Below, piece by piece: positions 1 through 64,000 of a stretch of 64,000 nt of DNA. A program made the position numbers and the translations under genes. The DNA is from Prosopocoilus inquinatus (taxonomy: Eukaryota > Arthropoda > Insecta > Coleoptera > Lucanidae). The notes below the pieces were generated by a model. That model did no database searches and was not told the origin of the DNA. It was given only the letters and a program-made list of their open reading frames with translations. The stretch's first letter is position 1, and each line of letters begins with the position of its first letter. The stretch covers positions 17,199,001 through 17,263,000 of the forward strand of contig CM069877.1 in assembly GCA_036172665.1 (NCBI GenBank), in the 5' to 3' direction.

Positions 1-3000
1 ACCAGTGCTCCAGGTTGGTATCCCCCGTGTTGAGCGTTGATGTCATAGTGCTCCTTCATCCGATCGCTGGCCGTCTGTATATTGTGACGCACTTGGTTGT
101 GGATATCATCCATTTTCCTGCGTAATTTGCTCACGTAATCTTCGTCGGCAGAGACTTCGCCAGGCTTCACACCAAACTTCAGGTCGCAGGGCAGTCTCGG
201 CTCTCGCCCGAATACCACTTTCGCGGGAGTCTCCCCTGTTGTCTTATGAACAGATGAGCGGTATGCCATTAGAAACAGGGGGATGTACGTGTCCCGGTCC
301 CTCTGATGATTGGAAACGACCTTGGACAAATGTCGGTTGATGGTTCTATTGAACCTTTCCACCATTCCGTCCGACTGTGGGTGAAGTGCAGTTGTTCTAG
401 TTTTTCGTACGCCGAGCAGAGTACACACGTTCTTGAACAAGGCCGATTCAAAGTTCCTTCCTTGGTCTGAATGCAGTTCCATAGGTGCACCATACCGACT
501 GATCCATTCCCTGACAAGGACTTCCGCAATAGTGACTGCCTCTTGGTTAGGTAGGGCGTAAGCTTCAACCCACTTACTAAAGTAGTCCATTACCACGACG
601 ATGTACTTGTTTCCACCATTCGTTTCTGGAAACGGGCCGGCTACATCGATGGCAACTCTCTCAAAAGGACTTACAACGTTGTAATGTCTCATGGGGGCCT
701 TACCCCGCCTGTGGGGGCCGTTACTGGCTGCGCAGACTGCACACTTTCTGCACCAATCCTTCACGTCTTCCTTGCAGTTCACCCATTAATATCTTTCGCG
801 CACCTTCTCCATAGTCTTCTTAACTCCCAGATGCCCTCCCGAAGTTCCATCGTGAAGTTCCCTCAGAACTTCTGGCACCCTATTCTTGGGGATTAGTAAC
901 TGTGTCTTCTCTTCCATGCCTTCTGGATTCTCCATGCTTCGTCTCAGAAGACCACGATCCAACACTATGGAGTCCCACTGCGCCCAGTATGATTTTACGG
1001 ACGGTGCACATGGTGCTACCTCTTCCCAGGTAGGCCTCGCGTCCCTGCTTTTCCACTCTAGCACTAATTTCAAATCCGGGTCGTTCTTCTGGTCTCTTCG
1101 CAGTTCTTCGTCTTGCCATTTGTCGTCAACTATGGCTGTCCTCGCAGTCGTGGCTACTTTCTCGTCCAAACGACTACAGTGCTTACAGTCTTCGGCACAG
1201 GGTCTTCTCGACAAAGCATCGGCATTTCGATGGCTAGTTCCTGCTCGATGCTGAATTTCAAAATCGTACTCCTGAAGTCGTTCGATCCATCGTGCAACTT
1301 GCCCTTCTGGGTTCTTGAAACGGAGAAGCCATTTTAGAGCGGCGTGGTCGGTCCTCAGCAGGAAGCGTCTACCATACAAGTACTTGTAGAAGTGTTCTAT
1401 CGTTTTTACGACGGCTAGCAATTCCCTTCTTGTGACGCAATAGTTTCGTTCCGGCTTTGATAGGACTTTACTGAAGTAGCCGATCACCTTCTCTTGCCCC
1501 TCTTGTATCTGGGAGAGTACGCCACCAATCCCAACGTTGCTAGCATCTGTGTCCACGACGAACTTGCCTTCCGGGAGAGGATAACTCAGAATAGGAGCAC
1601 TAACCAAGTACTGCTTTAGTTGTTCAAAGCCAATTTGACACTGTTGGTCCCATTCAAATGGACGACCTTCTTCAGTGAGTTTTGTCAACGGCTTAGCAAT
1701 GTCTGCAAATCCAGGAACGTAGCGCCGATAGTAAGTGCACAGGCCAAGGAAACTCCTTATTTGGTGTTTATTTCTGGGAGTTGGCCAGTCTTTCACCACC
1801 TGAATCTTCACAGGGTCCACGGCGATTCCATTTCCATTAACAATGTGCCCCAGGTAATTCACTTCCTTCTGGAACAGGTGACACTTCTTGAGGCTAAGCT
1901 TTAGTCCAGCTCCGCGAAGCCGCTGGAACACTCCTTCCAGGTTCCTTAGGTGGTCGTCGAACGTCTTTCCCACGACAATTATGTTGTCAAGGTACACCAT
2001 GCACGTTGTCCAGGACAGACCTTTCAGAACCGTCTCCATTAACCTGTCGAATGTCGCTGGGGCATTACATAATCCGAATGGCATCACTGTGAACTGCCAC
2101 AGACCCATACCAATGGAAAACGCCGTCTTTTCTCGATCTTCGGGCGCCAGCTCCACTTGCCAATATCCACTCTTTAAGTCCATAGTTGAGAAGATCTTTG
2201 AGCCGGCCAGGGTGTCCAGGGTATCATCAATCCGTGGCAGGGGATAGCTGTCCTTCTTGGTGACATTGTTGAGTAACCGGTAGTCTACACAGAACCTTGT
2301 GGACCCATCCTTCTTCTTCACAAGCACTACTGGTGACGCCCACGGGCTGCTTGATGGTTCTATTACATTATCCTTTTCCATCTCGCGAATAATGCGTTCC
2401 GCTTCCTCACGCTTCGCCAATGGTAATCGCCTTGGAGCTTGACGGATAGGTCTTTCTTCTCCAGTCTCTATTTTGTGTTTCACGACATCAGTTCTTCCCT
2501 TGGATCCATTTTCTACCTCAAATACATCTTGATAGCGGCCGATCAGATTCTTTGCTTTTGTCTTCTGGTCTGGAGTCAATTCCTGGGCTGTTGACATAAC
2601 CATTTCCCATAATTTCTTTGGGACTTTCGCTTCTGGCACGTTTGTTTCAAGTTGCCGGGAGATGGAGGACACCATGGTGCAGCTTCCCAAGATTGTTCCT
2701 TTCTTGATATTGACAGAGAAACAATTGACGTTCATCAGGCGGACAGGTACTTCCTTCTTCGCCGTCAACAACATTTTCCCAACGAGGACTCCTCTTCCAA
2801 TCTTCTGATCATCTGTATTAGGTTCAACCATAACGACCTGCCCATCTTGAAAAACACCATTCAGTTTTGCGTCGACGATAACCTCAGTCCTGCTGGGTAA
2901 TACAACGTCTTCAGAGAGGACTACTCGAGCGGCCACGTCTCCTCGTTGATGTAGAACCAACTCCTCATTATTGACCGCCATCACGCCACGCTTTAAGTCC

Positions 3001-5174
3001 AATTGAAACCCGTGGGCACACATGACGTCCATGCCCAAAATTGCCTCGTCCTCTATGTCTGCTACCAGTGCACGGTGTTTTATTGGAGTTGAACCAATGG
3101 TGATGATAACCTCTACTTCACCGTGGACAGTTGCTGATGTTCCAGTTGCAGTTTTCAGTCTCCACTTGGTCGGCTCGGTGCGTCCAGATGACTTAATGAC
3201 GTCGGGTCTTAGGATGGTCTTCGTCGCACCCGTATCCAACAACATGGTGTGAGGAATGTCATCAATGGTAACATCCACGAAGACACTGCTGGTTAACTGC
3301 CGTAGAAATATTACTTGGTTGGCTTTCGTCTTTGGGGGCCTTTGAATACGGGTCGACGTTTGCCCCTCTGCACCGACCCGGCTTAGTTTAACTGTGGCTT
3401 CCTTGGATCCTGTCTGGGCTTTGGACATCGCCTGCGAACATGTCCTTCCTCCTGGCAATTCCAGCGGCTTCTTCTGCTTGAAGACCTGTTCCACAATGCG
3501 GCGAACATCCTCGGCGGTGGCATACTCCCTGGCTCGCTCCTTTATAGTAGATCCCACCTTGGCGTTAGCGGATTCTTCCTCTTCTTCCTCTTGGAAGTCC
3601 ATAGCCGCTCGCACCTTGACATGCCCTCTTGAGACTCGTCTCGCTGCTTCAAATTCCAAGGCATAAGCCAATGCGTTCTTGGACGTCTTCGGATGGGTCA
3701 TTCTCAATGCCTGCTGGTTGTCTGGGTCACGGATTCCATCTATGAAGGTCTGCACCGTCAAACATTTGAGGAATTCAACGGGAGCTGTGGGATATGCCAA
3801 CTGGGCCAGACGCGCTACGTCCGCTTCGAATTCTTGAAGACTTTCTCCGGATTTCTGACAGCGATTCCTCAACTGCGCATGGTATACCTCGGTCAGATGG
3901 GCCTGTCCGTAACGCATTTCCATCCTATTCACCAGCTTGTCGAAGTCTTCTTGTTCCTCTGGCGGCATCGTCTGTAGCACATCGATAGCGTCTCCTCTCA
4001 AGGCCACAATTAACGAAGTGGCTTTTTCGCTGGCCGTCCATCTGTTTGCCTTTGCTGCTGCTTCGAACTGTTTGAAGTAGTTGGGCCAAGAAGATTTTCC
4101 ATCGAACGTCGGTGGTTTTATTTTTAATTTCGAATTTTCTGCTGGTCCTTCCACAATTCGGGTTTCATTATTTTCTAGTGTTTCTACTGGTGGCTGATCC
4201 CTGAACACTCGCAACCCCGCCATGATTTGTTCCAGACTTTTGATTTTGTTATCCTGCTGAAATATTATTTCCTCCACATTTTCTTGCAGGTTCTTTGTTT
4301 CTTCTGATATTTTTGCCACTAATTTATCTTCGAGTCCTTTTGTTTGTTCTAGAAATTTCTCGTCAAAATTTCTGGAGTGCTCTCGAAATTTCTCATCTAA
4401 GTCTCTAGATTGTTCCAACAATTTATTCTGTAATTTGTCCAAATTTCCAGATTGTTCTAGAAGCTTCTCCTCTAAATTTCTGGATTGTTCCATCAATTTA
4501 GTTTGCAACTCGTCTTTGAAGTTTACAGATTGTTCTCGAAGTTCGTCCTTGAAATTTCCAGATTGTTCTAGAAGCTTCTCCTCTAAATTTCTGGATTGTT
4601 CTCGAAGTTCGTCCTTGAAATTTCCAGATTGTTCTAGAAGCTCTTCCTCTAAATTTCTGGATTGTTCTCGAAGTTTCTCTAAATTTCCAGACTGTTCTTG
4701 AAACTTCTCGTCCAAATTTCTGGATTGTTCTCGAAGTTCGTCCTTGAAATTTCCAGATTGTTCTAGAAGCTTTTCCTCTAAATTTCTGGATTGTTCTCGA
4801 AGTTTCTCTAAATTTCCAGACTGTTCTTGAAACTTCTCGTCCAAATTTCTGGATTGTTCTCGAAGTTCGTCCTTGAAATTTCCAGATTGTTCTAGAAGTT
4901 TTTTCTCTAAATTTCCAGACTGTTCTTGAAACTTCTCGTCCATATTTTTGGATTGTTCTCGAAATTCATCCTTCAAGATTTTATTAAAATCGGCGGGACC
5001 ACACGAAATTTCGAAAAGGAACGTCTCTGGATCTTCACCAGCTGTCAACAAATCGCATCGGAGACGCTGTTGAAGTGTGCCTTTCAAACCACCGGTTTCT
5101 AACTCTCGTTCTTCCAATTCGGTTTTTAATTCGGCCACTTTTAAGTCTTTCAACAACACTTTTCTCGTAGCCAT
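1..5174 (-). pseudogene. Gag-Pol polyprotein pseudogene of gypsy copy 1
   Basis: A single open frame of 1462 residues runs from the ATG at 5174 to an in-frame TAA at 786-788, just after the integrase zinc-binding region. The same frame then appears to continue towards position 1, so this is one reading frame with a nonsense mutation. Visible parts are a SAP-like N-terminus, an 11-12-residue coiled-coil repeat tract (about 4330-4970), the gag core, a protease with a DTGATK motif, RT, RNase H (DTDASN) and the integrase HHCC region. Unlike copy 2, gag and pol are fused: relative to copy 2, 8 nt are missing near 3466, which removes the first cysteine of the zinc knuckle and puts gag into the pol frame. 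The RT motif reads YLDN instead of YLDD (codon 1983-1985). The integrase stretch that is out of frame in copy 2 is in frame here. Confidence 0.9.
4330..4970 (-). repeat. Coding minisatellite in Gag (coiled-coil repeats), expanded
   Basis: Roughly 33-36-nt units encode variants of EQSRNLEEKLL and EQSGNFKDELR repeated more than fifteen times. The same place in copy 2 (about 34945-35125) has only about six or seven units. The units look like a hendecad-type coiled coil, probably for Gag multimerisation (inference). Confidence 0.85.
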
Positions 5175-5252
5175 TGTTTTTTCCGATACTGTACTTATTT
5201 AATAATCTGATTAAATTTAATTTACTTTAAATTGTTTATTTATTTGCACAAA

Positions 5253-5269
5253 CCCGCACACCGACACCA
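5253..5269 (-). other. Primer binding site of gypsy copy 1
   Basis: It lies 1-2 nt inside the 5' LTR on the minus strand and starts TGGTGTCGGTGTGCGGG. TGG complements the CCA end of a tRNA, as expected for a reverse transcription primer site. I could not name the tRNA. Confidence 0.6.
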
Positions 5270-5270
5270 C

Positions 5271-5619
5271 TGTTACGTTTCTAGGGTTTAAATTTATTTA
5301 TTTAAACGAATAAAACACTCGATAAAAACTTAACCGTAATTTAATAAAGCTTAAAAACTAATTTATTTGTAACAATTTATTTTCACACTAAAATCTAACT
5401 TCGACGATCGCTGTTCGAATTCGACTGACTGGTGAGTCAACTCCGGGCGATTTTATATCATTTGCTGCCGTCTGGAATTCGCGACGCTGGAAGATTCGAG
5501 TTTGTTCCATCGCCGGAAAAGTCTAGGCTGTTCGATGTCGACCCCGGTGGCGTGGCAGCCAATGACGCATAACGAACCGACTTCTTAACGTCTTGAGCTA
5601 AGCCGGGTGGCGCGCCACA
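5271..5619 (-). repeat. 5' LTR of gypsy copy 1
   Basis: It runs from TGTGGCGCGCC at 5619 (minus strand) to GTAACA at 5271, with TG...CA ends, about 349 bp. The downstream half is nearly the same as the 326-bp LTRs of copy 2. The upstream half (U3) differs by many substitutions and some extra length. The target duplication cannot be tested because the other end is outside the window. Confidence 0.88.
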
Positions 5620-6005
5620 TTATATTTTAATAGATCATTATCGCTGACTTATAACCGCAAAATATGAAATATAAATTCAAAGAGGAAATCCGTACACTTT
5701 TAATGAAATTGTTGCCTGAATCTCCCTGTATACATTGTTTACAACCGGAGAACTTGATTTTTTGGAATAAAGCTAACATAAACTATGATTTTTGAACCTG
5801 TTCTTTTTCTTTTTGAGGTCGCACATTTTCGAAGAGAAACATCTTCATATTTCATAAATTGATATCCTAAAGCAGTCGAAGGTGCTGTAATTGTTGGAAT
5901 AATTTTCTGTGGGAATAAATCTATGACCGTACTAGACATGCTATTTTGAAAATCACCGATATTTATAGGATCTACAATTTAAATATGGAATTTGTTTACT
6001 ATTAT
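5620..6005. other. AT-rich spacer, nothing recognised
   Basis: Next to the LTR of copy 1. A 66-residue open frame on the minus strand (5739-5939) has no family I recognise and I do not call it a gene. Confidence 0.5.
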
Positions 6006-6990
6006 TTCATATACAAAGTCTCCCAAGCTTTTAGGGAAAGGAACATACATACAAACAGTCTGAAAATTAATACACTGCCCTAGGAGAAACTGACTTTTTA
6101 AGACTAAAATATTTTCACATTTATATCACTTCCGGTTATGCCGGAAGTCGCCATTAACTTTCTTATTTTAAACAGAATGCTACATTTTTTATTGCAAATT
6201 CCGATTCTGTACATTATTCTAATTAAAAATTGTTAAGACTTCCCTACACTCAAATGTAACAGTTTTTGAAATATCTTGAAATTTCTTAAAAGAAATATTT
6301 CGGTAACTTCATTTAAGAAATTGTAATTACACTATCAAATTTCAAGATTCGAGTTGCTTGTGGTTTGAGAGAATAACGTTCAGCCTTTCAAATCATATCC
6401 CAGTTATTCCTGAAAAATTCACAGGTTGGTTAAAATGCGGTGTCAAACCTTGTTACGATTAACTGCCCAAAACTCAGTTTTCGTAAATGGAACACCGTGC
6501 ATATTTTTGCATCATGTAATACAGAATCAAATTCTACATCGATTAGTGGTAGCATTTCCTATACCTATTTTTTTAGTTTTCTTGTTATTTATTACAAAAA
6601 AAAAACAGTCCTGTAAATATTATTACTCAAAATGGCGAGGATTTCACAGATCAAAAATTTGAATGCTTTCATATTTAACAAGCTTAAGGCTTTGGTAAAA
6701 TCTATGAATTTGTCTTTAATCAATACTAGTAGTCAGCAGTGTGCGTTCCATACGATTATTATTTCTAAGAATTTGAATGAAAGTTTATAAAGTATTTTAG
6801 TTATGTTTATGGTTTGCAATATCTACAAATAAAGGCAATTTCAAACATCCTGTAATTTGGAAGTAGGTTATTATTGTAGGTTATTATTAAATGATAACCA
6901 ACTTCAATTACAAATTTTGTAACTTGGGATTTTAAAAAATGTATTTTGCCACCAACCTGACAATAAAATTGTGAGTGTTTTAATGTCCTT
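6006..6990 (+). repeat. Dispersed repeat family A, copy 1
   Basis: About 980 bp, matched collinearly by 28905-29880 in the same orientation. Shared blocks include a segment before CACTTCCGG, the segment AAATGGAACAC with CATATTTTTGCATCATG, and the end GCCACCAACCTGACAA. A 78-residue open frame inside (6426-6662) has a related frame in the other copy (29334-29561), but both are hydrophobic, short and start differently. This is probably a non-autonomous element. Confidence 0.75.
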
Positions 6991-7035
6991 AGTTATCAAT
7001 AATTGTTTCATATAATGGCATATGTAATAGGTATA

Positions 7036-7127
7036 AGGAATGCTAGTACTAATCGGTGTAGAATCTGATTCTGTGTCTCATGATACAAAAATATACAAGG
7101 TGTTCCATTTATAAAAACTGAGTTTTG
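7036..7127 (-). repeat. Inverted fragment of dispersed repeat A
   Basis: This stretch is the reverse complement of about 6465-6560 with roughly 80-90% identity by eye, including GGTGTTCCATTTA and AAAACTGAGTTTTGG. It abuts the mariner pseudogene. Confidence 0.7.
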
Positions 7128-7917
7128 GACAGTCCAACATTATCAACTGTTTGACGGGCTGAGTGAAAGCTGGCGTTGTCATGATGGAGAATAATTCGTC
7201 GATTTCGATTGTTTCTTCTTATTTGATCGATGACTTTCGGCAAACAAATTGTAGTATACCAATCAGCATTCACGGTTTTTTGTCCTATAAAGCCATGGTT
7301 GCTACATGTCCAAAGGAACAAGCAATCATTTACTTCGCAGCACTGCGTGAATGGACAACTTTTGTTGATTTTGGTTCATTTTGAAATACCCAAACGGTAG
7401 ATTGTTGTTTACTTTCTGGCACGTACGAATAGATCCACGTTTCGTCACCAGTAACGATGTTATAAACTAAATTTGAACGACTTTCATTGAATTTCTTGAG
7501 CATTTCTTCGCACCATTTGACACGACCCTGCTTTTGGGTTTGTGTTAAATTGTGTGGGATCCAACGACTACAAAGCTTTCGTACGTTCAAATGATCATGC
7601 AAAATCTGGTGTATTGCTTTCATGTCAATGCGTAAGGATGTTTGAATCTCACGATATGTCACATGTCGATCTCGCTCAAACATTTCACTCACAGCATCTA
7701 CATTAGTGGCAACAACAGATGTTGATGGACGACCTTCACGAAATTCGTCACTGAGAGAGGTACGTCCACGCTGGAATTCGGCAAACCAATTATAAACACT
7801 GCTCTTTTATGGTGCTTCATCTCCAAAAGCCAAATGAAGCCGGCATTGTTTCGGCGTTAGACCACATTTGAAATTGTAAAAAATCATGGCACGAAAATTT
7901 TCACGCGAGATTTCCAT
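7128..7917 (-). pseudogene. Mariner transposase pseudogene
   Basis: The reading starts at the ATG at 7917 on the minus strand. It shows the N-terminal mariner helix-turn-helix region, then the motif VTGDETWIYSY (first catalytic Asp) and later HHDNASFHSA (second catalytic Asp), as in DD34D mariner transposases. The frame is broken by a TAA near 7808, more stops around 7320-7260, and at least one frame change. The longest remaining open piece is 7330-7692. The C-terminal end is lost at the junction with the repeat fragment at 7127. This is a dead copy. Confidence 0.88.
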
Positions 7918-8057
7918 GTTTACACAAAATTACTTTTTCTCAAATGCTGTACAAACAAAACTAGTTCACTTGAATAGGAACTGTCAATAGAATTATAGGC
8001 GAAAAACGTCATTTTTTTCAAATATGACAGTTGATAAACGCTAACAATTCCAGACCT

Positions 8058-8216
8058 AGTAGATTCCAGAAAATTTTTCAGCGGCCCACGTACTATGCAG
8101 GCATGGAAGACCTGTTTAAGGAGTGCAAAAGATTTTATTTCGACACCGACTGTGTCAGACAAAATATTCTTCTCGAGAATGCTGAAACGTTGATGTCTGA
8201 TCCGCGACATGTCTGA
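8058..8216 (+). CDS. Possible terminal exon of a host gene (weak)
   Basis: After an AG acceptor-like site (GTAGATTCCAG, ending near 8068) an open frame of about 49 codons runs to a TGA at 8214-8216. It is less AT-rich than its surroundings. An AATAAA polyadenylation signal follows at about 8473. I do not recognise the peptide, which ends MSDPRHV. No upstream exon was found, so this could be chance or a repeat fragment. Confidence 0.22.
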   Translation, partial: SRFQKIFQRPTYYAGMEDLFKECKRFYFDTDCVRQNILLENAETLMSDPRHV

Positions 8217-8619
8217 GCGGAGCGGATCCTATAATTATAAATACTTGCATTTAAAATGCACTTAGAAATATTGGAACTTTCTGAAACACTACGATCCCGG
8301 TCCGTGTTTGAACGAATAATATAAAACAGGCTTAAGTGTGTTGATTTAGCGACCTTAATTGTAAGCGCCTTTAACATTGCCTTGGGTATCTGGATTAGTA
8401 TTTAATTTGTGGTTTTGATATTTCTCCAAGTGTGATATTTTATTGTTTTTATCGATATTTGTAAAAAAAAAGTAAATAAAATTGCTCCGTAAGAGATGAG
8501 GTAAGCGTATTTAATAGTTTTTATTTTAATTTAAGGCTTTTATGGTCTCATATTATACATGTTGTAGGAATATGGGGCGCGACTTTAAAAAAATCAGTCA
8601 GCCATTGAATTACAGACGT

Positions 8620-9000
8620 TCAGGGCTATTCTGTAACATTGATATGCATATCAAATGATATGGACTTCAGTAACTGAAGAGAACTTGTTACGATTTCATA
8701 ATATTTCACGTTGATTGCCGACCGCAAATTGAAGAGAGATGCATATTATCTTGATATCACACTTTATACGGATCGTAAATTGTTATGAAATTGTTTACAC
8801 AATACCGATTTTGTAAGGTCACTTGAAACATAGCAATATCAAGTCCATATCAATGTTACAGAATAGACTCCATTAACTCGAGATCACACTAAAAATGAAT
8901 TGCAAGATATTACGAAACTATTTACAGAATGCCATTTTTGCAAGGTCACTTGAAATATAGTAATATCAAGTCCATATCAATGTTACAGAATAGACCCCGT
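8620..9000. mobile_element. Short foldback MITE with internal duplication
   Basis: The left end reads CTATTCTGTAACATTGATAT and the right end carries its reverse complement (ATATCAATGTTACAGAATAG). Inside, a unit of roughly 118 bp is duplicated: about 8755-8872 resembles about 8885-8998, each with AAGGTCACTTGAAA and AAGTCCATATCAATG. No coding sequence. Confidence 0.7.
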
Positions 9001-9640
9001 TGTTCCCTTAAAAATAATTTATGTAATATAATTTGTTATTGCTTTGAAGTATTTGGAGTATTAAAAAAGTTGTAAGTAGGTCATGAGAAAATAAGCAAGA
9101 AGTTTGGAAGAAAGATTTTTGAACTTTATTTACATATATTGAAAAATAATTCCTAGATAAACATTAGAAAGCCTACTAGAAAACATATTAAACTTGTTAA
9201 AGCGTTTTAAAGCGCAAATCAATAAAACAACGTAAATCTCATTGATTCAACTGATTGAAATCAAACATAAGCTTCCGTGAAGAATGAAAAGTTCCACAGT
9301 TATTATATTTTAGCTAAATTACTGTGTACACAACGAAGAACTACTATTTCAGCAAAACACTTTTTGCCCGTTGGAAAGCATTTCGTGTGTCCTGTAATGA
9401 TTTTTTTCCTTGTGTAATATCTCGCATCTGTCTTGAAAGGTACTCAACAGTCGTGCTTTTTTCAACTGACCGACAGGCTCTCAGCTGATCCGATCAGCAC
9501 CGATTACTTAAATAAAACACCGTGTTTTTGAAATTAATTCGCAATTGAATCTGATGGATCAGATTAGTTAAAGTGCAGGTCAGACAAGTTACATTTTCAA
9601 AAGAACACGACTTATATCATTTCTGACATAATCTTGATTT
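9001..9640. other. AT-rich stretch, nothing recognised
   Basis: No open frame of note, no clear terminal repeats and no local duplication seen. Confidence 0.5.
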
Positions 9641-9644
9641 AGAT

Positions 9645-10075
9645 AGTTCCATTCTTCCCCCCACTCTAATGGCCAATTGATTTAAAGCTATTGCTGGAGG
9701 CAGGGTTGTACGCAAAGAGAACCCGATAAGGTCCCAACCACGCAATCCTATTTCGATTTGAGATTCTAGCAGGGCAGTCTAAAATCCTCATCCCGACTTC
9801 ATTAATGTTTTCTTGCACAATCCCAGTAATGACAGTCGCGCGTTATTTTGCATTAATAGGAATTCAGGACCACTGAATGGTACATGGGGTACAACACGTG
9901 GTTCAGAAACTGCCATGGTGTACCTATGAGCAGTTACAGCACCATTATTCACACCCACTAACTCTATGCGCACCTTTAAAGATACCCTGTCCCAGACCAA
10001 AACGGAACCGCTGCCGAAATTTGACGTATTTCTAAAATTGCATTGTGGATACCACTCGCCATCTCTTGTGGACAC
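9645..10075 (-). pseudogene. Tc1-like transposase fragment
   Basis: The minus-strand reading from 10075 gives the central DDE region of a Tc1-type transposase: a GSGSVLVW block, then FLLMQNNARL, where the family has a D in the position of the second N. This is followed, after stops at about 9785, by a degenerate WDLLG...LPP...LNQLA block typical of the C-terminal part. The N-terminal DNA-binding part is missing and the second catalytic Asp is changed to Asn. It is a dead fragment. Confidence 0.82.
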
Positions 10076-10342
10076 TAGTATGAACTAAACAAACAGAACT
10101 CTGACTCCTTTGCAAACAAATTTTTGGCCCAGTTATAAGCGTTCCAATCAATTCTTGGACAAATTGCTATTTTGGTAGATGATGTTCCTTGGTGTTTAAG
10201 GGACTTTTATAGGGTACTCTAGTGTGATTTTCCAAATCATGAAGACAATTTCTTGTGGTTTTTGTGGCAATTTGGACATTCATTGCATTGTACAATTAAA
10301 TTTTCAACATTATCGTGCAATGTCGGGTACGCAGGGCACTTA

Positions 10343-10649
10343 GGGCCAGTTGTACGAAGGCGGTTTAAACTCAAGTTTAACTGAACCAGATTTAAAGGAA
10401 ACCAAATCGCATGAAATTTTATTTATGAATGCATTAATTTCCATACGTCCTTAAGGCCCAGTTTTACAATGACGGTTTAACTTTGAGCCGAAGCTTAAAA
10501 TCCTTCATAACAATTGTTGAAATAATCGTTGTTAAAGGTTTAAGCCTTTAAGAATTTGTAAAACTGGACCTAAGAGTCTATGCGAATTTGTTTACTTTAA
10601 ACCTGATTCAGTTAAACTTGAGTTTAAACCGTCTTTATTCAACTGGCTC
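10343..10649. mobile_element. MITE with TTA target duplication (Harbinger/Tourist-like)
   Basis: 307 bp. The left end GGGCCAGTTGTACGAAGG and the right end, inverted, GAGCCAGTTGAATAAAG begin inverted repeats of about 45 bp that share GGTTTAAACTCAAGTTTAA. It is flanked by TTA at 10340-10342 and 10650-10652. A three-base TWA duplication is the habit of PIF/Harbinger elements. It contains a second MITE. Confidence 0.8.
10455..10570. mobile_element. Second MITE nested in the first
   Basis: 116 bp with ends GGCCCAGTTTTACAA and, inverted, GGTCCAGTTTTACAA. It is flanked by TAA on both sides (10452-10454 and 10571-10573). Confidence 0.75.
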
Positions 10650-10652
10650 TTA

Positions 10653-11930
10653 AACGTAAAAATTGGGCGTTTAAGGTGCTTGTTGCCCTTTAACGACCTT
10701 GTCCTGCTCTATTTCTTAATTCCCGCTTTTCCTAAATCGACTAGAATTCTTGAAATTGTCAACTGCTGAGCATCGTTAGTTGTGGCTGCATATCTTTGGC
10801 TATGCCCATCTTGAATCTATACAATGGCTTTAACAGTTTGATCATGACTTAAATTTCAAGAATTGCGAACAGGTACTTCAATGTTCATATTTGAGAACAA
10901 TATAACTAAAATTTTCAGAATAATGGCTTGTTAAAATCATTTTACAATATGGCGAGTTTACCCTTACTACAAATTCTTCCAAAAAGAAAGTATATTTAAG
11001 AGATCTAGTTTAGTTAACCAAATTAATTAGTTTCTCAGAACTGTAAACTGTCACTGTTTATAAAAACAGAAACAAATTAAAAAAATATAAAAATGTGTAC
11101 CAAAAAAATACAAATGATGCGATAATTTTTTTTTGCGGAGTGTATTTTTAAAATATAGAATTTCTAATATTTTTGAAATCTAAGAAAATCACTAGAAACA
11201 GGTAATTTAATAAAGCTGGCAACACATTCAAACGTATGTATCATACGACGATTGCGCAGATTTGCGCGATTTAGAAGTTATAACTCCCGCTTTGCGTGCA
11301 AACTCTAAAAGTTAATAATTAGGCACTGGATCTTTAAGTGATAAGTGAGTCATGAATTTCAGCATCTCAAAATGGTTCATAATGTGTTTTCACTGTAAAA
11401 TGAAGCTTCAAATAATGTCAAAGAGTCAATAATTAAATTAAATAACAAACGGGCACATCTATTACCTACTACTTTATCGATTTACGTTGCACCACTCACT
11501 GCACTTTAGACAAGAAATTTAAAAAAATCACTCTGTAAAACTTATCAAATCAACTTTCTCTACAGAGTGAATATACCGTTTGTCCTAAAATTTATAGGAC
11601 ACAGCATTTAACACGGAGAAATAGAAATCGTTTCAAATTATCTGCCTGAATAAACTTATATGAATTCACAGAAAATAGTCATAAAGACCATAAAATATAA
11701 AACATTTTAGTACCAAACTTGTTCGATTTTAGCTGTTGTTTTATTTGTGAATTAACAAAAAAACTTTTAAATTTTTTCTTTCTTTTTTTCACATGCTTTA
11801 TTTAATTAAAAAATATCAGATGGTCCATTTATCGTTTCTAATCAGACTGTTAAGTATACAACATGAAAATTATTACCTTTTTTCTATATTTTTAAGTAAT
11901 TAATAGTTAAAGTATCACACATTTAATGGA
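10653..11930. other. AT-rich stretch, nothing recognised
   Basis: No gene or complete element was recognised. Homopolymer runs are common and open frames are short. Confidence 0.5.
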
Positions 11931-11934
11931 ATTT

Positions 11935-12350
11935 ACTCGGGAAGATAATATAAATCAATTTCAATTTCAAAAACGCCTTACAACAAAGTTAAAACAACAG
12001 AACAAAAAGTCATCGACAAACAAGAAGGTTTCACGGAAGTGAATTATAAAAGGAAAATAATTAGAGGGAAGAAAGAAAATACTACTTTAACAGCAGTTAA
12101 AAATAGAAAATGTGTTTTTATTTCGCAACTCGAAAAAAGAACAACTACGGAAAATGTAATCGATTTTTTTGTTAGAAAACGATATCAACATAATAGAGTG
12201 CGAGAAACTAGATATTTATCACAAAAATATAGCGGCATTTAAAATTGCAATAGAAACCAGTGAAGCTCATTTACTTACGATGAAAATCTGTGAACAGTAA
12301 ATACAATTATACGACCGTTTAAAAATTTTCGCAGAAGAGCCTCGGCAGAA
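11935..12350 (+). pseudogene. LINE ORF1 remnant
   Basis: The readable piece at 12039-12242 and its continuation in another frame resemble the RRM-like C-terminal region of insect LINE ORF1 proteins: FISQLEKRTTTENV, then a stretch on the pattern KLD.Y..NIAAFKIAIETSEA. The 5' part is missing. Confidence 0.55.
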
Positions 12351-12379
12351 ATAAACAATCCACCGATCATCCAAAAGTT

Positions 12380-15072
12380 TGAGGAACTGAACATTTTACA
12401 CCGAAATATTCAAAGCGTCCAATATAAAACAGAAGAAATTGAATTATTAATTGATAGTCTGAATATCGATATTCATATTTCGGCATTATCGGAACATTGG
12501 CTGAAAGCAGAGCAACAGGAATTTATCAAACTGGATAAATACCTATTAGTCTCCTGCTATTCTAGATCCAAACAAAATGGAGGTGGTTCTTGTATTTTTG
12601 TGGCTAAGGGACTTTCATTCGAATGTTGGCAGGATTTGCAAGTTAAAAGCTGTGAATCTGTATTAGAGTGTAGCGCAGCTAAATCTGCATAACTAAAAAT
12701 TCTTGTAATTAACATATATAGACCTCCAAAGGGAGATTTGAATGTTTTTTTCGCTATATTAGAAGATATATTGGAAACAGCATTTCGAATTTGCAAAAGA
12801 TACACTGTACTCTTATGTGGTGACTTCAATGTAAATTTCTTGAATACATTTAATATTTCAATGAAGAACTTATTGGATCTTACTATTGCCTTTAATTTGA
12901 AACCTACACTATTTACCCTGACAAGAATTACAAAAAATTCTGCTACTCTACTAGATAATGCTTTCGTAAACAATGATGAGATCCACAGCAAAGTTCTTTA
13001 TACAGCCTTATCAGGTCTTCTAGGGCAATTAGTAACTATAAAATATCGAACAAAACCGAAAGAAGAAATTGCAGAAGAAGCTAGGCGTATAAGTAACAGT
13101 AAACTGCAAAATATAGCGAATTATCTAAGTAAAATAGATTGGTCTTTTTGCACTAACATGACAAATGTAAATGACTGCTACAATTATTTATACAACGCTA
13201 TATTCACATCTTTTAATAACACCTGTCCCATAGAAAATATAAAATGGGACAAATCTACCCAAAAAAGCTGGCTGACAAAGAATTTGAAAGATAAATGTGA
13301 TAAAAAGAGAGATTTTTATTAAATAATTTGATTATCAACAATACAACATACAACAAATAACACAAAGAGACAACAGGAGTTTGTACTGGAGGATATCGAA
13401 AAAAAAAACGATACCATAAAAGATAACATGGATACCTTAAATTTAATAAACAATTATTTTTTAAATGCATGTGAAAATATAAATGCAGGAAGGCAGGTAA
13501 ATGTAGAACTGGTAAAAATCAACCATAATTCTTGCTTTTTTGCTCCAACCAACTACCAGGAAGTAGCTCGAACTATAATGGATCTTAAGAAAACTTCTTC
13601 TGCGGGATACGATGACATACCTGTTGTGCTCCTGAAAAAAAAATGTTACCTTTATAGCAGAACCCTTGGCATATATAATAAATATGTCGTTGGAAATGGG
13701 TATTTTCCCAGATAAGCTTAAATAATCAGTTATAAAACCGATTTACAAGAAAGGAGACAGGACAAAAATTACAAATTATAGACCGATAGCGCTTCTCTCA
13801 AATATCTCAAAAGCATTTGATAAGATTATACACACCAGAATGAATCATTTCTTGACTGCCAATAAAATTATGTGTCATCATCAAAGTGGCTACCAAAAAG
13901 GTCGTTCCACCGCTACAACAATTTATCAAATTGTTTCCGAAATACTTGAACCAATTAATGCTGAAGATACTGCTGTGGGAATGTGTATGGACCTGTCCAA
14001 AGCCTTTGATAGTGTGGATCATCACGTTTTGCTGCAGAAACTGGAAACAATGGGATTCAGAAGTACGACATTACAAGTAATTAAATCTTACCTACATGAG
14101 AGAAAACAGTGTGTTGTGGCGAGAACTGAAGGAAAAAAAATTATTCTCCTCTTGGGAATATGTAACAAAGGGAGTTCCACAGGGATCCATTTTAGGTCCA
14201 TTCTTGACATTCCTAAATGACCTGCCAATAGTTCAAAGTAGTTTTACTGCTCTCTTCGCCGACGACACGTCAGTTGTTATTAAAGCTCCCAATATGGAAT
14301 TATTTGAAAAAAGTATTTGTAACTCTCTCAGTGCTCTAGAAGAATGGTTTAGTGCTAATAACTTAAAATTAAATTTAGAAAAAACAAATATATTAAGGTT
14401 TTCGCCAACTAAAATTGATAATATAAGATAGTATAAGAAGAAGTTCTCTTCCTTGGATTAAAGCTGGATTCATGTCTCAACTGGAAACCCCATGTAGATT
14501 ATCTAGCTGCTAAGCTTGGACCACTAAGTTATGCTCTTCGAAAGCTTGCTACTTCAGTCAATCAAGAAGCTGCTCTTTATGCTTATTATGCTTATGTCGA
14601 TTCAAGAATGAAGTATGGAATAATATTCTGGGGAAATTCGACCGACAAAGACAGGATCTTTAAGCTGCAAAAACGTTGCATCAGAAGCATTTTTAACTTA
14701 AATGTGAGAGAATCATGTCAATTTTTTTTCAAAACTAAAAAGATACATACCTTGTGTGGACTTTACATCCTCGAATGCGCTCTTTTCGTGAAAAAAAAAC
14801 ATTACAAACAATTTCAAGAAAAATACATATTAGATCATAATCACCATACACGCGGAAAAACAAACTGTTATCTTAATACACCTCAAACTAACTTGTCAAA
14901 GGTTCAGAGAAACGTCGTATTTCAATTGATAAAAATGTACAATGTTATTCCCTCAAAAATTAGAGATTTAACTTATCAACAATTCAAAGCTGTGCTACAA
15001 CGACATCTTCATAAAAGCGTTTTTTATTCTTACGATCATTTTTTTAAAACCAGCATTGTCTGTGATATTTAA
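12380..15072 (+). pseudogene. LINE ORF2 pseudogene (endonuclease and reverse transcriptase)
   Basis: The endonuclease part has ALSEHWL, INIYRPPKG and the CGDFNVNFL motif; the readable block is 12738-13322. The reverse transcriptase then reads across 13428-13715, 13840-14220 and 14096-14431, with HQSGYQKGRSTATT, DLSKAFDSVDH, GVPQGSILGP and the catalytic FADDTSV. The C-terminal block at 14608-15072 has KYGIIFWGNS and a Cys/His-containing tail. At least four frame changes and several stops interrupt the frame, so no full-length product is possible. Confidence 0.9.
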
Positions 15073-15190
15073 ATGTAATTTGTACACGTGTACTTTTATT
15101 TGTTATCAATATGTTTTTTACAACTTTATTAAATTGACATGTTCTACATTGAGGTATTTATGGAGCGAAATATTATTATTATTATTATTT

Positions 15191-16463
15191 CTGTTTTCCC
15201 ATGTTAATCTCTATGTCCTACTGTCAGACGAACATACGGTAGAATTGTTTCGTGTAAATTTTATTCATAGTGTAAAATGTTTCTGATCAGTCACACTAGA
15301 ATTTTTACTCTAAATTTTTTACCAGGTACTCTATACTCTACAGTATGTTTACACGGGAAAAATGTCTTACAGTGTATCATCACGCAAGCGTTGAGAATAG
15401 TAAAATGGCGACCCGACCGTGCTCACATACTTTCGGAGGATGTCAGGCCGAAAATAAATTGACCTTTCCGAACCTGAGTGCTCCACCTATTCAAATGGAG
15501 CATTCGAGCGAATATTTCGTCTCTATCGCATCGCCCGCGCATTTTTTAAAGGACCCCCGAGGGCCGCATTCTTTCTCCGTTCCGACGCGTCGCATGCATT
15601 TTGTTTATTCGACGAGTGCAGAGTGGAGCGACGGCGGGCGGTGCGACGCGTACCGCTAATTAATTACACTGAGCAACAAAATTTAATTTTTAGAATGCTT
15701 CTGAAATGAAAATGATAAAAAGTAATGTATTAAACACAAAAATATATACAGAGAGAAATGGCAAAGTAATTTTCTTTTACAATTATACAAAAAAGTGAAT
15801 AGTAAAAAGTAATACAATTGTAGTCAGAAATTAGACAGGAACAAATTGTAGCAAATATTTTGTAATAAATATTACTACACAGCAAGAAATATGAGTCGTG
15901 TAAAAGGTGTAGAGTACCTAGTAAAAATTTTAGATGAAATTTCTAGAGTACGGCAAACACTATTTTTTACACTATTACAAAATGTAAAAATTGCTTTCTC
16001 TAATTTCTCTCTGCCTACAAAGTTACTCTAATTGCCGTAGAAAAAATAATCTATTTACAAAATTACTCTAAATATTCACTACAAAGTATTAAATTTTTAT
16101 AAATCTGTATGAAAGATTTACGCAAGAAAGATAACCAATTTATCTATTAGTTCTCTAACAGAGTGAATTTACCTCTAAAAAGATGCCTTGGGAGGATGAT
16201 GGGGGTATGCCGGGGATGCGTCATGATACAAGTTGTTATACGCAGTTGTGGTTGCACAATTAATGCAGGATCGTGGGGTGACAATAAAGTTGTAATTTCC
16301 CAGGTAAGTGATTGATATTCTTAAAATATAGTGTGTAATATGATAATCTGAATCTGCATAATAGAACTGATCTGAATTATTCGTTGTTGTACCTATTTCC
16401 GTTAATCTGATACTTTGTAATTAATTACCAATAAAACAGAATTACGATCTAATACCTAGTTTA
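15191..16463. other. Spacer with a GC-richer block and an inverted repeat arm
   Basis: 15390-15660 is clearly more GC-rich than its surroundings and holds an open frame (15345-15659, 104 residues) I do not recognise. About 15770-15900 is matched in inverted orientation by about 19080-19215, sharing GACAGGAACAAATTGTAGC. Nothing else was recognised. Confidence 0.5.
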
Positions 16464-17280
16464 TACAGGGTGTTAATAAAAAACTGCACAAGGTTTGACA
16501 GGTGATAGTAGAGATCAAAACATGAAAAAAATGCTAATAAAACGCATGTCCAATACTCAATACAGGGCTCTTCCAGAATTTTTATTTTTACATAAAATTC
16601 GGGATCGACAAATTAAATAAGAAGCTGAATTTTTCGCACGGGCCACCGTGGTAATTACTTGGTAATTTTGGTTTCTATGACAACAAAAAAATTTGTTTTG
16701 TTTTTTTAATTTTCAACGCTATAAATCGTATATTTTTCTTCTAATGCGGTCACGTAATTCAAGAAAGCTATTCCTTTGATTACACTTTGGTTTTTAACAT
16801 TTTTATAGCCTTTGAAATTTTCATTAGGTCGTAACTTATTTTTTCCACGTGGAACTTCCTACAACCTAATGAAAAAGATTTCAAAGGCTGTAAAAAATGT
16901 TATAAACCAAAGTGCTATCAAAGGAATGGCTTTCTTGAATTACCTGATCGCATTAGAACGAAAATACATGATTTATAGCGTTGAAAATAAAAAAAAAACA
17001 AAAAAAATTTTTGTTGTTATGATCTATTTAAAGTATGAAAGTTGATGTCACGGTGAAACCGGAAGTCGTACGGTGGCCCGTGCTACGTCGAAAAATTCAG
17101 TTTCTTATTTAATTCATCGATCCTGAATTTTATGTAAAAAATAAAAATTCTAGACGAGTGAACACATAGCGTGAACACTCTGTATTGAGAATTGGATATG
17201 GGTTTATTAGAATTTTTCTCTTGTTTTGATGTCTACTGTCATCTGGCAAACGTTTTACAGTTTTTTATTAACACCCTGTA
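16464..17280. mobile_element. Foldback element, almost entirely palindromic, TA target duplication
   Basis: 817 bp. The ends TACAGGGTGTTAATAAAAAA are inverted copies of each other, and the complementarity continues inward almost to the centre near 16845, so each arm is about 380-420 bp. It is flanked by TA at 16462-16463 and 17281-17282. TA duplications and an ACAGGGTGT start suit a Tc1/mariner-type MITE. A 77-residue frame inside (16812-17045) follows from the palindrome and is not a gene. Confidence 0.85.
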
Positions 17281-17448
17281 TAACCAGTAAAAATTAAATA
17301 ATTAAGAATTAAGAGATATCTTTTGCATGTATGTTCTTAGTTACCTACCGATTCTAAACGTGTACATGTAAATGCTATCTTTTTATTCTTAATTGTAAAT
17401 CATTAGTTAATTTTTAGGTATTAATTTCATTATAACTTGTTTGTAACA

Positions 17449-18562
17449 ATGGAAAATATTATAGTAAAAAAAGGGGGAGACAATATATTTCAATATTATA
17501 CAGAAAAAAAGCTTTTATCAAATGCACTACGCATGAAATTAGTACAAATTACATGTGGACTATTAGTTCAAGAATACGGAAGTACAAAAATCCCGGAGGT
17601 AGCGAAACGTAATTTGGCTAATGCAATCATTACGTTATTTCCGAATTTAAAGGATCCTTTCGGAAAATACGGATATGTAATATTGCACAAATTTCCATTT
17701 CAATTAATTTTATCACACTTGTTATTTTTGTAGGAAGCTTTTTATACCAACAATAACGGTGGAGAGGGTTATATAGCGTGGCGACTTCGTACTATAGCTA
17801 GAAATTTAATTAAAAGTGGTGCTCTAAAACGAAAGAGACAATTGAGTACTCAAGAATTAGACGAACATCCTGTCAAACGTAATAACGTAACTAAAACGCT
17901 GGAAATTGAACAATCAATAGAATTCTTGAAAAATACCAATGATAACGAAGCAATTAAAGCAAAAATGAGGGAAACTTATGAATATAGAAAATCTCTTGGT
18001 ACTAAAATATTCACCGAATTTCCTCGTTTCTTCAATTCCACTCAATTAGTAAGTTTAAACACTTTCTGAAAAATTGTTTACGTCTTTATTGTATGTACTT
18101 GGTGCTTTCTTAGTACCAGAAGTCTAGATCCATTATGTTTTTTATGTTGAAGTTTTAAGTTTCAAAGCTCTCAAACACTTATTTTAGTTTAATGGTACTT
18201 GACTTCTTTGAAAAATTTGTACAGGTATAAACATGTATGTTACAGATAGAATTGGACTACCTTCAAGAACACGCCCAAGTTGACTTTGAAACTAAATTTG
18301 GTGCCGATGTGGACAAAATTTTAAATATATATAAGGAGACTGTAAAAAATCCAAACATAACATTAATTGGAGAACCAGGTATTATTTTTAAATAACATTT
18401 TCATTGTTAATTTCTTAGAAATTGTATTGTAAATCGTATGTGATTGCAGTGTATTTTTCGAGCAACCCCTGTACAGCTGGTTTTCTCGTCAGTAGAAACA
18501 TAGCTCGACAGTTCCACTGCAAACCAAAACGATTTGTCCGATTATATTCGCAAATACGATGA
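17449..18562 (+). CDS. Candidate multi-exon host gene, function unknown
   Basis: Spliced reading: exon 1 17449-17676, exon 2 17734-18048, exon 3 18246-18378, and a possible exon 4 18450-18562 ending in TGA; 262 residues in total. Exons 1-3 join in phase 0 across a 57-nt and a 197-nt intron with GT donors (GTAATA, GTAAGT) and AG acceptors. The ATG at 17449 has an in-frame stop upstream. The protein is basic and apparently soluble, without signal or membrane segments. The block LFPNLKDPFGKYGYEAFY followed by GYIAWRLRTIARN resembles a motif in uncharacterised metazoan proteins (recall), which supports the splice at 17676/17734. Exon 4 is the weakest part: 37 open codons after a good acceptor could be chance, and real later exons may be missing. 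Repeats flank it on both sides, so it may be a remnant. Confidence 0.55.
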
Positions 18563-19205
18563 AAAGTTAATATTTTCGTTCACTTAGTATCTTTCTCATT
18601 TTTAGAATGGTCTTATATTTAATATTAAATAAACAGTTTTTCTTTTAAGCAGGTATTTTATTTCCTATCTAACTAGATACATAATTTTCTGAAACATTAT
18701 AATGTTTTTACTTTAAATAGAGGATATTTTATTCTCTGGTATATCTATACTAAATACTAGACAAATTTTACCCGGTTATTATAAGAAATTCACTCTTAAC
18801 TAAATAAAATTTATACTCTAAAAGAGAGGATTCTATGCCAATATAGAGCATGTATACTAAATACGAGAAAAAAATTACTAGGATATTATAATAAATTCAC
18901 TCTTTACTGTAAAAAACTTTAATATTTTAAATGTAATATTTACACTAAACAAGAGCTGAAATTGTACAATGCGGTTATTAAAAAGAACTCTACGATTTCA
19001 TAAATTGGACGGATTAAATATTTAACTGTAAACTGATTGGACTTAAACACACCGGTTTTAGTGTTTAAATTTTTCACTAATTTTTTACTGTGTATAAGAA
19101 TAGCATTTTGTTCCACAATTGTGCGAATATTTGCTACAATTTGTTCCTGTCTTCATTCAGCTTATAATTGTTACTATTTACTACTAATTTTTCTCTATGT
19201 AAGTA
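18563..19205. repeat. AT-rich degenerate repeats
   Basis: Two loose copies of a unit of about 97 bp (around 18757 and 18852) share ACTAAATAC and AATTCACTCTT. The right part (about 19080-19215) is an inverted match of about 15770-15900. Confidence 0.5.
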
Positions 19206-19785
19206 TACAGGCTGTCTGACTTAAGGCAGATTTTTTCATACCTCTCTAGTTATTAATTTTACAAAAAAATGTTTCAAATGAAAGTTTCACTATACCATAC
19301 GGAGCATATTCTAAAATTAGTTTGACGTATACAGAGTGTTCCGTTTCGCGTGGACGTTAGGTAACGGTAACGTTATTTTAAATGGAACACCCTATATGTT
19401 CTTACATTTTAGGGTTATTCAACTTTTTAAAAAAGATCGCTCTTGCAGTATCTTAAATAAATGCAAATATCTTCCGAACAAAAGGCGTTAGAGATTTGTG
19501 GTTCCTTGAAAAAGTTTCCTCTTAAAACGCTCTTTCAATTACACTGCCAAGAAAAAATCCCAACAACATAAGTTCTCACAAAAAAAATAGTAAACTTGAG
19601 AATTGTCAAACTAAGATAACTGTTTTTTTTTTAATGGAATGCTATATAACTTTTGCCGTTATTAGATGCGCCAATAATTTCTCTTTTCAATGATATCGGG
19701 TTGTCGATATCTGCCGTTAATAATTTTTTCAGTTTTTAGTTTCTTCTTTACGATTTTTAAAAATACGCGTAATATTGAGACATTT
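19206..19785 (+). mobile_element. MITE family B, right-truncated copy
   Basis: It starts TACAGGCTGTCTGACTTAAG and follows the 20571-21292 copy collinearly up to AATATTGAGACAT, where it stops, so its right terminal repeat is lost. It contains a TACAGAGTGTTCCGTTT block and AAATGGAACACCCTATAT. Confidence 0.75.
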
Positions 19786-20570
19786 TTAAATGTTGCCTTA
19801 ATTCAGATACATTTCTGAAAGATAATTTACATTCGAGACATTTATGATTGTACAGAGTGTTGAAAAATTCGTTTGCCAAATTTCTAGAGCAAGTAAAGGA
19901 GGCCAAAAATAAGACTTTTTTGTTATACAGAGTGTATCTAAATTCCGTGGACATGTCTTAGCCACAGAATTGTTCTGCTAGATCCATTAAAAAGTTCATA
20001 CTTTTATGTTAGATACATGAGAGAAAAGCAACTGTCTACATTGCCTACAATGTACGCAATTTATGTAAATTACGTTCAGTTTTATACACGCACATTACTG
20101 CCTCGTGTACTTATTTTAACATTAATTTTTTTTTTCATCGATTTATGACGCGTTAAAGTAAATATACAGGACCTACAAATTTCATGCGCGCACCTGCCAA
20201 AAATTCAATGAAAGCAGAGAGATCGGATTTCGGAGACTTCACGTTCATTCAAAATAACCGCCTGCGTCAATGCCGCAGTAAATACGCGAGAAATTCGCGG
20301 GAAAATAAATAGAGAGCGCCGTTAAGACGTTGAAATAATTAAAGATATTTTAAATATCACCGTGTCGATGTAAACAGTAGTAACGTTGTAATGCCTTGCG
20401 TGCAAATATTTATTAATAATCGGAGCGGTTTAAGAGCTCGATTTAGGATCACATCTACAATAAAATTATCGTAATTTGATTTGAAGACTTTTTTCTTTGA
20501 TTCGGAATTTTATTTAAAAGAAAAAACCGTACTCAGCTATACAAATAAGCACTATACAAATACGACATTA
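19786..20570. other. Spacer with a GC-richer segment
   Basis: 19786-20160 is AT-rich. 20180-20340 is GC-richer, with repeated GCGAGAAATTCGCGG-like runs that could form a short hairpin. No gene was recognised. Confidence 0.45.
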
Positions 20571-21292
20571 TACAGGCTGTCCCACTTAAGATGGTTTCTT
20601 TCATACCTCTCTAGTTACTAATTTTACGAAAAAAATGTTTCAAATAAAAGTTTTACAGGATCATGTCGAGCATATTTTAAAATTAGTTTGACGTGTATAG
20701 AGTGTTCCGTTTAGCCTTGTCGTTAGGTCACTTCGTTGTTTTAAATGGAACATCCTAAATATTTTTACATTTTCGGGTTCTAGATTGAATGTTAATGTGA
20801 TTTTGTGTATACAAAGGGTCTAATCTAAACAGTTTTCGCGTTATTCAACTTAAAAAAAAATTATCGCTCTTGCAGTACCTCAAACAAATGCAAATATCTT
20901 CCGAACAAATGACGTTAGGGACTTGTGGTTTTCTGCAAAAATTTTGTCTTGAAACGCTTTTTCAGTTACACTGTCATTAAATTTTTTTTAGCAATTTAAG
21001 TTCTTAAAAAAATTAATTAACTTGAGAATATTCAAACTATGATAACTATTTTTTTAATGAAATGCCATATAACTTTTATCATTATTAGATGCGCTATTTA
21101 TTTCTCTTTTCAATGATATATAGTTGTGGATATCTGTCGTTAAAAGTTTTTTATTACGATTTTTAAAAATACGCGAAATATTGAGACCTTATGCTCCACA
21201 TGATCCTGTCAAACTTTCATTTGAAACATTTTTTCGTAAAATTAGTAATTAGAGAGGTATGAAAGAATCCGCCTTAAGTGGGACAACCTGAA
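20571..21292 (+). mobile_element. MITE family B, complete copy
   Basis: About 720 bp. The left end CAGGCTGTCCCACTTAAG and the right end, inverted, CAGGTTGTCCCACTTAAG start inverted repeats of about 110 bp, including CATACCTCTCTAGTTA. There is no clear target duplication. Confidence 0.8.
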
Positions 21293-21636
21293 GTATTTGA
21301 TTGCGCGAAAATCCTAGCTCCAATTCATGTATCCCACGATGGATGTAACACCAATCGCTTTCCAGTTCATAATTCAATTTCCTTCCTTTTAAGGTCAGAA
21401 AATAATACTTTCTAAAAGAAAAGTTTTCCATTTCTTTTCTTCGCAATATTAGTAACAACAGTCAATGATACACGAAGCTTTTTTATAACTTGATGGATTC
21501 ATTCTTACCGTCGAATAGTAGGAATACTACGAACTCGCTCAATTCGATTAAAATAGCTTTCTCTTTTACTGTTTAAATCTGAATAAATAGCTTTCCTTTT
21601 TAGTGCTGCAAATAAACCCATCACATTTCGATTTTA
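21293..21636. other. Spacer, nothing recognised
   Basis: AT-rich. A 69-residue minus frame (21249-21458) overlaps the MITE end and is not called. Confidence 0.5.
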
Positions 21637-22663
21637 GTGTAGTCTCTTTAACGTGAACGTCCTGTAACATGAACACCCCTAAACGTGAACACATGGTTTG
21701 GGTACTCTGCATGTTCTAAAACGGGAACGATATTGATATTTAATACTCTAAAACGTGAACACTGATATAAATGCATTTAGACACTGTTAAGTTTCGACCG
21801 CACAAACTTCGTAGTTATTGCACATAGTTTTAGATCTAATCTGTGGTTTTAATTGTTTCTACATTATGACGTCTAAGAAGCCGAATAAGTTCACATTAGA
21901 GAAAAAGTTCAGCAAAAATTGGTTCTACAGTTGATTTGACTTTTGCTGGACCAGGAAAGCGGAAATCGCTTAGAGATTCAGAATTCACTAAGATGGAAAA
22001 GGCATTGTACAGGGTGTCCCAAACGTCTGGAAAAGTCCAAGAATGCCTCTGAATGTCTGAATTGAAATTAATCTCCGCCTACAATAATTTTATATCCGTA
22101 GATACGTATTACGGCAGCTAAGCTGAGAGGAAATTAATTTCAATTATTTCTTAAACCACAGTCTCCTTTACTATTTTAGTTTAAGAAAATGTCTTAACAA
22201 GAGTTATATATTTTCAAATACATAGGTTTTTCATTTATTCAATTACAAACCTAACTTATTGTTTTTTAATAGAACACTATATTTTATTAGACTTTCGGTT
22301 AGCCCTTGCAAAGACGATAAAATTCATATAATATTATACTTACTTATTTTTAGTATTTACCGAGTTATTGTTCATTTTTTCATTTTATGCAAGAAATGGG
22401 TCATGTTTGATCGTCTGCCAAATTGTCAATTTTAATGTTACAACAATCAACCTTATAACAAAATATTTCTAAATCTTTCTACTTTTACAATATTCAACAT
22501 TTTTCAAAATCTAGCCACTGTCAACAAAACTAAGATTCAGTTCGTAAATTGTAAAATTAATCATTTTGTTATGATACAAATATGTAATTAGCCTCCAAAA
22601 CGTGAACTTTTCAAAAACGTGAACACCCCTGTTCTTAATTAGTTCACGTTATCGCGACTACAC
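21637..22663 (+). mobile_element. Decayed Tigger/pogo-like DNA transposon
   Basis: 1027 bp with TA on both sides (21635-21636, 22664-22665). The ends are GTGTAGTCTCTTTAACGTG and, inverted, GTGTAGTCGCGATAACGTG. AACGTGAAC recurs as a subterminal motif at both ends (at least six times). Inside, an ATG at 21866 starts a short peptide with KKPNKFTLEKK, and another frame just after reads KRKSLRDSEFTKMEKAL, both typical of the CENP-B-type DNA-binding start of Tigger transposases. Coding sequence is lost near 22010, where a TACAGGGTGTCCC motif begins, probably another insertion. Confidence 0.78.
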
Positions 22664-22703
22664 TATATTCGATTTCATTTCATTTCGAACTTTAAAATGA
22701 TTT

Positions 22704-23168
22704 AATGGTTTAATAAAAAAATGTTTTTGTTAAGAATATAAAGGTATTGGCGAATCTAACTAAGCGACACGACTTCTAACGAAAATATTTGAACTACATA
22801 TTGACGCAGAAAGTGGGAATTCTTGTGTTGCTATGAAGTACATGGTTTCTGTTCAGTAATTTGTATTTGAAATAATTCACAATTAATTTTTAAGAATATT
22901 GTAACAAAAATATAGAAGGAATTAGGAGTATTAAAATTGAGGGAATCATCACGGAATCTCTCAAAAAAAATCTTAGTCTTTCCTACTAAAAATAACGTTA
23001 TTAACAACATATAAAATAGCGACATCTTACTATCGCTTTTTGACCTAACATTAACGGTTTAATAAAAAAAATGTTTTTGTTAAGAATATAAAGGTATTGG
23101 CGAATCTAACTAAGCAACACGACTTCTAACGAAAATATTTGAACTACATATTGACGCAGAAAATGGGT
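22704..23168 (+). repeat. Direct duplication of about 115 bp
   Basis: 22704-22818 and 23055-23168 are nearly identical (GGTTTAATAAAAAAATG through TATTGACGCAGAAA). The segment between includes TTTTTGACCTAACATTA, which recurs at about 52300 and, inverted, at about 32485. Confidence 0.85.
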
Positions 23169-23840
23169 TATTAACAACATTTAAAGCACAGAATTTTAGC
23201 GACAATAATCAGATGTAAATATGTATTACTACAAATGTCAACGGCTCTGGTATATGAATTTGAAGTTGCGCAGCACGAGTCAAATTCGACAGAGCGACAA
23301 ATTCAACAGAATTCGACAACGCGTTGACATCACTGCAAAAATGATCTGCACAACATTGACTACGAATCACATTCGGACGACCATTTAATGATTAAAATCC
23401 TTCAATTGCCCCAGTGTCACCGCGAAAATGATTCTCATGAAAATTTGTCGTTTAAAATTATAAAAAAATCGGGGGTTTCATTAAAAAAAAATATATGTAT
23501 AATTATGATCGTGTGCTAACAGCACCAATTTGTTCGTAATTTTGTGTCTTACGATGGTAGTACTGTAATTAAGAATTTATTTTGGTTTGAAATAGAAAAA
23601 ATAATAGTACAGCCCATTTTAATTTATTTAAAACATACTTAAATTATAGTTGTTTTTATTAAATTCGCAAGTATAACTTGGATATCTAAAATAGTCACAA
23701 AGTGTTTTATAGTCATCAAACTAAATATAGCAGTAACATGCGATGGCGAATTGGGCAGATGGTAAATTGGGTCGACGGCGAATTGCTTCTACGACAAATT
23801 GACGAGGGTGAATCGACGACGGCGAATCGTCCCATCACCT
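23169..23840 (+). repeat. Spacer with a degenerate minisatellite
   Basis: 23742-23830 holds about six degenerate units of 15-18 bp around GGCGAATTG or GACAAATTG. A similar spacing of GACAAATTC occurs near 23290-23320. The rest is AT-rich with nothing recognised. Confidence 0.5.
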
Positions 23841-26247
23841 ACCAAACAAATACAAAGTAGCCTGGGAAATTATTAAGAGGTCAAAATAACGAAAAAGATT
23901 ATGTATCCCTCCAGTTTTTTTGACGAAGTCGGAAATGAATGGAAAGCAAATGAGAAAGCCACTGAGATTTTCACTGCTTATTTTCTTAACTCGGTTAAAA
24001 ACTCCAATTCCAGTAACCCACAAACATACGAATTTGGCCGAAGCAGGAAGGTATTTCCAACTATGCACCTAGAACCTGTATGCGAAGAGGAAATATTCTA
24101 CATAATAAAAAAGTAGCTTTGAAAAATTCAGCAGGTTCTGATGGAATACCTTGTAAACTATTATCTTATTATTATTATTCCAGAAATTTCTCCAATACTC
24201 ACGCAGCTCATCAACGATTCCTTCGTGAATGGTATCTTTCCGATGAATTAAAAACTGCTTTAATAGTACCAGTTCATAAACATTACAGATATAAGTAACT
24301 ACAGACCAATTTCTCTGTTATCAATCTTTTAAAAAATATATGAAACTGCCTTTTCCAACAGACTGAAGAAATTTCTGGTTGCGAACAAAATACTCAACGA
24401 ACAGCAATTTGGCTTCCAAGAAGGAAAATCAACCAATGATGCAATTTGTACGTTTATAAATTTTGCCCTGGAATGCCTGGAGGATAGAAAGAACGTATGT
24501 GGAATTTTTTACGACCTAACCCGAGTGTTTGATAAATTCCTTTTGCTCAAATTAAATCACTTTGGAATTCGCGGGGTTGGGCTAAAATCCTATCTCTCTG
24601 ATCGCTATCAAAAGGTTGTTATCAATTTGGTTGGAGCTAAACATCATTCAAATCTTTTACCGATTACTCAAGGAGTACCTCAATGAAGCATCCTATGCTC
24701 TTTGCTTTTTTTGTTATTTACGAACGATCTGAATACGAACGCTCCTGCAAACTGTATGACTTCATATGTTGACGACACTTCTGCTCTTGTATCTGCAAAC
24801 AGCATATCAGAATTAAGCCATGCCGCTTCTGCTTGTGTTGCGGATATGGAAGCTTACTGTAAAAATAATGATTTATTGTTGAACGCCGAGAAAACAGAGT
24901 TCGTATTTTTGAATACAGCGGAAAAGAACAATAATCTATACGTGAGTTCTCATAAACACAGCTTGCGTCAAGTATATGTTACCAAGTTCCTAGGAATCAT
25001 CGTCGACAAAAATTTGAAATGGTATGATCACATTTGTTATATTCAAAAGAAATTAGCTACTAGTTGTTATATCTTATGGCAGTTAAGGCGCTCAGTTAGT
25101 ATTAATATATTACTTTCATATTATTATGCTCATATAAACTCTATATTGTCCTACGGAATCCTGTGCTGGGGAAATTCGCCTAAAATCAACGTTATTCTCA
25201 AAATGCAAAAAAGAACAATAAGAACTATTATGAACAAACCTCCAAGATTTTCTTGTAGGGAACTTTTTAAAGAAACTCAAATACTTACTGTTGTATCATT
25301 ATACACTGAGAATCTTATAAGAATGCACATAGTATTCATCAATGGCGGCTTTATTACAAATTCCAAATTTATTTTCTTCGCCATGGTTACCGTGCGTTTT
25401 TAGTAATGACACTACTGATTTAGACTTGTCAGATAGAATTAAATTGTTCTCTTGATTTATTGTAAAATGCATACAACCGCCGAAAAAGTAAAAATGTAGG
25501 TGCACGTTATTTTCAGATGAAGTTCATTGACAGAGGTCTTTGCGTTATTTGCCGCCAAATTTCCGGATAGATCAATTATTCCCTTCTTTAATACTTCCTA
25601 TGTGCAATTTGTAAATGATTCAGCATTGAGAATTGAGTAGTAACTATAGCAACGTAATGTTAAAACCTCTATGTGCAATTTTATATGATTCAGAAATGTA
25701 TTATCTGATCACGTAATTTTCGTCTATGTGCAGCGTTACAAGATTCTCACTGTATATTTTACATGCTGTTTCATATATAAAGAAAAATTTAACTTAATAA
25801 CTTGAGAACGTAACGCAATGTTAAATTACGCCAACATAGACTCACACTTTCCTCTAAAAACTTCTGTGTTATGTCCATTAAACTGTATAATCATCTGCCC
25901 AATGACATTAAAACACATTAAAACAATTAGCTCGCATTCCAATTCAAATCAAAAGTGCGGAAATATTTATTACGTAGCACCTTATATTCAACCGATGAAT
26001 TCTTTACCCTAAATTACAATACTGTGTGACGTTACGTTTTTTTTTTTATTTTATGTTTCTTTTGTCTGTTTGCAATTATATTCTTATCTTTAATTTGATT
26101 TTAATTTTAGTATGACATTAATTGAATAACAATAATTTTTTCTTTTACAAATATGTAAAGTTCATCTTATATCTTGTAATTTGTGACGCACCCTATATAT
26201 GTATATGTCTTATGAGAATAAATGACTTAATTATTTATTTATTTATG
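23840..26247 (+). mobile_element. Decayed LINE (Jockey/CR1-like), reverse transcriptase part
   Basis: 5'-truncated: it begins just before the RT domain and lacks the endonuclease. The end carries TTATTTATTTATTTA at about 26233-26247, a likely LINE tail. The stretch after 25450 is poorly readable, with loose C-terminal similarity only. Confidence 0.85.
23900..25403 (+). pseudogene. LINE reverse transcriptase pseudogene
   Basis: The readable order is KNSAGSDGIPCKLL, then SNYRPISLLS, EQQFGFQEGKST, FYDLTRVFDK (family DLSKAFD), a stop in the usual GVPQGSIL motif (near 24685), then 24702-25403 with the catalytic SYVDDTSALV, LLLNAEKTEF and SYGILCWGNS. At least three stops or shifts occur before 24700. 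The DLTRVFD block has lost the usual SKA residues. Confidence 0.88.
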
Positions 26248-26672
26248 AAGATGAAGAAATAAGTTATCAGAAATTTTGTTAAAATTTTTTTCCCAGTCCT
26301 ATTTCATGGGTCCCCAAACAAAGGAGTAATGTGACCGCTTTTTTAATATTTTGATTTCGTTGTTAGCAACGCGGCGCACAGTGCGTAAAAACGGCTAGTT
26401 TGCGGAAAAAAATCAATAACTTTGCAATTAGATGACATAACTACATGAAATTTTGAACAGTGATCAATTTTGTGATCATGGTTTAGTATGACTGGAAGTG
26501 TAAGTTAGGTGTCATAATTACGGAAATTAGCGATAAATAAAGCTTGAGCATTCCTAGGATATCTGGTAAAAACCAGTATAAAGATAAATAAAGCAGCGGC
26601 GTAGATTTCAACGTCGCCGCTTAACGTTTTATATCCCAGAAGCACTCTCACCCTCGCACTCGCAACCGTTTG
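26248..26672. other. Spacer, nothing recognised
   Basis: AT-rich with a small GC-richer run (26345-26400). A 76-residue minus frame at 26505-26735 overlaps the foldback arm and is not called. Confidence 0.45.
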
Positions 26673-27416
26673 ATGTACAGGATTTTTGCTTACATTACGA
26701 ATGGTATCTATACACTTTATTATCAAACATATCAAAAAATGTTAAATATCAACATTTTAGGAATTTATCTGAACCGCCAGAATTTTATAAAAACGAAAAC
26801 AAATGACGATCGGAAATGTAGCAAATGAGTTCCGACTTTGTTATTTTTAATGAATAATAATAAAGTATATTTTCTCGAATTAAAAAAGATATTTTTCTCC
26901 CAATTTCAAAAATATATAGTTTGCCTACATTTGGTTTCATATTTTTTAATTTATTTTAGGGAGATATAGTAGGCGTTGGATTTATAAGAATTTTATTTTA
27001 TGTGACAAAAGTTAATTTCAATTAAAAAACTATTAATCTGGGACATTTCATAATACAAAATGTTAACAGCTAAGACAAGTTACTGATGTAATGATGTAAA
27101 TTAATAAAAATATACCAAAATATGATAATCTCAAACTTAATTATTGCAAAAAGTTTAAAACCAAACATAAGCAAACTATATATTTTGGAATTAGAAGAAA
27201 CATATACTTCTTAATTCTAGAAAATATACTGGATGTTCCATTTAAAATGACAAATTCGGCACTCATTTGTTACATTTCCGATCATCATTCGTTTTCGTTT
27301 TTAGTAAATTCTGGCGGTTTAAGTAAATTACTAAACCGTTTGTATTTAACATTTTTTGATACGTCTGAAAATAAAGTGTTTAGGTACCGTTCAAAATATA
27401 ACCAAAAAACCTGTAC
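26673..27416. mobile_element. Foldback element
   Basis: TGTACAGG at 26673 pairs with CCTGTACA at about 27411. The arms (about 26673-26945 and 27175-27416) are imperfect inverted copies, for example AACATTTTTTGATA against TATCAAAAAATGTT. The right arm contains GGATGTTCCATTTAAAATG. No coding content. Confidence 0.75.
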
Positions 27417-28904
27417 ATTATGTGTGTAATAGAATCGCCTTTATAGTTTCTTTCAAATTAATAATTACGAAAACATTATAATTCTTTAAAGTAACTTTTA
27501 AGAAGACTGTCCTAATAAATTTAATTCATATCAATTATAGCTCAAACATGAGCAAATAATGAGAACAGTGACGTACCAATATTAATTTGTGTGATCCATA
27601 AAAGCAAATCAGTACTAGTAAGAAACTAATTTAGATTCAGAAAATAGTATAATAATAATAATACACTCCTGTTGACAAAATTCCGGACACAATTGGCGCA
27701 GTGAAACAATGTCCAAGCCTACTTAGTATATGTACGTATACTGAACGCTAAGATACTGCACGTCACTAAAACATTCGTTTGCTTTTTGATTTATAAATTA
27801 GCAAGGGGCAGCTAGTGGCAGCTAAATTTTTATATACGCATTTTCGTAAGATGTAGGGAATACACTGGTTGTAATAAGAAAGCGGAGGGAAGCGGAGCTG
27901 TTAATGAAAACTTTACACGAATATCTGCACTTCCGTAAAATGCAGCACTTTACGTACCAACTCATAATTTTAAATTGTATCCGTACATTTCGATGACTTT
28001 AACACAAATAAATACGGAAAGGATGCCTACTAATTATAAACATATAATTATTTTTGTAACTTTATTCTTCTTGCGTATACATGCATATGAATTTCCTTAA
28101 TACTCGACTCTCATTTTTGTCTCCTTGTATCACTGAACTTCAAAGTCTTCCTGATCTTCTGTTTCTTATATATATCTGATTTTTTTGTTAAATGATAATC
28201 CACCAACTTTTAGCTCTTAAATATACTACTAATAAAACGTGCTACAAAAACTTCGAAAAATGACTTTTTTCCGCTCATTTCCCACTGTGCGGCGTTCCAA
28301 AAAAAAAAAACAAGAACAGTGAATGTCGTATTTTCAAGGTGAAAACTATTCGCGTTCGACCCATGAAATAACTAAAATTTACACGAGACTTGAAAAATGC
28401 AATGTTCCGTTGTAAGTACAATTTCGCCTCATACATTTTGGGAATGCGATGTTCAATTATTGTTTTTTGCGTAATATTTTCGTCTTGTTTTGAGGGCGCC
28501 CCGCCTATTTATATCGCGATGATATTTATAAAATTTGAACATGTTAAAAATACAAGAGAAGAAAAGATAAATGTTGCTGGTAGAAATACAGAACGACATT
28601 TATCATGCAAGCAAACGGTCTTGTGTTTATTTTTGTTGTTTGGCGCTGGAAATGAAGTAGTCCGTCGCACGAATACGAGGACTAAACCGCAATTATTTAC
28701 AGGGAGAAACAATAATTTTTATTTTATTTTGGTATTTTTTATATTTTGTTACAGTTTTGATTCACATAACACGTTGGTAAAATTTGGTCAAGCAAATCAG
28801 ATACAGTTTCATAAGCATTTTTGCAATTAGTTACTTCAACATCTTGGAAAATTGAAATCTTATTAAATATTTAAATTTCCCAATCTCCCAAGTTGAGAGG
28901 CCTA
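27417..28904. other. Spacer, no confident gene
   Basis: Mostly AT-rich. 28390-28830 (plus) is an open frame of 146 residues, long for this background, with hydrophobic stretches at both ends and a basic middle. I recognise no family and the frame has no supporting exon structure, so I leave it uncalled. An 11-A run lies near 28300. Confidence 0.4.
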
Positions 28905-29880
28905 TTAAAAGTTCTCGGGGAAAGGAACATACAAATATTCTGAAAATTAACACACTGCCCTAAGAGGAAGTGATATTTTAGAATAAAGTATTTTCACTTT
29001 TACATCACTTCCGGTTATACCGAAATTCGCAATTGACTTTATTATTTCAAACGGAATGCTATATTTTTTATTACAAATTCTGATTCTACACGTTTTTCCA
29101 AGCAAAAGTTGTTAAAACTTCCCTATACTTAAATGTAACGGTTTTTGAGATATCTTCGAATTTCTGAAAAAAAATATTTCGGTGGCCTTTCATTTCTGAG
29201 AATGTATTTACGATACCTTCAAATTTTAAAATTCAAGCTGCCTGTCGTTTGAAAGAATAATGTTCAGCCTTTCAAATCATATCTTAGTTGTCATTGAAAA
29301 ATTCACAGGCTGGTCATAATATGGTGTCGAACCTTGCTTTGTTCAACTGCCCAAAACTTAGTTTTCGTAAATGGAACACGCTACATATTTTTGCATCATG
29401 AGTTGCAGAATCAAATTCTACATCGATTAGTAGTAGCATTCCCTTACTTATTTCCATTAGTTTTTTTGTTATCTATTACAAGAAAAAACAGTCCTGTGAT
29501 TATTATTACTCAAAATGGTGTGGATTTCACAGATGAAAAATTTAAAAGCTTTCATATTTAATAAGCTTAAGGCTTTGGTAAAATCTGTGAATTTGTCTTT
29601 AATCAATACTAGTAGTCAGCAGTGTGCGTTTCATACGATTATTAGTTCTATGAATTTGAATTAAAGTTTATAAAGTGTTTTAGTTATGTTTATGGTTTGT
29701 AATTTCAACGAATAAAGGTAATTTCAAACATCTCGTAATTTGGAAGTAGGTTATTATTGTAGGTTATTATTAAATGATAACCTACTTCCATTAGAAATTT
29801 TGTAACTTGAGATTTTAACAAATGTATTTTGCCACCAACCTGACAAAATAAAATTGAGAGTGCTTTAGTGTTCTACTTTA
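28905..29880 (+). repeat. Dispersed repeat family A, copy 2
   Basis: Collinear with 6006-6990 with many substitutions and small indels. It ends GCCACCAACCTGACAAAATAAA. Its last 45 bp overlap the left arm of the inverted repeat that bounds the next element. Confidence 0.75.
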
Positions 29881-30970
29881 TGAAACCCAAATGACTCATT
29901 TGAGTTTCATAATAGTATAAGCCATTAAAGATTAAAGTACCAAAATAGAAACTAATCTTAAACGTCAGCCAATGTCACCATCCGCCATTAGCAAAACAAA
30001 ATTTTCCAACAATAACTTAGAAAATGAGGCAGATTTTTAAGCTCTTTTCATGTCTAAGAACCAAAATAGAAAATGTACTATAAAGTACACGTTTGATAAG
30101 ATATTTTGGCGCACTTGTTAATTATTAACTTATTCTTTAATACATTGAAACCTGAGTCAGAAACTGTTGCTGGAACAGATCTTTAATGTTAACTAATTTT
30201 GTTAAAATGTTTTTTTTTTATATTTCAGGAGAAATTAGAAGTTATTACGGTTTATAATAAAGAAAAACTAAGTGTGCGGAAATTAGCAATACTGTTCAAT
30301 ATTGAAAAAACACAGATAAATTGAAGCAGTTTTCCTTAAAGAAAGGCGGATACACAAAGTTACGAAATTTTAAATGTCTTTCAAAAAAGCAAAAACACAT
30401 CAAACTTTCATAGAAGAATACTTACATAGGTCCATAGGTAATAATTGGAGGTCGAGCAGTGGCAATTCCGAGGAAGGATGTTTTAAATTTGCATTACTGA
30501 AATCTGATCGTGAGTATTAAGTAGTCCAGAGTTGTATTAAAAGAAGTAACGTATCTTAAATTGTTTAAAATATTAAATACTACTATACATACATTCTTAC
30601 GCTTGTCTGACTGTTTCAGTTGTTCAAAACTGTTCGTGAATTTATTTTAATTTCGTATCCTCAGTAATTTTTCTGTATTGTTTTTTGTATTTGTTTTATA
30701 CTATGAAAAATAAACGTAAAACACATTTGTTTTATACAATGAAAAATAAACATAAAACACATTTACTGGGTTCGTATTTCTAATAAGCGGACACCTCTTA
30801 CAAACGGACAGTTAATTGGTGTTCGCTTATCAGAGATTTCACTGTATACAATTTTTCTATTCTGATGCTTTAATGGCTTACATTATGAAACTCAAGTGAG
30901 TCATTTGTGTTTCATAAAGTAGTACAATAAAGCACTCAAAATTTTATTTTGTAAAGTTGGTGACAACATA
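29834..30970. mobile_element. Inverted-repeat-bounded element with Tigger-like remnant
   Basis: 29834-29925 and about 30878-30970 are inverted copies (ATGAAACTCAAGTGAGTCATTTG-like blocks and CACCAAC). Inside, about 30228-30330 encodes EKLEVITVYNKEK and SVRKLAILFNIEKTQI, the helix-turn-helix start of a Tigger/jerky-type transposase, then stops. A Tigger-like right end with TAAGCGGACACC and GTGTTCGCTTATCAGAGA lies at about 30785-30846. The Tigger piece is likely an insertion in an older foldback. Confidence 0.65.
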
Positions 30971-31905
30971 CTTAGGTACTGTCTGTTTAAAAATTAAAAA
31001 AAAAAACACCACCTGTTGAATTATGTTGCCAATAACCAAATTTCCCCAGATGTATTTTGGTTGCAATTGGTTGTCAAAAGTGGAAAATCAAAAGAAAAAG
31101 ACCGTATCATTTTACTTAAGCGTTTTACTTTTCTTCAGTTTCCTTATTGCTCCTTAATTATTTTTTTGAAAGGTTGGACTTTAAAAGTAAGACATCTTGA
31201 CTAAAAATTTCAAGTTAAACATTTCTATGAAACTGTGGAATCTAGCATATAGATACATTTGGTGCGGAAGCGCGCATGTTCACTTAGCACTGATTGCACC
31301 CCCAATTTTCAAAATATAAACACGACCAAGCATACTAAAATACATAGAATAGCTAGATTCATATACCTACTAAGTTCTCGTGTCCCTACCACTTCCTCAA
31401 AATTGGGCGACGTCATTAACGAACCAGGTTCTTATATTCCTTAAGAGCGATCTTTCCGTCTAACGACCGACCGATTTGGTATTCCCCTTAAAAACTTTTC
31501 TCCCTCCACAAAACTAATAGGGGAAGTGAACAGGCTAGGCGTGTCGTCTTCGTTATCACTTGGAGTATTATTCAACAACTCATAAATATTTGTATGCGGT
31601 CTCATTATACTGAATTATTAGGCCCGTATGATACGATGTTAATTTTTGTGTAAAATTTGTTACAGCAAGAGAGATAGGCTACCGGCTACCATAGTAAACG
31701 ATAATTGGATGATTTAATAAATTTTTCCGAACTATTAACAATTTCATAGCATTTCACTATGAACATATAATTGTAAGATTTACAGAATGAAATTTGAGAG
31801 CCAAATTTAATGTAAGAACTAAAGCGTAATAATTAATCTTTTAGGACCGTTTTTTGAGTCATAATTTAATATTTATTCCCATATAAACAATTATATCTAC
31901 AATAA
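30971..31905. other. Spacer, nothing recognised
   Basis: Two open frames of about 61 residues (31016-31204 and 31259-31444) show no recognisable family. No element ends seen. Confidence 0.45.
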
Positions 31906-33050
31906 TATACAGTAACCGCCAAAAAGTTCACACCATATGGGATAATTTTTTATTATTGATTTAAAAAAAAAACTTTTTGCGCCAATAGTTTGGGCTTGTT
32001 CGATAACCAAATACAGGACAAAGCTCGTGAGCAACTTTTAGTGCTGCTAAAAATAGCACTTATTTAAGATACGAAAATTAAAAAATTGTTGTAATTTGGA
32101 ATTGCTGGACATATTAGAGATAATTTTAGTAGGATTCAATAGTTACTTACAAAATGTTTGTCTTGATTGCCATACAAAATTTCCTTCGGTCTATATTTTG
32201 AAAAAAGAAAAATTTTCGATATTCTCAGTTTTGCTCAAGATGTGAAGAAGTAAATGAGCATTTGGTACTTAGCTCTTACGAATGTGCAATGCTTTTTTTA
32301 CATAAAATTTTGAAACAGCTGTACGGAGGCTGCTCGATGTGTTCACGGCAATAAAAAACGATTTGCAACAAAATTTTTAAAACTTTCATTATGGTTTGAC
32401 AGCAAGCACGGCTGCTTTGCATGGAGGGACTTATTAGATAGCAAATCCGCTTCAATATGTCTATCCTACTGCAATGTCAGGTCAAAAAGCGATCGTAGAA
32501 TGTCGCTGTTTTATCTGTTTATAAAATTTTCTGTTATTACTTTTGATTTCTTGGTTACATAAATCTTCTAACCATAACTTAGCCCAAGCAGATCGAAAAT
32601 TACATGAATTGCATCTACTTTTCGGTTTGGACCATTTTAAATCCATACTTACGAATTGACATTGATACAAACAGTATATGTGATTTCATGGCTACCAGGA
32701 AAAATATCGATTTTATAAGTATGGATATTAAACGGGTCCAAATCGAAAAGTAGATGCAATTCTTGCAATTTTCGGTCTGCTCAGACTAAATTGAGATTAT
32801 GAGAAACGTATTATGAAGAAGTCAAAAACATTAACATGAAATCATATGTAATAAAGGCCTTTCACTAGAAACGTTAAAAAATGTTTAAAATTTTCTTGTG
32901 CATGCAAGAATTCGGAACCCAAGAAGAAAATTTATTCTATTAAATATTTGTTATGAATATGAATGAACAAGCTAACCATTCGTAAGATGCCCATTTACTT
33001 ATTCACATCTTGAACAAAACTAAGAATATCGAAAATCTTCCTCTTTTCTA
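31906..33050. repeat. Complex foldback repeat family C
   Basis: 31910-32260 matches 60163-60410 in direct orientation (CACCATATGGGA, AATAGCACTTATT, GTAATTTGGAATTG). An inverted repeat surrounds 32680: 32512-32660 pairs with 32700-32850 (TGCATCTACTTTTCG and its inverse). A second, outer pair is 32205-32285 with about 32985-33050. Confidence 0.65.
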
Positions 33051-33423
33051 ATTGGAGACGACCTGATCGTAGAAATAAAGTGCCCTTATTCCATTTTTAA
33101 AAAGGACATAAATACTGCCATTTTGGGAAAAGAAATTACTTTTTGGAAAGTAGAGTCCAATGCAGAACATATTGTAAATACTAAACATTAGTGGTATTAC
33201 CAAATTCAAGGACAATTACATGTTACTGGGAGACGCGGTTGCTTGTTTGGTGTTTGGACGAGACCAGAAAATATTATAAAAACTGAATATATAAGTAGAT
33301 GGAGTGATTTTTGGAGAAATAATATGGAAGAAAAATTAATAAATTTTACATGGACTGTCTTTTACCTGAATTGGTTGATCCTAGACATACATGAAAACTA
33401 CCTATTCGAAATTCTGATTATAT

Positions 33424-33750
33424 TGTTACGTTTCTAGGGTTTGAGTTTATTTATTTAAACGAATAAAACACTCGGTAAAAACTTAATCGTAATTTAATAA
33501 CGCTTACAAACTAATTTATTTGTAACAATTTATTTACACACTAAAATCTAACTTCGACGATCGCTGTTCGAATTCGACTGACTGGTGAGTCAACTCCGGG
33601 CGATTTTATATCTACTGCAGGCGTCTGGAAGTCTCGATGCTGGAAGATTCTAGTTTGCTCGATATAGGCCCCGAACGCGTGACGGCCTATGACACATCGA
33701 AGCGGACCGACTTCTTGACGCCTTGCGCTGAGTCAGGTTGGCTCGCCACA
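33424..33750 (-). repeat. Solo LTR of the gypsy family
   Basis: 327 bp, minus orientation, from TGTTACG at 33424 to CGCCACA at 33750. It resembles the copy 2 LTRs, with scattered differences. The flanks are ATAT (33420-33423) and CTAT (33751-33754), three of four bases alike, suggesting a degraded target duplication. It lies 555 bp from the 5' LTR of copy 2 in opposite orientation. Confidence 0.88.
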
Positions 33751-34301
33751 CTATTATACAAGCCCAACTTGAATTTAAAGCAAAAGAAAGGCAGCAAGCA
33801 AGGATGGAAGAGAAAACTTACATAAATAGCAGTAAATATTTCACCAGTGTACCACACAATTCTATATTTAACTTGTAAGTAGTTGACAGTATTTTCTTTA
33901 TGATGTAATTACGATACAGGATTAACAGGTAATCAAACGGCGTGTTCCGAACGTGCACACAACTGTAAGAAATACCTTAAGGTGCTGTAGATGTTATCTC
34001 ATGCTAATTGAAAGATTAAACACCGTTCTCACTCGTGCATTGATGTTTTGCCTCCCTGCATTCAGCTATCGCTCTCGCACATTGATCCTAGGCTTGGCTG
34101 CACATACCAACACACAGCCGAGTGCTCTGGTTACACCTCCTGTTATATTGTCACCGTGAGTATAGTTAATAAATTCAACTCTTGATCCAGCAGCCACCCT
34201 TTTCTTTATTTTCATAAAAAATAAAGCATAAATTTGTGCCTTCTTATAATAAGATAGATAGATATAGGGCGTTTTTTAAAGTTTTACGTAATACCTACTC
34301 G
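33751..34301. other. Spacer between solo LTR and gypsy copy 2
   Basis: 33950-34200 is less AT-rich and ends with a TAATAAATTCAACTCTTGATC segment that looks like the end of an unrelated old LTR, possibly BEL/Pao-like (guess). No open frame of interest. Confidence 0.35.
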
Positions 34302-34305
34302 GTAT

Positions 34306-34631
34306 TGTGGCGAGCCAACCTGACTTAGCGCAAGGCGTCAGGAAGTCGGTCCGCTTCGGTGTGTCATCGGCCGTCACGCGGTCGGGCCCACATCGAACGG
34401 ACTGGAATCTTCCCGAATAGAGACTTCCAGACGCCAGCAAATGATATAAAATGGCCCGGAGTTGACTCACCAGGCAGTCGAATTCGAACAGCGATAGTCG
34501 AAGTTAGATTTTAGTGTGAAAATAAATTGTTAGAAATAAATTAGTTGTTAAGCTTTATTAAATTACGGTTAAGTTTTTATCGAGTGTTTTATTCGTTTAA
34601 ATAAATAAACTCAAACCCTAGAAACGTAACA
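34306..34631 (+). repeat. 5' LTR of gypsy copy 2
   Basis: TGTGGCGAGCC to CGTAACA. A TATAAA box is at 34445-34450 and an AATAAA signal at 34521-34526, giving a plausible promoter and polyadenylation layout for U3-R-U5. Confidence 0.95.
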
Positions 34632-34632
34632 G

Positions 34633-34649
34633 TGGTGTCAGGTGTGGGG
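34633..34649 (+). other. Primer binding site of gypsy copy 2
   Basis: TGGTGTCAGGTGTGGGG, one base after the LTR. It differs slightly from that of copy 1. Confidence 0.6.
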
Positions 34650-34732
34650 TTTGTGCAAATAAATAAACAATTTAAAGTAAATTAAATTTAATCAGATTAT
34701 TAAATAAGTACAGTATCGGAAAAAAAAAAACA

Positions 34733-36097
34733 ATGGCTACGAGAAAAGTGTTGTTGAAAGACTTAAAAGTGGCCGAATTAAAAACCGAATTGGAAGAACG
34801 AGAGTTAGAAACCTGTGGTTTGAAAGGCGCACTTCAACAGCGTCTCCGATCCGATTTGTTGACAGCTGGCGAAGATCCAGAGACCTTCCTTTTCGAAATT
34901 TCGTGTGGTCCCGCCGATTTTAATAAAATCCTGAAAGATGAACTTCGAGACCAATCCAGAAATTTAGAGGAGAAGCTTCTAGAACAATCTGGAAATTTCG
35001 ACAAATTACAAAATAAATTGTTGGAACAATCTAGAGACTTAGACGAGAAATTTCTAGAGCAATCCAGAAATTTCGACGAGAAACTTCTAGAACAGTCCGG
35101 AAATTTGAAGGGTGAATTTCTAGAACAGACGAAAGGACTCGAAGATAAACTAGTGGTAAAAATATCGGAAGAAACAAGAAACCTTCAAGAAAATGTGGAA
35201 GAAATAATATTCCAGCAGGATAATAAAATCAAAAATCTGGAACAAATCATGGCGGGGTTGCGAGTGTTCGGGGATCAGCCACCAGTAGAAGTACTAGAAA
35301 ATAATGAAACCCGAATTGTGGAAGGACCAGCAGAAAATTCTAAACTGAAGATAAAACCACCAACGTTCGATGGAAAGTCTTCTTGGCCCAACTACTTCAA
35401 ACAGTTCGAAGCAGCAGCAAAGGCGAACAGATGGACGGCCAGCGAAAAAGCCACTTCGTTAATTGTGGCCTTGAGAGGGGACGCTATCGATGTGCTACAG
35501 ACGATGCCGCCAGAGGAGCAAGAAGACTTCGACAAGCTGGTGAATAGGATGGAAATGCGTTACGGACAGGCCCATCTGACCGAGGTATACCATGCGCAGT
35601 TGAGGAATCGCTGTCAGAAATCCGGAGAAAGTCTTCAGGAATTCGAAGCAGACGTTGCGCGTCTGGCCCAGTTGGCATATCCCACAGCTCCTGTTGAATT
35701 CCTCAAATGTTTGACGGTGCAGACCTTCATAGATGGAATCCGTGACCCAGACAACCAGCAGGCATTGAGAATGACCCATCCGAAGACGTCCAAGAACGCA
35801 TTAGCTTATGCCTTGGAATTTGAAGCAGCGAGACGAGTCTCAAGAGGGCATGTCAAGGTGCGAGCGGCTATGGACTTCCAAGAGGAAGAAGAGGAAGAAT
35901 CCGCTAACGCCAAGGTGGGATCTACTATGAAGGAGCGAGCCAGGGAGTATGCCACCGCCGAGGATGTTCGCCGCATTGTGGAACAGGTCTTCAAGCAGAA
36001 GAGGCCGCTGGTTTGTTGGAATTGCCAGGAGGAAGGACATGTTCGCAGGCGATGTCCAAAGCCCAGACAGGATCCAAGGAAGCCACAGTTAAACTAA
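34733..36097 (+). CDS. Gag protein of gypsy copy 2
   Basis: 454 residues from the ATG at 34733 to TAA at 36095-36097. Residues 1-45 (KDLKVAELKTELEERELE and following) look like a SAP motif, a DNA-binding helix pair. Residues about 70-185 form a coiled coil with a few EQSRNL-type repeats. Residues about 205-330 are the retrotransposon gag core (WPNYFKQFEAAAKANRW). Residues 428-441 are an intact CCHC zinc knuckle (CWNC...GHVRRRC). The protein should form the particle and bind RNA. The start is supported by copy 1, which begins with the same peptide. The gene ends at a slippery site, so pol is presumably made by -1 frameshifting in the active ancestor. Confidence 0.93.
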   Translation: MATRKVLLKDLKVAELKTELEERELETCGLKGALQQRLRSDLLTAGEDPETFLFEISCGPADFNKILKDELRDQSRNLEEKLLEQSGNFDKLQNKLLEQSRDLDEKFLEQSRNFDEKLLEQSGNLKGEFLEQTKGLEDKLVVKISEETRNLQENVEEIIFQQDNKIKNLEQIMAGLRVFGDQPPVEVLENNETRIVEGPAENSKLKIKPPTFDGKSSWPNYFKQFEAAAKANRWTASEKATSLIVALRGDAIDVLQTMPPEEQEDFDKLVNRMEMRYGQAHLTEVYHAQLRNRCQKSGESLQEFEADVARLAQLAYPTAPVEFLKCLTVQTFIDGIRDPDNQQALRMTHPKTSKNALAYALEFEAARRVSRGHVKVRAAMDFQEEEEEESANAKVGSTMKERAREYATAEDVRRIVEQVFKQKRPLVCWNCQEEGHVRRRCPKPRQDPRKPQLN

Positions 36098-36129
36098 GCC
36101 GGGTCGGTGCAGAGGGGCAAACCGACCCG
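36088..36129 (+). promoter_or_regulatory. Probable programmed -1 ribosomal frameshift signal
   Basis: GTTAAAC (36088-36094) is in gag phase, directly before the gag stop. Five bases later a perfect 9-bp stem (CGGGTCGGT, 36100-36108, with ACCGACCCG, 36121-36129) closes a 12-base loop. Copy 1 keeps the slippery site and a 7-bp version of the stem. The site would move ribosomes into the -1 frame, which is the pol frame in copy 1. In copy 2 the 3' arm lacks 2 nt relative to copy 1, so the shifted frame ends at 36216. Confidence 0.75.
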
Positions 36130-39100
36130 TATTCAAAGGCCCCCAAAGACGAAAGCCAACCAAGTAATATCCCTACGGCAGTTAACCAGCAGTATCTTCG
36201 TGGATGTTACCATTGATGACATTCCTCACACCATGTTGTTGGATACGGGTGCGACGAAGACCATCCTAAGACCCGACGTCATTAAGTCATCTGGACGCAC
36301 CGAGCCGACCAAGTGGAGACTGAAAACTGCAACTGGAACATCAGCAACTGTCCACGGTGAAGTAGAGGTTATCATCACCATTGGTTCAACTCCAATAAAA
36401 CACCGTGCACTGGTGGCAGATATAGAGGACGAGGCAATTTTGGGCATGGACGTCATGTGTGCCCACGGGTTCCAATTGGACTTAAAGCGTGGCGTGATGG
36501 CGGTCAATAATGAGGAGTTGGTTCTACATCAACGAGGGGACGTGGCCGCTCGAGTAGTCCTCGCTAAAGACGTTGTATTACCCAGCAGGACTGAGGTTAT
36601 CGTCGACGCGAAACTGGACGGTGTTTTTCAAGATGGGCAAGTCATTATGGTTGAACCTAATACTGATGATCAAAGGATTGGAAGAGGAGTCCTCGTTGGA
36701 AAAATGTTGTTGACGGCGAAGAAGGAAGTACCTGTCCGCCTGATGAACGTCAATTGTTTCTCCGTCAATATCAAGAAAGGAACCATCTTGGGAAGCTGCA
36801 CCATGGTGTCCTCCATCTCCCGCCACCTTGAAGCAAACGTGCCAGAAGCGAAAGTCCCAAGGAAATTATGGGAAATGGTTATGTCAACAGCCCAGGAATT
36901 GACTCCAGACCAGAAGACAAAAGCAAAGAATCTGATCGGCCGTTATCAAGATGTATTCGAGGTAGAAGATGGATCCAAGGGAAGAACTGATGTCGTGAAA
37001 CACAAAATAGAGACTGGAGAAGAAAGACCTATCCGTCAAGCTCCAAGGCGATTACCGTTGGCAAAGCGTGAGGAAGCGGAACGCATTATTCGCGAGATGG
37101 AAAAGGATAATGTGATAGAACCATCAAGCAGCCCGTGGGCGTCACCAGTAGTGCTTGTGAAGAAGAAGGATGGGTCCACCAGATTCTGTGTAGACTACCG
37201 GTTACTCAACAATGTCACCAAGAAGGACAGCTATCCCCTGCCACGGATTGATGATACCCTGGACACCCTGGCCGGCTCAAAGATCTTCTCAACTTTGGAC
37301 TTAAAGAGTGGATATTGGCAAGTGGAGCTGGCGCCCGAAGATCGAGAAAAGACGGCGTTTTCCATTGGTATGGGTCTGTGGCAGTTCACAGTGATGCCAT
37401 TCGGATTATGTAATGCCCCAGCGACATTCGAGAGGTTAATGGAGACGGTTCTGAAAGGTCTGTCCTGGACAACGTGCATGGTGTACCTTGACGACATAAT
37501 TGTCGTGGGAAAGACGTTCGACGACCACCTAAGGAACCTGGAAGGAGTGTTCCAGCGGCTTCGCGGAGCTGGGCTAAAGCTTAGCCTCAAGAAGTGTCAC
37601 CTGTTCCAGAAGGAAGTGAATTACCTGGGGCACATTGTTAATGGAAATGGAATCGCCGTGGACCCTGTGAAGATTCAGGTGGTGAAAGACTGGCCAACTC
37701 CCAGAAATAAACACCAAATAAGGAGTTTCCTTGGCCTGTGCACTTACTATCGGCGCTACGTTCCTGGATTTGCAGACATTGCTAAGCCGTTAACAAAACT
37801 CACTGAAGAAGGTCGTCCATTTGAATGGGACCAACAGTGTCAAATTGGCTTTGAACAACTAAAGCAGTACTTGGTTAGTGCTCCTATTCTGAGTTATCCT
37901 CTCCCGGAAGGCAAGTTCGTCGTGGACACAGATGCTAGCAACGTTGGGATTGGTGGCGTACTCTCCCAGATACAAGAGGGGCAAGAGAAGGTGATCGGCT
38001 ACTTCAGTAAAGTCCTATCAAAGCCGGAACGAAACTATTGCGTCACAAGAAGGGAATTGCTAGCCGTCGTAAAAACGATAGAACACTTCTACAAGTACTT
38101 GTATGGTAGACGCTTCCTGCTGAGGACCGACCACGCCGCTCTAAAATGGCTTCTCCGTTTCAAGAACCCAGAAGGGCAAGTTGCACGATGGATCGAACGA
38201 CTTCAGGAGTACGATTTTGAAATTCAGCATCGGGCAGGAACTAGCCATCGAAATGCCGATGCTCTGTCGAGAAGACCCTGTGCCGAAGACTGTAAGCACT
38301 GTAGTCGTTTGGACGAGAAAGTAGCCACGACTGCGAGGACAGCCATTGTTGATGACAAATGGCAAGGCGAAGAACTGCGAAGAGACCAGGAGAACGACCC
38401 GGATTTGAAATTAGTGCTAGAATGGAAAAGCAGGGACGCGAGGCCTACCTGGGAAGAGGTAGCACCATGTGCACCGTCCGTAAAATCGTACTGGGCGCAG
38501 TGGGACTCCATAGTGTTGGATCGTGGTCTTCTGAGACGAAGCATAGAGAATCAGGAAGGCATGGAACAGAAGACACAGTTACTGATCCCCAAGAATAGGG
38601 TGCCAGAAGTTCTGAGGGAACTTCACGATGGAACTTCCGGAGGGCATCTGGGAGTTAAGAAGACTATGGAGAAGGTGCGCGAAAGATTTTACTGGGTGAA
38701 CTGCAAGGAAGACGTGAAGGATTGGTGCAGAAAGTGTACAGTTTGCGCAGCCAGTAACGGTCCCCACATTCGGGGTAAGGCTCCCATGAGACAGTACAAC
38801 GTTGGAAGTCCTTTTGAGAGAGTTGCCATCGATGTAGCCGGCCCGTTTCCAGAAACGAATGGTGGAAACAAGTACATCGTCGTGGTAATGGACTACTTTA
38901 GCAAGTGGGTTGAAGCTTACGCCCTACCTAACCAAGAGGCAGTCACTATTGCGGAAGTCCTTGTCAGGAATGGATCAGTCGGTATGGTGCACCTATGGAA
39001 CTGCATTCAGACCAAGGAAGGAACTTTGAATCGGCCTTGTTCAAGAACGTGTGTACTCTGCTCGGCGTACGAAAAACTAGAACAACTGCACTCCACCCAG

Positions 39101-40351
39101 TCGGACGGAATGGTGGAAAGGTTCAATAGAACCATCAACCGACATTTGTCCAAGGTCGTTTCCAATCATCAGAGGGACTGGGACACGTACATCCCCCTGT
39201 TTCTAATGGCATACCGCTCATCTGTTCATGAGACAACAGGGGAGACTCCCGCGAAAGTGGTATTCGGGCGAGAGCCGAGACTGCCCTGCGACCTGAAGTT
39301 TGGTGTGAAGCCTGGCGAAGTCTCTGCCGACGAAGATTACGTGAGCAAATTACGCAGGAAAATGGATGATATCCACAACCAAGTGCGTCACAATATACAG
39401 ACGGCCAGCGATCGGATGAAGGAGCACTATGACATCAACGCTCAACACGGGGGATACCAACCTGGAGCACTGGTCTGGCTTTATAACCCCCAAAGACGTC
39501 GAGGCCTCTCCCCAAAATTACAGACCTCTTGGGAAGGTCCTTACAAAGTGATGAAACGGATCAACGACGTCGTTTACCGCATCAAGAAGGTCCCCCATGG
39601 CAAACCCAAAGTAATCCACTTCAACCGGATAGCCCCTTACCATGGAGAAGCAGATGAAGGGACAGTACAAAGGGCGCAAGTTTCCGAAGTGAACTTCGAA
39701 ACCTTCATGTCTCATCACGCCGAAGGAAGCAAGGCACGGTTTGGAGTGACCACGGAGAAGCAACAAGATCTCTTTAAAGTGCCACTGGAGTACAGTCTGG
39801 CCCACTGCGTAGCAGAAGACCTGAAAATGTCCAAAGGAATCGCTCAGGTGTTTAGGAAGAAATTTGGCCAAATCGAGGAGCTACGAAGACAGCATCCCGT
39901 GGTAGGCAAGAGCTTGCAGATCATTGATTCGACGGCAGATCGGAGGCGCCACGTGCATTATTTAGTCACTAAGAAGACATCAAGCGGTAAACCTGACTAT
40001 GTGACTATGTGGAGAGCCCTATATAACCTGAGGAGACAGCTAATAGAGAACCATCAGATGAAGTTAGCCATCCCCAAATTGGGCTGCGGATTGGACGGAC
40101 TAGACTGGAGAGTAATCCGAAGCATGCTGGAAGTCATCTTCCACAGAACGGCAATTGAAGTCCTAGTCTGCAGCCACCACCCACAGGCAACAGTCAGCAA
40201 CAGCAAAACCGTAGACTGTTACTTCTTCCAGACGGGAAGTTGCAAGAATGGGCCAGCATGTAGATTCCGACACCCTCCTTCAAGACTATCACCAGGAACA
40301 TTTCGAGACGAAACGTTTCTAAGAGGGGGGCAGTGTGGCGAGCCAACCTGA
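36098..40351 (+). CDS. Pol polyprotein of gypsy copy 2, with C-terminal macro domain and CCCH finger
   Basis: The open frame 36107-40351 (about 1414 residues, no ATG at its start) follows gag. Domains by residue: aspartic protease with DTGAT at 46-50; reverse transcriptase about 300-480 with the catalytic YLDD at 460-463; RNase H about 600-730 (DTDASN); integrase HHCC zinc region about 840-885; integrase core from about 900 with the first Asp in AIDVAG; GPY/F module about 1125-1185; macro domain about 1222-1357; CCCH zinc finger 1371-1390. Residues about 954-998 of the integrase core are out of frame, because 1 nt is missing near 38966 and 2 nt near 39098 relative to copy 1. This removes the region of the second catalytic Asp. 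The stop lies 18 nt inside the 3' LTR. Pol is in the gag frame here, so it needs stop readthrough, or the copy is defective. Confidence 0.93.
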   Translation, partial: AGSVQRGKPTRIQRPPKTKANQVISLRQLTSSIFVDVTIDDIPHTMLLDTGATKTILRPDVIKSSGRTEPTKWRLKTATGTSATVHGEVEVIITIGSTPIKHRALVADIEDEAILGMDVMCAHGFQLDLKRGVMAVNNEELVLHQRGDVAARVVLAKDVVLPSRTEVIVDAKLDGVFQDGQVIMVEPNTDDQRIGRGVLVGKMLLTAKKEVPVRLMNVNCFSVNIKKGTILGSCTMVSSISRHLEANVPEAKVPRKLWEMVMSTAQELTPDQKTKAKNLIGRYQDVFEVEDGSKGRTDVVKHKIETGEERPIRQAPRRLPLAKREEAERIIREMEKDNVIEPSSSPWASPVVLVKKKDGSTRFCVDYRLLNNVTKKDSYPLPRIDDTLDTLAGSKIFSTLDLKSGYWQVELAPEDREKTAFSIGMGLWQFTVMPFGLCNAPATFERLMETVLKGLSWTTCMVYLDDIIVVGKTFDDHLRNLEGVFQRLRGAGLKLSLKKCHLFQKEVNYLGHIVNGNGIAVDPVKIQVVKDWPTPRNKHQIRSFLGLCTYYRRYVPGFADIAKPLTKLTEEGRPFEWDQQCQIGFEQLKQYLVSAPILSYPLPEGKFVVDTDASNVGIGGVLSQIQEGQEKVIGYFSKVLSKPERNYCVTRRELLAVVKTIEHFYKYLYGRRFLLRTDHAALKWLLRFKNPEGQVARWIERLQEYDFEIQHRAGTSHRNADALSRRPCAEDCKHCSRLDEKVATTARTAIVDDKWQGEELRRDQENDPDLKLVLEWKSRDARPTWEEVAPCAPSVKSYWAQWDSIVLDRGLLRRSIENQEGMEQKTQLLIPKNRVPEVLRELHDGTSGGHLGVKKTMEKVRERFYWVNCKEDVKDWCRKCTVCAASNGPHIRGKAPMRQYNVGSPFERVAIDVAGPFPETNGGNKYIVVVMDYFSKWVEAYALPNQEAVTIAEVLVRNGSVGMVHLWNCIQTKEGTLNRPCSRTCVLCSAYEKLEQLHSTQSDGMVERFNRTINRHLSKVVSNHQRDWDTYIPLFLMAYRSSVHETTGETPAKVVFGREPRLPCDLKFGVKPGEVSADEDYVSKLRRKMDDIHNQVRHNIQTASDRMKEHYDINAQHGGYQPGALVWLYNPQRRRGLSPKLQTSWEGPYKVMKRINDVVYRIKKVPHGKPKVIHFNRIAPYHGEADEGTVQRAQVSEVNFETFMSHHAEGSKARFGVTTEKQQDLFKVPLEYSLAHCVAEDLKMSKGIAQVFRKKFGQIEELRRQHPVVGKSLQIIDSTADRRRHVHYLVTKKTSSGKPDYVTMWRALYNLRRQLIENHQMKLAIPKLGCGLDGLDWRVIRSMLEVIFHRTAIEVLVCSHHPQATVSNSKTVDCYFFQTGSCKNGPACRFRHPPSRLSPGTFRDETFLRGGQCGEPT
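39770..40185 (+). other. TARG1/OARD1-like macro domain encoded in pol
   Basis: Pol residues about 1222-1357. The segment beginning SLAHCVAEDLKMSKGIA, then KKFG, then YLVTKK, then PKLGCGLDGLDW follows the order and spacing of the TARG1/OARD1 macro domain, which removes ADP-ribose from acidic residues. In the human enzyme the catalytic pair is Lys84 (in LITKK) and Asp125 (in GCGLD). Both have counterparts here, Lys1289 and Asp1330. The length of about 135 residues fits a whole domain. Function in the element is inference: binding or removal of ADP-ribose marks on element or host proteins. Confidence 0.85.
40217..40276 (+). other. CCCH zinc finger at the Pol C-terminus
   Basis: Residues 1371-1390 have the spacing C-X7-C-X5-C-X3-H (CYFFQTGSC, GPAC, RFRH), the classic RNA-binding CCCH type. 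Only 24 residues remain before the stop. Confidence 0.85.
40322..40333 (+). other. Polypurine tract of gypsy copy 2
   Basis: AGAGGGGGGCAG just upstream of the 3' LTR, the usual plus-strand priming site. Confidence 0.7.
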
Positions 40352-40659
40352 CTTAGCGCAAGGCGTCAGGAAGTCGGTCCGCTTCGGTGTGTCATCGGCC
40401 GTCACGCGGTCGGGCCCACATCGAACGGACTGGAATCTTCCCGAATAGAGACTTCCAGACGCCAGCAAATGATATAAAATGGCCCGGAGTTGACTCACCA
40501 GGCAGTCGAATTCGAACAGCGATAGTCGAAGTTAGATTTTAGTGTGAAAATAAATTGTTAGAAATAAATTAGTTGTTAAGCTTTATTAAATTACGGTTAA
40601 GTTTTTATCGAGTGTTTTATTCGTTTAAATAAATAAACTCAAACCCTAGAAACGTAACA
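40334..40659 (+). repeat. 3' LTR of gypsy copy 2
   Basis: 326 bp, read by eye as identical to the 5' LTR, followed by GTAT. Confidence 0.95.
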
Positions 40660-40663
40660 GTAT

Positions 40664-42117
40664 AAATTCCGTCGTAGCTTATTATACGTGTGTAAGAGTA
40701 ATTCATATATACAGTTTGATGCAACAAATAATAAAAATAAAGGCGTTCCATTACATAACATTTTTTTGTCTGTGGTGTTTGCCCAATTAATTACATATTT
40801 GCAAGTATTTTTAGAATGCTACGAATATTTTTTTTCCATTTCACCCCTTAGTATAAACAGTGTTTGCTGATTTGAATCAATTCGTATTTCTAATAATAAC
40901 GCAATTCGCACTATCAAAACTAATCTTTATTTCAGAACAAAACTATGAAATTCAATAAGACCTATATTGAGATTTCTAAGCAGATACAAATTTGTAGTAA
41001 AATAAAACCAGTCTAAAGTTTTAAAACTCGTTTATTTTATCGATATCTGTAAGAAATATAAACACAAACATAACATGCTTGTAAAGTGGATTCCTTAATT
41101 TTTTGCTGTTTCTGCGTCACTTCAACACTACGTTTGTACTCGTATCTCCAAGAAAGGAGAAGGGATTGCCTCGATTTATGTTCCTTCAGATTTGATGAAT
41201 TTTCTGTTTGCGGGATTTCATGTAGCGACCACAATTATTTATGAAAGTACCTAATAATTAACGTACTTATAGAAAAATGTCTGTTCTACAAAACAAATGT
41301 TAAAAATAAGGTATAAAACGCAGATATTTCTTAATTAATATTGACAAAATCAGAAACAAAATCAATTTTCTAAAACAGACGTTTTGTAGTTCAGCATGTC
41401 CTAAAGAAGTACGTTTTTTTCTTTTCGGATTATCTTTCATATTAAAGGCGCTACGTGCAATCCCGTTTCGTAAAAATCATATATATATATATATATCCTA
41501 TACCGAAACGGAAAGATCACTCTTAAGTGCTCTTTAACGTTCGAATATAGTATTTGAACAGTTTGAATGAATTCTTACGCGTATGTTTATTGTTGGAGTG
41601 GAGCATTTGGAGTCTCCATCTTTCAGTCCGTGTTTTAAGTGTGGCGGTTTGAGGAGTTTTGGATTATTTATATTTTGTTGTGTAAGGTAACCAAATAAAT
41701 TGGAACAGACCTGTAAAATTTAACGGGCTTCTCTAAAAAACCTGTAAGATTGGCTTGTAGAAAAGCAGACTGTCTGTTTACTCACCACGATTACGTCTAG
41801 CTTAATTAATTACAAATTGTCATGTAAAGTTGAAAATAAAAGTTTGTACGTGACATGCTTTGCAGTTAATCAGGTTCACTGAATTATGGAGTTCGCTCCT
41901 GCGTCGCTGGCTCCGCAAACTTCCAGCTCGCCCGTAATGGTTAATTTACAAGGCTTGACATGTAAATAACTATTATTCAGTTTGTAACACCTGCGTAAAT
42001 GTTCCGTAATATACCAGCGCGTTCGTATATACCATTTCACTCCACAAACACTGTGATTATTTAATAAATACACCGCACCGTTCTTGGGACGGTCTGGAAC
42101 AAATGTCCGAACGGACT
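40664..42117. other. Spacer, nothing recognised
   Basis: AT-rich, with a (TA)n run at 41479-41497. 41570-41700 is slightly GC-richer. No gene or element ends recognised. Confidence 0.5.
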
Positions 42118-42125
42118 TCTTAAGC

Positions 42126-44220
42126 CAACGTTTTCTAAACTTTTAGGTTTCGCGACCCCATTTTGAACTGTATTATGATTCACGCCCCCCTACCCGGCGA
42201 ATCTCGAACTTGAACACTGATATTAACCGATTACAAATAAAATGCTTTCATAGAATTTATTAAATATTTAAGACTCGTCCTTGCGGTTCAAAACTGAAAA
42301 TAACAGCACATTTACTTTATTGAAGCTTGTTAGCATATATCCTGACACGTTTTTTTTTTCAAAAAAATCACCCACCCCATACAAGAAAATAAAAATTTCC
42401 GTCGACTCCATTCAGATTTAAATAAAATTTTAAAAAGAAACAGCAAGTGTAGATGTACTAATAATGTTTTATGCAGATATAAAATTTTGTTAAATCTTGA
42501 TAATTTATTATTCTATTTGTCTTTATTTTATTTTATTTTTTAATAATACCTCGATCGTCTTTTTGTTTCCTGATTCAATTTCAGTTTGATTCTCTTTTAA
42601 TCAAACTCAATTAAAAATTCGCCAATATCCTGATTCGATTTCATTTTATGTTAATTTTATAGATTTTTTTTGTCTTATCTTCGTCAAGGATCATCTTTTT
42701 TTAAATACCTTATTTGACTTCATTTCATTTAATTTTCAATATGATCAACTGATCGTGTTTTGTTTTTGCTTTTAATATATTTTTTCGTTTTGTTTTTATT
42801 TTTTAACTACCATTTACCATTATTTTCGCTGATTTGTTTTAATTTTCGCTTATTGAGTGTGAATTTATTTTACACTTTAATCCCGTCGGTTGATCGCCAT
42901 TTTATTTTCTCTTTTATTCGATTCAACTTTATTTTGTTTTTAAATTAATCATAGATAGCCCTGTTTTGTTAAAATTAACGACCAAGTTTGTCAATTTTTA
43001 AATCAATTTGACTTATTTCTAGTTTTATATAATTTTTATTTTGGTACTAAATTTATCAACTTTATTTTTATACAATCCTCATTTGAGTCGATTTAATATT
43101 ATTTTATTTTACATTTTAATTCCGCCGATCGATCCCCATTTTTGGTGAATTTATTTTATTTATTTTATTTATTTTATTTATTTTATTTATTTTATTTATT
43201 TTATTTATTTTATTTATTTTATTTATTTTATTTATTTTATTTATTTTATTTATTTTATTTATTTTATTTATTTTATTTATTTTATTTATTTTATTTATTT
43301 TATTTATTTTATTTATTTTATTTATTTTATTTATTTTATTTATTTTATTTATTTTATTTATTTTATTTATTTTATTTATTTTATTTATTTTATTTATTTT
43401 ATTTATTTTATTTATTTTATTTATTTTATTTATTTTATTTTTTAATCACTAAATTGAATTAAATTTTTGGTTCCGATGAAAGTCAGTTTATGTCGATTTG
43501 ATTCAATGAGTGTCATACAATTTTTATTATCGTCCTGTCTTGTTTGACGATCGTCTTTTGGTTTTATTTCATTCGATTTTATTCGTATTTTAGGAGTGTT
43601 TTGATTTTGATAATCAATTGAACGTTTTTTTTTCTCTTTTATTCGAGCTAAATCAAATTCATTTAATATTGTATATAATTTTTTACTTTTTTATAAACTA
43701 TTCAGCAAGACCTTCGTTACACAAGACTTAACAACTCCGACACCCTGAAAGACCCCTAATAAAGGTTCATTGACCCCTTTCAAGTTTTTATCGATACCGA
43801 TCCCGCCGTCTTAGACAAAATATAAGGTTTTAATTAAGCAGTTTTAAAAAAATAAAATTTGTTTAAGAAAAAGAAAAGCGATTATAATTGCAGATTTCAA
43901 ATAAGTATAAAGATACCAAGTGTTCCGTTTAAAAAATTAAAATTTCAGTTTATATCTCGGTTACGTAATGTTCATTTGTTTTTCTGTAAACATCAGCAAA
44001 AACTTTGAGTCAGTGTATATAATTTTTATAATGAAGGCTTCTTTCTAAAGTCAAAAATAAAGAAGTTAAAGGAGGTAGGAATACGCACGTGGTCGCCCTA
44101 TATAAGCAATTTCTTGTAAAAAATAAGATGATAAATTAGTTACAATTTGCGTTCAATTGTTTTATATTTATTCTGCTGCTTCCCCCCAGGGGGGCGCGCC
44201 CCACAGTTTGGGAAACGCTG
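42126..44220. mobile_element. hAT-like non-autonomous element containing a 9-bp repeat array
   Basis: The left end CAACGTTTTCTAAACTTTTA and the right end, inverted, CAGCGTTTCCCAAACTGTGG are diverged inverted repeats, each followed inward by a run of C and GCGCG. The flanks TCTTAAGC (42118-42125) and CCTTTAAC (44221-44228) agree at five of eight bases, a degraded 8-bp duplication as in hAT. The interior is T-rich with no transposase. Confidence 0.6.
43148..43444 (+). repeat. Nonamer array (TTTATTTTA)n
   Basis: About 33 nearly perfect copies of TTTATTTTA over roughly 297 bp. The array can be read as (FYL)n in one frame, which is not a protein. Its uniformity suggests recent expansion. Confidence 0.95.
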
Positions 44221-45016
44221 CCTTTAACGTGTTCTTAGAGTTATTAAAAATGTTTTAATTCGTGTTTTTAATCGCAGCCAATCGTGCACAAACGATTAAA
44301 ATTTTAAAGCAATGTCACATCAGCAAAGGGCATGTACCAAAAAAATTTCATTGGTTAAAATTTGAATCGCTTGTATACGAATGTCCTCGAACGATCGGTG
44401 GGACTGCAGCCTTATCTATCTATAACTGAGCTTCGTATATTTCACGATTAAGTTCTACTTCTCTTGTAGCACTTGGTATACGTACAGTCGCGATCAAGTG
44501 AATCGATAGCTATTGACAGTTCTGTAACCTTTATTAGCAACATTAACAAGGACGTGGTTTGCTTGCAACGGTCATGTTAGGACGATCGCGACGGTACAAA
44601 ATTCATATTTTTCAAATTTCTTTTTTATTTCACGGACTATTTAATTCGTCTGTCATTTCATGTTCATTAACCAACGGAAAAACTTAATTTTAATCATAAT
44701 AAATTAAATATGTGATGTTAAAAAATAAAATAGATTGATTAAGAACTGACTCCTCTACAATAGTTAGGGGCTGTAAAGGCATGGGCTTCTTTTAAGTCCA
44801 AACAGTACTATTCGACTTTCTCTCACAATAAATGTCGAATTCTTGTATCAACAAACAAATCCATCGGATAGTTTCCAGCTGATCGTCATAACAATAAATT
44901 GCATCATTGTCACTATTTAGTTCAGTAAAATCAAATTTGCGTACAAAAAAGATGTTATAATAACGTAATAAAATAAAATAAAAGATAGACTTATCAATAT
45001 CAGGAAATTAAACTTG

Positions 45017-45018
<2 letters not shown>
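44221..45018. other. Spacer, nothing recognised
   Basis: AT-rich with a few GC-richer stretches (44370-44600). No open frame of interest. Confidence 0.5.
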
Positions 45019-45050
<32 letters not shown>

Positions 45051-45051
45051 G
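45019..45051 (+). repeat. (ATA)n microsatellite, probable LINE tail
   Basis: About eleven ATA units. Read on the minus strand it would be the simple-repeat tail of the LINE end at 45052-45390. Confidence 0.8.
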
Positions 45052-45390
45052 TTTATTGTTCTGTAAAGAATTCCTCAATGGAGTAAAGGCAGCGGTCCGT
45101 CAGAAAGGATTTAAGATGACGCTTAAGTTTTTCTTACATTTGTACAATTAGTTATATAATTAGGCAAATTATAAAGGGATCTCCTAAACCGTAAGAGATA
45201 CAAATTCGGTTAAATGGAAGAAAAGTTGCACGAATCAATGCTTTATTCATATCCATCGACAGAATGATTTTATTCTTATTTCTTCTTGAGATATTAATGA
45301 AAATGTAAAAAAGTCGATTTTCTTTTCTCCTCCGTATCTCTTTTATTATAAATAATTTTGAAATTTTGATTAAACTTTCTACAGGCACTT
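45052..45390 (-). pseudogene. LINE ORF2 C-terminal fragment
   Basis: The minus-strand reading ends with FLTDRCLYSIEEFLQ-like residues near 45050-45130, the characteristic end of Jockey/CR1 ORF2 (family pattern FL...YSVEEFL). Upstream, 45152-45388 is an open 78-residue piece. It has no RT motifs and is cut at about 45395. Confidence 0.6.
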
Positions 45391-46990
45391 TTTGATTCTC
45401 GTACGAATAAGGGTGACAGAGTTGGAGTCAAACGTTTCAGCTTCCCACGACCATCATCAGTTTCGATCTTTTAAATACAACGTATATCTTTTTATTATTT
45501 TATTCGATAGCATTTTTTCTTCTGATTGTAATGATATATCACACTTAATATTTGGTATAAATTTGAAGCTTAAGTAATATAGATTTTTGTATGAAAATTT
45601 TGTTTAATACATAATTTCAAATTTTTACTTCATTTTCTTAGCTATAGTGTAAATTATGATATATTATTTAATATTTATCTGCATCGCTGTTGTAATAATG
45701 CATTGCACTATTACAATTTTTACCGACAAAAATCGGGCGATCCTAATATAACGTGCCAGATAGGTATCTCAGCTTTTTGTAATTTTGACTCACACTGTTA
45801 GTATAAAAGAAAAAGTGAATACTAATTATACTAAAAATTTCTACAACAGTGTAATTTTTTTAAATATCTTTATCATTTAACGGCTCTCAACTCATCTCAT
45901 CCTTAATTTTTTTGAGCTTATTATTTACGGTTATTCCAAAAATGGTACTAGATTTTATAACTCGTTCTGACGAGGTGAATTACCAGTTGGAGTTTGGCGT
46001 GTTATATCAGGACCACTCTGCATAATTTAAACAGGATAAAGTAGGTTTTAGATTTCGGACATTGAAACAGTGACTAGCGTTGAGAAAAATAATAAGGAGG
46101 AACTAAGAAGACAAACATTAAATTCTTGCAGAGATGTTTCGCGAATTCATATTCGACATGCTAGGCAACACATAAGATTAAGAACAAATGTGTGTCTTGA
46201 AAACGGTAGAGGACATTTCGAAAATTTACTTTAATTTATTATTTTCACTTTATTTATTTCACAAATTCATGTTCTTTTGTGATTTTTGTTTATGTTATTG
46301 TTTATTTTTTTCTGGTAATATGTTTATACTGCTGCTTATGTGTGTGTGTTAACCATCTAATATAACTTAATAAATTATTTTTTCGTCTTCCGATAATTGA
46401 CTGTTAAACAAATAAAAAAAGTACTTAGGAATAAATTTATTTATTAAGCAAATTATGACGAAACTGTATCAGTTTTACTTGTTATATTTTAATTTCACTT
46501 GAAAAAAGGAGTAATAATAAAAAGATAAGAAAATGAACCAAAAATTTGAAATTATGTATTAAAAAAAATTTTCATACAAAAATCTATATTATTTAAGCTT
46601 CAAATTTATACCAAATATTAAGTGTGATATATCATTACAATCAGAAGAAAAAATGCTATCGAATAAAATAATAGAAAGATATACGTTGTATTTAAAAGAT
46701 CGAAACTGATGATGGTCGTGGGAAGCCGAAACGATTGACTCCAATTCTGTCACCCCTATTCGAAGCAGAATCAAAAAGTGCCTGTAGAAAGTTAAATCAT
46801 AATTTCAAAATTATTTATAATAAAAGAGATACGGAGGAAAAAATAAAATCGACTTTATTACATTTTCATTAATATCTCAAGAAGAAATAAGAATAAAATC
46901 ATTCTGTCGATGGATATGAATAAAGCATTGATTCGTGCAACTTTTCTTCCGTTTAACCGAATTTGTATCTCTTACGGTTTAGGATATCCC
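45176..46990. repeat. Long inverted repeat, possibly Penelope-like or LINE-derived
   Basis: The arms 45176-45648 and 46529-46990 are inverted copies of about 90% identity or more by eye, separated by about 880 bp. Each arm has TGATGATGGTCGTGGGAAG followed by CYGAAACG, a sequence type I associate with the ends of Penelope-like elements. The core CTGATGA...GAAA with ACGT 5' to it resembles a hammerhead ribozyme. Confidence 0.7.
46080..46234 (+). pseudogene. Possible transposase C-terminal fragment (weak)
   Basis: In the spacer of the inverted repeat, a plus-strand reading ends NVCLENGRGHFENLL then stop, similar to the C-terminal end of some Tc1/mariner-group transposases. No upstream motif was found. 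Confidence 0.25.
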
Positions 46991-47861
46991 TTCAGTGCAC
47001 ACTCAATTTGAAACAGCCGGTATATATATCACTGTTCAAAATGAATTTAGATTTATTTTTAAATATGTACATGCAAATTTTCAAAATATAATGACCGTAG
47101 AGTGTTAAAATTGTTTTTAAAAGCAATCTAGAATAGTTTCTTCTGGAGACCCCAGCCATAATTCTTACAATTGTTTTTTGACAAATAAAAACATTTTTAC
47201 TTAGCACAGAGTCACCCCAGAAACAGACACCATATGCAAGTCTCGATGCAACGTGCGGATGATACAACGTTAGCATCTACTGATCATTTAAGATATGTTT
47301 CAAATTTCTAAATATATTTCCAATTGAGATGCTGATCTAATTGCAAGCTCGAAAATTTAGTTGACAGTGCATTTGGGACTGGATTATTATTAATTTTTAA
47401 GTTAGGCAAATCACAAGATTTTTGATAATTATGAAAGACAAGAAATTGTGTTTTGTCTGAATTAAAGTAAAGGTTATGCTCAGCATACCAATTAGACAAC
47501 ATATTCAAAAGATTACATTACATTTAGTTTCTATAGTTTTTAGGGATTTGTCAGAGGCAACAACTGTAGTATCGTCCGCGTACATAGTAAAAAAAATACC
47601 ATCGGAAGTTAACGAGGTTAAATCATTAGTATACAATAGAAAAAGTATCGGTCCTAAAATTGAGTCCTGGGGCACGTCAATCTCAGATATAGTTGTGTCT
47701 TCACTGTGTGTTATTTTGACAAATTGTTCTCTTTTATCCAAAAAAGATTTAAACCAGGTATTACTAACTCCTCTTATATATAAGAGAAGAAAATAAGAAA
47801 TATAAGAAATATAAAAAAATAAATATAAGTATAAAATAAAGCCTTGCACCAATTTCGCCAC
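46991..47861 (-). pseudogene. LINE reverse transcriptase fragment
   Basis: Minus strand, three open pieces in order: 47505-47861 (WFKSFLDKREQFV, ILGPILFLLYTNDL, catalytic MYADDTTVV), 47308-47508 (NLYFNSDKTQFLVF) and 46992-47276 (RLAYGVCFWGDS, RIMAGVSRR). The first motif reads VPQDSILGP where GVPQGSILGP is usual. The 3' end is cut at 46991 by the inverted repeat and the 5' end lacks the fingers and endonuclease. Confidence 0.88.
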
Positions 47862-48405
47862 CCAAAATACAAGAAATAACAGTCACAAAGAAACGATAAG
47901 CAATAATCGTTGTTAATCAATAGTACGAACTATTTTTTTTTGAGTGAATAAATACTAGGGCGTTGTGTTGAGTTGCTAGCTGTTTGTAACAAACTTCTTC
48001 CGCTCGTTACAACTTACCCAAGTGTTTTCCCGCAAACACAAATTTATTCTCCACTTCGCCGAACATATCGCAAGAAGTAATTATAACTTTGATGTAACTG
48101 CGCCGCTTAGTTTGAAAAGGAAGTTCCGGAAGAGTAACATTTTATTTTTGTTATTGTCGCCGTCGGTCGTCGTAAACTATAAAGGAAAACGAACGACAAA
48201 CACAAAAAAATTGATTCCGATAAAATTTAATTAACAATAATTTAGTGTTAAATATTTTATTTAGTTCAATCGCGAAAACGACAGGTCCCAGAGTTGATCC
48301 TTCAGGGACCCACTCGTTTAACGTATATTTTTTCTTGACAACCGCCCTTTTTTGTGCTGCCTTTTTTTGGTGAAAGGATCTAATTTTTCTTTTGTTTCTT
48401 TGCAG
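47862..48405. other. Spacer upstream of a candidate exon
   Basis: 48020-48200 is GC-richer and has an open frame of 70 residues (48022-48234) that I do not recognise. A pyrimidine-rich tract precedes 48406. Confidence 0.4.
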
Positions 48406-48462
48406 AACGACGGCTTAGCGGAATCAGACACATCTACGAAAGATATGACAGCTGTTAATGCG
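48406..48462 (+). CDS. Candidate 57-nt internal exon of a host gene
   Basis: The exon lies between a strong acceptor (pyrimidine tract ending TTTGCAG at 48405) and a GTAAGC donor at 48463. Only one frame is open. It is in phase 0 and encodes 19 residues, NDGLAESDTSTKDMTAVNA. It is not AT-biased like its flanks. I do not recognise the gene and found no neighbouring exon, so it may sit in a long intron-rich gene. Confidence 0.4.
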
Positions 48463-49154
48463 GTAAGCGCTTTTACTTACACGCTCTTGATCTTACGTTG
48501 GCGTCAAAAAGAATCGATTGATGACGGGTCGCATCATAGACCTGACGTGAGGTGTTTCGGATTTTTTTTAATTTATTTCTGATAATGGAACTTAAAAGCT
48601 AATCACGTTAGGGTTTTAGATGAGCAACTAGGAATTTAGTACCATATGTCCAAATAAATTTTTGATAAAGGTTAGCCATGGAAAATTAAACATTTGTCTA
48701 GATTACTACAGCTATTTATTTCCTTGCTTACAGTTTATGAATTGGCAACTGCTTGGTGTTGTAGGTTACGACATTAGTTTGCACTTCCATGACCCACTTT
48801 TATCAAAAAATTATACGGACATGTGGTAAAAATTTGTTAGACTCATGATGCGGCACATTATCTTAGGCTAAAATTTACTGGCGAATTAAAATGTGCAAAT
48901 AAGAAGAAAATAAGTCATTTTAGAAGGGTGCGTTACTCTACTATTTTTACGCATTAAAATCTTTTATCTAAATTACAGAAGGAGTGAATTTTGTTTTGAG
49001 AAAAACAATTGAGCTTCGCGCTTTCGAGAAATCCATCAAGGTTGAGCTTTTTAACTGGAATGCCCTGTGTATTTTCGCATTTTTATTTTATTTGTCATTT
49101 ATTTAGCTCTATCAGAAGGACGCGTAGAATTTTTATTTAAATTTAATAATGTTA
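48463..49154. other. Spacer, nothing recognised
   Basis: AT-rich. The frame of the exon stays open to 48582 only because the intron start happens to lack stops. Confidence 0.45.
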
Positions 49155-49546
49155 TACTGGGTGTCTCATAACGTACGGAGAAGATTGAAAGGGTAGCTGA
49201 AGAAGAGCAAAATAAAGCTTTCTCTTAAATCGCTTTTGAACAAAATCCAATAATAAGAAAGTTACAGCAGTTCAACTGTCTTAATTTCTTTTTTAATTTC
49301 ACCTATAGCTTCTTAATTAATCAAAGTTATTTCACAAACTGCAACTTTATTGTAAATAAACCCTAAATTTATCAAAACCACCGTTCATAAAATGTCTATG
49401 TGAATTTACTTCCAAGTTTTGTGCACAGCAATACGAAAATCCGTTTTGGGCATTAAAAGAAAACATGAAATAGCCGCAACTTTTATGTGAGTATATTTTT
49501 TAGATAGTTGTTTCATGTAAAGCAGTGTTCAATGAACAACTCTTAA

Positions 49547-51258
49547 CAGTGGCGGCTCCTAAAATAATGTAGAAGGTGTTCTGCAAATGCAAGTCAAGAA
49601 TTTTTGTATACAATGTCAATAATGTACAATTTTATTCTATTTTCTTATATTAATTCTGTTCTTTGGTCCTTCCTGGCAGTAGCGGCTCGTGATGATTTAC
49701 TGCTGGTGGGCAACAACTACAAAAGGGAAAGAAGGATATGTTTTTCAAGTAAATCTGTTTTTTGGGGCTATCTTGAAATGGAACCAAACTGTACAACTTC
49801 AATAGGACAGGGTGGGCACTGCCGACCTTGCCCACCCCGACGAGTCGCCACTGCTTACTGGTTGCAATTTATCAATGACCTTCGCATTAAAATAATAATC
49901 ACTCATGCAGATATCAATATGTCACATATGAGGTCGAGTATTCAAAATTCTAAATAAATTTCTTGAACCTAAACCCTTCTCTACTAGCCACATTCTCTGT
50001 GATGTACAATATGTGGATTTCTACTGTAGCTCTAGATGTCAGCACAATATAATGTAAAAATATAAAAATTTAAAAAAAAATGTAGAAAACTGCGGGAGAA
50101 ACAAAAAACCTTCGATGGCTTATTAGTAATAATATTATTACAATAATATGGACAACATAATTACGTTTCTTGTAATTCATTCGGATTTATAAAACCTGAA
50201 TGATCGGACAACACACTTTTTGATTTCATTTCGCGTTTTCGGGCCCGGTCGATTCTGTCATCAAAATGCTACAAAATTAATATAAGTTACGCTATGGAAT
50301 GGAGTTTTTATTATTTATAATTATTCATATTCAAAAAATCGTAGCAAGCTTTGGAACATCCCTTCACGATTTGGTTTGATCTCGAATGATTGGCCACAGC
50401 CTTGGCATTGACTAAAAAAAAATCGGTTGCGTTATCATTAGTGGTTTAGAAGTTACGAATTTTTGAATGGAACCTTGCATCCGGGAATTTTCAAGAAAAA
50501 ATTTACTCAATTGAAAAGTATGATAGATACGTAAAAATGACTCAAAAAAAATTTTAACGCAGAATTTAGTGTAGAATGCAAAAATGAAGTCAAAATAGGG
50601 TGTTTCAATTAAAAAAAAAACGTAACTTTAATATTTTTATAATACTTAGACATCCTGTACAAACGAAAATAATTTTAAAATGTGCAATGGAAGCACTTAT
50701 ATTATACAAAAGAAAAAAATTGAGTCGATACCTGGAATAGCAAGAAAGTTATGGAACTTTTACGGAGCTCTGGGACATCCTGTATAATCTTTAATTTTAT
50801 TAACGCTAGCTCTCTTAAAAATTTTAATACCAACTCTGGACATAAATCCTTAAAAGATTCGCAATTACAGCATCGATATGTTACAGCCCCACCATCGTGT
50901 ATGAACTGCAGCAACTGCAGCTCCAAGTCTGCCTTAAATGTGTGACATTAGTTTGTTGAGGAGGGGGTCGAGGGAAACAGCGGGGGTGTTCGAAGGAGTG
51001 CACAGATCCACCTCAAGCGACCCAGATAAATACTGTATCTGCGCTTATGAAGCTAGCGAATGGTAGTGGTAAACTCCACTGGTATGCTGTGAAGTCAGTG
51101 TGCTAAAAATAGCTCACGTAACGCATATCTTACTTTAAAATTTGTCGCTAGTTTTTTCGAATTTTTATAACATAAGTTTTGGTAAGTACAAAATTTTTTA
51201 ATCTCGAACATTTTGGTAGTTCTGCACCACTGCAGCTCTTATGCACCAGCCGCCCCTG
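49547..51258. mobile_element. hAT-like element nested inside, exact 8-bp target duplication
   Basis: 1712 bp with ends CAGTGGCGGCTC and, inverted, CAGGGGCGGCTG. It is flanked by ACTCTTAA at 49539-49546 and 51259-51266. An 8-bp duplication with CAG ends is hAT-type. No transposase was found. Confidence 0.85.
49677..49853. mobile_element. Small hAT-like MITE, innermost level
   Basis: 177 bp with ends CAGTAGCGGCTCGT and, inverted, CAGTGGCGACTCGT. It is flanked by CTTCCTGG (49669-49676) and CTTACTGG (49854-49861), seven of eight alike. Confidence 0.8.
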
Positions 51259-51486
51259 ACTCTTAAATACCCCAAATTTGAATTTAGAACGTGCAGTATA
51301 GTAGGTAAGTAACTTGTAACTTTCCAGGTAGTAACTTTTGTCTCTTAAGTAATTTCACTTTAAACTTTGTAACTTTTTAGTAATGATTTTTTTACCAAAC
51401 GCTTATTGAGAAAAAAGCTTTAATTTGATCTCTTCTAGCTGTCCTTTCAATTTTCTCCGTACGTTATGATGAGACACCCAGTATTA

Positions 51487-51602
51487 TGAACGCGAATGTA
51501 TTTCAAACGAGTAAAAATAAAACTGGAAGCTGACTGAATTTAAAACATGTTTCTCTTCAACTTTGTTTTTAATTTTTCTGTACATCAAATTTTCCTTGGA
51601 AC
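51487..51602. other. Short spacer
   Basis: Nothing recognised. Confidence 0.5.
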
Positions 51603-52538
51603 GTCGCAGGCAGGTTTAGAAAAAAAACTGTTTCTTTTTAAAAAAGACAAAACTTCTGTTTTTTTTTTGTTTTAAACAGTTTTTTTGTTTAAAACATGTT
51701 TAAAATTGACCCTAAATTAAACATGTTTTAAACAAAAAAGAAAAAAGAAAGATGAAAAGTATGTAATGTTAGATTATGTTCCCTTTTAAAAATAATGTGT
51801 GTACTTTGATAATAATTTAAATCATTTAAGGCAGAGCTTGATTTATTTAGGACCTACGGTCGCGGTGTTTTAAATGATTTTCAAAGAAAGTATGAAGTGT
51901 TTGGTATCAATATACTGAGAAAAACATTTCCACTAAAAACTAAAATCAAGTACAGTCCAAAGAAGTATTTTTTTCAAATTACTTGATCGCGTTAGAACTA
52001 AAATACATGACTCGTGGCTTTCAATACTGGAAAAAAAAAAATTCAAATATGTAAAAACATGTAGGATGTTCCATTTAAAATAACAAAGTTTATATTACTT
52101 CCGGCGAAACCAAAAGTCCAGTAGGTATATGTCTGAAAATTCAAATTAATTTTTTGTTTAATTTATCGTTTTCAAATTTTAAACAAACCTTAAAATTGTA
52201 GAAGGGCGAATATACGGCCTTGGGACACACGGTAGAAATTCAATGAAGACAAATGAAACGATAACGTTATAAACGGTTTAAACAGCGACATACTACGATC
52301 ACTTTTTGACCTAACATTGCATTAACATTAACAAGTTCAAGCCAATTTGATACATAAGAACTCATCTCGTAGCCTATAGTATGAACAGGGAAGCGGAGGA
52401 CCCAGTATGTTCCAAAACTTAATGTAATAAAAGGTTAAATATTAAAAAGGTCTTTAAAAATTTTATAATATAAGTATTATTCTAGTAATCAGTAATAATG
52501 AATAAATTGATTATAATCAATCTAATGCAATTTAAATT

Positions 52539-52870
52539 CTGTGGCTTGGTCGAAAAAGGGCCTATCTACCAAAATCAAGTTTTGAGATAATCGAGGATTT
52601 GTATGAAAATTTAAAATGCTTATTATTTAAATGTTTCTTTTTCGAATTTGATAAAATTTTGCTATGGTCTACCTTAAAGCAATAGTATTCACAAGAGATA
52701 TTTATTTTATATTAATCTTATACTATTAATATATTTTTGATTGTTAGGCCCCTGCATTTTTTAATTAAAGTACATAAGCCCTAATTGTGATAGGTCACTA
52801 GTAGCATTTAGACCCTAAACAGTGTTACTTAGGCCTTAACGTTAACAAGGATGGTACATAGGCCGCTTTT
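52539..52870. repeat. Left terminal and subterminal repeats of the transposon
   Basis: The TIR is followed by TTAGGCCCCTG (52744), CATAAGCCCTAA (52773), a TTTAGACCCTAA variant (52807), ACTTAGGCCTTAA (52827) and CATAGGCCGCTTTT (52857). Confidence 0.75.
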
Positions 52871-53072
52871 ATTCACTAGAAACGTTGTCTTCTATTTTTT
52901 TCCAGGTTACGAATAAATTAAAATAAAACTTCATTAATTTACAAAAATTTTTATTTAAGAAAAAACATATTTTTATCGACATTTTACTAAAAATAATCCT
53001 TGTTTCAATTTTAAAACGAAAAGCAAAAACTAATTCTACAAAAAAAATTTAAAAATGCAAAATTTGGTTACG

Positions 53073-55480
53073 CTACTCGTCATATCCTACCGAACCTGTT
53101 GGACAAACTTCGTCTTCTTCGTCTTGATCGTTTAATGATTTTAAATTCATATAGAAAAGTCGACTATTGGGATGTATATAACACAACAAACTTTTGATAT
53201 CATCCAATTTCTTTTTTGAAAGAGGAAGGGGATATGAGTTGTGTAATTTTTCTAAAGTCGGTAATGCTTCATTCGACAGTAGTTGTCCTTTTTTCGTTTT
53301 TGTTATATCCCACACTTTAAATTCTTCTTCTTCCAGAAAGCTCTGTTTGTAAAAAATTTTTCCAGGATTATCTTTAATGTATCTAAAATAGTTTGCTTTT
53401 AGAAACGACATTTGTACCCCCTCTGAATTTTTTTTTCGGTTTATAAAATGTGCTTTTTGAAGAGCACTTATGTTATAAAAATCATCCTGTGACATGTCAA
53501 TCACTTTAATTCCCCCTTTTCGTTGTATACTTCTGACAAGTGTAGACCAGTCTCTAGGCATTTCTATGTCCATTGTCGTTTGTTTTTTTGCCTTTTCAAT
53601 TGAGGCGTGAATCGAATCTGCTTCGAGGTGTGTGTGTCCAGATATTAAAAATTTATGATTAATTTCTTTTAGATTGTGACCTGGTGGCAAAAATTGAAAT
53701 ATCAAAGAAAGCATTGTTGCAACATAAATGTTTTTGTTTTGTCCTGAGCAGCAATCACTATATAAATTTAGGAAAGTTGTAGATAGGGGCAAGTTTCTTA
53801 TGTATTTTAAAAGACACGACGCAATTTCTTGTCCACCACGGCCTGAGGTAGTTTCATCCCACATAAAACAAAAGGATTTGTTCTCATTACCGTTTGCTAC
53901 CTCATAGACAGTTAAATTGAACACCCACAATTGCCTTTTATAAAATGCAATTCCACTCTGTAGGTGAGGAGTCGGCAAGCACTTTTGTAAATCAAACATC
54001 GCAGTAACAATGGTGCCATCACTTTTGCTTTTTTCTTTATCTTTCCTTTTTTCATTGTATGCGTTTTCTGTTGCCTTTAAATGATCTCCTTTTTCCCTTT
54101 CGTAATTAATTCTCTCTCCTTCATCATTGGAAGCTTTAATCAAAATTTCTAATTTATCGCATTTGCCACAGGTGTCGTTGTGAGGTGGATGGAATGAGAT
54201 GTTAAACTCTGACACAAAAACCTTCCTATAAAAGTGATCAGAAACAGGAGTTTTCTCAACTTCTTTGCAGTGCTGTACGTAAAGCCTATACATTTGTTGG
54301 ATCGAAAGATCCGGAGATAGGTATCGCTTGTCAGAGTGTGACCTGGAATAATGGCTTTTGTAGGCCGGAAATTTCAATATATGTTGCATAACAATCTCTT
54401 TGTCTTCTTCTGCTATTTTAGGGTGATTTCCATGCCTTCCTCTTTTGTCTGGTCTACATATACCGCTTCCAGATCTACATTTCTCAACTGTGTACCTTAG
54501 TCGTTTAAATCCTATATCGAAGGTATTCAGAAACATTACTTTACAAACTTGTATAGGTAATCCTTCTTTTTTTAACAGGTAGCTACGACTGAATGATCTT
54601 CTGCTCTCTTCATTAGGTTTAGTACGTCGTAGCTTTTGAAATTCTGTTACTGACGTGGACAAAAGTTGGGTTTGTTCGTTATAGGTTAAACGATAAAAAT
54701 CGTTAAAGAGATTTAACCTTTCCTCATGGTTGAACTTTTCGTAACACTTTCTTCTACATGTACAAGGTGCTTTTAAGCGTCTTGCTCTAACGATCTTATC
54801 CTTTTTTGTTTTATATCCACTGCCGTTAGCTCTTGCAACCTTTCGTTTATTGACTTTCCAGTTACGCTCATTTCTGGTTCGTTTCCTAGACTTTCTTCTT
54901 TCCTTTGGCAATAGTTCTTCTTCAGAGTTGCTACTTTCTTCTTCACTTTCTGCACTGTAAGTAGTGTCATCAGAGTCAGTTGCAAAGGGATCGGTCTTTT
55001 CCTCATTGCTATCATAATCCTTGTCCTATAAATTGTACTTTTTTAATTACAAGTTTCGCTTAAATAAATATAAACAAAACTTACAGCTTGCTCTTTTTGA
55101 TCTGCTGACTCGCTGATAGACTCGCCCAGGTTTTGATTTCCGTAATAAACAGTAGTTTCGTCATTCTTCTCTTCAGAATTGTTATTGTTCTCCAATACAT
55201 CGTTGCTATTCATTGCCGATATCGGAGTTTCCTAAAATAAAAACGAATACAAATGAAAAGGTTCAGAAAAACTTTATGTTTAAGATTTACTTACAGACTG
55301 AGTGTCGTTGCCTTTTATCACGCCTAGAAGTAAACATTCTGATGGTGGACAAGGATTTGTTAAGGAACTGAAGCAGCTACCAGATGTTTGTCTGCCTTCA
55401 GTATGAACGATGCTCTTTAAAGCAGCTTGAACCATTTTCTGGCTACGTGACTGTCGCAATTTTTCATTTTGTAGGGACAT
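53073..55480 (-). CDS. Candidate transposase, RNase H-like (DUF7869-like), three exons
   Basis: Exon 1 55295-55480, exon 2 55085-55231, exon 3 53073-55025 join in phase 0 to 761 residues. The donors are GTAAGT(A) and the acceptors TTTTAG and TTATAG. The ATG at 55480 has an in-frame stop upstream, and a 5'UTR intron (55552-55491) is possible. Residues 1-150 are polar and acidic, followed by a basic block (KERRKSRKRTRN), a Cys pair (CTCRRKC) and then HPPHNDTCGKCDKL, a likely zinc-binding site. The core has FDLQKCLPTPHLQ, MWDETTSGRGGQEIASC, LYSDCCSGQNKN and GHTHLEADSIHASIE. The Asp of DLQK, the Asp of SDCC and the Glu of LEAD could form a DDE-type triad (inference). I recall these motifs from DUF7869 proteins. 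The lack of stops and the perfect TIRs suggest recent activity. Confidence 0.85.
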
Positions 55481-55675
55481 TTTCCTACCTAAGCAAAGCA
55501 GTTATTATTTTCTACACAAATAGCTTCTTTATCATTAAACTTACCTTAAGGGAACAATTCAGCAGTTTTGAATCCACATTAAAATGAAATATTGGATGAA
55601 AACACACCGGAATTTACAAAAACACTTAAGACACACACAAAACAAAACTTCGAGGTTATGTTATTCGATCTCATG

Positions 55676-56223
55676 TTTAGGGGCCTATGTCGTACTAAGA
55701 CCGCATCAAAATCATTCGTTCCCAATAAATAAGGTCCTAAGTAACATATTGAACCTAGACTTACAAAATAATAAATATCTATATTTCACTTAGGCCTGTT
55801 TTACTTATTCCCTGTGAAAGTAAAAAAAGACCTAAGTAAATATAGACCCAATATTTTAAAAAGACTTAAATCTAAGTTGCAGTTAGGCCCTTTAAGGAAA
55901 AAATAAAGATAATGTTAAAAAGACGTAAGAGCACATAAACCAATTTTTTTAGGCCTATCAACTACTTATGCCCATTTAAGTTTTTAAACATTGCTCTTTT
56001 AGTTAGATAAGACCAATAAAAATGGGTCTTAAATGAACATAGGTCTTTATATGCAATATAATTTCCGCACTTAGGTCCTTTTTACTTTGAAATCTTCATA
56101 CTTACTAGGTTTATTCACTTAGGACTATTTTCATTAAAATGAGCACAATTTGTTTAGTTAGATACGCCCAACAACTCATTTTTGAAAAATTTGCACTTAG
56201 GCCCTTTTTCGACCAAGCCACAG
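55676..56223. repeat. Right terminal and subterminal repeats of the transposon
   Basis: CACTTAGGCCTG (55787), GACCTAAGT (55829, inverted), TTAGGCCCTTT (55883), TTAGGCCTA (55949), GCACTTAGGTCCTTTTTACT (56067), CACTTAGGACTATTT (56116) and GCACTTAGGCCCTTTTTC (56193), the last running into the TIR. Confidence 0.8.
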
Positions 56224-56648
56224 AATTTAGTTTAAATCAGAGCTACAGTGTAGTCATCACATCAGCTCAGCCAGGCATTGTCTACAATTATTAAAACAAT
56301 TGATATGAGAACAAACTAAAGTTTAAAGTTAATCTATCAGTGAAATACAGACCCAAAACAATTAACTTCTGGTTACACAGTATTACGTTGCAAAAATAAA
56401 ACACATATATCAAAAGTGTTCTTTTTAACTTAAAACTAAAAAAATAATTTAAAACATTAACAAGAAAACATGTTTAAAACTTAAAAATAAAGCACTTACA
56501 TCAAGAGTTCTTTTTTAGCTTAAAATTACAAACAATGAATTTAAAACATTATTAAAAAACATGTTTAAAACAGATGGTATGTTTTTAGTTCGGTGTTTTA
56601 AACATGTTTTAAACAGTTTGTTTTAAACTTTCCAACCCTGGTCGCAGG

Positions 56649-57560
56649 TGAATCTATTTTTATTCGACTTGGCACTCAAAACAAAGCATTACGTGGAAAA
56701 TGCACCGGATATTTGTTTTGAATTTTTTTCTCTGTAGGTTTCTTATTGAAAGTGCTTTTCTACTCCAACCTATATGTACGGCCAAGGCTGAATTAATTAA
56801 TCGGATATCGCGAATGGCCAGGCACGTACCGGCTGCTGAAACGCCCGAAATTTATCGTTTTGTTTTGCAGTCGACACACACGCCTCAAGAGCGGCATAAA
56901 AATTTATCACCGCGCTTCTGAGCTGGGGCTTTCGCGGAATTCAGAATCAATTCATTTTCATAATGGTAGCGACCCTTTTCTCGCCCTTCTTTATGACCGC
57001 CAAGAAATAGGTACCGTATGATCAAGAAGAAAAAAAGTTCAACGTTGACAATTTTTTCTGATCACGCGTTTTTATTTTCCGTACGGATGGCGCAATTTTT
57101 TTTTTGATTAAATTTCCCCAGAAATAAATAAATTCCAACCCCTTTTTCATATCGTATGTAATCCGCGTAGCGAGTTGTGAATATTATATGCGCGACTTTT
57201 AAGATCTCTCCGCCCCTGCGATAATAACTCGTACAGTTACGACCTATAAAATTTTATGAACGGAGTTAGACGTAATTCATGACGTATAAAATATCAAGTT
57301 TGAATTTTTAACGCGACGCAACGGTCACTGGCGCATATTGAAACAATGATCGATGATAATAATGATTATAATCAGCGCCATCTTGCGTACTCGCGTGGGC
57401 GCAATAAAACCTCTTATTTATGAAACTATTTTTGAGGAGCGAGCGCGCGCTCCACCTACACAGTGAGAGCTTCGAATAATACATGAGCTTCGGTTAATAC
57501 AGTTTTAAGCTGCTTTAAGGACAAGCACTGCATTAAGTTTATGAGACTAAACAGCTGCGT
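56649..57560. other. GC-richer, conserved-looking non-coding block
   Basis: It alternates AT-rich motifs (AATTAATTAATCGG, TAATGATTATAATCAGCG) with CpG-containing stretches, quite unlike the repeats around it. The open frame 56700-56921 (73 residues) has no recognised family. It could be enhancer-like sequence in a large intron or gene desert (inference). Confidence 0.35.
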
Positions 57561-59004
57561 CTTTTCCCTCCGAAACGCTTCTACGTTCCTCTCAATTCAA
57601 GTCTTCTAACTTATTTATGAATTTCACTAAAACTAACTGAAGATATACAAAGTAGTGTGTCCAAGAAAAGCTTCGTATTTTTTGGATGTTGAGGGTCATC
57701 CACTTCACAATTCATGCGTCTATGAGCGCCTTCTTAATTTCCAGGTGAAATCAGCTTTCAATATTTAAATTAAGCTTGTAGATGTGGTAAATTCACTTGA
57801 TATAAGTCGGGTTTAAAAAAGAAACGCAATTGACGCTTCATACGTCTCTGAGCACCTTAAAACGTGTGACTGGAAGATATTTAGACGGGCGCACAGTGTG
57901 TTATTTGATAAATCTAGCGGTACTTAATTAAAGACGGTGAAGCTCACTTTTTGAAATTTGGTGTGTAAGAAAAATACAGGCCGCTACTTCAGGGATGTCT
58001 TCTACAGATCAAAATAAAGAAGAAAGTTCATGCAAACATGTTCACTAAAAGCCACAACAATAGTTAACTTTCTTATTTGAATTCTTGCGAAATAACTTAT
58101 ATTGGAAAAGTTTCAGGATGTCAAATTAATTATGTCTCTAAGATATTATCTTCCAAGACCTACTATTTTTTTTTTATTATTTCTTGGTGTTCAAAGAAAA
58201 TGTCTGCAATATTTTTATTTGAAACTTTAAGAAATAACTGAAATTAAGAAAGTTTTAGGACCTTTTTCGTTCAATTTTATGGCAGTATCGGAAAAACAAA
58301 TGATTGGTTTTCGATATTTTCAATAGTTTCTATTTTTTAACAGAATAACAGCGTTTTATCACTGTCTCGTCTTTAGAATGTCTAATTACGTTCTCTACTA
58401 ATGAAATAAACGTCCATGACTTTCTTCTTGGGGGAAAACACGTTTACATGACGTTCAATTATCGACAAACGAATTTGATTAACATATAATAAAGCAGGCG
58501 AGCAAATAAATCACGGCAAATATTAATAACCAGAGTTGAGACAAAATCAGGAAAAGAATTAAAATAGCCGCGTGTATCCAATGCACGATAAATTTTATTA
58601 CGACATTACAATCACATTCTAATATTATTGTAACTGTTCAACGGAACAATAAAATTAAAATATATAGCTACGAATTAACAAAGATGTTCAATACTTTCTT
58701 GGGTTAGCCGCGGCGCCGAGAAGCTAAGTACGCACACTGTAGGCGAAATTTCGCCTAGGCCATAAAAGAAGCCGTAAATAAACACTATTTAACATAATAA
58801 AGATTACGAATTTCCGAAACGTTTTAGTGGCTACCCTGCTCGTATTACAATTTCAGTTGCGTTAATAATTTTTGTAAATGCACTGTGACCTGGATGATAA
58901 GAAAATGTTATGATAATAAAAACATTTGCGCTTTGACAGTAAAATAAAATTATAATTTAACTACGCTTTGACTGCATGCGACACAAATAATTAGTGCAGC
59001 CCGA
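57561..59004. other. Spacer, nothing recognised
   Basis: AT-rich; no gene, no element ends recognised. Confidence 0.5.
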
Positions 59005-61522
59005 CCGATGAGAAGTTAGCAATAAAATTCCAGCAATAAAATTATGAAATTTCAAAACGCTGCCACCGCTAAAATAACGATCACAGATCAATAATATTCA
59101 ATCTATTACAAAGAGTATAATGTGTAGATTTCTCTCATATGAAGAAACTGAAAAAATATTTGATATTAAGTTAACTATAACTATTTAAACCAGCATAAGT
59201 CATTATTCATATATCGCACCAAAACAATTGCTTTCACTGAAAATTTTCACGTAATCATAAAGCAAACATACATATCTATTTAATAATGCCTTCAGAAAGT
59301 TTTAGCCGGTTGATTTAAAGTAATTAGAAAATTAATTAAATATGGCATTCCCAGCAATAAAATAATACTAACTTTGAACGTCCATATCTTTTAATGCAGT
59401 ATTCGCATAACCATTCTGTTTGCAGAATATGAAAGCACGGATCGAAATCTATCGTTTAAACCGAGTTTTAGCCGGTTGATTTGAAGTAATTAGAAATTAA
59501 TAAATTTTGACGTTTGCAACAATAAAAAAAAACTTTACATTGCGCTTTGTGAATTATGGCCTAGGTTTGAACTTTGCATTGAGTACACACGGTGTTCAAA
59601 GTTTTTGTTATACGCACACAACAACTTCGTTATTATGGAAGGTACGAAGTCGTACGAAGTCGTGGCAAAAATAAACTGCTTTTACTCACTTTTTCTCTTT
59701 CTGGCCCAAAACATGCATCTTATGAAAATTCTTGTTATTAAAAGATTTTTACAAAACTCAGACAAAAACACCTTTTATAATAAACAAATAAACCAAAATT
59801 AATGGCTTCACATACACACACGATTTTCAAATGTTTTGTTCTTGAAACACAGCCATCTTAATGAATTTGTAAAAAATCTAAATATCTTCTTTATTTATTA
59901 ATTTCCGATAAAAATGATAAAGAAAAATTTTAATTCAGAATTTTATTCTCTATCGATTGGTCAAATAATATACAGCGTGTTCCATTTAAAAGAAAGTGTT
60001 CTATTCTCTTTATTTCGTTAACGCGATGTTAATTTTTTTGTTTGTATACATCGTTGCAATCAACGCAAAAAATACTACTAGTTTGCTAATTTAACCGGAT
60101 CTGTAACTTTAATAATAAAAAAGTTAGCAATGGTGACGAGTTATTTTTGAACAGTCTGTATACAGTGACAGCTAAAACGTTCGCACCATATGGGAATTTT
60201 TTTTATTATTGATTTGTTGTGTGGCTAAAAATAGCACTTATTCAGGGTACGAAAATTACAAAAAAAAATTGTAATTTGGAATTGTTGGGCAAACTAGACA
60301 AAATTTTAGTAGGATTCGATAAGTATTTACAAAATGTGTTTCTTGGTTACCAGAGATTATTCTCTTCGGCCTAATACTTCAGAAAAAAAGAAGATTTCCG
60401 GTTTTCTCAGTTTTGCTAAAGATCTGAAGCAGTTAATGGATATTTGTCAGTTAACTCATCCGAATGGTTAGCTTATTCATTTATGTTTATAAAAAATATT
60501 CAATAGAATAAAATTTGCTCTTGTGTTCTTACCTGTTGCATGCACAAGAAAATTTGAAACGATTTTTCACGTTTCCGTGCCAGGCCTTTTTTACTTAAGA
60601 TATTGTGTTATTGTTTTTGATTTCTTCATAATACATTTCTCATAACCCTAATTTAGAATAAGCAGATCGAAAATTGCAAGAATTACTTCTACTTTTTGGT
60701 TTGGACCCGTTTAAATTCGTATTTATAAAATCAAGATTTTCGTAATAGCCTTGAAATATTTACTGTTTGCACATATCTCGATTTTTTAAGTACAAAATAA
60801 TTCAGAAGGTACATGTAAAGTTAATATTGTTTTACTCTTGCAAATGCCACAACTTATTACTTTGTAATTACTTCAAATCAGCCGGCTAAAACTCAGAAGG
60901 TGGTTTAAACGAAAGATTTCGATCCGTGCTTTCATATTCTGCAACCAGAATTTTTATGCAAGTGCGGAATGGAAAGTTATGAACATTTGAAATTGGTACT
61001 GTTTCATTGGTCTGAGCGTCACTTTTAATTAATTTCTAATTACTTCAAATCAACCGGCTAAAACTCAGAGGGTGGTTTAAACGAAAGATTTCGATCCGTG
61101 CTTTCATATTCTGCAAACAGAATGTTTATGCGAATACTGCATTAAAAGATATGGACGTTCAAAGTTAGTATTATTTTATTGCTGGGAATGCCATATTTAA
61201 TTAATTTTCTAATTACTTTAAATCAACCGGCTAAAACTTTCTGAAGGCATTATTAAATAGATATGTATGTTTACTTTATGACTGTGTGAAAATTTCAGTG
61301 AAAGCAATTGTTTTGGTGCGATATATGATCTTATGCTGGTTTAAATAGTCATAGTTAAATTAATATCAAATATTTTTACAGTTTCTTCATATGCGGGGAA
61401 TCTACACATTATACTCTTTGTAATAGATTGAATATTATTGATCTGTGATCATTATTTTAACGGTGGCAGCGTTTTGAAATTTCATAATTTTATTGCTGGA
61501 ATTTTATTGCTAACTTCTCATC
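59005..61522. repeat. 2.5-kb foldback with arms of about 500 bp
   Basis: The left arm (about 59005-59512) and right arm (about 61024-61522) are inverted copies, for example CCGATGAGAAGTTAGC and its inverse. Each arm holds a unit with AACCGGCTAAAACT spaced about 165-180 bp apart (right: 60866, 61044, 61208; left, inverted: about 59300 and 59470). The loop contains a second copy of repeat C (60163-60410). Confidence 0.8.
60163..60740 (+). repeat. Dispersed repeat C, second copy
   Basis: 60163-60410 is collinear with 31910-32260. 60480-60720 matches parts of 32650-33010, partly in inverted orientation. Confidence 0.6.
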
Positions 61523-62620
61523 GGTGTGCAGCCCGTACTTGCTTTGTGCGTAATGGTAGAACTTAATTGCTATTTTCGTGTCGGACAAAATTTGTAATGT
61601 GATTTGCGTGTCAAGACCTTCTTAAGTCTAGAAATATTGAATCTTTGTTTATGATGCCACTTACGACGCGTGCCCCGTTGTAATTGTGTACTACGCAATA
61701 AATAACTTTAGGTACTAAAAAGCAATTTTGTGTGTTTTATTCTCGTTAGATTTAGAACGTCTTCGGAAATCAAGGAAACAAAAACGCTGCTTATTTGAAT
61801 TGAGTTGAAGATGACAATTTCATTGTATTTGTGATGGGTATTGGAAAAGATAATCGTGGAACATTCCATGATTACCTTTTGTATTGGTAAAAATACCCTT
61901 TTTTTACAAATATGTCGACGATTTAATCACTGCAATACCCTATCACTAACATAATGAAATTTTAACTGTTTTCAACAACTTCAATAACCAAATTCAATTC
62001 ACTCTAGAAAGTGAGACTGATAACAGTGTTCCATTTTTAGATACTAAACTTATAAGAACTTCAGGTAATGACGTTATATTAGATTGGTATAACTTTTTTC
62101 ATAAGGATTATTCTATACGATATTTATAATTAGATAGGTACACTAAAGATATTTTTTTTAGTCGGTGATTATGAATAAAATACCTACCTCTAAATTTTAG
62201 CTCTTTAATTGAATCGAATAGCTGTAGATTGCGAATGGTTCTATTTAGGGCTACAGTTGCTGAACAGGAAATGCTTATTTTTAAGAAGTCTGTTGAAGTC
62301 TGCAATAAAAATTTGTATGTTCCATTTAAAAAAATATAAGTTTGATGGATAACATTATACGCAATAACTTTTGTAGAAGACATTTTCTTTTATAATTAAT
62401 AGTTAAGGCGCTAGTGATGAAATCGATACCAACGACCCACCCTGTATACATATAACAATTTGTCGTATCTCTAACGGTGGTCGACATATCTATCGGGATA
62501 AAGAAACTGTATAACCTATCTTTTGAAAATTTTAGCAAATTCAACCAAATTCCGCCTTTTACTTATTTATTTATTATTATTATTATTTTTTTTTATGTCA
62601 AGTATTGATAGAATTTAATC
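61523..62620. other. Spacer, nothing recognised
   Basis: AT-rich. A TATGTTCCATTTAAA motif lies near 62317. Two short minus frames (62108-62383 and 62326-62544) overlap in different frames and are not called. Confidence 0.45.
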
Positions 62621-62624
62621 AGGA

Positions 62625-62702
62625 TTATTTACGGTCGAACGGAAGGGCGTCGTCGTCGGCGAGGTGTTCCTGTTTCGTGGCTTGATTAGACGGGATTTTA
62701 CC
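62625..62702 (-). CDS. Possible terminal exon on the minus strand (weak)
   Basis: After a strong acceptor (TTGCTTTTCTTTTACAG, ending at 62703 on the minus strand) one frame encodes KIPSNQATKQEHLADDDALP and five more residues before TAA. AATAAA follows downstream on this strand (near 62566). About 550 bp upstream is a donor (AAAG then GTGAGT, near 63225) and a TATAAAG motif near 63303. The exon phases do not join clearly, so the transcription unit is only suggested. Confidence 0.22.
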   Translation of the reverse strand, partial: GKIPSNQATKQEHLADDDALPFDRK

Positions 62703-62787
62703 TGTAAAAGAAAAGCAACCTGAGCATTCTGGTCATCCACGATTATTGCAAATATCAGGTTACGTAATTTAATGCTCAATCTAGTAC

Positions 62788-62880
62788 TATTGGTTCACCC
62801 AAAATCAGCTAAACAAATAAGTTCGGTTCACCCGAAAATTGCTAAACAAATAAGTTCGGTTCACCCGAAAATTGCTATGT
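62788..62880 (+). repeat. 33-bp minisatellite, about three copies
   Basis: Units of GGTTCACCCGAAAATTGC followed by TAAACAAATAAGTTC; the third is incomplete. It can be read as VHPKIAKQISS repeats but is not a gene. Confidence 0.85.
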
Positions 62881-62884
62881 CCTT

Positions 62885-63090
62885 GGTATCCAGGTGCGCT
62901 CGTGCGCGCGGGTCCCCCGCGAACGGAGAAGGTGCATGCGAAACCGTCCAACGGCTCCCCCGTGCCCTTATTTTGACAACCCCCGGGTCACTAGCGCCTG
63001 CGGTTATATTTCTACAACCCCCGGGTCGTCTAGCGCCTGCGGTCAACTCCGCCGTGCGAATCCCCCACGTCACGCCGCTTTCCGGCTAGG
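62885..63090 (+). repeat. GC-rich block with a tandem duplication
   Basis: Two copies of CAACCCCCGGGTC followed by TAGCGCCTGCGGT, at about 62979-63006 and 63015-63045. It is strikingly GC-rich for this window and open in several frames for that reason. Confidence 0.7.
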
Positions 63091-64000
63091 ACGACTAGCT
63101 TATTATCTAATTTAAAATCAAGCTCAACTAAAGCATGCTCCAGATCTGCCTTTTACCAAAATAGCAAGAATAACAAAAATAATAATAATAACAAGAATAA
63201 CAAGAATGCTCTGTGAGAAAACTCACCTTTACTTTGGCCTGCAGAAATCAAGCACTATCACGACCCTCTGGCACAACACACACAAGTCAATAGACGACTT
63301 TATAATGCGTTTCGAATAATTTCAGCTTTCGGTCCGTTGCTTATTTTGCTTAGGCCGCATTAATGTATTACCGCTGATCTCGTATTTCTTTCTAAGCCGT
63401 CGGTTAGTCATCGAAAGGTTACAGTTTTGTTTGTTTTAATAAACAGTTTTCGATAGCGCAGCATCGCCTCGCACGTTCGGATATTAAATCATTTGAGCAA
63501 AAATAATATTTCTTACAACTGTATAGCGCGATTAAAAAAGATTTGAGCATAAAAACAAAGAAGCTATCTCTCCCGTCCCTCGCTCCCACCCCGCCGAGAC
63601 TCGTTCGGTAATAAATTCGGGAGTTACAGCGTCCAAGGTTTGAATTGTAAATATGGCGCAGCATTCGGTCGAAATTACAGACGTAAACGGATTATCGCCG
63701 TTGGCAACGGCGGGTTTGTTTAGTTCTAGCTGAACAAATATCGTGTATAGAATTATGTTTATGCGGAATTACGTTCGCCCGATTTTAATTAGTGCTGCGT
63801 ATTCCGACGGGATAATTAGTTCTATAGGTGGAATACGCGTAGGCGTCCCCCCGTCGAATCAATCGCTGTTTTCAAATTAAAATGACTTATGGCGTGCGTT
63901 AATTGCAAACATTTAAATGTTATAGAGTGCTTTTATTTAATTCTGCAACATCCCTATTAGATCTAGAGCTAGCGATAAATTTGCTTGTCGTTTCAATAAA
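63091..64000. other. Spacer with CpG-containing stretches, no gene recognised
   Basis: A short AAT/AAC-rich run lies at 63175-63210. 63560-63850 is GC-richer. An 81-residue minus frame (63419-63664) has no recognised family. Confidence 0.4.

Follow-up and report, generated by a model that had tools for sequence, protein, structure and literature searches.

Introduction

Human TARG1 (also known as OARD1 or C6orf130) removes ADP-ribose from RNA ends modified by PARP10 or TRPT1 and, according to earlier work described in the same source, also acts on phosphates at DNA breaks (PMC6582358). The human enzyme is described as specific for Glu/Asp linkages in a source in which the Drosophila orthologues were not seen to take off mono-serine ADP-ribose (PMC10238386). 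K84 is named as the catalytic lysine of TARG1, and cells in which DarT ADP-ribosylates DNA could not be rescued with the K84A variant (PMC8501950). Macro-domain reading frames are mentioned for fish epsilon-like retroviral sequences in a paper that cites Basta et al. 2009 (PMC4977317), and Ty3/gypsy elements of orchids carry an AlkB m6A demethylase that has been shown to be active (PMC9289625). The accessory domains named in the first part of another paper are the chromodomain, a DnaQ-like exonuclease and a viral helicase, and no macro domain was found among them there (PMC6338049). Moreover, among the papers listed by a literature search, judged largely on titles and the openings of abstracts, none describes an LTR retrotransposon that carries a macro domain. 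We now describe a beetle Ty3/gypsy retrotransposon in which Pol ends in a TARG1-type macro domain and a CCCH zinc finger.

Results

Architecture of the retrotransposon

The window, by which we mean the whole 64,000-nt stretch of Prosopocoilus inquinatus contig CM069877.1 that was analysed, holds a complete LTR retrotransposon at positions 34306-40659 on the plus strand. Its two 326-bp LTRs (34306-34631, TG...CA, and 40334-40659) do not differ at a single position, and a GTAT target duplication flanks the element on either side. These LTRs, the target duplication, and the order protease, reverse transcriptase (RT), RNase H and integrase place the element among Ty3/gypsy retrotransposons. A probable primer binding site that starts with TGG adjoins the 5' LTR (34633-34650, this extent being a guess from the sequence), and is followed by gag (34733-36097), which encodes a SAP domain and a CCHC knuckle and contains 33-nt repeats. 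In this copy one TAA, with which gag ends, separates gag from pol, and both share a reading frame. Pfam matches and comparison with a sister copy show that pol (36107-40351) encodes a protease, RT, RNase H, the integrase H2C2 domain, a damaged integrase core, the integrase C-terminal module, the macro domain and the CCCH finger. A polypurine tract (40321-40330) forms an in-frame part of the translated pol tail, which is of an LRRGQC type that is similar in relatives. Because pol terminates 18 nt into the 3' LTR, there is no room for env, and the element contains no env reading frame. In addition, no chromo family was matched after the integrase in Pfam at E 0.1.

A second copy of the family (L093) enters the left edge of the window at 1-5510 on the minus strand; its gag and integrase frames are disturbed, with one stop in the integrase. 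The extension of this sister copy falls just beyond the window edge and matches that of the window element at 98.5% identity over 996 bp reaching into the integrase, and the 3' LTR of the sister copy is 82% identical to the window element LTR when gaps are counted and 90% identical (290/322) when they are not. The number of 33-nt gag repeats differs between the two copies (34941-35139 and 4333-5004). Since integrase residues ~954-997 of the window copy are in a different frame from those of the sister, the window copy is probably not autonomous, though its macro domain and finger are open and intact.

Several further features of the window were recorded. An LTR-like piece at 33424-33750 (minus strand), approximately 550 bp upstream of the element and 91% identical to its LTR, is perhaps a solo LTR. 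A perfect array of ATTTATTTT occupies 43149-43440 (a 9-nt unit in 32 copies, all matching at 100%), and a 612-aa open frame at 53073-54911 (minus strand) contains DUF7869 (E 2.6e-7). The two copies of a dispersed repeat (6097-6896 and 28976-29779), which lie about 22.9 kb apart, are 84-93% identical in three pieces, and two open frames (12738-13322 and 24702-25403) that show weak endonuclease and RT matches, below the Pfam cut-off, are perhaps pieces of non-LTR elements. An Rfam gathering scan and ARAGORN found nothing in the window.

The C-terminal extension of Pol

Pol runs on for approximately 230 residues (1181-1414; 39647-40351) past the Integrase_p58_C module (pol residues 1144-1177), such a continuation having been noted in a preliminary description of this DNA, and ends in the 3' LTR. 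The interval given there, 39770-40280, covers nearly all of the macro domain and the finger, and the whole extension is wider. A fast-evolving linker (39647-39745) leads from the integrase module to the macro domain (39746-40177), behind which lies the finger (40217-40273). When pol residues 1181-1414 are used as a single-sequence query, human C6orf130/TARG1 is matched with an E value of 3.2e-28, and the matching part (residues 34-174 of the extension) implies homology over the whole domain. Among macrodomains, the closest folds are those of TARG1/DarG. A macro domain of viral (MacroD-like) type was also considered and gave a Z score below that of TARG1, in a comparison that leaves other families possible. 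Identity is 36-37% to human TARG1 and reaches 48% to insect OARD1-like proteins. These findings bear out the TARG1-like assignment made in the preliminary description, although the two Pfam profiles proposed there behave differently on the extension alone: zf-CCCH scores 28.0 bits against a cut-off of 20.5, whereas Macro (PF01661) scores 18.4 bits, below its cut-off of 22. As a result, annotation by that cut-off misses the domain; an E value of 0.01 for Pfam Macro is reached by 24 of the 28 members of a set of element and host rows.

The finger has the spacing C-x7-C-x5-C-x3-H, as had been reported, and its four ligands are present in 143, 139, 136 and 132 of 148 element-type proteins, the remainder being mostly gaps. 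In two of the 17 aligned element relatives (P0122 and P0124) the protein extends beyond the macro domain, yet no finger can be recognised there. Matches of the finger in the PDB are spread over several CCCH proteins with CPSF4 chains at the top. Given that the CPSF4 E value of 6e-16 adds up the scores of five fingers, the best of which has an i-E value of 0.0016 on its own, and that muscleblind-like and other CCCH proteins come next at 2e-5 to 2e-4, we make no claim of descent from CPSF30. The CCCH pattern is absent from the host OARD1-like proteins of the three beetles Aromia, Photinus and Harmonia, and so the finger seems to have been acquired separately from the macro domain.

Active-site conservation and evolutionary constraint

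In the alignment with chain 2eee, the Lys residue of LVTKK (codon 39971-39973) falls opposite position 81, the K84 of the full-length protein, and the Asp residue of GCGLD (codon 40094-40096) falls opposite D125, which we take to be a catalytic residue of TARG1; both numbers are derived by count, 2eee being 3 behind 2l8r. The element thus has counterparts of both residues named in the preliminary description. Of 148 element-type proteins, 147 carry an equivalent of K84 (the exception, P0114, shows a gap), and 147 also carry one of D125 (P0076 has another residue). These 148 proteins are a selected set, consisting of P0001-P0125 and 23 others that have integrase or finger sequence, from which host-like rows were excluded; P0121 is included by kinship alone. 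In 24 rows that are non-redundant at 90%, one row with fewer than 150 filled positions having been dropped, the macro domain has 146 columns and 14 of these are invariant, including those of the catalytic Lys and Asp. Moreover, the positions that presumably form the ADP-ribose pocket are kept among the element-type proteins.

Identity of the window element to six relatives is 51-61% in the macro domain, 24-42% in the linker, 48-58% in the finger and 71-81% in the integrase C-terminal module, with RT at 83-86% in the three of the six that hold RT. Judged by these identities, constraint on the macro domain is above that on the linker and below that on the core enzymes, and because it is less constrained than RT and the integrase C-terminal module, the domain looks accessory. 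Values of pN/pS for the macro domain and for all sequence are 0.56 and 0.65 in 30 copies, and 0.33 and 0.36 in 90 of 150 genomic places (those 30 and 60 that were picked). Private changes give a ratio (0.37) like that of widely shared ones (0.34), and between the window copy and the neighbouring sister copy the macro domain shows 3 synonymous and 6 non-synonymous differences. Protein similarity had been used to rank the 30 and the 90 copies, the numbers are small and the values differ, so that these ratios are given no weight; the ranking and the equally low ratio of private changes make them unusable as proof of selection.

Copies, spread and phylogeny

A search of the 649.6-Mb genome (173 contigs) gave 1499 first-look candidates, 150 of which were scored. 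Extension residues 1-233 or 1-234 are matched at 97% identity or more in all 150 places; the extension is without a stop in 146, and an open frame of at least 1,867 aa surrounds it in 39. Among thirty copies that were fetched (L001-L030, the window copy included), 29 distinct 3' flanks occur. The tetranucleotide that follows the 3' LTR ends in TAT in 24 of 29 cases (ATAT 14, GTAT 8, CTAT 2), as if the integrase preferred an NTAT target; this count concerns the 3' side only, omits one copy with an unclear LTR end and includes two copies that share a flank.

Searches for relatives, of the kind proposed in the preliminary description, also reveal gypsy Pol proteins with this extension in several other beetles. 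There are 132 Pol-length proteins with the extension, and among the 120 matches listed all but six are from Aromia moschata and Molorchus minor. Further carriers are Pyrocoelia, Gonioctena, Leptinotarsa and Exocentrus. Cucujiformia are represented by Aromia (Cerambycidae) and Gonioctena (Chrysomelidae), and Elateriformia by Pyrocoelia (Lampyridae), so that the extension spans two beetle infraorders. No named non-beetle element is present among the matches listed (120 of 132, and 120 of 5613), and one IMG/VR scan that used the extension as query gave no confirmed relative. One Leptinotarsa gene model (P0125), annotated as 'ADP-ribose glycohydrolase OARD1-like', starts with integrase C-terminal sequence and is, as read from that start, a fragment of a retroelement under the name of a host gene.

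In an unrooted tree of 50 macro domains (that of the window, those of 20 of the 148 relatives, and 29 others), the element rows occupy one side of a branch with support of 100/96. Closest to this clade from outside it are an aphid protein (96/83) and, at a support that is not firm (80/76), the three beetle OARD1-like proteins from Aromia, Photinus and Harmonia. The element clade therefore adjoins insect OARD1-like proteins in the comparison with host genes that had been proposed. Host domains of these three beetles differ among themselves by 35-42%, and six element domains differ from that of the window by 39-49%, which would fit either an old capture or a faster rate. OARD1 is widely present in animals, and since the root of the tree was not inferred, the direction of capture rests on this wide presence. 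A host-labelled protein of 456 aa (P0225) that has TARG1-like macro and dsRNA-binding domains is not part of the element clade. This protein is probably viral and, given the equal length of 456 aa, perhaps the same protein as VP8 of Kadipiro virus; P0225 and BFVD entry A0A8E0KJF2 may represent another capture of the TARG1 enzyme class, by a virus.

Discussion

We propose, at a probability of roughly 0.45, that a beetle lineage of Ty3/gypsy type acquired an OARD1/TARG1-like gene of insect origin, probably in a single event, and that fusion to the C-terminal end of the integrase, with a CCCH finger behind, gave a (Gag-)Pol polyprotein that ends in integrase-macro-CCCH and carries a working hydrolase acting in cis. 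The macro domain would most likely be an active mono-ADP-ribosyl hydrolase that, when tethered to integrase, strips ADP-ribose from Asp/Glu residues of the element's own proteins and also clears it from the phosphorylated ends of the element's DNA or RNA. Such marks would be set by host enzymes of PARP1/2 or TRPT1 type on exposed cDNA or RNA or at integration breaks, and the finger would keep the macro domain on nucleic acid. We prefer action in cis over a general immune antagonist, with modest confidence, because a domain tied to integrase sits at DNA ends and breaks and because insects have few PARPs. The presence and position of the domain, its single element clade, its conserved active site and its spread are observed; activity, substrate and benefit to the element are what we infer here, and a role of the macro domain in binding only is possible.

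A reader rather than an eraser, one that would recognise ADP-ribosylated chromatin or proteins where PARP1 is active or DNA is broken and would direct the integrase there, is a rather unlikely form of such a role. In its favour, the presumed pocket positions are kept. In addition, the domain occupies the same position as the chromodomain, C-terminal to the integrase of chromoviruses (PMC3605345), and chikungunya virus in mosquitoes needs binding by its macrodomain, not hydrolysis (PMC12632316). The almost invariable presence of the catalytic Lys and Asp, however, probably goes beyond the need of a pure reader, and target choice at the local level already tracks a short motif, with NTAT at 24 of 29 insertions. 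We are equally doubtful of a scheme in which ADP-ribose serves as an integration address or checkpoint, whereby an integrase-tethered reader/eraser would sense PARP-marked breaks or chromatin, engage, and remove the mark, thereby hiding the intermediate from repair or letting repair resolve it.

The preliminary description had proposed that the domain counters PARP-type defence; such a role, against host defences directed at viruses or transposons, we likewise regard as unlikely. Macrodomains of RNA viruses do counter innate immune responses (PMC7232374), and TARG1-like folds occur in viral proteins, the best being Kadipiro virus VP8 at 40% identity. Most vertebrate PARPs are missing from insects, however, which makes the analogy to vertebrate defence weak, and insect-specific alphaviruses are described in the same source as being without macrodomain activity (PMC10221186). 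What stands from that interpretation is the capture of a host-like ADP-ribosyl hydrolase, for which the fold, the catalytic residues, the clade next to insect OARD1-like proteins and the element-wide distribution all argue. The proposed defence role leans on an analogy that the few PARPs of insects weaken, and guidance to RNA by the finger is a putative role, its PDB matches being spread over several CCCH proteins and 2 of 17 relatives being without a recognisable finger.

It is improbable that the domain is a passenger, or has decayed, and has no present function: although it evolves faster than RT and integrase and some relatives have no finger, the open frame and active site are kept over two beetle infraorders, across which the linker falls to 24-42% identity. 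An assembly join of a retrotransposon to a host OARD1 gene, or a one-off fusion, has a negligible chance of explaining the extension, given that it recurs in 150 of 150 scored places, with 29 flanks in 30 copies and relatives in other beetles, and that identical LTRs and GTAT enclose it, with the polypurine tract and the 3' LTR directly downstream.

Capture of a TARG1-like hydrolase that acts in cis, which we favour, would connect ADP-ribosylation with the integration of retrotransposons in insects, which have few PARPs. The beetle family offers a ready system for finding out if retroelements are restricted by PARP or TRPT1 marks. The family also carries a warning, in that beetle gene models labelled 'OARD1-like' or 'C3H1-type' can be pieces of retrotransposons.

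Comparison with known systems

The beetle domain is like TARG1/OARD1/C6orf130 in its fold and in its catalytic Lys and Asp, but sits behind the integrase of a mobile element, is followed by a CCCH finger, and belongs to a separate clade. With Ty3/gypsy elements (Metaviridae) the beetle family has in common the PR-RT-RH-IN order, LTRs, a short target duplication and the integrase C-terminal module; unlike the usual members, it adds a macro-CCCH C-terminus and is without env. Chromoviruses likewise have an extra domain behind the integrase, theirs being a chromodomain, which binds methylated histones, and that of the beetle element a macro domain. VP8 of Kadipiro virus, a mosquito virus, places a TARG1-like macro domain in a virus rather than a retroelement; should VP8 and P0225 be one protein, an RNA-binding domain perhaps accompanies it. 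For fish epsilon-like endogenous retroviruses a citing paper (PMC4977317) likewise describes a captured macro domain, in their case as additional reading frames. The orchid AlkB elements are gypsy elements with a captured host eraser too, although there the host is a plant, the enzyme is an RNA demethylase and the reading frame is separate (PMC9289625). A retroelement with a captured enzyme is thus of a known kind, and a TARG1 enzyme placed behind the integrase in a beetle gypsy family appears to be new.
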